Assembly: GCF_000003815.2 (NCBI RefSeq)
Contig: NC_049982.1
Span: 13,483,822 to 13,547,821 of the forward strand
Length of the DNA: 64,000 nucleotides
Reading direction: 5' to 3'
Origin: Branchiostoma floridae
Lineage: Eukaryota; Chordata; Leptocardii; Amphioxiformes; Branchiostomatidae
In this document: piece by piece, positions 1 to 64,000 of the stretch
Position numbering within the stretch: position 1 is the first letter of the stretch
How the letters are laid out: every line of letters starts with the position of its first letter
Notes under the pieces: generated by a model
Told to the model about the DNA's origin: nothing
Database searches by the model: none
What the model saw: only the letters and a program-made list of their open reading frames with translations
Translations under genes and position numbers: made by a program

Positions 1-3000
1 TCTGCAGCTGAAGAGCTGAAAGCACGCCTTTTCGCTCCAACCTTTGGGAGAACGAAGGGTGGGGTCCCCCTGTGGTTAGTCGAAGGTGGAGAACTGCTCT
101 TCTTGGACCGACGGGCCGTATGTCCTGGCAGCTTGCCTGTCTTCCTGTCTCTCCCTTTCGCCCCTTGACCTCCGCCCTTCAACCCCGAGGCGTTGTCTCT
201 CTTCCCCACTCCGCAGCCCTTCCGGCTCACCCTGCTGCCTGACGCAGCTCCATATCTGTTGCCATGGGAAACTTTGTTGGTGGGTGTGGTGTTGTCGGGT
301 GTGGCACTTTGTTGAGGGCTGTGGAAAGGATCAGAGAGACAGACCGATCAATACCACAGAGTGTCAAATGATAGGTAGACAGTCTAACACATACTGTAAT
401 GCTGAAGGAAACATTAGAAAATCCAAGCAACATGTCCTGTTTGAGATTCCGACTCACCTGGAGGAAGCAGACGATGACTTGCTCCGGCCTTTGCTACTGT
501 TTTTCCCACTGCTTACACTAGAGCCCTCGGGCTTAGCACACCAGGTGGGGGCAGCAGCAACAGGAACAGGCTCTGCTGTGTCACCCAGGGCAGGAAAGGC
601 CTCGTAATACCTACATGCACACATAACACATAATGTTGAAATAGATGTAAATCACACAGACAACATGGTCAGAACTACAAACGCAAAGTTCAGAGTCTTA
701 TCAACAAACATAAATGTTGCAATACATGTAAAGGTTGTCTTTTTCACAGTACAAGACAGTAAAATTACCACCTAAAATTCAATCTTCCAGTCAGCAGGAA
801 CTGTTGGATTTTGGGTTCTCACCTCAGGGGCTACTGTACAAGTACTGTACAAGTTGAGGAGATAAACTGTAAGTAGGACGGTTACCTCTGAGCCTGGTCC
901 TCAGGGGAAGTGGAGTTCTCTCCCTCCTCCACTGCAGGGCTCACGTTCTCCTTCTCCCCATCAGGCTGGGCTTCTGGAGACACACAGGGAACAGCTTCAG
1001 TCAGTAATATGTAAACTCTGCTATACATGTACATGTACATGTTGCAAGAAGGCCTAGGAAAAACAATTGTGTTTTCTGTTGCAGTTCAGAAAAAATTAGT
1101 GACAGTAGATCATATGGATCTTTTTTCTTGTAATTCATTTTAGGCTGGCCAAAACAATAGTAAAACATATTATAATAGAGCTGAACAAAGTAAAATTTCA
1201 GTGAAATGCATGAGGACACTTGTCTTTCAATGTCAAACTTTAATTTTGGGCATAATGGTTGCATTTATCCCTATTAGATCGGACAAGCAGTGTTTCCACT
1301 TCAATAGGAAACAGGCTGAATAAAAATTCTGCAAGCTATGTGACTCCACTGCCCAACCCCCAAAAAAGTCTAGGGAAGGTAGGGAAACAGGAAACACAAC
1401 ATTTTCTTAGGCCTAACAATAACATTTCAAATTTCAAGCTCTATTCTCTCTTCAATACTTACGTACCTATTAAAGCTGCAAATTAATTTTTAAATGCTGA
1501 ACCTTACCAACAAAACCTTTGCTCTTCCAGTGACATGTTGTGGAAAACTTGTTGACTGCCTTCATACACTGCTAGTGGCATAGCCCTTTAGCCAATTCTA
1601 TCTACCGGTATTGTCACTGCCCTCATTCTATTTGTAGACTTAAAGCAGGTGTCACATGCAACTGCAACAGCAAACACATGACTGCCCTAAATACGTCAGA
1701 GCTGGCATTCTGCCCCAGTAACACAGCTTGAAAGCTGTTACACGTACATGTATATCATAGGATCTACGATTCTTTCACTTCTATTAAAATATATGACTGT
1801 TAGCAAGAAGCCAAAAGACCGCATGCGCCCTCCTTGAGCCATGCCAACAGTACGTCCATAAGAGAAAAGCACTGCCACAATTAGCTTGACATGCTGGGAC
1901 TTGCAAGCCCTAATGTGACATGTATGCATTGTTTTAGGCGTCCACGTACAAAACACACAGAGCATTTATGGCTTATCGTGCGTCGTCATGTGTCTCATGT
2001 AACGTACAACAACATCTGTGACCTCGATGGTGACAATCTGCTATAATGTATCACCTACAGAGACGTCAGAACTACTACGCAGATGCAAAATCAACAGTGC
2101 ACTGAGCTTTGGCAGTGACATGGGTTCGTAAGAAATGACAACACATACAGCTCACTCTTGCTCATGCCTCGCCTGAAGAAGAAAATTTTTGCCACGAACA
2201 TTCAAATAACCTGTAGACGCTTAGATAAACATGTGAATTACAATTACAGCAATGTAATCATGCTCAAGTTATGATACATTTGTCATTTTAATTTGATTAA
2301 TTATATGGATGACATTGGGAACCCAGACTGATGTGATCGTGAGAGTACAACTACAAGAAAAAAGTTTGGCCAATTAAAAAGTTGCCTTCATTTTCTTTTT
2401 AGTTAGGAGATTTAACAAAAAGTGGTCAGGAAGGCTCAACGTATGACTTAATATATATATACTGAACAATAGAGTCTCTATTTTTGTTCTTTCACACCTT
2501 CTTCATTGACTTTAGGACTGACTTTTGCATTCTTTGACATTAGTAGCAATTTTCCAATATTTTCTTGGGCAATTTGCAACTAATTTTCAGCTGCTTTGTA
2601 CATTTACAGTATGGTTAAAACTTTGTTGCTGTGGAAATGGCCAAAAATTGATGTACGCTGATGTCATACATATGATGAACTTTCTAGATCATTTGTACAA
2701 ATTGAGAACTCCCAGATCGGATTACAAACTAGACATCTTTTTCCTGGCATACATCTTATAAAATAAGCTGAAACTACTCCTTTGTGACTTTACATCATGT
2801 TTTGGCAAACCTCCAGTCCATGTGAGGCACTGGTACATTGTTTGTGAAGATCATGGCAAAAATATGGGAATTTTATCCTTGTCTGTCCTTGTGCATGTAT
2901 TTTCTGCACTTGCCAATTCATTGAAAGAATGAATGTTGGTTTTATAAAGATCTTGAAAAAAACATCATATTACCATGCATATCTTTTGGGGTTTTAGGTT

Positions 3001-6000
3001 TTGACAGTTTCATTGACAATTTGTGTTATAGTTGAATGGGAAATTTAAAACAATATGTATAACACAAAATGGAAAATACCAGTAAATACTAGTACATCTT
3101 CTGCATTACATCTGCTTCAAAATAATCTGAAATTTTGAATTACTTATTCAATTCATTATCATATATTATCACCACCTTCCTTTTTCACTTCGAATCTAAA
3201 GGACACTGAGCCATTCAGGTACCCACTGTAATTCAGGATTCAGCCATTCCAAGACAGCCCCCAAAATATTCTGATCTCAGAAAAGGATAGACTACCAGAA
3301 CAACAGGTTGTACAACATATCCCTGTCTCTCATCAGGTAGAAAATTATCAGGCCAAGGAAAAAAACAGTTACTCTGTATCTACAAAATTGGTATAATCAC
3401 CCTTCGGCGTAGCACACCAGCATTTTTTTCAGGGCCATTGTAAGTTAACCTTTCTTCAACTCCAAACAGTACAAATAATCCACAGGTAAAAAATATGTTC
3501 CACATGACATCAAATACAGTCATCATTGTTTTTCATCGTGATCATTCTAATTCAAGGCACAGTTATCAAGTATAGCCTGATCAGTAGATTCTGTTGGTGC
3601 AATGAAAAGAAAACTTGTCCTTACCCTTCTGTGCTTGCAGCTCCTTCAAACGATAGCAGAGCTCTTCCACAAGGCTCTCTATCCCAGCATCCTGAAGAAA
3701 CATAGTGTTACAGTTTTGGTCAGGTAATGTGGTGAAACCCTCTTAAACTACACAGTACTTCTCCACATAGAAGATGTCTTCTGTTCTACACTCAGGTCAC
3801 CTTGTCCAAATGCCTGCAACCTGCCTGGATAAAAAGATGTCTCTCTGTCCTTCATCTGTTAATTGGCATTTAGCATGTCCTTGGTTTGATGAGGCCATGG
3901 CCAGTAAACATGTTGATCCATTTGTAGGGACAGCCCAAAACAAATGAAGACACCAACATAAACAAACAGCAGTGCCACCATCAAAACATGCCCCTGGACA
4001 TCATCGTAGAAACCTGAAAAGAACAGTGTCTTATGAGTTAAGTTTGAGCTACATATATCTTATATGTTGTCTTAGCAACCATAATAACATATGGTATGTG
4101 CATTTTAGAAAGACCATATGAGCCTGAGGCTACTTTTTGGGCTGTCTCACAAGTAGGTTACCGGGGGTAGGATGAAAAATACATTGTCCCTGTCTACTTT
4201 GTCCTTGATATATATCTCTGACTTGAAAAGGGCAAGAAGACTTGATTTTTGGATTATTATTTCAATTTGATGATTTGACCTTTTATATATTTGATCGTTA
4301 GTTACTTATAAGTTGTATAACCTGCATAATTCATGCCCATGAATGATTTCATTCAAATTCCTATTTTTGTCATGTATCAGTCATGTTATTCATGTAATAT
4401 GTACCATTTTGTTGCCTTAATGTTTTTCTGTGTGCTTTGGATTTGGCTATCAACATGTTTTGATGATAGGACTACCCAGAAGTCTGGAAGATCAAATAAA
4501 TAAATAGATACAACACAACACTAGTTGACAAGTCAGTCAATGTTTCAACCTTTAGAAATGTTTTCAACTGCATCTTATTGATTTCAAGTTGCAAGTTTCA
4601 AAAGCAAAAACTACAGATTTTAAATTAAATTTTAAGCTTATTGTAATGCATGTTTTGACTCAACTATCAATTTCATTTGAGGAATCATACCATGATGCAT
4701 CAGATATTGCATACATGTATTGTATCAGGTAACTTTACATTCAAATATACACTGTAACATGAACATGTGTATCACAATGTGAGTCACCTACATGTATGGA
4801 CTATGGTATCATCATCATTATCAGGAGTTCTGCATCTATTTCACATCCTAAGATACACTACACCATAAGAGCAACGTTTCCATGATCTCATGACAAACAT
4901 TCATCATCAATATCAACCCATAATAATGAGGGAAATCTATTTTGTTCACACCATTGCTCAACAGATACAATATTGAAAGCTTGTCCACATGCCAACTGCT
5001 CCTGCTCCTAAGTTGGTGGTGTCTGCCCTAGTAATTGGGAAGTCAGACATTATTCAGTGAAGCACAACTTCTGGCAAGTGGAAAACCCATTGAATGTTAT
5101 GTTCTGCCAGTGACTTCTGCCTCTTAATAACTCTAAAACAGTCATTGCGGTTTAGCAATTCTTTCATACCAATATAAAAATCATACCTTAAAATCATATC
5201 ATTTTCATATGGCCTCCTTTGATCAGTAATGACCATGGTAAAATTCTACTAGCAGCTCTTCAGCTTTGGCTATGGCTAAACAGTGATATGCAAGAATGAC
5301 AGTCTCTGCCACCAAGGATAGACCACATCTGTAGGCTGACTCAGGTCTGTAGTGGCAAATAGAGGACTATATCTAAACAGAACTTCAATCCTATTTATAA
5401 TACATACTAATATTTGTATTCATAATCATATCCAGCTGTAAAAGTGCATCAATACCATTTCAGTATCATCATTCTGGTTCAATAATAAACATTAATGTCA
5501 GTCACTATGTTCAGTTATCATGATTCATATCTCAATCATCATCACAGTAGTCTGTTTATCTGTCTACAAACACAAAACAGTCAGGAAAAATTTATGTCTC
5601 TTGAAACATGACCCAAAAAATTACTGCCATCATCTTCTAGGAATAATGATTTACTAGAAACCATGTGTCTGCTTGCAGACTTCCATTATTTTGTGAGTGG
5701 AATATCTGAATGGGACAGGCTTAAATCATCTTCTAAGATGCTAGAGTAAATTATGATTCATGGTATTCAGAGCTGGCATTTTGGAAAAGGAAGACCCATA
5801 CAAAAGACTACACAGGCAAGAGAATGAAATCATCCTCCGCCACGTTTTGCTGCATGTGGCATGTGCATTGGTATGCTGGAAATGTCTGCTCAGCAGCCAC
5901 CAAAATGATCCCTGATTACCCCCATGTTCACTACACTGAAATATGGCTCAAAACCATTTGGTCCCATACTGGATAACACCTTCTTATATTCATGCACACC

Positions 6001-9000
6001 ACTTGCATTAATCCTGAATGACCAATTAACCAGCACAGCAGCCTAATGACCCTACGTTCTATTGTAAATGAAGATGGTTTCCAGACAACTGACATTTAGC
6101 CCAATACAAATCTNNNNNNNNNNNNNNNNNNNNNNNNNNNNNNNNNNNNNNNNNNNNNNNNNNNNNNNNNNNNNNNNNNNNNNNNNNNNNNNNNNNNNNN
6201 NNNNNNNNNNNNNNNNNNCAGACAACAAGCCCCATCTTACCATCTTATGTGTCTGCGACAGAGAGGGAATATTATTTACCGGAACCCCGCTTTTCGGCTG
6301 GCCACTTCATTTGGCAATCAATCAGTGATGACACTGGGGAGGGAAACCGGCGTGCTTGTGCTCATGCGCCCAGGGCCAACCCCGCTTGGGGCCCACCCCT
6401 GATCACCACTATTGCTAAACCAACAACCACAGGTAGAATAGCTAGGGGGCATGATCTGATAAGGTGCCTCAGATCCAGACTTTCCCACAATGTATACACC
6501 ATACAAAATGAACATTCCCTAATGCTTAGGAAGAGGGAACATTTATCATCTTGACAAGAGGAATAGAGGTATAACATCCACTACTGGTCCTGAATAAGAA
6601 TGAGACCTAGACATGCATATGAGGTTGCAACAGCGGAGGCTGTGTGATGGAATTCAGGGCCCCCTAACCCAGCCCCAGCCTGGTAATTTAATCCAAAGCT
6701 GACAAACCCTTCTCAGCTGTTACTATTGCGGCATGGCCATTTTTGGAGCAGGCTCTGACTCCCAGCGCGATAAAGAGATGATTAGCATACTATCTAAATA
6801 CAACTGTAAAATGCTACATAATAATTGGCAATCCTTTATCCTTAACAAGTTACATACTTGATACCGAAAAGACATTATTTTTTACTGTGGCTTGATTGCA
6901 ACATCGTTGTTGCATACAAAAGCATTGTCCCTCAAAACAACAACAGATATATATATATATAAAGACAGACAAACAAACACTGACATCTACCACACCCTTT
7001 TGTTTTCAATGGTACCCACCCAATACATGATGGGATAGCAATATAAATGATGGCGCCATTGTTATAATGGCAGTGAGTGCCAATGCATTGTATGTGATAC
7101 ATGTGATGCCTATAGTGTGCAACAAGTATATGCAATTTGTTTTCATACATGTATTGTGTATAGATACCCTTACAACTGTTTATATTGTGGTTATGTAAGC
7201 TAACACATGCATTGTTTGCTTTAGGTGTCATATGCTTCAGGTCTTTAATTTGATGGTAAGAGCCACCTCCATACAGTCACTAGAGTCTGTCATAATTATG
7301 TACATTACACTGCAAACACTAATGACTCTACAACAATCAATTATCTAATTAAACTTTGTGAAGAATCAGGTAATCATTTTTGCTTTATGTACACCCTCCG
7401 TGTGCTAGTGTGGAATTGACAACCTAAACCATAGATGCAGGAATGTAACTGTTACAATGTTAGCATTAGTGATTTTATATCTCTGTCATGTCACGGCAGA
7501 CGCCTCTAAGTCACAAAGTGCCCTATCGATTTGAATTAGTCTGCAGGACTTGATACTTCTGAGTTCAGATTAGGTCATCATTTTAACAATTTGTTGACAA
7601 GATAAATCCCTCCAATGGTGTTACCCTGCATCATGCTATCATAAGTATATAGAACATCACTTCAGTGTTTTACAATATTTTCATCCAGCTATCTGAAAAT
7701 TTCGTAAAGCTTTTACGAACACTTGCTTCAACAGGGTTTGTAATATAGTCCACAAAAAACCAAGAATACAACCAAGACAAGCACAAGTGGTTTCACACAG
7801 ATTTGTTCACCTGGCCACAAGCAACATGGAATATTACTTACTATACTGATCTACTAGTAAATATGTTAACATAGGTGCTTTGTAATAACATTGCATAGTC
7901 TTGGTTGTTATGTACGTTAGCATGTTACCTACCATTTGTATATTCTTTACCTACCTAGAAAATCTTGAGTGAGATTGTTCTCTTGTGTGAGTTTAGACTT
8001 GGGCAGTTGGCTGTTTCAAATGCAACAGGAGTCAGGCTACCGATCTGCTGTCATGCTTTACAGTCTGGACTGTATGGAGATGATGCCAACAAACCAGCAC
8101 TTTATAACCAGCTCAGACGGCAGTGACGTACATTGCAGGCAACTAACCTGATGTATGAAATCCGCATCATGCACACGAGAATATTCCCACCTGAATGGGT
8201 GTAATTCTTACGTAGACAATACCAAATATGGAGAAGCTTGTCTATTTGTTGGCCTTCCTCAGCTTGCAAAATGTATCTAGCCCATGTATCAAATTGGCAA
8301 AAGGCTTTACGTAATATGTAGGACCTAAAATACATCTGGCCTTGATTTACAATTGTCAATTCACAATCTCAGACCATATATGGATGAGGAGATATGATAT
8401 CACTTCTAACACTAGTAACAGGTAGATTTCCACTTGGCAGGGACTCAGTTGCATTGTGCACACCACAAAAATAATGTCTGGTGGTGGGTACAGTGTGTAC
8501 AAAATATCATGATCCAAGTATTCATGCAGATTCTGAACCTGATAGAGAAGGATGTTGGAATTCATCACAAATCCATGTGCAAGAAGGTGGATAAATACAT
8601 TTTCTGCCACAGGCCATCACAGTGACGCTTGATGNNNNNNNNNNNNNNNNNNNNNNNNNNNNNNNNNNNNNNNNNNNNNNNNNNNNNNNNNNNNNNNNNN
8701 NNNNNNNNNNNNNNNNNNNNNNNNNNNNNNNNNNNNNNNNNNNNNNNNNNNNNNNNNNNNNNNNNNNNNNNNNNNNNNNNNNNNNNNNNNNNNNNNNNNN
8801 NNNNNNNNNNNNNNNNNNNNNNNNNNNNNNNNNNNNNNNNNNNNNNNNNNNNNNNNNNNNNNNNNNNNNNNNNNNNNNNNNNNNNNNNNNNNNNNNNNNN
8901 NNNNNNNNNNNNNNNNNNNNNNNNNNNNNNNNNNNNNNNNNNNNNNNNNNNNNNNNNNNNNNNNNNNNNNNNNNNNNNNNNNNNNNNNNNNNNNNNNNNN

Positions 9001-12000
9001 NNNNNAGCAGGGACTATCAGTAATACAACTACTGTCATGACTGTGTGACCTTTCTCAAGGTTGTCTCACTCTTGATTTATAGTATGTGCACTCCCGAGGA
9101 CTTATCAGCATTGCAAATGGAACAACTGGCCATAAAGGCAGGTACAAGGGCAGCCACCTTTGGCTTAAAATCAATGAAACCGCATACTGCACACACTGAA
9201 TTTTAATGTCACCCACTGGAGATAATAAGGAGGAGATAAGGTTAAGGACAGAGACATACACAATCATCATGACTCATCTGAAGATATAGCGAAGGATCCA
9301 AAGAAGTGAAATCTTAACAATAACATTGACATAATCTTTGTTTGATAGACGGGTTTCCTCATAATAGAAACCATGCATTAGAAAGAATCAACAAAGATAC
9401 CATTTCATACAAACTTTATATTCCCCATAGTATGTATGGAAAGTAGGGAATTGATATACACATAACTTGAGGGATGAACTATGATTATGAAGGAATTGGT
9501 AGTTGTGCTCATATAGAAATGAAAATGTGGCCTATTTCATGTATGTTTTGTAAGGTTTTGTTAAATAAAACCTCTAAAAGATCTTTTCATTTCTTCTTTG
9601 CCTTTGTCCTGTACAAAATATATTCTCAAAAACTGTTTGTACAAACTTCTGTAGTCTGTCCTGGAGAGTGTGGGCATCTGACATCTGACACCAAGCTACA
9701 ACTGGCTAGATTACAGTTGGGGTCAGGGTCAAGGAAAGGACAAATGCAATGTTACAAAATTGAAGTAAAACCCAAGAGAGGCCTCAGCATAGAAACATGG
9801 GCAAATTCATGTAAACCACAGGTCACAACATCTTATGTGAACCAGAATTCAATCACTGAATAAAGTGTGTATATAACATGGATTAGTAAATGAATTATTA
9901 AGCAGTATCAGATCCATTAATTAACAGCCTTTGGTGAATAAATAACGGTACAGTTCTACAACTATGCACTAGGGGGAGCTTTTCATGTTTGGGTGTTCAA
10001 GCCTGTTTCTAAATCTACCAGTATCCGATACTGGTAGATTTAGAAACAGGCTTGAGTATGATGCAACACCAAGGGGCTGCTTCAAGCAGACAGTTTCTCC
10101 AAGTCCAAGGACACTTTCTCCAACAGATCTAGCTTTTTAAAATTTTATAATGTGATTAACAGTGAAGATTTCTGTCAAATACATGAAAATTGAAGTCTTT
10201 TCATACCATGAATGTAAGGAAATCATTGCAACTTCAATGTGTTGACGTACAATTTAGACGGTCTCAAGTTATCATATCAATCTGTATTATTAGATGGGTT
10301 AATATAAATGCATATCTTACAAAGCTCATCCAAAATATTTCAAATGATTAGAATAGAAAGCCCTACTCCATCAATATTAAAATTGAGTCTAATTTTTGGC
10401 CTGTTGCTGTGCCTGCATAATCTGGGTACAATCAGGGAAGTAGTTCGCTCCCATGTTCGCTTCTGTTACCCGCATGGGTACATTCAAATATTTTGGCTGT
10501 GACATCTGTTAATGAGCAAATTAAAGCATGGGTTCTAGAATGCTCTTTCCATGACGACTGTATATAGTGTATAATAAACATCAGAGCAAACTACTTTCCA
10601 AATGGTACCCAGGCTAGTGCCTGCATGTACTGGTATATACAAACAACATTTGCCCTAAATCTCTGGTGCACACAAGTGGGTCAAACCTGGCAGTATGATC
10701 AGAAGTCTGTTGAATGTTGTACAAGGATGGACAGTGAGCCAACCTGGGCTAATTACAGGGGATGGACCAGGGATGGTTGGGAGAAGGGAACAGCATGAAA
10801 GTTTGTGTGAGTGTCATTTGGAAACTTTTTCTCATCATTCTATTTTCTATCTAAATCATCTGAAAACATTCTTTTTAAATGTCTTTAGTTTCATTCATCT
10901 ATGGCAAAATGCTGTCCAATACTGATGAATTGTCCAAAGCTTTTCATTTTTCCAAAAGCAATGTATATCATTACATGTACGTCTAATGTACAATGTATTG
11001 TTTCTTTAAAAATCCATTTTTTCCACAGGAAAATGCATGTACCAGCACATAGCAACACTTGCAATTTTGCTTCCTGATAGTGCAAGTCACACCACACTAC
11101 AGGCGCGCGTCACGGGCCTCAAATATTGATCAACATTCGTCTGTCATGACTCATGCACAGTATTGAGCACATGACTGCACCTGTCCTGGGCTGCCCAAGA
11201 TCAATACTTTCAATATAACAAAACACCTAGCAATGCAGGAGAATATAAACACCTAATGCTCGTGGTCAAAGAACAAGTTTGAAGAACAATGAGCCACTAT
11301 GAAATTAACCAATGCAAGTTGTTAGTTTATTCAAAGAAAATGTAATTGTTTCATGCATGGAAAGCTATAATGATTGTAATGCTTTGTAGTTAATGATAAA
11401 GGCAGGTCAAACAGCTAAGTCTACATAGCGGCAGTCTTTCCTGATTGTGATAACATTCTGGACATTGTCAGGGGTAACCAGGTCATTGATCTGGAAAAAA
11501 GTAATACACAAGGGCCAAAAGTGGGGCAACAAGTACATTTGTACACGTATACACACAGACATAGAACATACAGATATGAACATTTGGATACATTAACATG
11601 GTTATTGCACTTTGACCTGCTACACATCAGAGTTTCTGTCAAACAAGGACAGACAAGAATTCTCAGCTTCTCAAAGGAATGATTCCAGTCAGCAAACTGT
11701 CAACATTGTCTTTTGCTCTGGAAATACTCAACAGAGCAGTATCTATCATTTGCAAGAGTGCTGTAATTTAAAAATGACCAATTGACTAGTTAAACATTCT
11801 GTCATTTTCATGTCATAAAGAACTCAGGTTACCATGTCCAAGTGCCAACAAATACATCAATTCTCTCACCTGGTCAGACACAGACTGCAGACACTGGACT
11901 GCTGCTGTTTTCTTCAGCTCCTCTTTGTCCACGCGCCCTTTCTTCTTGCCCTTGACCTTCACGTACCCCATCTTCCGCCCGAAGCCGGAGCCCCCGTCGA

Positions 12001-12166
12001 TGTCCACCTCGGCCATCTCGTCCACGTCCTCCTGGAGCAGGATGCTGAGAATGTAGCGCGTGTAGATCATGGCGTCGATCCCGCGCATCTCCAGCTCCTG
12101 CCCCAGCCAGGACTGCACACCGCTCGTCTTCAGGGCCGTCAAGGCCGGCAGGACCATGGTTTTCAT
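1..12166 (-). CDS. KIAA0232: KIAA0232 homologue, 5' half (partial, runs off left edge)
   Basis: Five coding exons on the minus strand, in transcript order: 12166-11870, 3691-3625, 973-886, 610-458 and 231 to beyond base 1. All junctions use GT/AG and keep frame. The first exon carries the family's conserved N-terminal block (SWLGQELEMRGIDAMIYTRY, later KKTAAVQCLQSVSDQ). The second continues as DAGIESLVEELCYRLKELQ and the fourth begins YYEAFPALGD; I recall these blocks in the same order in human KIAA0232. The last visible exon is basic and Ser/Lys-rich, with no recognised domain. The start is either Met at 12166 or Met at 12157; an upstream 5' UTR exon is likely but not identified. Molecular function is not established for this family. 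The identification is strong; the exact start and the 231 acceptor are moderate. Confidence 0.85.
974..3624 (-). other. Intron of the KIAA0232 homologue
   Basis: A 2.65 kb AT-rich intron between the exons at 3691-3625 and 973-886. It holds short AT runs and a tacatgtacatgtacatg tract at about 1025-1041. I see no gene, RNA or recognisable mobile element in it. Confidence 0.7.
6114..6218. other. Assembly gap (105 N)
   Basis: Run of N within the large KIAA0232 intron. The open frames that cross it are artefacts of the N run. Confidence 1.
8635..9005. other. Assembly gap (371 N)
   Basis: Run of N within the large KIAA0232 intron. The apparent open frames over it are meaningless. Confidence 1.
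9997..10055. repeat. 59-bp near-perfect palindrome (29-bp arms, 1-bp spacer)
   Basis: The left arm (9997-10025) and right arm (10027-10055) are exact reverse complements around a single C. The arm core reads agcctgtttctaaatctacc. A diverged copy of one arm lies near 25733 (agcctgttcctaaatctcca), so the arm belongs to a dispersed repeat. Such a palindrome could form a cruciform. It may be a transposon end in inverted array or a local assembly artefact. Confidence 0.85.
11870..12166 (-). CDS. KIAA0232: First coding exon of the KIAA0232 homologue, conserved domain
   Basis: This 297-base exon encodes about 99 residues. It has the Trp-Leu-Gly-Gln-Glu helix, the GIDAMIYTRY motif, an acidic stretch with QEDVDEMAEVD, a basic Lys/Gly segment and the AAVQCLQS helix. 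It ends in phase 0 at a CAG/GTGAGA donor. GC content is clearly higher than in the flanking AT-rich introns. The open frame continues upstream to a Met at 12295, but that extension (Trp/Arg/Cys-rich) does not resemble the family, so I prefer 12166 or 12157. The next exon that keeps both family similarity and frame is 8.2 kb away at 3691. Confidence 0.85.
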
Positions 12167-15100
12167 CGGTCTCCGCACCGCCCAGCCGCGCAACGGCTCA
12201 AAGCACCCTCCCCTCACACCACACCACCTTTCCCTAAGCCAGCATCGGCAAAGCCATGGCGACAGAAAGGTTGCTACTTTCCACAACAGGAACAAATTTC
12301 AGGGATTCTAAAGAGATAAACTAGTAGCAAAGCACATGATAATGATGTTGACATCCATACTGGACAATGGTAACATGAATGTCTACTGACTGATACAAGC
12401 TGTGAGATATTCTCCTAACTCAAAGTTCACTGCAGTGAGGCGAGAACTATATTTAGCACAGGCCTGGATGTGAGGGGGAGCAGGTGGTGGGACTGCTGTT
12501 GCTCAGTCACCTGCACAACAAAGAGAATAAAAAGATGACATGGTGTTAGAATACAGTTAGATTAAGATTAACAACATCATGGCATTTCTCTGCTAGAAAA
12601 AGTGGCGACATTAAAAACATCTATAGGTAAATGTGTGATCTGCTAGGATTGACAGATAATTTCAAATCATTCTTACATAAATACATAGTGAAGAATACAA
12701 TGATTATTCATTCATATATGCTATTTAACACCAGACTACTCATGCACTCTTTGAATTCCTTATACATACCCAACTTCTGCATGAAGTCACAAGATTTTAT
12801 TGTAATAATGCATAGATATCCGATGCAAGACTGGCCATTTACTCATTTATTATTACTGAACCCAAGCCAGGAACAATGACGCAGACACATACACTGTCAC
12901 ACAAAGCAGAGGTTAGACTTTGCTTTTGTTTTGGTTGTCTTCATATGCATCTTTGTCAGCTTTTCTATTTTGTCAGGTTTTCTTAGTTATATATTTTGGC
13001 AGTATATGAAATTAAAAAAGAAAACCTGACATATCAAAAGGGCCAACAAAAATGCCTAAAAAGATGTCCAAAACAAGCCTGAGCCTAACCTTTGCTTGAA
13101 GAGTATCTTTGGACATTTCTCCAAATCTAGTGAGAGTACTCTCCAAGCAGAGGTTTTTAATTTTACTCATAATCATATACCCTGCTTTCTTTCCTTCCTC
13201 CCCACAAACTTCTGAGTAAAGTGAACCCCCAGCTGATCCCAAAGTGACAACAAAAGGCTAACAGGTTAAATCTTCATATTGCTGGTACACAGGTGGACCT
13301 TACAACCACTGTTTACATAAGGCAGGTGGGTGGAAATATCACCTTCACGCTTCATTACAGACTTAAGCCCTCCTGTTGACAAGATGGCACCATGTAACAA
13401 CCACTTCACATCAGTTTACTTTGAGCTAAACATGTTATTTTTGTTGTACAATTGCAGCAGGATGATGCTATTATTGGTTCATTAAGACAGCTGGAGTTGT
13501 TGTACCATGGGCTGGACAGACCAAGGAATTTCCAGCCAATTTCAATAGAACCTCCTTTAACAGATAGAGTTGGCATCAGCTGGCCCTTATGGGCAGCATG
13601 GAAGATTTGATCCCCTTGGGACATTTGACCACTGTTTACAGGATTCCACTAGGAAGTGAAATTTACTTATCATGTACAAACAATTCGATGTATACACAAG
13701 CAAGCATGGTGACAATAAAACAACAAAACACTTGAGATCAAATCAAAACTCTGCAAATGTACAAAGAGTTTAACTCATAGATTCATCCCATCCATGTACA
13801 AGTAAGAATGTCCTGTGGGAAAACAAACAAAAAAGGATTGCTTTAAAGCAGGTGTCTATCTATACACAGTTGAGTTCAAAGAAACACCCTTTTCAGGTTT
13901 TCTTCTCCTTGAAATTCTTTACTCCTCCAATGTACCACACTGTTACTCCTCCCCAAGTCACATGTCTACTCTACAGGGATACGTATAGCTGCATCCAACC
14001 ATGCATATTTCATCTGTAATGCAATTGATTGCACACTGCCCATTTACTGATGACATGTCAGCAGCTGATGCAAGAGGAGAAATGATTGTACGCCGGCCAA
14101 TTTGAATATTCATGACGTAAGGGCCGTCATCTGCAGGGGATGCCAACAAGCTTTTAATGTTTTATGTATGGAAGAAATACGTACACTGAGTAGTTACAGA
14201 GGTCTTCAAACTCAAAGTACGTAAAATTCACAGGTAAATGGTATGATTCATACAAAGAAAACTATCAATACCAGCTGATCAATACAATCAAGTCAAAATG
14301 ATACACAATCCAGTATGCCCATTTGGCATACCTATCAATTTAGCGATCAAATCCATTCCAAAGGCCCAGGATGTGTAAGATTCTTCACTGGTACAACTTC
14401 TATGATTCACAGACTTGAAAGGAGCCTTGGCAAACCATTATATCACATCATAGTACTGGGTATCTTTTGCCAATTAGCTGTTAGATTACACATTTACAGT
14501 ACATGTATTAGATTTACAGTATACCCATGCCCATATTTCTTTCAGATCTTCAATTTCAACATTTGATTTTAGCATAGTTATTTCATGTTCATGTTTTGAA
14601 CACAGAAACAGACTGAGAAAAAGTCTTCCAACAATAACATGATGGGTACATTTCATATGCATAACATGCATACTTATTCTTTACTAGTAATTATATGTAC
14701 TAGTACTACTAGTATATAAATTCTGTTCTGAATGATAGCAACCTCCTTGGTGATAGCAAAATCTTTATACGTTTTCTAATTCTAACATTCACCTTCTACA
14801 CGCATGTCTAATAATGTCTATATATTACTAGTAACAAAACTTCAACACATGGTTGACACAATGGATCACTACTGCAACTTCTGTCCATCATATGTCCTTC
14901 ACTAATGGCTAAAAATCATAAATACATGGGGCTAGCCTACCTACATGTATGTTCCCTCCTTACTCATATCTGATGAGGATATGACTGCAAATAATATGGT
15001 TCCTTTGCCCACAACTGTAGTTGTGTTTCCCTAGAACTTTGAAGGCAAGTCATGGCCTCGAGTCATACCATATTCATAATCACATACTGCATAACCAGTC

Positions 15101-18100
15101 TAGACCAGTCTGCCAATGATTACCTCGGCTAAAAACAAGGTATGCAAATAGCAAGGTGTGGAAGGGGAGGGGTCATTACAAAGAATGTAAGCCTCCTGGA
15201 TATTTTTTCTCCAATCCTTGTATAATTCAGACACAAATATGGCATTGCTTAAAATTTACTAGAAACAATCATGCTTCAAGGTCTGAAAGTTCAAAGGTTC
15301 CTTGTTTTATGAAACCTGAGGTTGAAAGATTTTCAATCAAGACAGAACAAACGCTACTGCTGCGTTTCTTTTGTGATCAGACTGGGAACTGCAACCTTCA
15401 TTTCAAGACAATAACAAACTTGATCCCTTGGGACACTGACCACTGTTACTAGGAGTAGATCTCGTGGGACGCAAATGGATGCAAATTTACTGGGTGGTGA
15501 CAAGACTGGTTCACAGCACAGGTACCTGTTCACCCCGTCACGTGTGAAGATCGTGCCCCTTGCGTGACACTTGGCAACTGTAAAATTATTATGTCAAGTC
15601 AATTTAATAAAGCAAGAATAATCAAAGGTACACATCGAAGAAGACTTGGTGGATTTTCGGTTTGTACCCTGTGGGTACCCAGGTATGGGAGCGATGGCCA
15701 AATATGACGATGTTCTCCAGTGACTTCCAGAAAGGCAGATACGAAAAATTCACACGTCAGCCGTGCCGGCCGGCATGATCGACAACACGCGTGATTTTTC
15801 TACACTGCGGCACATACTTACGTCAAAATACAGACAGACACTATCCAAACATCAATTTATACATTACAGAGGTGAGACTAACCGAAGTGGGTGTGGGAAA
15901 GGAAAAACTGCGGAGAAAAAAAAGAGAACTTTTATTTTTCGAACCGGCCACACTTCCCTGCGTACGTTCCGTTAGGTGGGAGGGGACGATCCGCGATGTA
16001 AATTATTTTTCCAGCAACGTATCTCCTACGTATCGAGACAAAACGAAAAGCATTGACAGAGATCTACATATCTTTTTATTCCATCTCCTGACCAAAATCA
16101 TTATGTGCAGTTCAGATGGGCAGTTGTACTTCCGCATTCGCACCAAAAAATTATGTTGGGAGAAATAGGAAGACCTTCAAAAATGACAGCAGGGCCCGGG
16201 CACACACGACAAGCTCGCACACAAACGGAGTAAATCTGTAAATTAGGACCCACCAGACAAATCAGACAATGTCCTTGACACTTCGATTCCAAACACGTGA
16301 ATAAACTGAGACATTCTCACCGAAAATGCAGCCTGTAGATGGATTTGACTGCGATGCCTCAAATAGCGCAGAGTGGAGGGGCAGACGTCGCTGACCGCTC
16401 GTACGGCGCTACCCAAGATTCCAAACCGGGCCCGCCAAAAAAGGACGTATGTCCCCTAAAGGAGGCCAATAAAGTCCCTGCAAAGCTAGGATGCTTCTAA
16501 GTTGGCCTCAGGGATATCTAGACAAGCAGAAAGTCTAGTTTTGACAATTCTGCCCTCCAGACAAACAGATGACTTACAGCTTGTTCGACCTGAGGTGGGA
16601 CAGTGCTGTTTACTATTTGTTTGGGTGAAAGGGCCAGGATTGGATAACCATCCGCAGAAAGTAAACCCAAAACATTTGAATTTTCTTCCTAATACTTCAC
16701 CAATACGATTCTGTCGTGGATATGAAATCTTCAAAATTACTTTTATATCTCATGTAGCTCATGAGCTGTAGCGGAGGGTACCAAAAAGAACATTAAAAAG
16801 AACATTTTGCTCCATTAGGTGCGGATCAATACATCATAATTGCTGTACCCTGCAGCAACGGTCACGATCTCGTGCCCAGGGTAATCAGCGGACGTCTGGC
16901 ACTCTCGTGCAAAGTTGAGAGGTTAAAAAATGGCGGGAAAGCACCAGTGAAAGGATTGGCACAATACTTCCCAAATTGATACAGTAAATATCGATTGCAC
17001 ATAACACGTATATGAAATATTCTCTCCAAGCAGAGGTTTGACTCCGACTGTTTTCCTGCGCTTTGTCAGGCTTTTTATTCAGTTGTACCGTTTCTTGAGG
17101 TCCGATGCTGACCAAAACACGACAAAAACAGCCGGAGCAGAACTTCTGCTTCAAAAGTATCTGAAATACGCAACAGACGTGACAAAACGGACGATAAGAC
17201 AGTCGAAACCAACCGAAACCAGATACACGTATCTGCTTGGGTAACCTACTGTTTGATAGTACAATATGCAATGTGTATGCAAATTGCAATATCCATATCG
17301 TCACAATACCATCAGTTGACAAAAATACTGTGAAACGATTGAAACTGAGTATTCCCTTTTAGAAACTCAATCATTTAAATGTCGTTGGGTCATCCAAATC
17401 TAAGCAGGGTTTCAGGACATGTTGTGTTTTTACTCCTCTTTTCCTATGCTCTCATCAAGAGGAAAATTGTGGTCCGGAAAATGACGTCACTAATCTCTCA
17501 GCCCCAGAAAAGGCCGGATCTGGATGCCCGACTCGGATCGGAAGAGCGGGTCTCGTGATAAAGGATTTGCGCTTGACCTCGCACGGGAAGGACCGTTTAT
17601 TAAAGTTTTTGGCATGTCACATGGTTGGGATAGGAGAAACCCTTGAATCTAAAAGCTTGATAGTATATATGATAACTGCACTTTTCTACACTCTTCGCAT
17701 AGGGACCCGGGAAACCGACCATTAAAATATAGTACGCTCGATTACTTGTAAATATCCTCGTCGTCGCTAGGAGCGTTGTCGTGAAGTCGATCAGTCTGGC
17801 AAATGTGTTTCAGGCGCAATGCCATTGTCTTAGTTAGCGACGATTGTTTGGAAGTTGTGAAGAATGCAGCACTTTAATTTAGAACTGACATTGAGTATCA
17901 AATAGCAATGAAACACTATATAGGGCTTTATAAGGTAATCTACCACAAACCCGGGCTTTATCCAATGTTCTCGTCAGACTCAGGAGAAATACATATCTTT
18001 GATCAAGTCCCGTCCGACTTTGCACGGTGGTACATATAGATATTGCATGGTGGGGTGACCAAATTTCCTGTTGTCGTTCTTTTCTGCCGCGGCCGACATC

Positions 18101-18166
18101 TAAAGACTAGATCTTCAAAAGAGAAAGTTCTCTGCGTGTACGAACGATTTTGGTGGTAGTCAGAGA
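12167..18166. other. Intergenic / 5' region between KIAA0232 and gene A
   Basis: About 6 kb without a supportable coding exon. The segments around 12170-12260 and 15480-16450 are more GC- and CpG-rich than the surroundings. They could hold 5' UTR exons or the promoter of the minus-strand KIAA0232 gene. Gene A starts at 18167 on the opposite strand, so the two genes are divergent. Open frames here (for example 15791-16168 and 17322-16885 minus) show no domain signature. Confidence 0.5.
17918..17923 (+). promoter_or_regulatory. Possible TATA element of gene A
   Basis: A TATATA stretch (cactatatagggc context) lies about 245 bases before the gene A start codon. Position and sequence are compatible with a TATA box, but no transcript evidence is available. 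Confidence 0.25.
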
Positions 18167-21100
18167 ATGGGGCAAAGGGAGGTCGGATGGAGCGCCGCTC
18201 TTCTTGTGTTTGTGTTCGCCCAGTTCATAACGGTACCGGTGGTCTTGAGCATTCAAGGTAGGACTCTACATTAATGCAATGTATAGTATTGGGCCATGTG
18301 CAAGTCTATCCATTTCATTGTAGTGTTTAGATGAATACAGGAAACACTATGTCGAGTGATGTCATCTATAGATCTAGAGAGTGGTGGGGTGTTCACCACT
18401 TTTAAGTTGCAGAAAGCTAGGTGCTGTAATGTTCTTGTCCGTATACGACATTGTTTATAAACGTGTGCCATAGAGGCGCTTATGGCGATAAAGCAAAGGG
18501 GTTGCAAACTTTGGGAGGGTCAAAGCCAGGTCATGGCTAAGGCAGTGATCTAATATTATGCCCATTACATGAGGATGTAAACTTGATGCTGCCTGTACTT
18601 ATTCGCCTTTCTGTATGTCGTTGGTAGCCTTAACCATGCCTTCCTACGGGGGTACGGATCGTAGAATTGGGATAAAAATCGGAACATAATTGGCCAGAAG
18701 AGTCAGTCCATAGTAATTTTGACACCACCCCACCCCCCTCCGAATGAAGGCTGCGTGGCCATTTAAACAGTAAAAAATCCCCTAGCAAATTCTTCTCCCT
18801 ATTAGCCAGCGTAGTCACTCTGGTAGAGACTATGTGGTTGCGGAAGCGTACAGGTGAAACCAGCAGTGTGCTATCTAAAAAAAAACATATATGTGGCAAT
18901 TTATTACAGTTGATTTGATAGTAAATTTGTACAATGAGTCCAGATGGCTATTATCCGCTCATCAGTGGAGTCCATCCTCCCCCGTCTCTGTGTCAAGTGT
19001 GTTACTCGTCGAAAAAAATAGCAAGCTTTACAGTACGTATGTTGAGATTTGAACGCTCAGGTTAGAAAAATACAGGTCAGAAGTCAGAAAGCTAAAGTAA
19101 TGTTTTGCGCTGTTACAAATCAGGAAAAAGCGGTAAAATTTTGACGTACCTAAATTGTGTTGTTTGTTTGTTTGCTCGTTTGTTTGTTTTGTTTTGTTTG
19201 TTTGTTTGTTTGTTTGTTTGTTTGTTTGTTTGTTTGCATGAGGTCTACGAAGGTATTCGTATGTCTTCGAAGGATTTCGTATGACATTTTACGCTCATAG
19301 GCTAAACTCCATGTATATTAATTGCATATGGAGCTATATTGATTTATTAGATGTTAATCAAAGTCTTTTACCAGGTGAATTCATTATTTTCCCTTTCCCC
19401 AGATTGTTACACCAGGGTTGATGGCAGGATCGTCTATGAGGGGATCAACAATGTGACGGACTTCGGGAAGCCTTGCGAGGCCTGGAGGAATCAGGCCGGT
19501 GGACAGACGCACAACTACTGCCGAGCCCCGCGGCCAGGGGACCTGCAGCCCTGGTGCTTCGTCAGGGCGGACACCGGGAACCTCATCCAGGCTCGCTGCG
19601 ACGTGGAACATTGTACAGGTGGGTGGAGATGGTACTCGTATGTCTATAGAGGGGCTGATCAGACATGTACCATTCATATGGAGCAGTTTGATAGGAGGAA
19701 GTGATGTAGTATGTATGCAAGGGGCGGTGCAAACGATTCGTTGTTGTGTCTCATTGGCCTAATGAAATGTTTTGTCTTAACGTCGCAAAAACCTGAGTAT
19801 ACAGTTGGGTGTTAGTTAACTCTAAAGCACCGCCGTTTCTGATGCTGTGTCGTATATCTTAGACATGACTCAAGAACTGTGTAACTATTTGGGATCTCTG
19901 TCGTTTGAACACAGAATGTTATACCATAACGGGTTCGGACTACCGAGGAACACAATCCAAACCGTCCAGTAACGAGTCTTCAGCGGAAGAATGCATGTCT
20001 TGGACAGACGAGAGGTAACGTTATGTCATTGACTACATGCCACATCTACAGTGTGCATGGTAGAGCAATATTGATATAGAGTAGATACAACTGAAGTCAC
20101 AGGTTGAACTGAGGAATATTATTCCTTTTGTATATTTTGTTGTCTAGATAAACTTCACAATGGCCGAAATAGATTAAGAGTGAGTCTATGCATGTGACCA
20201 GTGCAGAAGTTAAGCGAATTAAGCATTGAATTAGTATTCAGCTCGTATCACATTGACACTTGTACTTTTATAATGAAGTTCACTTATTTGTCATTTTGAA
20301 GCCTAATTTTTTCCTTGCCACATATTTGCACCCTGAAGATCAATGTCAAAGGCAATGCGTCCATGAGAGGCTATCCTACCATACTATCACTAACAAATTG
20401 CATGTGTCGATGTGTTTCAGCGGCGGAAAGCGGTTCAATACCAAAGCGCATCCCGACGATAAACTGGGACTGGGCGACCACAACTACTGCCGGAACCCTT
20501 GGGCGGAAGGACGGCCCTCGCCCTGGTGTTACACCGGGAAAACACCTGCCAGTCACAAACAGTGCCTCATACCTGACTGTAAAGGTACTGCACTCTACAT
20601 TCTTGGTACATTCAGGCACCTGCAATTATTATAAGTCATTCACCTACGCAGATGTGAACCCGCATTATGAAACTCCGCTCACTTCGACCTCGCGTCAGAG
20701 TTCTATGACGCGGGTTGTCTGCGCGTAGAAGAATGGTCTGAAAGATGTGACTGAACGATGTTACTGTTTTACAGGCATTCTAATGTAGGTTATGTAACAT
20801 ATAATGATCTCCATGAAATCACGGATTCAACCCTTACGATTTATCATTGTTGGGAGAAGCTTAAGGGCCATGATTAGGACGTTAGTGTCTCTTACCTGTA
20901 ACAACAGTCCAGCAAAATTGACCAATACCGTCATGGCCCACACAGTTCCAGGGTACCTGGGCTGTATCGCTGACTCGGACACCCCGCCGCTCCTGTGGAA
21001 CGTGGTCCGCACCGCCAGCTTCTCGGCACTCACCATCGCTCACTGTATAACGTACTGCCGGGACTACGGCACCCAGTATGCCGGATTCCGGAACGGGAAC

Positions 21101-24100
21101 CAGTGCAGCTGTATGGCGGGGACGAGGGATGTGTACCGGAGTCTACCTGAAGCTGCCGACTGCAACAAGAAATGCTCTGGAGACTCTCGCCATTTCTGCG
21201 GAGGGACCAACAGCACTGCCCTCTTTGATAGTAAGTTTCACTTCACCTCTCCTGCTTTTACGAATACTGAAATGACATGACTACTAAATGCATCTGCGTG
21301 CGCGCGTGTTTGAGTGCGTCAAAACAACTGAACAGCTCATTGCCTGTCCCCCAGCGAGAATGGGCCAGTGTGGAGGATGGCGGTACGGAGTATACGGCAC
21401 TATCCACTCCCCAGACTTCCCCAGTGACTACCCAAACGGCGAGATCTGCTCTTGGTCAATCATGGGGCCAGAAAACCACGTACTCAGGTAAACAGTCTAT
21501 CATTCTGTGGCTTTAGACAATGGGATGTCAAATTTGACAATAAAAGATGTAATACCGGTGTATCTTCTTGTCAGGTTACATTTTGCAATGTACGACATCG
21601 CAGACAGTGAGGATTATGTAGCGGTTTGGGACAACAGCACCCGCAGAAGGGTCCTACTCACCCCCAGCAAAGATGGTTACGTGGTCAACTCTAACCAAGC
21701 CGGGCTTCACTTCGTCTCCGACAGCGCTAAGAATGGTCCAGGGTTCAGCCTGGTCTTCGAAGGTTAGTTGTGAGTGTAACCAGCACGTTTAACCCTAACA
21801 CAGTGCCGTTACTCTTTATGTTCCGTGCTAAGTAGTGTTTCGAATTTCATATGTGTGTTCCGAGCTAGTGGTGACACAAAGTATTATTCAATTAACGTTA
21901 CATCTGTTTCTAGAAATCTTAGATTGTCGAAGTTGTGAAGTGATCTTGCTACTCCAAGCATTCAGCCAAAGATCTCTGAGATCCCTTTGATAAGGATAAG
22001 TTAATCTACAGAAAACTCATTGATTTGTTTTCTTTTGTTTGTTTCTTCATTAGCTGTTAAGAAGTGCCCCAAACCGGACATTCTCAACGGAAATTTGGAG
22101 GCGGATTCCTTCCTGCCCGGACAATTCGCGAACGTTGAGTGCGCCCCGGGTTTCAATGTGATTGGCCCAACAAGGATCATGTGTGAGAACGATGGAACAT
22201 TCAAGAAACTGCCTGAATGTCTCTCTGAGAACGCCACGTTGCCGACCCCAATGTGTAAGTATTCTACCATTAGGTATGATTACACGGAGTAAAAATTACA
22301 ATATGTGTAAATGGACATATGGAAAATATCCACAAAAAACAGACTGGAGGAGGATGCAAAGTAAAATCAGCGAGGTACCAGGTATTGAACAAAGCACTCA
22401 GTGTTCAATTCCCAGGTTTATAACAGCAAGCGAACAAAAGTTATGATCTACAATGTTGATGTCAGTCGTTTAGAAAAATGTATTTAATCAACAATGAAAT
22501 GTCCACAATAAAAAATGTTTGCGTGTAATACCAGCTTTACTTGCTTATGTTTGAAAGGTAACCATTGTACTTAGCTTTCAGCAACAACAAGACCACAGAT
22601 GCGTCCGTGGTCTCCACGACACCTCATCATTTATCAACGAGAAGGAACAAGGTACACACCACAGGCACAGGGGAACAGGAAACCACCATAATACCTAAAA
22701 CAGCAGCACCGCCGTCACGTCCTACAACACAAGGACCAGCAATGACAACCACCAAGGTTACTGCTACTACCACAGGTGTGTTGTGCAACTTCTCACACTC
22801 AAACACACAAGTCTTTTACATTCCTCTTCTTTTCTTAGTTCGTTACTGTCCATCAACAGCTGAATGTGGTTGAGATATATTTGTATTTAGATAAGGCGCA
22901 TATATCCTACATGAATAAATGACGAATATCAATGCACGGCCACTTCCAGCAACCATGACATCATCCAGCGCTAATAGCAGGCCTTTCAGCACCACGGAGA
23001 AACACCACACAGCAGCGCTACAGACTACCGAGTCTTCAGAGCACTCAAAACCAGACTCGTCTTCAGGAAGCACTCAAGAAGCAGGAGACGCTACAAGCAG
23101 TAAGTATCCCGACTCATATGAACGATTTTGTGCATAACCGTTATATATATTCATGTTATCATTTTGTAATTTGAGTAACTTGACTGCCCTGCCAGTTGTG
23201 TCTGGGAGGGGCTCCGTCAGTGATGTAGATCAAATTGACTGGGTTTTAAGAACGAACATAGCAGAGATGGCATGCAATTGTACTTTAAAACTTCCCTAGA
23301 TTTTGATACTGTTTGAATTTATTTTCTTTGCATGTTGTATTTCAGCTGTTGTGATCGGAGTGGTGGTCGCCATCGTTCTCATACTCGTCATCAGTCTTCT
23401 CATCTACATCGCCTGTGCCGTGTTAGCTGCTAAAAGGTAAACCTTCTTTTGAGTAGTAAATAGACAGGACAAACTCTTAATAAGATGCATGATATTGTCG
23501 CTACTTGTTTTCAAAAATCACGTCCCGAACGCATGTGCGTTGGAGTGATAGAAACCCCCGCCTTCTGGCGAAATTTCACCAAACTGCAGATTTTTGCTTA
23601 GAATTCGTGAGTGTGGCAGCCATGTTGTTGCTTTGGAACAGGCGGATTTACAGCGGTATATTTCTGGCACGTCAGGGTTTAGTCGCTGGTCCCTAGCAGA
23701 AACAGGAAACACGAAGGGAAGCAATATGTTTCCCATCAGAGGAAATCATCACGATATTTTTACACGTTTTACACGGGTGCGTGTCACTGAAGCAACAAAA
23801 TGGCATGTAACGTTTCTTTACAATTTTGTGTTGCGAATAGGAAGGAACTTTTAAGTTTTACTCACATTTGTCTGCGATTCACAGTTTATGTACGATGGTA
23901 TGCATAATAGTTAGATATATAGTCATACGAACTGACTGGATGAATGACGTGATCTATAGTCCTGTTGCCGTTCTGTAAGTTTCATAATATGCGAGATTCT
24001 ATCACACTTTGCCCATCACACTTAGAGCGAGGCAAGCAAGCCTTGAGAATGGACGGGCAGACGACGCCGAAGTCAACGTCCCTCTAAACGACCTTGGCAA

Positions 24101-24422
24101 GGACAGGTGAGGTAAACGAGACGTCCCTTCAAAAACACTTCTACTTCCATACCGTTTCTCGTTAACTGGAGACATATACTGTACACATCGTGTGATAGTT
24201 AACCTGCATTGATAAGTAGTCCAACCGTACGTGCCCTACAGCTCGACCTTAAGACAATAATAATCAGAATTTGTATGCACAATGGCTGAGAGGTTGAAAA
24301 GCGCTTAAAGAATTATTACTTGCATCATTCATCATATTTGCTTCGTTTATGTTTATTTTAGCAACGCTACGGATGAGGATGATGTGCAAACTGCTAAGGA
24401 TGCTGTGCTAGGAGAATTGTGA
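18167..24422 (+). CDS. Gene A: two-kringle WSC-CUB-sushi membrane protein (Kremen-like ectodomain)
   Basis: Thirteen exons, 653 residues: 18167-18257, 19403-19618, 19915-20014, 20421-20584, 20946-21230, 21355-21487, 21575-21762, 22054-22254, 22575-22775, 22950-23099, 23346-23436, 24026-24106, 24362-24422. Signal peptide (1-30); kringle 1 (31-102, HNYCRAPRPGDLQPWCF); kringle 2 (103-190, CYTITGSDYRGTQ and HNYCRNP); WSC (191-285, GYLGC...CQCSC-type spacing); CUB (286-392); sushi (393-459, four Cys); Thr/Ser/Pro stalk (460-576); transmembrane helix (577-606); short acidic tail (607-653) with no tyrosine. Kringle-WSC-CUB matches Kremen, the vertebrate co-receptor for Dickkopf/LRP6. The sushi domain, stalk and first kringle are not in Kremen. 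Ligand unknown. The stalk acceptor at 22575 was chosen because the nearby alternative breaks frame. Confidence 0.85.
19160..19236 (+). repeat. (TTTG)n simple repeat
   Basis: About 77 bases of imperfect TTTG repeat in intron 1 of gene A, just upstream of the kringle 1 exon. It may be length-polymorphic. Confidence 0.95.
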
Positions 24423-24811
24423 CCAAAGATGGACATCTTGGTTTCTTATTCCTCTGCTTTTAGAAGATAAGATAAGCCCGGAATGTTACAGGTTGTTTCT
24501 GCTTCAAATCATGATGGCCAATGCCGGTGTTGTATTGAGAAAAGTATTGAGAAAATAGACATGCAAATGTTTATGTAGCGTTTATGGATTATTATGATCG
24601 TGTTCAGAACGTGTATGTTGTAGGATATTCTCCCTGATTGTGGAGATTGAGTGAGTATTGGGATAGGAAGCACATCCGTAGAATCAGACAAACTAACGTA
24701 TTTAATGCTATGGCTGCTTTCATGTAGAGCAAAACAGTGCCGCTGTGCCAGGTAGTTGTCAGCCGTGTGGAATATTTGTTTGTTGCAAAGTCAAAAGTTT
24801 GAGAAACTATC

Positions 24812-24817
24812 AATAAA
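24812..24817 (+). terminator. Poly(A) signal of gene A
   Basis: AATAAA located 390 bases after the gene A stop codon and before the gene B promoter region. It is the first canonical signal downstream of the stop. Confidence 0.55.
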
Positions 24818-24987
24818 GAACGAACTAATCGACTTTGTCCATCTTGATCCGGCTCACTTCAAGAACATTGGCTAAAATAGAAATGCTTGTGTAATTCTAT
24901 GCTTACTTGCTGACTTAGTTCCCTGTGTGCTCGTTGTGGCCATTGACCATGGTCAGTTCAGTTTGCTTTCACCTATATATCTTCATC

Positions 24988-24995
24988 TATAAAAG
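24988..24995 (+). promoter_or_regulatory. TATA box candidate of gene B
   Basis: TATAAAAG lies 250 bases before the gene B start codon and about 170 bases after the gene A poly(A) signal. A start site near 25020 would leave a 5' UTR of roughly 220 bases. This is the best-looking TATA element in the cluster. Confidence 0.5.
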
Positions 24996-25237
24996 TTGGC
25001 GAACGCACAGCTAGTGAGAGATGACAGCATTACCCAGTAAATCGCTACAACAGCATTTCATATCTTCGGAGGCCACACACCTTATCAGCGCCAGACCGAC
25101 AGGAAGAGCAACAAGGTCATTTCCGGCGGTTCTCTCACATCAGCAACGCCCGTTTCTTTCCGCAGCAGTTCTTGGCGGAATCATTTCGTGTGTTTTAATA
25201 TTGGATTAGTGCACGCGTCAATCGTTAAACCGCGGCC

Positions 25238-28200
25238 ATGGCATCTACACACGTCTGGGTGTGTCTTTGCTTCTTCTTGTTGTTCAGCCCCGGAAAATGT
25301 CAACAGCAAAATATAAAAGGTGAGATCTCTCTTATCTTTACCGCATATCTTTTTCATGAGCTGGAGTTGCAAAGGCTACATATACAGGCATGTCTTTCAA
25401 ATCTAGAATGTACCTCTCTAACAGTTGTCTCAAAATAGTATATTTTGACATTATAAAGTTACTTGTTTAGAATCTAAGTGCGCTAATCATTCATACTCTT
25501 GGTGATTAACGGAAAAACTGACAAGACCATGATTTTATGAGACATATTCGCATATGCATATATCATATAAGAATATTGATGCTATAATCGCCAAATTATG
25601 GGTCCATGTTCAATGTTGACCAATCAAGAAGAAATATTAGCTAAATTAAGACAGGCATTACGGGTCAAACTCTGACGTTCCAAACGAGATAAAGAAAGAG
25701 AGGAGTGTAGATTAGTGGCCATCGTACAGCCTGTTCCTAAATCTCCAGTCGATTTTTGAAACGTTCAACAAGAGGGTGATTTTACGCCTTGATTAATTTG
25801 TTTAAGTGCATTTGTCTTGCAGAGTGCTACACAAGAAGCAAGACGGCGGTGAGATATGACGGACTCCTTGATGTAAGCAAATCCGGACATTCGTGTTTGC
25901 CGTGGAGCGAGACGGAACTTCCGTATGTCGGTAACCATAGTTACTGCCGAGCACCCAGACCACAGGACCTGCAGCCGTGGTGCTACATCCAGGGGAGGGT
26001 GTCCCGACTGGACGTACCGTGTGCGGTAGAACACTGCAAAGGTTAGTTGTGAAATAAAGTTAACTGTAACATTGCTGTACTCTATTTCTACAATGTGCTG
26101 AATTGCTGCTATAAATCAATCTGTAAATCAATCTTTTTTCTGAAACGCTGAAGGTCTTTTTCTAGGTTAATGATCGTTCGATGAAGTTTTCAATATCTCC
26201 CAAATTACCATTTCTGGATTAAGACAACTTACGATATAACATATATTTCCAGACTCTGCCCACCTCGGATGTTTTCGCCTGGACAAACCACCGACAGAAG
26301 TGCTAACGGCGGCATTGCCTGTCGCGCAAGACACAATGACAGTCGACCGCTGTCTTGAGATTTGTCGAACTGGACTTCAAGACTACGCAGGACTGTCCGG
26401 CGGAAACAAATGTTATTGTATCTTCTATGCAAAACAGAGATTGCCTGAAGCTGACGACTGCTCGAAGCCTTGTAAAGGTAACGGAGAACAGAAGTGTGGG
26501 GGCGATAGTAGCATCGACATATATGATGGTAAGTCTTGCATCCAAAATGTATCATTGTAACTTCTACATGTAGGTGTATTGAACAACAAAGCTTGACTTG
26601 GAAAACGGCCAGTTGGTAATGCATATGTGCGGTATCTGACATCATGGCATACAACAACTACGTTTAATCTGCAGAACAGCTGCTGTGCCTCTGAACACTA
26701 ATGGAAACCCGTTTCAATATTTCTCCAGTGAACATGGGCCGATGCGGAGGTAAACACTACGGACTGGAAGGAACCATCTATTCGCCATCGTACCCCGGCT
26801 TGTATCCGAGCCGAATCAACTGCACGTGGGAAATAAATGTTCCCGGGAACAGAATCATCCAACTGAGGTTCAAAGACCGCAATATTGGTTACCCAACTGA
26901 CATTGTGGATGTTCAGGATATGGCCTATCCCAGGGACCGTGCCAGAATCACACAATGGAACCAAAGTAGACGATTTCTCAGTTCGTCCAACAGTGTACGG
27001 ATATATTTTAGGTCGGACCACAACAGCGATGGAGGCCAGTTTACCATTTTCTACAGAGGTCAGTAATGATATTCCATCCTCTATACTGCCAACTGTTTTG
27101 TTGCATTATGTTATTTTGTACACTTACTTGTATCCGACAAATATAGAAATTATTTCTATCTGTCATCTAAATAAATATTTACGATCTTCTTCCCGTAGCG
27201 GTTGCCAGCTGCCCAACACCGACCATCCCCAATGGGTCCCTCACATTAGACAGGAGGCCGGACAGGGCTCTGTTCAAGCCGGGGGAAGAAGTCAACTTCA
27301 CCTTCAGCTGTGATGCGGGCTACAGAAAGTGCAGGAAGAAACGAAAGTCGGCCACGTGCAAAAACAGCGGCAGTTGGAGTAGACTACCGGAGTGTCGTCC
27401 TGAACACTACGACACGTGTGGTGACGCGCAGATATCCACAGGTTGATCATTCATTCAAATCTAAGAAGCAAACGTCAACACGAAAGTAAAGGACAGTTCA
27501 CAATTCGTTACCATCAAATGCGTTTGCGCTTCCATGCCTCACCCATCTATTGTATCAGTGATGTGATGATGGTCAGCTGTCAGAGCGTTGGAAGTACAAG
27601 TATTACAGTTGGTAGCGAATCTGATCGCACGGAGTGGAATTTTTTCGGCTACAACGTTTTCGACATGACATCATCGCGTCGTTACATCCATCAACGATAT
27701 CGTATTCCATTCGTAACATTTTCTCTCCCATGCAGAAACACCCAGTACATCACGACAGGCATCCACAGCAGGGCCAGAATCATCCACTACAACGCAGTGG
27801 GCTGATCTGAAGACAACACAGCCATACACTGCTGAAACAACTCTCGGTACATCAACCATTCTTGACCGAGTCACCACAGTAAGATGGGAGTCCTCCCGGA
27901 TGACAACACGCATATCTAGCAGTTCTCCACATACTTCATTTGCCTCTCCAGATCCTGTAGGAACTACGGTCAAACACGTGGAGCCAAACCTTTCTGAGGG
28001 ACAGAAGCAAGGGGTGAACCAGAACAGTGAGTTTTCCGATTGAAGCAGATCTATTACTTTAGGAGCAGCCTTTAGTATTTCGATATAGTGGTTTATCATC
28101 ATCTATTTATTGATAAGCTGATTTATCAATGGGTATAGTATAGTAATTGACCGGGTTGATCGTTTTCTCTTCAGTGATAATCGTCGCATCAGCCGTCACT

Positions 28201-29899
28201 GGGTGCATACTGTTGGCTGTAGGGGTTGTTACCTGTGTAGTGATCTCCAAGCGAAAGTAAGTACCCCTCCACCATTTACTGCTTTCATACAGTTTTGTTA
28301 CAGCTGTGGATAGTGACAAATTTAGCTGCTTCATTGCGGATCGTATCATACTGACAGACGTACTTTTCAAACGAAGAATCTATTGAAAAAGCAACTTGAC
28401 TTGAAAAAATGAATATCATAAAAGGGCCCTTTGATGTCGTCTCTTTATGGACAGAAGTAGTTTTAGATTAAATACTGCACCAGGCGATATAAGTGTTTGA
28501 TAATACGTGTACCATACGCATTTATCGTCGTCGTTCTGTGCAATCAATGGAGATATTGGTATTTACAAAGAGTTTCTCTTCACAGGGCCAGGGCAAGAAA
28601 AAGGCGACGGCTGACCGCTGCACCTCGTGGGCAAAGCACAGACAATGCAGTCGTGGACGACGTCCTCACGTACAACTTCCGCACGCTTGCCAACACTGCC
28701 CAGATCAGGTATGACGTGCCATATGTACAAACATCAACAATTTGCTTGCCCTCTTTGGTGAAGTTGCAGTAACTGCTTTTCTGTAACCGAAGGGATTTTA
28801 CAATTGGCCGTTGTGTTTTTTTAGGCTGCAAATCATCTCAACTGTAGAAGGTGCTGGATCCGATCCAAGTGACCAAAGTCCGGACGCCGGCTACGCAACA
28901 GCCAGTATGACAAAGAAGAAGGTACGTGTGGATGGATTAGCCAGGAAGGATCTAAGATGGGACTGCATAAAAATGGGAACATTTGCATTTCTTCATTTGA
29001 TGAAACTTTGAGACATGATTCTTCATGTTGGATCAGAATGATCAGCACCATATGATGTGTTTACTATTCTAGATGCTGCCAGACCCACCAGGTGATGAAG
29101 CTATGTACCAAAACGCTGTCATGTTCAACACCGCTGAGAGGGCATCAACGAAGAAGGACCCCTCAAACGCCCCCGCCATCTACACAAAGGTAAAGAAGAA
29201 CAAAAGACAGGTGGACAGTCCAGGATCAACCCTTGGTTCCCAAACAGCCAAGTCCGAGAGGGATTTTGACACCCGTGAGGCGAAAGTCCGTCCGGAGCCA
29301 TGTCCGCGCACATCCGCGCTCTATGCAAAGGTTAACAAGAAACGCCCCCCAGAACCGCTTCCATGGGAACTGGTAAGTCAGGCTCTGGTCTTATCCAGTT
29401 ATGCAGCGTTATGATGATAATTTGTTAGTCTATACCTTATATTTCATATCCCCATGAAACATGCCTCGATGTTGGACAATGTTAACGTCCTGTGGCCACA
29501 ACTTAGATGCACTTCATCACCACTGTCAAATATTTTGCCACCATATGGCTTGCGCGGGTGATTTCGATAGATGTCTCTGTTGAACGATGCATTCGAATTC
29601 TTATTAGTTAGCACAACGATGCATTCTGATTGGTTAGCACTGAGACATGTGACATGTCTACCTACTCGTAGGAAGAACTGCGTGAACCGGATCCGGAGGT
29701 GACGTATCCGGAACTGGACCATGTGCAATGTCATGTTGCAGAAGTCACGGAGTTCCTGCCCGAAGTCACGGCGTCCCACAGCGAGGGTGTGTATGCGGAA
29801 ATTCGTGACATCATGGTACAAAATTCAAGAGAGTCAAGCAGTGATGACTCTTACAACGCGTATGATAAGGCCGCTTATGGTTACAGTAGTAGTGAATAG
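25238..29899 (+). CDS. Gene B: single-kringle WSC-CUB-sushi receptor with long ITIM-like tail
   Basis: Eleven exons, 756 residues: 25238-25319, 25823-26041, 26253-26528, 26729-27058, 27199-27441, 27736-28026, 28175-28256, 28586-28708, 28825-28921, 29073-29372, 29672-29899. Signal peptide (about 1-22); one kringle (28-100, YCRAPRPQDLQPWCY); WSC (101-192); CUB in one exon (193-302); sushi (303-383); stalk (384-480); transmembrane (481-507); 249-residue tail. The tail has a dibasic juxtamembrane patch, YTKV and YAKV sites flanked by lysines, VTYPEL (Tyr about 693, ITIM consensus) and YAEI. The Kremen-type second kringle of its neighbours is absent: nothing between 26041 and 26253 could encode it. 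The donor after the sushi exon (GTTGAT) is weak. Function as a receptor is inferred from architecture only. Confidence 0.83.
25725..25760. repeat. Diverged copy of the 10 kb palindrome arm
   Basis: The text agcctgttcctaaatctcca in intron 1 of gene B matches most of the arm of the palindrome at 9997-10055. The match marks both as copies of a dispersed repeat. No inverted partner is seen here. Confidence 0.5.
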
Positions 29900-31032
29900 T
29901 GTATTACGTACTGTAAGAAGCGTTTGATATGCTGAAAAATGTAACTACATATTCGTAGCGTTGACGACATAAACACGAAATTTCGTATAAGAATTAGAAA
30001 ATGACGAGAAGTTGAGCCATGTTAGTGCTGGTATCACATAACTGCTCGGAACTTTATAACGTTTTTTGTAACGAAGCTTAAGTGATGACAATGATAACTC
30101 TTTGTATGGTAAATTTTATTGAATATTCTGCAATCAGTGACACTTTGTAAAGTGTAAACACGTACCAACAACTTTGTATGGTAGATTTTTATGTGATCGA
30201 GGAATCTAACCAGCATCTAGTCAAGAAACAACAGTACCATGTGTAGACAAATATCCTACCATGAAATTCCCTGATGTAAGCTTGATATGATCAGTAGTAA
30301 TAAAGGAGTATTTGTACACACGATAGTCGGTGAGAAGCTTCTTTTTGCAATGACGTCAGAACAGGACAACTTTTCATTGCACCACCTTACAGTATAGCAC
30401 GACATGCGAGACGAAACGCTCAAAATATTGAGACTGGATACTGGTTACTGGCTAGTGACAACATCTAACCGGAATATGTTGTTCTTTATCCTCTTTCCCA
30501 CTGTCATAACACTGACGGTTTTGGTTCGCAAGTCTTTGTATAGTTAAGACTTATTTACCTTTGATGACAAATAAAAGAAATACGAGTAACAAACATAACT
30601 GCAAAGCTGTAAGTTGTTCATAATGAAGTTAAACATTCGTCAGGATCTCTTAGTAAAACTCCCATTAGTTGAGATACAAAATAACAATGAATTCACAAAC
30701 TTGGCGTCAGCCATGCTCGTATGAAGTCATCTTTGATCAGATTGTGGCATCATGCCATGCATGGTTCCCTTCATCTCCTGTTGTGTGTCGACTATTGAGC
30801 CAAATGTGGGTGTCCAGCATCACTTCTTGTCGGCAATGTGTGAAAGAAGCCCGTATGACCGTGTGATCGGACACCAGAGCGAGCCCTTATCTCCCACAGA
30901 CAGACACACCGACGGAAATTGCCTCTTGTTCCAGATATCTGCACGCTTCAAGCTTCCTTCCTCAATGGCCTTTAGGCACGTTCTGTTCGGCCAAGCCTCG
31001 CCCATGCCCCTGAGGACGGATGAAGGTTCAAT
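29900..31032. other. Intergenic between genes B and C
   Basis: Gene B 3' UTR followed by the presumptive promoter of gene C. I see no coding exon. The two open frames at 30669-31156 are short and have no family features; the gene C first exon lies inside the second of them in another frame. Confidence 0.6.
30299..30304 (+). terminator. Poly(A) signal of gene B
   Basis: AATAAA 400 bases downstream of the gene B stop codon, in an AT-rich 3' UTR. It precedes gene C by about 730 bases. Confidence 0.5.
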
Positions 31033-34000
31033 ATGGCAACACCAACATTTCTGTCCCTGGAGTTTGTTCTCGTACTGTGGGTTCTGTGTTTTCAACAGCA
31101 CTGGGCTAAAGAAACTGAAGGTAGGGAGGCGTAACATCGCATTGCCTTTCATTTGATTTTACGTAGTCCTTACCTTGTTGATTATGTGTGCACGGGCAAA
31201 AGGTCATCGGCGTCGTAATGTCATAACTGAGTCATACGCCCAAAAGAAGTTTTACACAACCTCAGTATTTCGGTTATTAGAAATATCCCAAGTGGCAATC
31301 AGGTTGTAAAAAAGTTTCATGGGCATTGTAATCTACTAGTGCTTCGTACATCCAACACTTTTCAAAATCAAACGTCATGGCCGGTAGATTGCTCTAGTAA
31401 CCTAATATTCCGAATGTATCAACTGTATATAATTCTGCATATTTAGAATGCTATAGAAGAGAGAACGGCGGTGTGAAGTACGGGGGAATATTAGCCGTGT
31501 CAGAGGCCGGACAGTCCTGTGTGTACTGGAATGAAACGGACGTGGTATTCGCTGGGTCGGACGACCACAACTACTGCCGAGCCCCGCGACCAGGAGACCT
31601 GGTACCGTGGTGCTACGTGAGGACTGAGGCCGGGGATCTGGTGGAACGTCGCTGCGATATTCAGCACTGTACAGGTACGCCTTGGAGGTCATTTTGCATA
31701 CATTTGTCTCAGGCCTTGAGGTCTTCTTGCATAACATATGCATATTATTTGCAAATGATTCATAGCATGTTTAGCAAATGCTTATATAACCAAATGTGCC
31801 TTTTTCCTGATGCTCGTTAAATGAAAGTGAATAAAATAAAAATGTTTCAAGATGCCGGTATTCCTCAAATCGGAAAGTATATGGACCCAGAGCTATGTTC
31901 ACGGTTAACGTTGAAATTGTTTGGAGAGTGGAGATTACGCAGATTGTGTGACATTTTGAATTGCCTTATCCCCAGTGTGCTACACGGTGACTGGAGCGGA
32001 CTACAGAGGTAACCAGTCCCAGCCGAGGCCAGGTGGAAAGCCGTGCGTGTCGTGGACGGACAGGGGAACCTACAACAACAAAGGCGTCCACGCACACAAC
32101 CAGGAGCATCGGAACAGAGGCATCGGAGAGCACAACTACTGCCGGAACCCCAGCACCTACTTCAGTCCCTGGTGCTACACTGGTAGTGGCGAGACTGAGT
32201 ACAGACCTTGTCTCATATTGGATTGCAAAGGTAAAGAATTGGAATGGTGTCAATTGCAATCAATGTTCTAGTAAAAACATATGCCACGAGATGCAAATCA
32301 CAAAAGACTCATTTTGCCATTGCCTACGATAGGCTATTTGAATACACTGAATAGATTGTGTGAGATTTCTCAACATACCACTCTTCTTTTCACGTTTTCC
32401 CCCAGCACCAGGGTACCTGGGCTGCTATAGTGACGATGATGGTAATCTCATTCCTAAAGGAGTGTCACCTCCAAGATGGTCGCTCACCATCGAGTCATGC
32501 CTAGAACACTGCCGCCAGCTTTCCAGGCAGTACGCTGTCATTCGGAACGGACAGGACTGCTACTGTACAACTGACGTAGTCAGCACAGCAAAACCGCTCA
32601 AACCGAGCAATGCTTGTGGTGTCCGCTGCCTTGGCAACCAGTTTCAGTACTGTGGAGGATACAAGAACACCGTATCCGTTTTTGACAGTAAGTAGCCTAC
32701 GTCAATTCAATGTTACATTGAAATGGTTGAAATATTGCTCTTTTTTTTCGTGGATTGAGTCTATGTTTGAAAACCTGTGTAATAAGGGAAACAACTTTTT
32801 ATTTTCAGCAAATATGGGAAGGTGCAACATCTCTCGCTATGGACAGCAAGGCACTATCTACACGCCAAACTACCCTGGATCCTACCCGAGTGCAACAGAT
32901 TGTTACTGGAACATCAGTGTTGCCAAGGACCATCTCATCAAGTTTAGATTCCAACTGTTCAGAGTAAACGAAGACAGCTGGGTGGGTGTGTCCGATGCTG
33001 CAGGCAGGACCAGCGGTGTGAGGATTACAGGTCAGGACCCAGTCGGTGGGTACGTCACCAGCTCGGCTACTGCGTCGGTGTACTTCCGGGCACGACCGTC
33101 ACAGAACTCCGAGAATCCTCGGGAAGATGACGGCTTTCCTAATGGATTTATTCTGCTGTTTGAAGGTGCGTTGTAGTGTAAGCCATATCCAAGGCAGTAA
33201 ATCCTTGTGTCATGCCATAGTGCATGTATCATCAATAAAAAGACATCATACAGTAGCCTCAATCAATCAATCCAGCAAGACAAGTTTTTAATTCTATTAC
33301 AGTATAATTTTCAACGACTTCATTGAATATGTCTTTGATGCATCTTCGATTCAGCGATCAGGAGGTGCCCGACACCGACAATCGCTCACGGAGGCTTCGA
33401 CGTCATCCGGCCCATGACCGTGGTGAGTGACGGCTCCGTCGTGGCCGGAGACACCGTCCAGTTCTACTGTGATGACGGCTACAGGCTGACCGGGTCTGAA
33501 CGTCTACTTTGCACGAAGAGTGGTGACTTCGACAGAGACGTCCCAGTGTGTTACGTGCCAGAGACCATTGTGATTGTAATTGCCAGAACTACAAGTAAGA
33601 CTTTACCTGACAACGTCATTAATATTTCTTTATCTCTTAATATTTCCAACCTTTCATAACTAAACGACGTGAGCATGACTTCCTTTCGATCTGATCCTAC
33701 AGGAAAAACTACACCGGAACCGTTTCCGCTAACGTCCAGGGAAGGACCAGCTCTACACACAAGTGCTCCAAAAACAGGTGTAAGACCAACTACAGCACTA
33801 CAAACTGCCCTGAGCACCATCTTACAACCAGCGGCACGAGTTACAACTCTAGAAACATCTAAACCGACACAAAGACCTACAACACGACCCCTTCGCCGGC
33901 CAACTAAAACCAAACCGCCACCAGTTCAAGGGACATCAGTACCATCAGGGTCAAGGGATCACTCGACTGAGAGAACTACACCGGGGGCCCCAGGGTCCAG

Positions 34001-35754
34001 TGTCACACAACCTGATGGAGTCATAAAAGATGGAAAGGCCACTTCCAAGCCACCCACCGTTTCCCGAAAACGCCCAAGCACTGGCACCGGAAATGCAGAA
34101 CGTAAGACATTTGTATTTCTTTGTATTTCACTTAAGATCTTTGTTGCTGTCATCCATGGCGTTATAGTTGACAACGCAGTAGACATCGAACTTTACGTTT
34201 AACCACAATAATTGTTTTCGACAGAGTATTCCACGAAATCAACATCTATTGACGTGCCATTTACTTCAAGAAGCACGCCCTTCACCTGGACCAAAACAAC
34301 TGGTTGGGTGCCGGCCCCTTCCTCAGCAAAGTCAAGACCATTTTACAGCACGTCAACTACAGAGACCAGGCAACAAACAACCGGTGGGTGGAGGGGTTTC
34401 CCAACGTTATCCACACAGTCAACGCCTAGAACAGCTCATCAGACGACAGAATCTGCCAAGACATTCCTGACGACCCCCGCTGAAGACTCGAGGACACAAC
34501 AGCAAGACGTCGACGTCACCAAGGACTCAACCGCGAAAGCCCACAGATTGGGATTAAACAGTGAGATATTTCTGAAACCATATCATAACACCATGCATTA
34601 TTGACTATTTCTGTTCCATGTACTGAAGGTATTGTCGTGATTGTATTAATTCATTGTCATTGCAGTCTTCGCCCTGATCGCAATCGCTGTGGCGGCGTTG
34701 GCGTTCCTATTCCTGGTGCTGATACTGGTCATATGGAGCTGCCGAAGAAGGTAAGATGACAGACATGTTTTCAGAAATGACGATATGACGCATATATGCA
34801 TATGAATCTTAGTGTCCGATCATTGCCGCCCTGATCTTTCCGTGCCCTCAACTCAGGAACCACAAGATCAAGCATCAGAAACTGGAGCTGCTGAACTACA
34901 GGACAGAAATAAGAGCGCCCTCTGCCGGCGGCACCGCACCAGAGAACGTGCCAATGTCAGACATGTCCTCGAGTGGGTGAGTTTTGCATTTTCCAGTGTG
35001 TACCATGCATAATGTTCTGTACTACCTATAGCAACGGACCAGGCTACTTGTAACTAGAATGACAGTTTGATTGTGATAAGGGCTGCCGTGTATTTTGAGA
35101 CCATGTAATAGCATACAATATACAAATCCTAACCATTTTGTAGCCCTATACAGACAGCAGGGTGACCACATGGCAAATGGGTCCGCCGGCCTTAAACCCC
35201 AAGAAGACGCAAACATGGTAAGTTGTACACTAAGACTGGTCTCTGGACTGTGCTTGTGATCGGGCTAAGACATTGCCTCTCGTAACGAATGGACCTCGTT
35301 TCGACTTTACATCGTCGAGGTAACACTTGAACAAGTCTTATGATGTATGAAAATGATCAAGTCCAATCCTTAGAAATTAGCTTTCCTGATTTGGTGTAAA
35401 CACAGTTTGCATGGCTCGAGATTTCCGAAGTCCGTACGCAACTTAATGCGCGTATTAACCAATAGCAACGCGCACAGTTGCTTGTACTCGAAAATGTGTC
35501 ATGCAAACTTGAGGATTGAGGACTTAAATGCGACTCTGGGTAAATCAAGCAGCTTTATCACAAACACAAATCCTGTTTCCCCTCCCCGTCTTTAGAGTGA
35601 CGACATTGACTGTGATATTGAACCAGAAGTGACGTATATGGAGCTGGATCTGACCCTGAATTGGGACGCTCCTGTCAGAAGAACCCAGCCGGAGACGGTG
35701 TACGCTCAGATCCGCCCTCCGCCAGACAGGACTGGAGCTACTTATGCAGTGTAG
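31033..35754 (+). CDS. Gene C: two-kringle WSC-CUB-sushi receptor with mucin-like stalk and ITIM/ITSM-like tail
   Basis: Twelve exons, 870 residues: 31033-31120, 31447-31674, 31976-32230, 32406-32687, 32809-33165, 33355-33594, 33703-34101, 34225-34560, 34666-34750, 34857-34976, 35154-35217, 35596-35754. Signal peptide (about 1-23); kringle 1 (30-105); kringle 2 in one uninterrupted exon (106-190, CYTVTGADYRGNQ, HNYCRNP, PWCYTG); WSC (191-284); CUB (285-403); sushi (404-483); a very long Thr/Ser/Pro stalk (484-728) over two exons, likely O-glycosylated; transmembrane (729-757); tail (758-870) with VTYMEL (Tyr about 832, ITIM-like) and TVYAQI (Tyr about 854, ITSM-like). For exon 11 the acceptor at 35154 is required: using the AG nine bases upstream gives an in-frame stop. 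Confidence 0.83.
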
Positions 35755-35837
35755 AAATGCTTAATTTATAGATATGGGAGTACAACGAAAACATAGGTAT
35801 CGCAAATTGTCGTCTATCATTTCTAAATGAAACCTTA

Positions 35838-36083
35838 AGGCCCCCTCTCACTTGACGTGCGGCACGCTTGCGGCATTGCTGCGTTCGTTCACTGCGGTAC
35901 TGTTTTGTTATTTTCTCCGATTTGTTATAATTCAGATATTGCGCAATACGTAAACGTGTGACATAGAAGACCACAAAATACACAACAAGTAAGAAAATTC
36001 GTTCTTTATCTCTGAAATTCGTTGAGCATCTTCCGAACGCAGCAATGCCGCAAGCGTGCCGCACGTCAAGTGAGAGGGGGCCT
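35838..36083. mobile_element. Harbinger-like MITE with 50-bp perfect terminal inverted repeats
   Basis: A 246-bp element. Its first 50 bases (35838-35887) are an exact reverse complement of its last 50 (36034-36083), beginning AGGCCCCCTCTCACTTGACG. It is flanked by the direct repeat TTA at 35835-35837 and 36084-36086, the 3-bp TWA target typical of PIF/Harbinger. It has no coding capacity and sits in the 3' region of gene C. Identical arms suggest a young insertion or arm homogenisation. Confidence 0.9.
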
Positions 36084-36545
36084 TTAGTAGTTTGTTTGTG
36101 TTCTAACACCGACCCATACAAGATGTATGTAACGTGACTGACGATGTTCAGCTTACTACATGTATTCCCATTGCCCAAATACCTTTTTTTCATATACCAA
36201 TGTAAACAAAAATGACTTAAACGCTATCAAATTTTGAAGAAAAAAAACATGTTCACAAAAAATGCTGTTTCGTACATTTACAAACGCGCACTGCGGTTCA
36301 AGTTTTTTCGACGAACTTCGATAATATTAATGTCAGACCTTGCGTGATGCTTACCTGTAGTTTACCCCTCAGCATTCTTTTAGCCAAAGACAATATCAAG
36401 GAATTCTCACGTAGCGATACTAATTATTCGTTTATTTAGCAGCCAGCATCTCAATCAGCCATTCTAATATCTAATGATACTGGTCATGTGTTTTTCTTAA
36501 ATTATTACACATCACCATCGTTTATATAGCTGTTTTAATTAGTTG

Positions 36546-36551
36546 AATAAA
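36546..36551 (+). terminator. Possible poly(A) signal of gene C
   Basis: AATAAA about 790 bases after the gene C stop and beyond the MITE. If used, the MITE hairpin would be transcribed in the 3' UTR. No nearer canonical AATAAA was seen. Confidence 0.3.
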
Positions 36552-37777
36552 CGATGATGATTATTGTTACAATAAAACTTACAACGCTCGCAAGATGGCC
36601 TGTCTTTTTTATAAAGATGCTATTGTGTCGAGTCATAAGCATATACATTGTAGTATCCCTTTATTTATTCATCTATCTATTAATTAAGAATTTGCATTTT
36701 GTGGTAATAGCTAATATGTCATTGGTGGATATTGAGTACAAGCAGAAATATCTGCATACGAGTTGATTGAATTCCCATAGATATCATCGTTGATATAAGG
36801 CATGTAAATCGAAAAACTTTCAATGACGATGCATATGTTCACTCTTCACACCAAGCTACATCTGAATCTACAGCTTCGAGCGCGTTGTCATCGCATGTAA
36901 GTACGTGTAGTATGGAAATGCAGTAATATTAACAAATCCATATAATACTAATAAAGTGAAATACTAAGATCTAGTACCATTTCTGTGAAGGTTAATTCCT
37001 TCGTTGGAAGCAGTGGAAGACGAATCTACCCACTTATTCAATAATACGAGGCTTTCTTGGTTGTGATATTAAAACTGTTTTCTCTTCGTTAGTAATGGTG
37101 TGGAAGCAATAAATGGTTTGGACGCTTCTGTAAATGGTTGGCTTCTTTTGCCAACAATTTCATATTATGTCATGACCGGCCTATCTTCCTCCGATGTCAG
37201 CCCCCAAACAACCCACGTTGACCACTTTTCCTAAAGGCTTACTGTCGACCTGAAGCTTTCTCAGAGCCTGGCGCCCAGTAGGACACCAACGAATGAAAAA
37301 CATCCGATGTCAAAGGCCAATTGCTTAGGTCGTTACAGTGGTGGTTAAGTGGTAACCTCGGGTCATCCCTCCAAATAATAGGCGGATGGCGGTTGGTTGG
37401 AGGCAGGAAACATTCCGAGATAGATAAGGGACTTGGAAGCTGGGATTTCAGGAGGATTAGGGAACGTTCGTTTCAGTGACACATTAATTAGTGTCCAAAT
37501 ATTAAAATGATGTGTAGGCCTTGGCCAAACGGCCAACTGCGGGATTATGAGTGTCAATTTCGCTCCTGAAAAGCTGGTGAGGACACAACACGAGGAGGGT
37601 CGACGTACAAGCAATGGTCCTGTAGTTCAGTTGACTAGTGAACACAGCCAAAGCGTAAAACGTACTTTTAGCAAAAAACATTGGCTGCAATGATCTGGAA
37701 TATTTGACACAAAGTTTGCAAGGAGAGCCAAGTTTCTATCCTGGAGTTAAAAAAACACCCGGAGCAGGAACACAAGC

Positions 37778-37783
37778 TATATA
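37778..37783 (+). promoter_or_regulatory. Possible TATA element of gene D
   Basis: TATATA in the context agctatatacttg, 168 bases upstream of the gene D start. Compatible spacing only; no other support. Confidence 0.25.
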
Positions 37784-37945
37784 CTTGCCGAAGTAAACGA
37801 ACCTCCCCTCGGCCTCCCCTCCTGTAACCTGGCACTGCAGCGAGGACGTCTGACTTCCCGTGTTGATCTCATCGTCAGGAAGGGGATATCAACAATCCTG
37901 CTGCAGAATAAAGCAAAAACACGAGATAACCAAGTCTGAAGCACC

Positions 37946-40900
37946 ATGGAGGAGACAGGTTTCGTCCTCGGCTTACTGGTGGCCCTGGTGGGTGTCCGAG
38001 TCCGCGCTCAAATAGAAGGTAAGGAAATTCTCCTGAGATCTAGTCTATAACTTTAACACTTATCAACAACTTGATAAAAAATTATATCAAAAATGAAAAT
38101 GATGATAAAAAAAAACGAGATTACCAAGTTTGTTGTTTAGCCAAATTTGAAGCACTATACAGGTAAAAGTTTTCATAAACAGCTGTTGGCCCAGGGTATG
38201 TCCATACTATAACTTTAGCACTTATCAACATCACCGAGTATTCTTTGGTAAACTTTGATCAAAGCTGAGAATTATAAAAATAAAAACACGAGATTACGAA
38301 GTTTGTTGTTTGACCGAGTTTGAAGCATCATGGGGGAGAAACCGGCTTATATATAGTGGCGCATGGTATGTCCGCGTTCAAATCGAATGTAAGAACATTC
38401 TTGTGAACTCTAGTCTACAACGTTTCCACATATCAATACCACCATGTAATTTCTTGATAAAACTTTAAGTGGCTGAGAATTCCTTGTAGACTTTCGCGCA
38501 TACAAAGCAATTAGACTGGATTAAGGGAGGCCACATTTATTTCAATATTGTCTAGGGGAGATGATTGTCTCACAGAAGTAACATGGCAAAAACATCACAG
38601 CAATGTCCGGAGTGTCTTCTTGTGATAGCATACAGTATCCGTTCAGAACGAGCTTCTTCTTTCAAGATCAATGCAAAGATGAGCAGACAAACTGCTGCAT
38701 TAGATATAATCCTTGTAAGTATGAAAAGGTAATGCTGCTTATGGAATATTAGATACCCTCACTGGAGCGCACTGTGACATTGTTCTTAATATAGCAGGTA
38801 ATAGAAGAACTATCAGTTACATTTATTTGGTAATAAAAAAATCGGGTTTGTGGTATTTTGCTGTACGTTATAGGTATGAAATGATATCTGGTCTAATGTA
38901 GTTCAAACCCTAACCCCTTGGTTGTCTTCAGACGGTCACTGAAGTCGTTGATAATAGAAATAGCCATAGATAACTATCTACCGCATGTCATAGACTAATG
39001 ACCTACATTTGATGTGGAGGCTATACCTTACTGGTGAGGAGATCGGCTTGGCTGGGTTTCTCTATTCAGTAAAGGCCTCAGCAATCTCAGGCGATTTAAA
39101 ACGATAGCCCTAGCCACTGGGCGTAAAGAGCACAGCGGGGAAATGTATTCAGTACGTTGAGATTGTATGCGGCAGTGCATATTAGGTATCCTAGCTTTCA
39201 CGCGAAACTGCACATTTCGAAAGCAAAGCAGACGATAGCAGCCCCGCGCAGGCGATACGTCAGGTCGGTATCAATCTGTCATCAGTGCAAATTCCTCAAT
39301 AAAACTATAGTGTTGGCATCAACGTGGTTCTGGCAGTTAGTAATATATCAGTACAGATTTGCTCGGTGGGCAACAGTACAAAACCAATTAAGAATACCTG
39401 CTCAGATACAGAACAGAAGGTAAAAAATAAGTTGGGTTAATAATTCCTTTCAGAATGCTACACCAGGGCGGATGACCGTGTGGTGTATGAGGGCAGAGTG
39501 AACGTGTCTGAGTTCGGGGACCCGTGTCTGCACTGGAGCGCCACTGGCGGAGAGCCGCTGCACAACTACTGCCGGGCCCCGCGGGTAGGGGACCTCAAGC
39601 CCTGGTGTTACGTACTGGTCGGGGGGAAATCACTGGTGGAGGCACAGTGTGACGTCCAACACTGCACAGGTGGTGCTTCTTCTTGTTGTTGATTGGTATT
39701 AAGTACGAAGGTGGTGTCCGTAAACGACCCGCTTATCTTCCATTTCCGACATCCGTGAGCGAAATGTCGACCAATTAGAGATAGCAGACGCGTAGCCTCA
39801 TCCCTAGACCTAGGTGCGGCCCGCGTTTATTTCTGAGTGGAGCGCTAATCTGCGATTTTCAACATGGGAAGATGTACAGAATCTACCTCCCATGGCATTT
39901 AAGAACCTGATCCATGTTGGAAATCGTAAATCAGTGCCCCCCATCCCGGAAAAAATTAATATAAACGCCAACTGCACCAAAAAGGATTCCTCAAATAGAC
40001 CACTAATATCCCCGCGACCCAACCTCTGCTTGGAGGGTCTAGCGACGTAGAGCGTCTGCGCATGATCTCGAGGCTAGCTGAATCCGTAAAGCTCATGATT
40101 TCGTGGATTACTGGTTTCCAGAATGTTACACTCTGACGGGAAGTGACTACAGAGGAAACCAGTCGGAGCCGTACTCCGCGGGCGTGAGAACAGCGTGCAT
40201 GTCCTGGGCTGATACCGGCGGCGGGAAACAGGTGTCCACCGCCAGATATCCTGGAGGAGCACAGGGCATCGGAGAACACAGCTACTGCAGGCAATTAATC
40301 AAAGATCTCTCTCTTTATAAGGACGTAAAAAAGGAAAGTAGATGCAAAAATCACAAATGTTGTTCTGTATTGCCCCCAACTAAATGGTCTAAAGGATCTT
40401 TTTCGTTTTACCTTTCTCAGTGCACTATCATCTCATCCTTGAAAATATTTTTTCATGGTTTAAACCCAGGAACCCAGATGGTCGGTCCACTCCGTGGTGT
40501 TACACAGGACAATCTGCTGGAAATGCTCTGGGATGTCACATCAAGAACTGTAAAGGTACGATTGACCGGAGTTTGTTGACATCAGTGCATTAACTTCCAA
40601 AACTTTTTTCTGAGAATGGGTCTGGGACCATGGCCATAGTCTAATAATCTTGACAGGAAAAAAGCTGATCAGTAGCAAAATTCTATCTACATACGCAAGA
40701 AATTTCAAGAAAATCCTCCATGTATCTTGATCTGCTCTACAGCACCGGGTTATCTGGGATGCTACAATCTACGGTACAACATGTGGACCATCATGCGTCA
40801 CCAGCCCTTCGCCTCACTCACCATCCCCTCCTGCCTGGACTTCTGCCGCCGCCAGGGGGTGCAGTACGGCGGGGTCAGCCAGGGCACCCAGTGCTACTGC

Positions 40901-43900
40901 ATCGTGGGGCCGAAGAACGCCCAGCGGATCCTGCGGGAAGTGAACGACTGCGGCACGCCCTGCAGCGGAGACAACAGGCAGTTCTGCGGAGGACAAAGCA
41001 GCATGGCGCTGTTCGATGGTGAGTTTGACTTCCCTACATAGAAATTGGTGGAGCCTGACGCTGGGACGTATCCATAGAAGTACATAGAGTATCATCTTGA
41101 ACTTCTACACTGAAGTTTAGATTAAAACGCTTTTCTAACTTCACAGCGATATCTTGTCACAAATTATACATTTACTCATACTAAAATCGGGTTATACTGT
41201 ATGGGATAGACGAATGATTACTAATTAAGACCTAACGGGTGTGTTCTCCAGTGAAGATGGGACGGTGTGGCGGGTACCTGTACAGCACGCGGGGAACTGT
41301 CTACTCACCCAACTGGCCCGACCCGTTTCCCACATCAAACACCTGTTCTTGGACCGTCACTGTTCCAGAGGTGAGGTCCAATCGCTTTACTTTATTTGGA
41401 TTGTGTTGTAACTTTAGTTGATATGAAATCACGATCAAAGACACATGAACTGGATCGGGGCAGGTAGTTTTTGTCCTTTGCTAGCTGTCGACAGTGTCGT
41501 AGTTTAGATATCATACAACTAACAATAATTTCGGTTGTTCAACATCATTGTATGGACAATTCTATGATAATTGAACTAGATAATGAAAGACTATGTAAAA
41601 TCATGTCAATCACCTATCCTCGCGCCCTCCTATGTACAGGACAAATTTGTCAGACTCCGCTTCAAGTACTACGACATCCCGGATAAAAACGACTACGTCT
41701 CCGTCTGGAACAACGAAACAGACTCCGGGGTGGTTCTAAAACCGCAGGACATGAAGGATGGGTATGTGGTGGAGTCCAACACCGCGCATCTTTACTTCTC
41801 GTCCGATCCACACGGCAGCGGAGGTGGATTCTCTCTGCTGTATGAAGGTAAAATCATGAGAAATTTCGGAAATTTTAGCGCTTGTCTTGGCGTTAAGATA
41901 ACGAATGCATGCGTATATTTACCTTTGCCAGAATGGCTAAGGTTATGTTTTGGGCTTGTGAGTCTGTGTGTGTGTCTGTCTGTCTGTTAACAGCATAACT
42001 CGAGAAGCCTTGGATGGATCCTGATGATATTTGGTAGGTGGGTAGGGGTCGGGAAAACGAAGGTCAAGTTCGATAATGGGCCCCCTAGCGGCTTGCTAAG
42101 GTACTGCAGCGGAAACTCAATTTTTTATATCTCGTGTTCTGGACATGCTGTGGTCATGATTTTTGAGTGGTAGATAGTCCTCGAGGCAGAGAGTAAGTGC
42201 TGTGAGTTTGGGCTCCCTAGCGGCTTTTTTGGAACTGCAGGCGCCGGTTTCCTTTCAAACTTTGGACGAGAATAACTCTACAACGTGTTGACGGATCGTC
42301 ATGATTTTTGGTATGTAGATAGAATGAGTGATGACTTACATAATGGTATACTAATTATGCAAATCAACAGCTAATTTGCATAATTAATGAGGAAAATTCA
42401 TAAATCCACTGCATTCCATGATAGGACTTTCAAACTTGTCACATATGTAGCTGGGAAGGAGAGAAATGCCGATAGATATCAATTATGCAAATGATGACCT
42501 CATTTGCATAATTAATGAGAAAATATGAACATGTTGACGGATCATCATGTTTTTTGGTATGTAGGTAGCGTAAGTGAAGACCTACATAATGAGATACCAA
42601 TTATGCAAATCAACAGCTAATTTGCATAATTAATGAGGATATTTTATAAATTCACTACATTCCATGATAGGACTTTAAAACTTGTCACATTTGTAGCTGA
42701 GAAAGAGAGAAATGTCAATACATATTTATCATGCAAATGATGATCTCATTTGCATAATTAATGAGAAAATATGAACGTGTTGACGGATCGTCATGATTTT
42801 TGGCATGTAGATAGCCCAAGTGAAGACTTATATAATGTGATACTTATTATGCAAAAAAACAGGTAATTTGCATAATTGATTAGGAAAAGTTAATAGTTGC
42901 ATTCCATTATAGTACTTTCATCAAAGTTGTCACATATGTAACTGAGAAAGAGGGAAGAGAGTAAGAGGTGTATTTAAAGACTTTGAAAGAGAATGGATCA
43001 AAGGATCATCATGATTTTTGGTATGCTGATAGCTTAAGTAATGCTTGATACAATTTGATATCAATCAATTGTAACTTGGGATCTAATTTGCATAATGAAT
43101 GCCGAAATTTTATAAACCAACTCCAAGCATATAATTATAAAGAAAATGAAATGAGTAACGCATTTGTCTGCAGACATCATTCTACATAACAAACCTGGTT
43201 TATTTGGCAAAGGTATGTGTTCGTGGAACTCTAGTTTATGATTTGAAGAGACGGTAGATGTGAGCTAGATCTCGAAATGTCGCCTGCAAACCATTCCCGA
43301 CATCCAAGCATCGGTGTTCAGTTAGTTATGCCTGTCGTTCATGCAGCGGTAAAGCAGTGTACTGAACCGAACATTCCTCACGGTATGACGAGTGCAACCT
43401 TCTTCCTGCCGGGCCACAAGGCGTCCTTCCGCTGTCGGTATGGCTTCACCAGGGTCGGGCCCAGAACAGCCACGTGTCAGGATAACGGCGAGTTCGACCA
43501 ACTCCCCAAGTGCGTGCCCAACAAGGGCACCGTGGTCACTACTATAGGTAAACACCACTTAATAAGGTGTCAGACTAAAGAAATCTTTCTTTGTTTTGTA
43601 ACGAGTGTAGAAGGGTTGCTACGTGTACACCACGTGGTGTGATATTATCAAGATTGCAACGTTTAATTGGCGTAGTTTTCTGTACGTATATGTGGTAAAT
43701 GTTATTTTTATTTATTTATTCATTTGTTTGTTTGGCGGTACAATCAGTCAATGTTACCTAACTAGCCATTGGCTACTGTTAAGGGCTAACAGTTTGTAAC
43801 TGGTTTGTAAATATGCCTACAAACCAAACAGAAATGCACGTATCATGTTGTCTGTTTCCGAATCTGAAGGGCCAAAGAGAACAGATGCAGCGACCGCGAC

Positions 43901-46900
43901 AGACAGAAACAGCCGGAGAACTAAAACTACAGACCCTACAGGTATGGTAGAAAATACACACTGTGCTGTTGCACAATACTGGATTGGAATCTTTTGAAAA
44001 CCTTATGCTTAGCTGCGAACGCATTTGCTGGCAAAACGGATAGTCAGAAATACGACAGCTGACGGCTATAGACCGATGTATTGATGAGTCCCATACTGTG
44101 GATTTGTTATAGCGATGCCCGTAGGTCCCTCTGACAGATACGGAAGGACGTTCAGCACCGAGGACAGCCATGACACCGCTGGCGGACTGCCGACGCCGGT
44201 TGCCGAGGCCGATCCAGGGACTTCAGACAGGCAATCCTCCCACGTCAAATTTAGCTATGGTACGTGAGGAGAACGTTGTGCCATATGTGCAGTTATGCTA
44301 GGGATGCGACAGAAGAACAGTCTGCTCTCTTTGGCCCTTCAGAAACGGTAGGCATTGCAAGGACATTCTCTTTTGCCAGCGTCGCCGCTCGCATTGCAAC
44401 ATGTGTTATTGCGAGCAGTATAACGCATTCAGTGTGATGCGAGTGGTGGCACTGCCAAGAGAGAGTGTGCGGTTACAAAGGAAGATTAGAGATAAAAGTG
44501 AGAAAATCATTAACATCATGTCATGACTAAATATCCTGAGTAGCAAATGTCACATGTAGTGGATTATGTGTTTGTGAGGGAATAGTGACTCGTTGCAATT
44601 TCTTCCTGGTGAAAGCAGTATACCAACAAAAATATGATAATGGCTTACTGTTACACAATACAAAATGCTGTGGTCTTTGGTTTTAAAGATTGACAACACT
44701 ATAAGATTTGTGATTGCCTTTTTGTTTCAGTTCTTGTCCTGATCGTGGCCCTCAGCATAGCTGTGCTCCTTATTGTGGTGCTGCTCGTCTTGGTTCTTAT
44801 ACTCTGCAAACAGTAAGAGTTGACAATACAACATTTGTCCAGACATATGAGAAAAAAAAACACATAAAACTCTTCTTTGTTAGGAAAGGGTGGGATTCTG
44901 TGCCATCTGTCAAGAAAACAACCCGAGCTCCTGTATCTACTGCCCATGAGAAACTACATTTTTGGAGTGATTCAAAGAGATGTACCAATGCAGCATCAGT
45001 AATGCTGAAGTACATTCACTTTAGGTATTTAGGTGTTCAAGACAATCAACGCCTCTATAACAACATGGTGGTATTATGGCACCCGGTAGAATTATGAGAG
45101 TAGATGTTATATCTTACCTTCCGTTTCCCACCACGGAAAGCCGTGAGCACCTTTCACGTTATGGTGTAGCCAAAGTCAAGTCTGAAAGTGCATATTTTGC
45201 TAGATTAAAACACTAATCTTAACAATCAGTTTGAAACTGGAAATGATGATGGGATGGGGAGGGGAGGGGTATGATATAGCAAGTTACAACGTCATGGGGT
45301 CACAGGTCACATGTACAGACCTATGTTAGGAGATGAGGGGTGACGGTAGGTTACACCATACTTTACATAGCTAAATATCTAACTTGTCTTATCGCATTAT
45401 CAATCATTTGAATTCTACCCCCCCCCCCCCCCCAAGAAATATTTCCGTCACATCGAAATAATGTATATCTATCGTATTCTATACTCTAATATGGAAAAAT
45501 GACCTTATTCACCTCCAGGAAGAAAGAGCGAGAGGGGAATTGTGGGGATGAGCGTCGCAATGGCGAGCTTGTGGTGTACGAGACGGTTCCCATGACTCCT
45601 ACAAAAAGGTAAGAAGGAATGAATTGGAACAAGTCGAATGAATATGGACTTTAATGAACCGCAACTGTGACACATGTATACGTCACACTTCTGTAGTTCT
45701 TCTTGCGTGAAAAGTTTGCAATATTAACGTCGTAGTTATACAATGCAATAGACGGTTTGGCATAATTGCTTGATTAGAATCATATTTGATATCCCGTTAA
45801 TCTACAGTTGTTAAAGATATGAGTTTTCAAGATCCGAGAGTACACATGATTGACCCAGAAGTTCGATGTACGAGTTAACACAATATCCAGTCACTTTTAC
45901 ATACCTTCCAGTCCCGAGGCGAACCCGACATCAAACGGCCACACGACGTTCCACCCGCCAAAACGCGAGAACATCTACGACTCCGTGCCAGAGGTACAGT
46001 ACGCCACGGTCAACAAGCGAAGGCAGAGTGTGAGGACTGCTTGCAATTTTGGAAATTCCACTAGCTTCCTTTATGATTTTTTTAATTTGCTTTAAGTCCA
46101 TGTTGATTTGATTATATGGTTAACATCTATGCACGCATCGACTTTCTGCGAAGTAAAAAAGTTTCAACCTATATGAACTCCTTCGGTCAATATTGACCAG
46201 GGTAAAATCCTAATTGATACGAGGGGCATTCAATACGTAATGTCCCTGGCCCACTTCCAGTTCTCTGATCTAGATGAAATTTTGCATGTGTAATGAGTCA
46301 TATCTCTATGGATTATGTTGCAAAAAACAGCTCTGAACTAATTGTGGTTACTGATTTACTGGTGTTTGAACTGAGTCAGGTGTGAAATGGACCAGGTGTG
46401 AAATGGAGCAAGTTGAGTGTCGCGCAGGTTTTTGTATTTGAAAGGACGCACACCAAAGGGGACTTTTGATGAAATGAAAAAAAACTTATGGTGATGATGC
46501 CCCATCATATGACCTTGTAAAACGCTGGCATTTTGAATTCAAACAAGGCCGGAAGTCTGTGGAAACAGCTCCCAGACCTGGTCGTCCCTCTTCTGCCATT
46601 GATGAGGCATCTGTCGGAGGACCAACCTGGGATGTCCTACAAGAACGGTGTCCAGAGCTACATCAAATGATGGGAGAAATGCAAAACTCTGGGTGGTTCC
46701 TATGAAGAGAAAGACTAATAACTGTGCCAAGTTTCATTAATCTCCTGCTATGGGAAATGGGTCAGGGACATTACTTATTGAATGCCCCTCGTATCAGCCC
46801 TACTGCGTCGACTGTGGCTAAACAGTCCTATACGAGAATTACAGTCTCTGCAACAGTTTTCAACCACGCTTGAGTTAAGTCAGTCAAACAGAGCCAGAAG

Positions 46901-47204
46901 CGATTTGTGTCATCACAGTAGATTTGAGCTATGTCGTGACTTCAGTCTTTGTTAGTGCGGTTTGTTTGCACTAGACATTGAAAGGCGTTTGATATTGGAG
47001 TTTGTTTTTAATCTCAGTATCCATCTTCTCTCATGAAAGCATTCTTTTTTGTTGCTTTGTTACCAGGAACAGGACGGGGATGACAATGATAAGCAGGGGA
47101 ACCAGAAACATGACCTGAACAAAAACGAGGACGCGGGGATGGACGACACACACGACTACGCAGAACCGCCTGGCGCTGGCCGGCCGGAGACTAACGATAA
47201 TTGA
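37946..47204 (+). CDS. Gene D: two-kringle WSC-CUB-sushi receptor with ITIM-like tail and a GC-AG intron
   Basis: Fourteen exons, 660 residues: 37946-38018, 39454-39669, 40122-40290, 40470-40555, 40743-41018, 41252-41370, 41640-41847, 43347-43547, 43870-43941, 44125-44259, 44731-44812, 45519-45608, 45912-46029, 47067-47204. Signal peptide (about 1-20); kringle 1 (25-96); kringle 2 (97-181) split inside the conserved YCRNP motif by an intron that begins GC; WSC (182-273); CUB (274-382); sushi (383-449); short stalk (450-518); transmembrane (519-545); tail (546-660) with VVYETV and VQYATV (both ITIM consensus), NIYDSV, then an acidic Asp/Asn-rich C terminus. At exon 10 an in-frame alternative acceptor 12 bases upstream (44113) is possible. 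Intron 1 holds decayed copies of exon 1; later introns hold a tandem repeat and a mariner remnant. Confidence 0.82.
38100..38490 (+). pseudogene. Two decayed tandem copies of gene D exon 1
   Basis: The segment around exon 1 (from about 37915, aaaacacgagataaccaag) recurs at about 38109 and 38281 with the same order of landmarks: gaagca(c/t)...at, tgtccg, ...caaatcgaatgtaag, then cttatcaac. The third copy keeps ATGGGGGAGAAACCGG aligned to the start codon but reaches a stop after eight codons. The second has lost the ATG. Spacing is about 175-190 bases. These are relics of local duplication of the signal-peptide exon. Confidence 0.65.
39785..40066. repeat. Possible degenerate inverted-repeat element in gene D intron 2
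   Basis: Inner arms ctaatctgcgattttcaaca and, inverted, tgttggaaatcgtaaatcag are complementary with a few mismatches. Outer ends also pair weakly (gcagacgc against gcgtctgc). It may be an old MITE. No clear target duplication. Confidence 0.35.
41990..43140. repeat. Tandem array of about 246-bp units in gene D CUB-sushi intron
   Basis: Units begin near 42283, 42529 and 42776 with gttgacggatc(g/a)tcatg, followed by a short text ending in atttgcataattaatgag twice per unit. A shorter fourth unit starts near 42991, and two diverged copies of the head lie upstream (42000-42240). Sequence identity between full units looks high (roughly 85-90 percent by eye). The array makes this intron much longer than its counterparts in genes A-C. 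Confidence 0.85.
44360..44472. repeat. Imperfect hairpin element in gene D intron
   Basis: cattctcttttgccagcgtc at the left pairs with the inverted ccactcgcatcac/cactctctcttggcag text at the right, with several mismatches and a loop of about 40 bases. This suggests a degraded MITE in the intron before the transmembrane exon. Confidence 0.4.
45418..45433 (+). repeat. Poly-C tract (16 C)
   Basis: Homopolymer of C in the intron between the transmembrane exon and the first tail exon of gene D. It is prone to sequencing length error. Confidence 0.95.
46220..46791. mobile_element. Mariner-family transposon, internally deleted and inactive
   Basis: A 572-bp element flanked by TA on both sides (46218-46219 and 46792-46793). 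The ends are inverted repeats starting CGAGGGGCATTCAATA and alike for about 37 bases with few mismatches. The plus strand keeps a fragment of the transposase DNA-binding region (YDLVKRWHFEFKQGRKSVET followed by PRPGRPSSAIDE), typical of mariner. The catalytic core is missing and frames are broken. It lies in the last intron of gene D, in the sense orientation. Confidence 0.85.
46800..46850. repeat. Dispersed repeat copy
   Basis: tgtggctaaacagtcctata...acagtctctgc resembles tatggctaaacagtgatatg...acagtctctgc near 5270-5310. The repeat family is not recognised; a SINE or degenerate transposon end is possible. Confidence 0.45.
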
Positions 47205-47991
47205 GAAGACAGACAATAAAAACACAACACAGTTAACTCAAGCCATTTATCCGATGAACACAAAAAATCTCTAGGTTATTCAGAAGCTATGCTATGTACC
47301 ATTCTACGATGGAGACCGTGTTTGGAAATAACGCATCACATCCACAGATTTGAATGATGCTATAGAAACGTAAAGATACAAGGTGTTGACCACCATCAAA
47401 GAAATGCAATGAATATCACTCCGTACTCTTCTCAATGTGTACACTTGGTTCTGATATACATTATATACGGATTATGATAGGGACACGTTAGTCATAATTA
47501 GTAATAATACCAAACTGCGCGTTTAGAGAATTAGAGACAGTCCTACTTGTTAACAGTCATATATTAATGTCAAAGCAATGATCTCATGGCTGGTCCTTCT
47601 TCATTATATTTTCTCATTACGCGGATCTCTTGTACCATTTCTCCATTATAGAAACAATTGTGTTATACATACTTCAAGTACCTTGTGTATACATTGCCAA
47701 CAAGTCCTAGTCTTAGAGACATCGCTAACACTACGTAAAACTATTTGCTATAGCCGCTAATTGTACTGTAAGCAACCAAAGCGTTTGTCACAACAACAAA
47801 ACAATTAGATTTGTTTCAAATAGCTACATGTCTTGCTTATCTTGAATGTCTTAATGTATAGCCATATGCTGAAACTCCATTAAAAACAATAGTAGTTCTT
47901 TTTCAATGAAAATGTGGCGCATTAGTCGCTCAATGCTAGGCAGAGAAGTGCTTACGAACCATAACGTTACATTTCGTGATGCACACTGTGC
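47205..47991. other. Convergent intergenic region, gene D and PARP14-like 3' ends
   Basis: About 790 bases between two stop codons on opposite strands. AATAAA at 47215-47220 lies only 11 bases after the gene D stop, so it could be a signal but would give a very short 3' UTR. No clear minus-strand AATAAA was found for the PARP14-like gene. No exon seen. Confidence 0.55.
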
Positions 47992-48974
47992 TCACTTGAA
48001 CGTGATCAGGTACTCAGGATAAGCCTGAACCTCCGCAACGACGTCGAAGATGACGAAAGTCTTGGGATTGTCCGTGTCGTCCACGGCGCTGAGGCAGGCG
48101 TCGTCCACGTCCCCTGTCCCGTCCGGCAGGTCCCAGGGCCGGGGGTGGGTCAGCCCAGGAGCCCCCTGACAGGACCCTCCCGTCAGCACCCGCGCCAGGT
48201 ACATGTGCCGCTGTCCGGTCGCGCTGTCGGCCGGGGCGTGGCGGTCGTCTGCGGAGTCAGCTGAGTTGACGGTGAAGTACACACCGACACCGTAATCATG
48301 GTCTGAGTGGGTGGAGAAATGAGTAAAGGTTGTCAACAAAGACGACCAGGATATAGGATATAAACAACCATAGACACTAGATGTCTAGTACATACTTTCC
48401 TTTATCATTTTATAAGGTATAACGTTTAGGCTTATGCATAATGGAATCTTCAAACCCGAAACTACAACAGAAGTATAGATGTTTATCCTTACTATAATTT
48501 CCCGCGTTGTGCGAGTTGAAGCCCTGGATGCTGATGTCTTCACACATGTTCCCAGAAACCCCGTGGAACAGTTGCCGCTCGAAAGGCATGTCGGGTGGAA
48601 AGATGGCGGACAGCACCTGTCTCCGCTGCTGGTACTGGGTCCATAGGAACCGACTTTGAATCCGTTCGATCTGTACGGAAAATACAATTAAAAATAATTG
48701 TAAACTGCAATGTTTTTAGTTTGCTCAACAGAGATAACACAGGCATTTACACAGGCAATTCAAAGCGCAGCAACTATCAGAAATGTTGAAGCGTTTTCTG
48801 AAGCGAAGGAAAGTACAAGAAACGATACCTTAAGGATAGTTTTGTTGCCAGTGATGGTGTCTGTGAACATCCGGGACACACGCTGATACTCAGCTGTTGT
48901 GCGGTCCACGGGTTCAATGGCGAGAGCAGTATCGTACCTCATCCTGGTCCACTCATCTGGGGTGTCGGACTTTT
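47992..48974 (-). other. ART catalytic cassette 2 (three exons, C terminus)
   Basis: Exons 48974-48829, 48670-48493 and 48302-47992. The linker (DEWTRMRYDTALAIEPVD, AEYQRVSRMF) is followed by RQLFHGVSGNMCEDI (His), YGVGVYFTVNSADSADD (Tyr) and AYPEYLITFK, then the stop. Same H-Y-L triad, exon sizes and phases as cassette 1 (143/178/282 against 146/178/311 bases), so the two arose by a three-exon tandem duplication. The sequences have diverged strongly, with an insertion in the loop before the last strand (PWDLPDGTGDVDDACLS). Confidence 0.88.
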
Positions 48975-51900
48975 CTACGGTTATGAAACAACGTGAATCA
49001 TTTAATTGATCTTCATTTTCTTGTATGCAACTGTAACTTCGTTTGATCTGCTGTTAACAGAAGCTACAATATCATAAGAAATGTCTGGAAATGCTATTTT
49101 ACTACAGAAGGATAGCTCTGTTTTCTTATTTACCACTTAAACGTAAACTAAATCAAAATCTTAGACACTAATAACTTACCTTTGAACGTGATGAGGTACT
49201 CGGGGTACGCCACTGTGTCGTGGAACACCACAAAGATGTTCGGGTTTTCCTCGTCATCAACCACGCTATCGTAGAGGAGACTGCCGTCTTGTGTTTTGGA
49301 CGGAGAAGTCACGAGGTCCGGCGCGCCCTTGCAGTAGTCTCCAGTCAGGACTTTCGCCACAAATACATGTTTGTAGCCCTGATCGTCCGGACGGGAGTAG
49401 GAATCCTGAAGGGCGTAGAAGGCCGAACTCGCAAAGTAGACACCGGATCCAAACAGGTTTTCTGTGAGGAAAGGAATGTGGGTTGTTATCTTCTTCAAAT
49501 GAATTCGAAGGTGTTGACACTAAAAGCAGCAGGCAAAAGGCAGTCTCCTACCTGTTCTGCAGAATGATCTGTTGAAGCCGTGCCGAGCGACCTTGTCGCA
49601 CGTTTCAGCTGACGTCCCGTGGTACAGACGGCGCTCTAGGTTTCTGTTACTGATCCTGCCGCTCGTTTCTTTCTCCTTCTTGGTCGCCATGTACTGCGTG
49701 TGGCAGAGGCGATTCTGAACGCGTTTCACCTGTAAAGGGACACAACATTATTTAGTAGTCTTGAGTGCATTCTTCCATTTTCTATGGCCCAGTGGATACG
49801 CGCAACATCCCTCTACCTCATTTTCATATGCCGAGAACGAGCCCAAGATCATGTTCGTCGTTTTAAGTCGAAAAACGAAATGCCTTCTCTCGCTTTGCTT
49901 TCAGAAGCTGCAAACAAAGAACATGCATGTATCGCAGTTTTCCCTTACCGATTGTATTTCAATGGCGTTCCCTCCGGCGGATTGCCTGAAAGCCTTGACA
50001 ATGCCGTCGTACTCTGGACTGTTGGCGTCAACACTGACCATGTCGAAGTCACTTTTCACGGCAGTCCAGGTAGAGGGGAATTCTGGTTCGCCTGTAAGAA
50101 ACATTGAGACAAAATCTTCTTTAGAAATAAACGCGAATGCAACAAGAGCATTACGTGGCCCCTACTAATATTAGTTCTGACTTTTAACTGGACATTGCTG
50201 AGTCCTGGTCAGCTCTTTCAAGTTTAAACGTCTTGGGAAATGGGTCAGCTGCACGGCACCAAGTCTTTCGCCATGTTCGAAAAAACGACTTTAGCGCCTC
50301 ATGTCATCACTTAACAGATTACCAACCTGCAGTCTTCCTCTTCAGCTTGTAACGATGTCCCTCTTGTACAGTCACGAGGATGTTTTTGTCAATGTGGGCC
50401 AAACACTCCCCGACGTCATCAACGTCAACCCTGACCCGACTGTGCCCCTCGTTTAGTGCATTTTCGATCTTTAGGTTGGTGAGCCTGTCAAACTCCACCT
50501 CGGTACCCTGGTCCACGTAAACCCACTTGATGACTCCGGCGATGAGCTGGGCGTGTTCCTGCTGCTTCCCCTCGTTCATCACGCGGGCCAGGATCTGGTG
50601 GATTTCGGACTGTAGAACTAGGATGTCCTCAGCAAGCCCCTGGATGAAGAGCAATGAATACATATCACCCTACCATACAAATGTTAGGATTGCTAGGGGA
50701 CATCAAAGTTCTTGAAAAGATGGAATTATCCAAAGTTTGCCTCCATCTAAGATGGAATTTGTTTGTTTCTCAGCTTGAGGGAACTACCTGAATTGTAGTT
50801 AGTCACCGCTTAAAAACTAGACTTCATACCTGAAGGAGGATCTTCTTCCCGCCATTGCAGATCTCCATGTAGACGTCTCGTTCTAACGCCTTCTGCAGAA
50901 TGGTCGCGACGTCGTTGTCTGTCAGCCGTGCGATGAGCTTGTCGGCGATGTCGTGAGATTTGCTCTCCCTGTTGGCGGTCTCGCGGATCTTGTTGACGGC
51001 AGACTCCACGTCCTCCTTGCTGCCCGCGTAGATGTCGAGCAGAACAACCGGCTTCTGTGGTTTGGGCGGGGGCAGCTTGGCCGGCTCCGGACGTATCTTC
51101 TTCACCAGTTTCTTCACTCCTGAAAATAAGTATTGCATTTTCTATTAGATGAGAACATTGTAGAGACTGTCAGTAATCACCAATCAATCAATATAGAAAA
51201 CGTTTAGTCGTATTGAAATGTTTGCTAAAGCCATTTTTATGCTCTTCGTCCTATTATGTTACGTTTATATATGTATAATGGTACTATGATATACACGTAT
51301 AATGGTACACTACACACCTGACACGAAACTCTTCAGAGACAAGGAGGAAGACGTTTTCAAACATTTTCCCAGCTTGTCGTGGAACGGTTTCATCATGCCT
51401 GCTTCAAAGATCACAATGCGGACATGTTTCAGGTGTTTGGGATTTTTCTTCTGGGCGAAGTCAGCAATGGCCTCGATGATCATCGTGGCTGACTCCGTCG
51501 GGTCTTTGGCCATTTGTCCTGTAGTTGGAAAAACAAAGATTATATGATGCTGCTACTGACGACTTATCTATATAACTACAGATTTTGCACCATTGTTAGA
51601 AGTTCCATCAAGGATTCCCTCCGATGCTTGCTAGCTCATGAGGAATTCAATTCTTATTCACAGACTGATTTTAAACTTACCGGTCCCTAGTGCTGGAAAG
51701 GCCAAGCTTTTCAGTTGATGACATTCGGCATAAGCTAAGCAGTTCATGACTGCCTTCTTCCACCTCTCAGTCTCGAATCCGGGAGCCACGAGATGGAGGA
51801 TGTACCTGGAAGCCAGGCCGCCAGCAGCCGTGATGCCCACGCCGTCCCTCTTCAACTTGTTCTTGTCTGTAACAGAATACATTGTTGCACCTTTATTGTA

Positions 51901-54900
51901 GATTATCAATCATAGGCCCAAGGTATTCTGCAATGTCTTCTAACATTCAAGCATATTTTGGAAAAAAGAATTCTGAATTGTAGCAAATTTGCTAAGTGTA
52001 ACTACACATCTCAGTCTACAATGTTCAACGTGAAGGAAAATCTTACCATACTTCTCGCACTCCGTCTGTACAACAGGTCCTCCCTTCTTCTTCAGAACTT
52101 GGGAAACTTTTCCTGTAATGAAGCAGAGCACGTTTGGTTAAATCGTCTGCAAGTATCGACGCGAGGAAAACAAGATTACATGTTATGACGAGGCCATAAT
52201 TCTTTAGAAATTGATTCGCCGTTATCGTTATTCTGTACCGAGTGATAGGTCCATGTCTCCCCGGGTGGGGTTAACGATGGCGTCCACCTTCTCCCTGGTG
52301 ATGTCGCCTTGCTCAACCTCCACCACGACATCCCGCATGGTCACCTTGGTCTTGAAAGTTCCGTCCGGGGTCATCTGAACTGCAACGGGCTCTGAAAGAT
52401 AAGATACTTGAGTCCTCCTGTGTCAACGTGAGTGAACTGTTAGAAAGAGGAAATCTACAAGAGATAAAAAGATTGGATATGATTTGGCAATACCTTCCCT
52501 GTCGACAGCAGCCACAGATGATGTTGGCTCCATCAAGGACGCAGCCCCTGCACCAATCTCCGTGCGTTTACCAAGCTCGGACAAAAAGGCCTAAAACGAT
52601 ACACATCTCAAGAGTTTAAATGTGACCCAGAGAATAAAATAATCATTCTTGTACGAAAAAATTATTTCTAACATTGTCACATGGGCACGCTGTTGTGAAG
52701 TCAACTGGAACGGCCTATGCTATTCAGGATACATGTATTTTGATTGATTGATAGAACATGTAATGTCTACCTCAAAACTTGGTTGATCGAAGATCACAAA
52801 CTTGGCCTCTTCCAGGTCACCTGCCGGGTTTTTGTTGCTGTGTGACAGTGTTTCCTCAAACATCAGGCGGGCGACGACGTCCTTAGGATAACCCAGACCT
52901 CCCGTACCGACGGCGGGGAAGGCGATGGTGCGCTTGCTGTCTTTGTCCGCACTTTTCAGACATGCTGTAACAATTTTGCGTAGAACCTACGGAAAGAATC
53001 GGGCAGAAAGTTATAAAATGATATAATAATTGTTACTGTGGCAAATGTATTAATTGTATATACAGAGATATGAACAAAAGTGAAATCGCTTACGTCCTCA
53101 GACTTTGCAGTGTCCTGTGAGTTCCAGAAAGAGCACACGGCATGGTACACTAGATTGCATCCCAGATTTCCCCCCGATGTATACACAACTTCTCCGTGAG
53201 CTGGAAGCCGTCCGAGGTCTCTCTTAATCTTATCGCATTCCACCTAGGAAAGGAAAAAAGGTTGTTGAAGTTTGCTTATACACGAAAGACACTTTCTGGT
53301 TGAATTGGAAACATCCTCATACACGACAAGATCAAAACAAAAACCCACCTGAAGTGTGGGTCCGCCTTTATCCAGGAGCGCTTTGGAGACCGCACCAGTC
53401 CTTAGGTTCAGGTCTGGGCCGATGGTGTTGACAATAACGTCAGCCTTGTAAAAACATAAACTGTTAGTGTTCAATTATTTTGTTGAGCTTAAAGCTGTGG
53501 GAAAGGTTTTTCATGAAATGCATAAATAAAGTTAAAAGTGTGGAAGAGAATAATCACCTGTTGATCTGAAATGCTGCCTCTGATGAGCGTGATCTTCAGT
53601 CCCTGGTTAGTGAACATGCTGTAGGAACTCGGGGTTACCAGGTGCTCACCGTACTCCGGCGGACATGGTGGCGGTCCTCGCGCTTCAGCAGGTGGTAGCA
53701 CGACCGACTCTAGACTATTCTCCCGAGACTCCGAATCCGGATTCCATCCTCCGTACTCATTGAAGGTCTCCAGTAAGGCCTTGTTGAACGATTGGGCGAT
53801 ATCCAAGTCGATTCCAACGAAGTGGACTTCATTCACCTTGCTCTCCTTGTTCTTCTTGAAGTACAAGCCGGTAGCCCTGACCACCGTTTTGGTGCAAAGG
53901 TCTAGCGGCCCCCCAAATATGCCGGATGATATGGCAGGGATCGCTACAGAGCTGAAGCCATATCGCGATGCCATCTCCAGGACATTGGTGACCGTTTTGA
54001 ACAGCTCATCTCGGGAGCGCTTGTCGTCTTTGATCTCGTGAAAGTTCGGCCCAACAGCATGGATAACTGCCTTGCACGGCAACTTGCCAGGACCAGTGAC
54101 CCTCACGGCACCAACCATCAAGCCTGCGGGCTCGTCCTTCATAATTTGGTCGCAATGATCCTGGATTTCCTTGCCGCCTGCCTTTATGATTGATTCCGCA
54201 AGACCACCTCCGTTCTTCAGATTCTTGTTTGCCGCGTTCGTGATGGCATCGACGTGGTGCTTTGTCAGATCGTCTTTAAAGACGACCAGCTTTCTGCTTC
54301 GAGGGAGTAGAACGTGATTAAAGGGCTTGCAATGCATATCGTCTGGTTTCTTTTCCTGGTGTGTATTGATGATGCAGTTGAAAACGTCCCCAATGGACTT
54401 CAGCTTTTCTTCTCCAGGTTGTCCGGGTGAAAAGTATTTCTTCATCCCCGGGTTTTGGATGGATAGTTGCTGATGTGTAACGCTGCCCTGTAGGCGCTGG
54501 AGATGTTTGGCGGTTTCTTGTATGCCATCTTCGGTCCCCACAAGTGTGAATCCCGCCACCTCTCCATCTGTGGTCGCCGTGATGTAGCCATCACCCTTTT
54601 GAAGTCTCCCCTGCAACTTGCCTATGGCCTCCTTCTTCATCTTCTGCAGGAACTCCGCCACACCGACTGGCATCTCCACAAAGCGCTCTAGTACAGTGTT
54701 GTTCTTCAAGAACTGGTCGATTTGCTCCTTCACCATGTTGACGTTCTCAGACGGACCTGTAACCAACACAAGTTTCCCATCCTTGTCACTGTTGACAGTT
54801 ATTTGGACAAGTCCCGAAAATGAGTCCTGGATAGTAGAGAGGAAAGTTGTCCACTTGTCCGAGTCGAGGACCTTCAGAGCTGGACCATGGACAGGCATTT

Positions 54901-57900
54901 CCGTCTCCGTCACCGTGCTCCTGAACCGGTCGACTGCTTTGAGATACTCGTCCTCTGATTCGGCCACAACGGTGAGCATCCCCCCCTCTACGGCCCAGTG
55001 AGCTTGGATCCGCTGTTCCTTCATGCACTGTTTGATGTACGACTTCCACGGGTCTCTGGCAACGAAGCGTAAAAATCCCTCGGCTGCTGACACAGGCATC
55101 TGGTTGGTCGATATCTTCCTGAGCTTTTCGTACACTTCGACTGTAGCGGCATTGATGGCCCCGGAAACCCCCTTAAAAACAAGACGTCCAGCTGTGTCTA
55201 CTTCCACGCGGTGTTTCTTCGCCACGGCTTCGATGTACCCGGTCTCCAAGAGATGCTGCAGCTCCAGTGGCTTCATCTCTATGGGTGGACCAAGGACAAC
55301 TGCTGTTTCCTTCGCATATTCCTCCTCCTGTTTGGAGATGGAGTCTCGTATGGCCGTTTCAACTTCGGAAACATGCACCTTTGGCCCTGTGAGCGTCACA
55401 GCCTGGTCGGCGGAACTTACCTTCATCACCACTTTTTTGTCTGGATCAGAACGGTTGCATATCTGCGCCAGTCGGGTCGAGACGGTGTCCCAGACAGTGG
55501 CGGGAACCTGGATCGACTCAGAAGAGAAACTCAAGAGGATTTTGTTGAAGGTGTTCAACGCCTCACGGGACCAGTCATGCTCATCAATGGCCCGTGCAGC
55601 TTTGTTCTCTGCAAACGATGGAACAATGGCTGCGAGTCTGCGGTCGTCTTCGTGGGGCCACACCAGTGATGCGGAGACAGAGCGAAGGGATGACTTCACG
55701 AACAACATGGAGTCGACATCGCTGGTCATGTACTCCATGACAATTGGCTCCACCTGAGCCACGATCGGTGGTGGCAGTTTGATTGGTTCAGGTTTGACAG
55801 TTGCAGTCTTCATTCCGAGGCAAGGGTAGAACGGTTGGACTTGTACCGCTGTTTGTTGGAGCTTGTGCTCCCGCTTGATGACGTTGGAAACACCTATGTG
55901 ATCGATTTGATTCCAGTAAGTAACAATGGAAATACTCTCCTGATTGTGAGTGCTTCAGATGTTTATATCAACATATAGCAGTGTAGTGCGTAATGACATA
56001 TGGTTTTGCATAGATCATTACTTTATAGATATACAATTAGTAGCTCTGTAGATACTGGGGACGACAAGGATTATTACATTAGATATTGTAGCGCTGGGGA
56101 GCGATTCAGTGATTTCCCTAAAGATTTCGTTCTCCAAATGACGGCAACCATTACTTACTTTGGTAGTCTTCAAACTGGACGTACGCCATCTTCTCCTCGG
56201 GAATAAGCTTTACATCGGACACGTCGCCCCCTCCGCTGCGCCTCTTGCTTTCGAAGTAAAGAGAAACGGTGTCCTTGTGCGTGGTGGCCTTCAAGATAAA
56301 AAAAAATCGTTATTTCTTGTTGTTACGATACTCAAGTGCAATGGATTCTGTTGGTAACAGGTACATGATGTTGCTGTGCAAGAGTTACCGACCTGCTCTG
56401 GTAAGTTTGTCACAACGATCCAATCTGTCATAAAGACGGGGACGGCCGAGAGTGTGGCGCCTCGAAGCGGCTTTCCCTGGCACTTCCGTATGACTGTCTC
56501 CATATCTGAGAAAGACATAAAGAGTCGTGTGATCGATCTGTAAATGCCTCAGAAGCACGACAAATACGTTATTGGTACATCTGTGAACAGTCCATTCTGT
56601 GCGAAGACCTTTACGTTTATAGCATTTACATGGCGTACGCCGTTATTTGAATACCATTGCCTTGGATTTTACACTACTGTAAACGTTTGAGAGTGGACAC
56701 GTACGTGTGTTGAATTCTTACCGAGAAATTGTAAGCACAACACAATTCAGACTCAGCATGTCTGCGTTGTCGCTTCAATAAATATTGAATTCAATTGAAT
56801 GGAATACGAAAAGCGTGTACCTTGCATGACTTCCTCAAAGCTAACGAGGACGGTTCCTGGTTCTTTGCCGAATTCAACAGCCTGGACCTCGCTTCTAGCC
56901 CTGGCCTCCATGTACATTGTCACTTTAAAGTAAAACAAAAAGGCATTGATAAGAAGATTATATACTTATAGGCAAAAACACATTAGATAACAAGTTTTCA
57001 GCCAGTTAATCCACTATGATGATGCCTCACCTGTCTCGGCGTCGGTGTCCTTCGGAAGTCCCGTTAAGAACACCCTGCGTTGGTCGATAGGTGCCGGCTC
57101 CCGAGGACGTTCCGCCGCCGGGACTGACACCATCAACTCCGCACCTTCCAGCTGCAGAGGTACGTTCTTTAGGACAGCGATGATAGCTGGAGAGGGAGAC
57201 AAAGATTGTTTTATGTCGATTTTTCTGATATAGTATATGCATTGGTCGTGTCTTAAAGATGGTACACCGTTCAGCGTGATTCTTATGTTCTCTCTGTACT
57301 GTTGCCCAAAGTATCATATACAGTTAACAGAGTGAACACGTTACACCAAAGTAACAGGTAACAACTCTCACCTGTAGCATCTGTGAACGTGACCGTCAGC
57401 ACTCCGTCCTTCCTGTCCAGACTCTTGACCTCGCCGCCGTCAGAGATCCTCTTACTCTCGAAGAAGTCCCTCAGCGTGTCGTCATCGGTAGTCTCTTTCA
57501 TCCCTTTCACCACGATGGTGCAGTTTTCTCCATCAGTACCTGTGGATGATGATTTGCGGTTAGTTTGCTGAATTGGTTCGAAAACTGGGCCGTCGGTACG
57601 GATACAAAAGATGTGCCATTATCCACGGACAAGCTATGTTACCTGTATCTGTTATCTCCTCAGGGTCGATGCTATCGGTTTCCTGTGTGACGTCGTCTTC
57701 CCGCTCATCTTGTCCGGTTGCCGACTCCTCCTCCGGCTCCTCCTCTGGGCTGGCTCCATCAGGGGTCATCACATTTCGGTGAACCTGAGATATTCAAGAT
57801 TGGTGGATAGAGAGATTTAAGTGAATGCCAGTTCAGAATAAGGTAGGGGGATTGTTATTTTGAGAGAGCAATTGAAGTCTACCTGAGCTCAGCTGGTTTG

Positions 57901-60741
57901 TTCAGTTCCACACATTTATTAGATGATCGCCAGTCAACGTCAAAAATACAATCATAAAAAAGGAAATAGTATGCTTAAGTCTGTGCAGATGACCTTGAGA
58001 AGCGCCCCCTCCTGTATATGTACAATGGATGGGGAGATGTAACTTCCCGTCATCACGGCGTTGTTCAGCGGCTTCTCCTCCTCTCGGCCCGTCTTGGACT
58101 TGACAGAGCTGTTCGGAGTATTCCCTGCGAAATATCAAAAGAAATCTCCAAAACCTGATGATGGCTCCGTCGTTTGTCAAACTTATCTTTGTGTCTAATG
58201 TTTCATGATGAACCGGCCTTCACAAATGTGAGATTGTGCATTATACTAGTATAATTCATACAAACAAACAAACGTAAGTGATATCGCAATAAGGAAACAA
58301 TATATCCTGTGCATAGAGAACGAAGTGAAAAGATCTGGAATCATACCTTCATACAGGTTAACCGAAGGTACAATTGACGGTTTGTCCAAGCCAAATTCAC
58401 GCTGCGCGTCTTGTAGAAGCAGTTTGCGCTCAGTTTCCGACGGCACGTACTTCTCCGGGGAGCCGGCGGTCGCTCCGTCGTCTGGCTGACTCTAAACGTC
58501 AGTTAGTAGCGCATTATCATACATGACATACATGTGCATACATCCAAAAACTATTATTATTCCAGATAGGAGCAACCACTGTCCAAGAGTCGGGCAAAAT
58601 AAGGCACCGTAACAGTTACAAGTTCCTAATACCAATGATAAACACCGAAAGTGAAAGTGAAAGAACTTGTGGACATCCAAAACATGATTTTATTTTTTTT
58701 TTAAATTCCATGAACGCACATCCTCGAAGTAACTATTTGGGGTGAAATTACGAGACCTTTGTACACTTGACAGAGGCATATACAATTTACCTCTGTTTGG
58801 GCATCGAAATCCTCTATTCCCTCTCTCTCCAGAACGACGAAGTCGTCCAATGAATCTGTGCGTTCTGAATCCGGTCCCTCAGTTGTTTCTCCCTCTTCTT
58901 TGGTTTCTTCTGAAGTCTCGGTGGGTTTCTTGTCAGCACTGTCGTCTATATCAGTAGATTTCTCGGTGACATCCTTGTCATCACTCTCAGGTTGGTCAGG
59001 TGGGATGGGGGTAGCTGGGCGCGCCTCAACCCTCAGCGGAACCTCTCGTTTCTCGCCGTTAACGGTGATTTCAAAGACCTGTTCCTGTCGCTGAAGGACG
59101 TTTTGTGCCGCTGGAAATGAAATTTACTTTGATCGCTAAATGTGTACGGCTACATTGATATGTACAGCAGGTTTAGTACACAATGAAAGAAAAACATTTT
59201 TTTTTACACGGTGGCCCTATGAACATGGTTTCAGCGCAAAGTTGACGTCTTAAATCACGACGACGTTGCCATTGTTCCATGGCGCATTCAACGGTTTACT
59301 TGACAAAATCATTCTGACAAACTTGATGTCGATTTGGGTTTTCTTCAGTACTAAACACACGGATTTGTGACACCAATTTGCGATAAAGAAACAAACTTCA
59401 GATATGAGTAGATGATTTCCGCCTTAGTGAATATTCTTCAACTCCGAGCATAAAATAAGCGAAATCTAATCAAGGCCTGACATTTCAAAGAAACTGCATC
59501 GCTAATTCAGCAAGTCCATACTTAAGACTTTCTAGTAAGAATGGAGATTTATTTTTCTGAGTACAAAGTGAAAGGGACGCACCGACATAAACAACTAGTC
59601 AAGCGTTGCCATTGCGTCATGTCCATTGTTCATAAAGCAAACTTTGACCTCTTGAAGCGGGACGAAATCAGACCGTTAAAACGGATATTACGACGCCAGA
59701 AAACATTGAATAATACGAAAGAGACTATAGAGGGAACAGATAGGTACTTGAAGAGGCGTCTCAATAATCTTGCATTTGCTGCCTTTTTTTCGACAACCTG
59801 TTGCGCACTTGGATTTCTTGGGGCCAAAGTTCAGGCCGCCATCTTTTACTTTGTGCGTGTCAGACTAATTTTTACCTCCCGGATATACCGTGCGTTAAAG
59901 GGTTTATTGCGTCTCCACGTGTAACTTCAAGCCATAGTTGTATTGCAGTACACTTGTAAAATCTCAAACCTTTCTTCGTTTTCCCTTACATGTGATACAT
60001 AACGTTAAATTGTGTATTAATATGACACACTGAAAGTGGACACATTGTATTTATGATAAACAACATACCTAGTTACGTTCATGTAAGTACCTGTAACTGT
60101 TATATCCCTTGATTGATCGTTCACATCTGCAATGTTAACCTGAAACTTGTTTTGTTGGAGTCCTCTATCCGCTTGTAAAGCTTTCCTAATAAGCTTTCCA
60201 GTGATGCGTGGCGACCGACAACAGTGTGACTCAGAGCATATTTGTTTTGTTGTCATATTCAGTACATAAAATAATAAAAGCAACAACCGATTGAAAAGAT
60301 ATCAATGTTTTACCATATCATAATCACCATGACGAACGTTTTGATGTTTCTAAATTGATGTAGACAGAAATGCTGTATGTTCACACAGACCAGACGGAAA
60401 GTTCAAACCGCTGATTAACGATAACAGTATCTCGTGACTCGTTTGGCAGGTTGCGTGAGGGTGACTCACACAGCTGCAGCTGGTGTTTATCATACAAAAT
60501 AATACCGTACGTGTGAAGCATTTGATCGTACGTGGCTTTTTCACTTACTTTCTCGGGCTTCAAACCAAACATACGCCACCTGCCCACCGTCTGTCAGTTC
60601 CACCTTCCTGACGTCGCCCCCGCCAGACTTCCTCCTACTCTGGAAGTGGATATTCAACTTGTCCTTCAGGGTCCCAGCTGGCACGTCAGCCGGCAGACCA
60701 TGGACAACTACGCACCTTTCGGGATCATCTAAGGTATCCAT
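47992..60741 (-). CDS. PARP14: PARP14-like macro-PARP with two tandem ADP-ribosyltransferase domains
   Basis: Twenty-eight exons, 2,343 residues: 60741-60549, 60180-60091, 59110-58791, 58491-58347, 58124-57994, 57784-57643, 57539-57372, 57186-57031, 56922-56821, 56505-56393, 56288-56159, 55893-53558, 53444-53349, 53243-53094, 52986-52771, 52590-52494, 52391-52239, 52112-52047, 51866-51681, 51518-51318, 51119-50830, 50639-50327, 50091-49949, 49729-49552, 49461-49180, 48974-48829, 48670-48493, 48302-47992. Order: RRM1, acidic linker (about 100-340), RRM2-RRM4 (about 342-585), KH-like repeats, macrodomains 1-3 (about 1090-1730), a further helical/KH-like segment, WWE (about 1860-1928), ART copy 1 (1932-2132), ART copy 2 (2133-2343). 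Vertebrate PARP14 has three macrodomains, WWE and one ART; it reads and writes mono-ADP-ribose and acts in interferon and STAT6 signalling. The exon at 60180-60091 is the least certain; the start could also lie further upstream. Confidence 0.85.
49180..50091 (-). other. ART catalytic cassette 1 (three exons)
   Basis: Exons 50091-49949, 49729-49552 and 49461-49180. The pre-catalytic linker (STWTAVKSDFDMVSVD, SPEYDGIVKAF) is followed by RRLYHGTSAETC (catalytic-triad His), FGSGVYFASSAFYA (Tyr) and AYPEYLITFK (Leu in place of Glu). H-Y-L is the triad of PARP14, a mono-ADP-ribosyltransferase. The last exon does not end with a stop: it has a GTAAGT donor after the final strand and joins the second cassette in phase. 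Confidence 0.88.
50327..50639 (-). other. WWE domain exon
   Basis: Contains IKWVYVDQGTEVEFDRLTNL, then KIENALNEG, and ends in a YKLKRK strand, the pattern of WWE domains that bind poly/iso-ADP-ribose. The exon ends in phase 1, the same phase that precedes both ART cassettes. Confidence 0.8.
51318..53600 (-). other. Macrodomains 2 and 3 of the PARP14-like protein
   Basis: Macrodomain 2 (ADVIVNTIGPDLNLRTGAVS, AFPAVGTGGLGYP) runs from the end of the large exon through three small exons. Macrodomain 3 (VDAIVNPTRGDMDLS, GKVSQVLKKKGGP, LAFPALGTG) uses four exons. Both keep the Gly-rich phosphate loop (GTGG and GTG), whereas the loop in the first motif is degenerate compared with macrodomain 1 (no GGG run). 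This fits mainly ADP-ribose-reader roles, as inferred from the family. Confidence 0.8.
53558..55893 (-). other. 2.3-kb exon: KH-like repeats and macrodomain 1
   Basis: The largest exon of the window (778 codons). After the end of RRM4 (VIKREHKL...VQPFYPCLG) it holds about 500 residues of repeated alpha/beta units with lysine- and valine-rich strands (for example VVMKVSSADQAVTLTGPK and ITVNSDKDGKLVLVTGP), like the KH repeats described for PARP14. Macrodomain 1 (about 54300-53750) has the ADP-ribose-pocket motifs DAITNAANKNLKNGGGLA and IPAISSGIFGGP intact, so binding or hydrolysis of ADP-ribose is plausible. Macrodomain 2 starts at the 3' end of the exon. Confidence 0.85.
56159..57539 (-). other. 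RRM2-RRM4 block of the PARP14-like protein
   Basis: Three RNA-recognition-motif folds, each spread over two or three exons. They start at CTIVVKGMKETTDD, RRVFLTGLPKDTD and DWIVVTNLPEQ. Each ends in a Phe-acidic strand followed by a helix and a last strand (TFTDAT/AIIAVLKN, VSFEEVMQ/DMETVIRK, VQFEDYQ/SVSNVIKRE). RRM1 (60741-58791) follows the same plan. PARP10 and PARP14 also have N-terminal RRMs. Confidence 0.75.
59111..60090 (-). other. Intron of the PARP14-like gene
   Basis: About 1 kb of intron. A 127-codon plus-strand open frame (59541-59924) has no recognisable domain and no splice or promoter support. I take it as chance. Confidence 0.6.
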
Positions 60742-63700
60742 ATTTGGTCACTATTCTTTTAACAACAACAGTCGAACCCCATGGCTACAACCCACACTTC
60801 CTTCTTTCAGATATGTGTCGATGTGGAAAGACGACAGCATAAAATGGCCGACCGAAACCACACCTGCTTATGCTGGGACTTTCCGAAGGGGGAATCCCCC
60901 TCGTAAGCTACAGGCTGAGTACAGGGCACCGCATTGGCTGTAACCTAGGGCGGCAGGTATGACGTAAGGTGAAACTGAGGAAGAATCATGTTTCCATGAT
61001 CAATAACACAAAACAAGGTTGCGTCGTCATCAACATTTGTATGTCAACATGAACAACGCACAAGCGGTAACTTTGTGGGCCTCTTGATGGAAAAACAAAT
61101 ACATGTACCTGAGGCAGAGCTTAGCTGATCTGCATAACCACAGGTGAGTAGATGCTCTCAGCAGGGTGGTTTTCCTCACTCATTACTCAAGCAAATAAGT
61201 TATTGAATGATACTCCACATTCTAATTTGCATGAGACACTAGATCTATCATTGTCTTTTAGTAAATTTATGATATTCTATTATGCCAGTGCCATCATTTG
61301 CACATCCCTTATATCAACTTACCCCGTAAGGAAATGTCACCCTTCATAATTTTTGGGCACCAATCTAATTCTTCTCACTTGGTTTGCTTCAAACACAAGA
61401 CCAAATCCTCAAACATGCTGCCAGGATAATGCATTACATTCCCTTTCAAACCCTCACGTATGGATAACGTTACATTGATTCTAAGACTGTGACCTCATTG
61501 ATCCTACTTAAGTTTCAACTCTGGAGCCTCTCTGCAGAATTACTGCAATTTATTGCAGAGGTCTTCTACAAGAAAAGCAAAATAACACTTGTTNNNNNNN
61601 NNNNNNNNNNNNNNNNNNNNNNNNNNNNNNNNNNNNNNNNNNNNNNNNNNNNNNNNNNNNNNNNNNNNNNNNNNNNNNNNNNNNNNNNNNNNNCATAACT
61701 GTACAGAGAAATTACAGCCGGTAAATTCAAAGCTTGCTTTCTAGAAACAAAGTAAAATGGCTGTCTTCCACCAGTAAAGAATGGTCAGATCAATAGTGAC
61801 AGATGCTGGTTTATGATTGGTTATGAGCAGACAAAATCCCATGTTCTGGTGCTGCCATCCTGAATGTGGGAAGGCCTTTTTGTTACGGGAAGTTTGACAT
61901 TTCTACTGCTAGGGATGCCTTTTTACCAGAGTACACGAAATCTCATGTCACCTATTCAAACTGGGCAAGGGGACTGCTAGTATTCTTGCAAGCTACAATT
62001 AAGATCCATCCAGCCTGTCACATTCCTGACCATCCCTTACATCCAAGTCAACCTACCCCAGGACAGCCAAATGTACTCCGAGGAACTTATGTTAGTGCCC
62101 TTGTTACTGAACAATAATGGCAGTGTTAACGCAGGTACCTAAATGCACCATCAACATAACGAAGAAAAAAAAAACTACAGATAGAAAACTGGCAAAACAA
62201 ACTGCTAAATGTGTGCTCCTATCTACATGGTACTGATGGTACTTACATGTATGTACCAAGTATGGCAAGAAATTAGAGAAATGCCGAGCACTAGAGGTTA
62301 TTTAACATGTAATTACATTATTGGCGGTGGTGTTTTCACTGCTCTTACTTGGAAGTATATATACATGTACATTTGCATGTGCAGATGTATGAAATATTTT
62401 GTTACATAACTAGATAAAAAGGTGAACTAGAGCCCCAACTACAGAGGGAGCTCAGAAAGAGATTTTTTTCCTACCTAATACAGTATCTAGTACATTAAGA
62501 AAACAAAATGATGGGAGTATAAAAGTTTCAATGAAGAAAAATAACAAAGATCATGCATTTCCTGTAGAAGACTAAGATTTCTTCCAATCACTTATGGCAC
62601 ATGGGAATTCCCTGAAATCCTACTTTGTTTAGAGAGAGTGAGCTACATGAGAATATTGAACTGGAAGACAGGCAAACAAGAACAGCTGTAACATCCCATA
62701 TTCTGACACTTTGGAGGTAATAATGTAAAAAGAACTAAGACAAAATCTTAGAAAATGTGGATATAATACAAATGGTGGGATGCAGAGGTAAGGGGGCCAA
62801 ACTCCTGTATGCACCAATAATAAAGATCTAACTCTTGATATAAGACCAAGCCTGATTGTTGACGCTTGATCACATTTAAAAACCACACAATGATTATCCT
62901 TGCTGCTGATTGTACATGTGGAACCCCGTCACTTGGAACTAAGAACAGGTCTCTAGAAAATGTTCCTCGTAGGAAAAACACCACACCTGAAGATGTACAT
63001 GCAATTTCATCAGTGCTATGCTCTATTTCTGCAGAAGTTCAAACTGCAATTCAAGCCATGGGTTCTACATTTTTAAAAACAAATATTTGTGAGTTATTTT
63101 TCCTACATGACAATTTTCTGAGACCTGAAGATTCTAACTCTACCTAATAGTCCCCACAGGGGATGGTGAGGCAGTATAACAGTTACTTTATCTCTCTAGG
63201 ACACAAAGACCAATACAGATAATATACAGATCTTTTAGACTAAATAGTGATTTGATTGAAAGCTTACTACATTTGATACCAAAGAACTTCACCTAGAAAG
63301 GCTTGGACTTTTTGGCAATATGAATAAATAATTTCACCTCTCTCACAAACAATCAAAAATATATTCACTTCCTCAATAAATATCCAAATTGGTTTTGATA
63401 CGTATTGCAGGTATTTCCAACTCTAAACTTTTGTAAAAGATTTGGTAAAATACTTTTGGATTAGGAAAACTTTTTTTTTACTATTTTACAAACTTTGTTG
63501 CTCTCTCAGCCCTAAAACTCCTGTTGCCTTCCGCTCTACCCCTTCCCTTCTCCCCACTGATACCTGCTTCGACTACCATATGATAACACATCAGCTTCTT
63601 TAGTTCACCATCATGTCTTCCCTTAGACATTCCTGGAAGACACCTGATCAGAAAAGGGGAGGTAATGTCCGGTCTTGGCACAGGCAACAACATTTCCCTC

Positions 63701-64000
63701 TCTACATATAATACACCCCCACATATACGTATGATAGTCCTTTGTACATGTTGAAACCAATGACCCAGAGTTTAACATACAGTATATTACAAGTTGGCAC
63801 ACAATTGTCTTGTCTTACAGTTTAAACACAGGAAGACTTAAAATACTGTCTTGGAAGCTTGCATTAGCTCTAGCCCTTACCCTATGCTTCCTTAACCGTA
63901 GTTTCTATACACTTTAGTACAAAGTTACAGAAATCTGCCCACTTCAGTCTAGCTGTCAGTGAACAATGCTACCATTTAGAGTTTTTTTTTATATACACAA
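60742..64000. other. Region upstream of the PARP14-like gene, no supported gene
   Basis: 3.2 kb of AT-rich sequence with one assembly gap. I see no coding exon with domain character. The promoter and any 5' UTR exon of the PARP14-like gene should lie at its left end. The right end resembles intronic text of another gene, but nothing can be assigned. Confidence 0.5.
61594..61693. other. Assembly gap (100 N)
   Basis: Exactly 100 N, a common placeholder for a gap of unknown size. The real distance here may differ. Confidence 1.

Follow-up and report, generated by a model that had tools for sequence, protein, structure and literature searches.

A PARP14-like gene of Branchiostoma floridae with two ART domains in one open frame

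Results

The minus strand of the window, a 64,000-nucleotide stretch of B. floridae contig NC_049982.1 that was analysed as a whole, carries a single PARP14-like gene with two complete ART domains within one open frame. The gene is probably a macroPARP gene in which the three-exon C-terminal ART module is present twice, with a predicted two-ART protein of 2313 residues as its product. New here is that, by their predicted active sites, the two heads differ: ART1 has a normal H-Y-I triad, ART2 has H-Y-T. The features of the locus are as follows.

47992..60741, minus strand: whole PARP14-like gene model, 27 coding exons, 2313 aa
56159..60741, minus strand: exons 1-10, N-terminal RRM region (PF23222, PF00076 and PF23085 above cut-off)
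53558..55893, minus strand: exon 11 (2336 nt), end of RRM_3, KH region, macrodomain 1, start of macrodomain 2
51318..53444, minus strand: exons 12-19, macrodomains 2 and 3 (PF01661)
50327..51119, minus strand: exons 20-21, pre-ART region with a WWE-like stretch in exon 21
49949..50091, minus strand: exon 22 (143 nt), ART1 pre-catalytic linker
49552..49729, minus strand: exon 23 (178 nt), ART1 with His1986 and Gly1987
49180..49461, minus strand: exon 24 (282 nt, without stop, ending AAG/GTAAGT), ART1 with Tyr2017 and Ile2084
48975..49179, minus strand: intron 24, between the cassettes, donor best of 26, acceptor rank 25 of 26
48829..48974, minus strand: exon 25 (146 nt), ART2 pre-catalytic linker
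48493..48670, minus strand: exon 26 (178 nt), ART2 with His2187 and Gly2188
47992..48302, minus strand: exon 27 (311 nt, stop included), ART2 with Tyr2219, His2232 and Thr2292

All 26 introns of the 27-exon model are GT-AG, the joined frame is open throughout, and the only stop is the TGA at 47992-47994 in exon 27. Three stretches of N interrupt the window, at 6114-6218, 8635-9005 and 61594-61693, all of them outside the model. Within 1.2 kb past the stop we found variant hexamers but no AATAAA, so the 3' end of the gene is not pinned down.

The RRM region consists of a PARP14-type RRM_1, a generic RRM and an RRM_3, the last extending into exon 11. In exon 11, PF23084 is above cut-off and PF01661 is also present; KH_PARP14_2 exceeded its cut-off only when the exon-11 frame was searched alone. 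With PF23222, PF23085 and PF23084 above cut-off, the N-terminus has the RRM and KH regions of the PARP14 type. Pfam analysis of the whole spliced protein gave three PF01661 stretches, two of them within exons 12-19, and three macrodomains thus precede the ARTs, as in PARP14-like macroPARPs. The WWE-like stretch reached 20.0 to 21.8 bits with PF22005, against a Pfam cut-off of 27. PF00644 matched two stretches of the spliced protein, 115.9 bits in all. A single C-terminal ART is typical of the described PARP14-like members, a group that has no formal definition, whereas the model contains two.

The initial annotation had proposed one PARP14-like gene with two ARTs, in which cassette 1 runs without a stop into a phase-1 GTAAGT donor and cassette 2 opens with a matching phase-1 acceptor and its own linker, the exon sizes (143/178/282 and 146/178/311) and phases being parallel. 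Our model reproduces each of these features: both ARTs are complete in one open frame with homologous exon structure, exon 24 ends at the GTAAGT donor, and exon 25 starts in phase 1. The phases (start-end) are 1-0 / 0-1 / 1-1 in cassette 1 and 1-0 / 0-1 / 1-stop in cassette 2. The first internal intron falls at alignment column 50 in both cassettes, and the second at columns 109 and 110, one apart, in a loop.

On the separate cassettes PF00644 scored 74 and 60.7 bits (cut-off 26.7), and blastp of cassette 1 against cassette 2 gave an E-value of 3e-34; the observation of two ARTs is therefore far beyond chance. Both cassettes match PARP15 chains end to end, with a protein identity of 34-37% to each other (72/197 in one alignment). 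The in-frame coding score of the six cassette exons is 0.28 to 0.82 per codon, the other two frames being lower each time. A chance match or an assembly duplicate was ruled out by the low protein identity, by introns that have no repeat of at least 20 nt in common and by the absence of N from the gene.

Splice sites were ranked by a leave-one-out matrix built from the introns of the same gene. The acceptor of intron 24 is weak, its score being equalled or exceeded by 1186 of the 3756 AG sites on that strand in the window. Five alternative AG sites near exon 25 (three downstream, two upstream) keep the frame open, which leaves the residues that open exon 25 uncertain.

Active-site residues were mapped on PDB 4f0e (human PARP15), using also PMC8002165 (Table 2) and PMC9189837 (Table 1). 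The spacing from Tyr932 to Ile987 in PARP10 places the third triad residue at Leu637 of PARP15, before FVVF; a position within the YLITF motif was ruled out by this spacing (PMC8002165, PMC9189837). The ART1 triad is His1986, Tyr2017 and Ile2084, in agreement with the H-Y-Phi pattern of mono-ARTs (His, Tyr, Ile/Leu/Tyr), and that of ART2 (His2187, Tyr2219, Thr2292) departs from it. In the nicotinamide pocket ART1 has G/A/A/Y, with Ser replaced by Ala. ART2 has G/T/S/H, with Thr at the Ala571 position and His at the Tyr582 position, Gly and Ser being kept; its acceptor loop and its last hairpin are longer. The pocket His is absent from all 13 other ARTs read in the genome, one of which (L010) shares the Thr at the third triad position. 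Judged by these predicted active-site residues, ART2 is no normal mono-ART, a point overlooked in the initial annotation. The pocket changes of ART2 may mean inactivity, which counts against the main explanation, a single gene with two ARTs of which the second is a specialised, weaker or regulatory head.

PARP14-like genes are repeated in the genome, and several of the matches listed lie on the same contig (C4), the nearest of them about 2.5 Mb from the gene. A passage of Perina et al. (2014; PMC4245714) describes at least four PARP14-like genes clustered on one B. floridae chromosome. Eleven paralogues (L009-L015, L036-L039) belong to the same ART subfamily, several with macrodomain-like exons upstream. 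The third triad position is Ile, Val or Met in nine of the 11 and Thr in one. Unlike the two-ART gene, these paralogues have a single ART exon each, closed by a stop past the last strand. In L010 (8586-9436) the ART is degenerate, with the triad Tyr lost and an in-frame stop within the tblastn match. A stop follows one to five codons past the last strand in 13 of the 13 other ART ends read (one degenerate); cassette 1 alone runs on, without a stop before the donor. The nearest other same-strand ART pair (on C4, at 16.069 and 16.075 Mb) is separated by macrodomain-3-like sequence, which fits separate genes; cassettes 1 and 2 have none between them.

No further two-ART gene was present among the genomic matches listed, and tblastn revealed no further ART copy in the window save one match of 35 residues (E 0.25). 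Pattern matches in viral contigs (54) and prokaryote genomes (44) included no relative. NCBIfam gave no family for either ART, and Rfam gave no match in the window.

Spliced ART models were tried for all 11 paralogues, with phases imposed; those for L011, L012 and L036 were good, those for L014 and L037 poor, and six paralogues gave none. Because good models were few, the tree was built on the last ART exon only, the degenerate L010 being excluded. It joins cassettes 1 and 2 with a support of 62/3, resolves the placement of neither, and gives cassette 2 an end branch of 1.34 against a median of 0.33.

The second cassette had been ascribed to a three-exon tandem duplication. This wording is too strong in view of the 62/3 support, of the closer match of each cassette to human PARP15 and of the phases, which appear to be a family trait since three paralogues could be modelled with the same (imposed) phases. 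Parallel phases would thus be expected also if cassette 2 had been captured from another PARP14-like paralogue instead of being copied from cassette 1. We regard such a capture, which is compatible with the other explanations, as doubtful but worth weighing. Human PARP15 is closer to each cassette (81/191 and 78/195) than the cassettes are to each other (72/197), and nine other paralogue exons among the matches listed score 77 to 100 bits with the third exon of cassette 1, cassette 2 only 55 bits. Intron DNA repeats of at least 20 nt are lacking between the cassettes, whose sole repeat is the 30-nt coding end of the domain, and PARP14-like genes occur repeatedly in the genome, several of the listed matches being on C4. 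On the other hand, the best tree joins both cassettes (if only at 62/3), the weak matches of cassette 2 are compatible with a fast branch, and the window has no other ART-like stretch, the nearest listed match on C4 being about 2.5 Mb off. Nor is ART2 preceded by a second copy of exons 20-21, which is what one would expect after a clean copy of three exons. Local exon duplication is a possible origin on these sequence comparisons.

Discussion

In our reading of a single gene with the ART module present twice, at least part of the transcripts would have exon 24 joined to exon 25. Alternatively, the transcripts might carry alternative C-termini, either ART1 (retained intron 24) or ART2 (exon 21 joined to exon 25), with both together seldom or not at all. 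Retention of intron 24 leads to a stop inside the intron, skipping of exons 22-24 keeps the frame open, and each gives a product of 2112 aa; the acceptor of intron 24 is the second weakest of 26, and the intron contains ATTAAA at 49006 and AGTAAA at 49103. However, such hexamers would be expected by chance at its 31% GC, AATAAA is absent from it, no donor in the gene is stronger than the one that follows ART1, and cassette 1 lacks the stop with which all 13 other ART ends close. We hold such alternative C-termini to be unlikely. Two genes, a full PARP14-like gene ending after 49180 and a short ART-only gene starting between 49180 and 48974, are most improbable. ART2 alone would make a complete domain, but cassette 1 is open up to its donor and the 26 codons examined upstream of exon 25 contain no ATG in its frame. 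The first Met of exon 25 is preceded by a P-x-x-W-T motif common to PARP15 and ART1, so this stretch should be coding and must join an upstream exon. With conserved ART2 linker sequence preceding every in-frame ATG, a separate second gene is unlikely.

That ART2 is a decaying, non-functional remnant also seems improbable. Several features point that way: Thr at the third triad and Ala571 positions, His at the Tyr582 position, the long end branch, scores below those of ART1 to PARP14/15, PARP10, PARP12 and PARP13 chains, and a truly degenerate ART (L010) nearby in the family. Yet the ART2 frame is intact over 211 residues, its codons score like the rest of the gene, and it keeps His, Gly, Tyr and the pocket Ser. 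L010 has lost the triad Tyr and has an in-frame stop; ART2 shows neither.

For the single gene with two ARTs, ART1, which retains the pocket Gly, Ala and Tyr, would be a working mono-ADP-ribosyltransferase, and ART2, with its H-Y-T triad, Thr and His substitutions, longer acceptor loop and last hairpin, and long branch, a second head that is specialised, weaker or regulatory. Going by the family, the protein would probably have the role attributed to PARP14: antiviral mono-ADP-ribosylation in innate immunity, directed by the RNA-binding and macrodomains. More tentatively, and with considerable doubt, we suggest a two-headed macroPARP, in which a working H-Y-I mono-ART is combined in cis with a fast-evolving H-Y-T ART that regulates it or adds a second range of substrates. 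Such a protein would correspond, in one chain, to the vertebrate pair PARP14 and PARP9, and would have arisen independently.

How PARP14, an antiviral enzyme that evolves fast, relates to the inactive PARP9 is a question of current interest. If transcripts confirm it, the two-ART layout would be new for the PARP family. An ordinary and an altered head in one protein would, if true, be a natural experiment on the role of a second, degenerate ART, for which the genome's own paralogues with one ART offer controls ready to hand.

The literature searched contained no described PARP with two ARTs, in line with the earlier statement that no well-described animal PARP is known to have two. Human PARP14 (BAL2, ARTD8) has in common with the gene the RRMs, KH, three macrodomains, a putative WWE-like region and a C-terminal ART of the same subfamily, but its one ART has the triad H-Y-L (PMC9189837, Table 1), as against H-Y-I and H-Y-T here. 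Human PARP15 (PDB 4f0e), which of the PDB entries matches the sequences of both ARTs best, has one ART (H-Y-L) and two macrodomains (PMC9189837); its pocket is G/A/S/Y (PMC8002165), compared with G/A/A/Y in ART1 and G/T/S/H in ART2. Human PARP10, for which macrodomains are not listed, shares the H-Y-I triad with ART1 (PMC9189837), although ART1 scores lower with PARP10 (128-130 bits) than with PARP15 (up to 143). The mono-ART PARP16 has Thr at the Ala position as in ART2 and Ala at the Ser position as in ART1 (PMC8002165, Table 2); unlike the gene here, it has one ART, with H-Y-Y (PMC9189837). Human PARP9 (Q-Y-T), which is inactive by itself, resembles ART2 in the Thr at the third triad position and at the Ala571 position (PMC8002165, PMC9189837). 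ART2, however, retains the residues at which PARP9 differs, namely the triad His and those at the Gly and Ser positions, and PARP9 is a separate protein.

Gene model and domain content

The PARP14-like gene was modelled by hand and the model was checked by script. Its relevant features are:

60741 to 47992, minus strand: PARP14-like gene, 27 exons
50091 to 49180, minus strand: cassette 1 (ART1), exons 22–24
49179 to 48975, minus strand: intron 24
48974 to 47992, minus strand: cassette 2 (ART2), exons 25–27

The model comprises 6942 coding bases (2313 residues) with the last codon as the sole stop, and all 26 introns start with GT and end with AG. The initial annotation had proposed exon sizes of 143/178/282 for cassette 1 and 146/178/311 for cassette 2 with parallel phases; the spliced model confirms both sizes and phases. 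Pfam analysis of the single spliced protein revealed PARP14-type RRMs and a first PARP14 KH domain, together with three stretches of macrodomain and two of PARP catalytic (ART) domain. Residues 8–45 match the Nmi/IFP35 domain (41.3 bits, cut-off 25). A WWE domain is only likely, as the PARP14 WWE model reaches 20.0 bits on the full protein, below its cut-off of 27. RRM-type sequence follows the modelled start codon, and further 5' exons are possible because a run of N (61594–61693) lies upstream of the gene model. Exons 1 (60549–60741) and 10 (56159–56288) contain similar RRM stretches (45–48% identity by tblastn), and the N-terminal RRMs look duplicated inside the gene too.

Just downstream of the gene, 44-nt inverted repeats (46215–46796; 93% complementary, 494 nt apart) delimit what looks like a small terminal-inverted-repeat transposon. 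Elsewhere in the window, Kringle, WSC, CUB and Sushi domains are encoded by plus-strand exons (20257–43642) of what are probably one or more extracellular mosaic proteins. A 246-bp unit is tandemly repeated 2.7 times at 42282–42956, and a minus-strand open frame at 11813–12298 matches PF15376 (DUF4603; 74.4 bits).

Both cassettes are ART domains

Scanned singly, cassettes 1 and 2 score 74 and 60.7 bits with the Pfam catalytic domain (cut-off 26.7). Against solved structures, the best scores of cassette 1 are 143 bits for PARP15, 139 for PARP14, 130 for PARP10, 87 for PARP12 and 54 for PARP13; those of cassette 2 are 115, 95, 80, 70 and 32 bits, respectively. Because PARP15, followed by PARP14, ranks highest for both, the cassettes are assigned to the PARP14/15 branch. 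In blastp the two cassettes share 71 of 208 residues (E 3e-34).

With a codon model trained on exons 1–21 of the gene, all six cassette exons score as coding in frame (0.28 to 0.82 per codon) and each scores lower in its other two frames, while introns 22 to 26 are negative in every frame. At codon positions 1/2/3 the cassettes show identities of 0.54/0.60/0.36, which fits long constraint on the protein, although the residue-based alignment is itself biased in that direction.

Predicted splice joining of the cassettes

Exon 24 contains no stop, and its donor ranks first among the 26 of the gene; only 4 of 4145 GT sites on the gene strand of the window, itself included, reach its score. Read upstream, the frame of exon 25 extends 26 codons to a stop without any ATG, and a P-x-x-W-T motif common to ART1 and PARP15 precedes the first Met of the exon. 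The beginning of exon 25 is thus coding and conserved, and requires joining to an exon further upstream, which places both cassettes in one gene. The acceptor of intron 24 ranks 25th of 26, and 1186 of 3756 AG sites on the same strand of the window score at least as high. Among 17 AG sites examined upstream of 48974, two (49019 and 49010) preserve the open frame, as do 48956, 48893 and 48860 downstream, and exon 25 may therefore not start exactly at 48974.

Other ARTs of the same genome (513 Mb, 431 contigs; window at 13.48 Mb of contig C4) served as a control. Twelve stretches of 10 kb were fetched around other matches, and 13 further ART ends were read: 11 PARP14-like, one degenerate (8586–9436 of stretch L010) and one more distant (in stretch L040). 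In each of the 13, an in-frame stop follows the last Phe or Tyr within 1 to 5 codons. In cassette 2 a single codon precedes the stop, and in cassette 1 no stop precedes the donor. This comparison slightly strengthened our view that a single two-ART PARP14-like protein is the best explanation, which we consider probable. It also made it a little less credible that transcripts carry ART1 or ART2 but rarely or never both, a reading we regard as improbable. Switching between one-ART and two-ART products is nevertheless possible, since skipping of exons 22–24 leaves an open frame with one ART (2112 residues) and retention of intron 24 gives ART1 with a short tail and a stop inside the intron, also 2112 residues. 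AATAAA was found neither in intron 24 nor within 1.2 kb past the stop; both contain variant hexamers only.

Two separate genes, the second consisting of an ART only, were already highly improbable given the start of exon 25 and became slightly more so with the 13 stops. In the closest other same-strand ART pair (C4, 16.069 and 16.075 Mb), macrodomain-3-like sequence separates the two ARTs, an arrangement expected of two genes. No second two-ART gene was seen among the own-genome matches listed. The degenerate ART at about 16.075 Mb is PARP14-like and lies downstream of a paralogue that looks intact. Its triad Tyr is lost and its tblastn match contains an in-frame stop; it is probably a decayed or pseudogene copy.

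Origin of the second cassette

Human PARP15 is a closer match to either cassette (81/191 and 78/195 identical residues) than the other cassette is (72/197), and no repeat of at least 20 nt is common to the introns of the two cassettes. The final ART exon was used for a tree (18 rows, 92 columns: both cassettes, PARP15, 11 paralogues and four more distant ARTs as outgroup), which has the cassettes as sisters in its best form with support 62/3; it neither shows nor rejects this sisterhood and leaves both unplaced. ART2 is judged fast-evolving because it has the sole long end branch (1.34 versus a median of 0.33). Its origin may lie in local copying or in capture. Capture from another paralogue is regarded as rather unlikely, and the tree together with the absence of a near neighbour among the matches listed reduced its probability somewhat. 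At least four PARP14-like genes are grouped on one B. floridae chromosome according to Perina et al. (PMC4245714), a statement repeated by Kar et al. 2026.

The parallel phases probably characterise the family as a whole, as three-exon models with these phases (imposed by the script) were obtained for three of 11 paralogues; for the other eight, models were poor or absent. In cassette 2 the stop (region 47992–48006) lies within CAA|GTGAGC, at the same place as AAG|GTAAGT of cassette 1, with a donor score of 6.7 (2.7 to 11.1 for the real donors of the gene). Such a latent donor at the stop could be a route by which a terminal exon turns internal.

Active sites and comparison with known PARPs

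Residues were mapped on human PARP15 (structure 4f0e), numbered as in PMC8002165 (Table 2). To place the third member of the triad, the PARP10 spacing from Tyr932 to Ile987 was applied, giving Leu637 in PARP15. ART1 has His1986, Gly1987, Tyr2017, Ala2019, Ala2025 (Ser in PARP15), Tyr2030 and Ile2084; ART2 has His2187, Gly2188, Tyr2219, Thr2221 (Ala), Ser2227, His2232 (Tyr) and Thr2292 (Leu). The triads are therefore H-Y-I and H-Y-T. The distance between LTG and the third triad residue is 43 in ART2, 39 in PARP15 and 38 in ART1, and the last hairpin measures 20, 17 and 17, respectively.

Among the 13 other ARTs, the third position is Ile in seven, Val in three, and Met, Leu and Thr in one each, the Thr belonging to a single-ART PARP14-like paralogue (L010 2784–3065; C4, about 16.069 Mb). 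The Ser577 position is Ala in three of the 13, as in ART1, the Ala571 position is Thr in two, and the Tyr582 position is His in none. Single changes thus recur, and their combination is peculiar to ART2. The Thr and Ala changes alone need not kill the enzyme, since the mono-ART PARP16 has Thr in the Ala position and Ala in the Ser position (PMC8002165, Table 2).

No two-ART PARP is described among the papers listed in the literature searched (PARP14/PARP in amphioxus and other animals, two-catalytic-domain wording; largely outside subscription journals), and such a protein may stand unremarked among public-database gene models. In PMC7072193, 'two catalytic domains' denotes the ART of PARP1 plus its helical domain, not two ARTs. 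The H-Y-I triad of ART1 is common to human PARP6, 7, 8, 10, 11 and 12 in Table 1 of PMC9189837, whereas that table gives H-Y-T for no human PARP and lists PARP9, with Q-Y-T, as inactive. Table 2 of PMC8002165 likewise lists no human PARP with His at the Tyr582 position. PMC2964712 reports Thr or Ser at the third position in one Tetrahymena protein and in PARP9 orthologues as well. We infer that ART1 is normal and ART2 specialised, weak or regulatory, and class the gene as PARP14-like with a new C-terminal layout.
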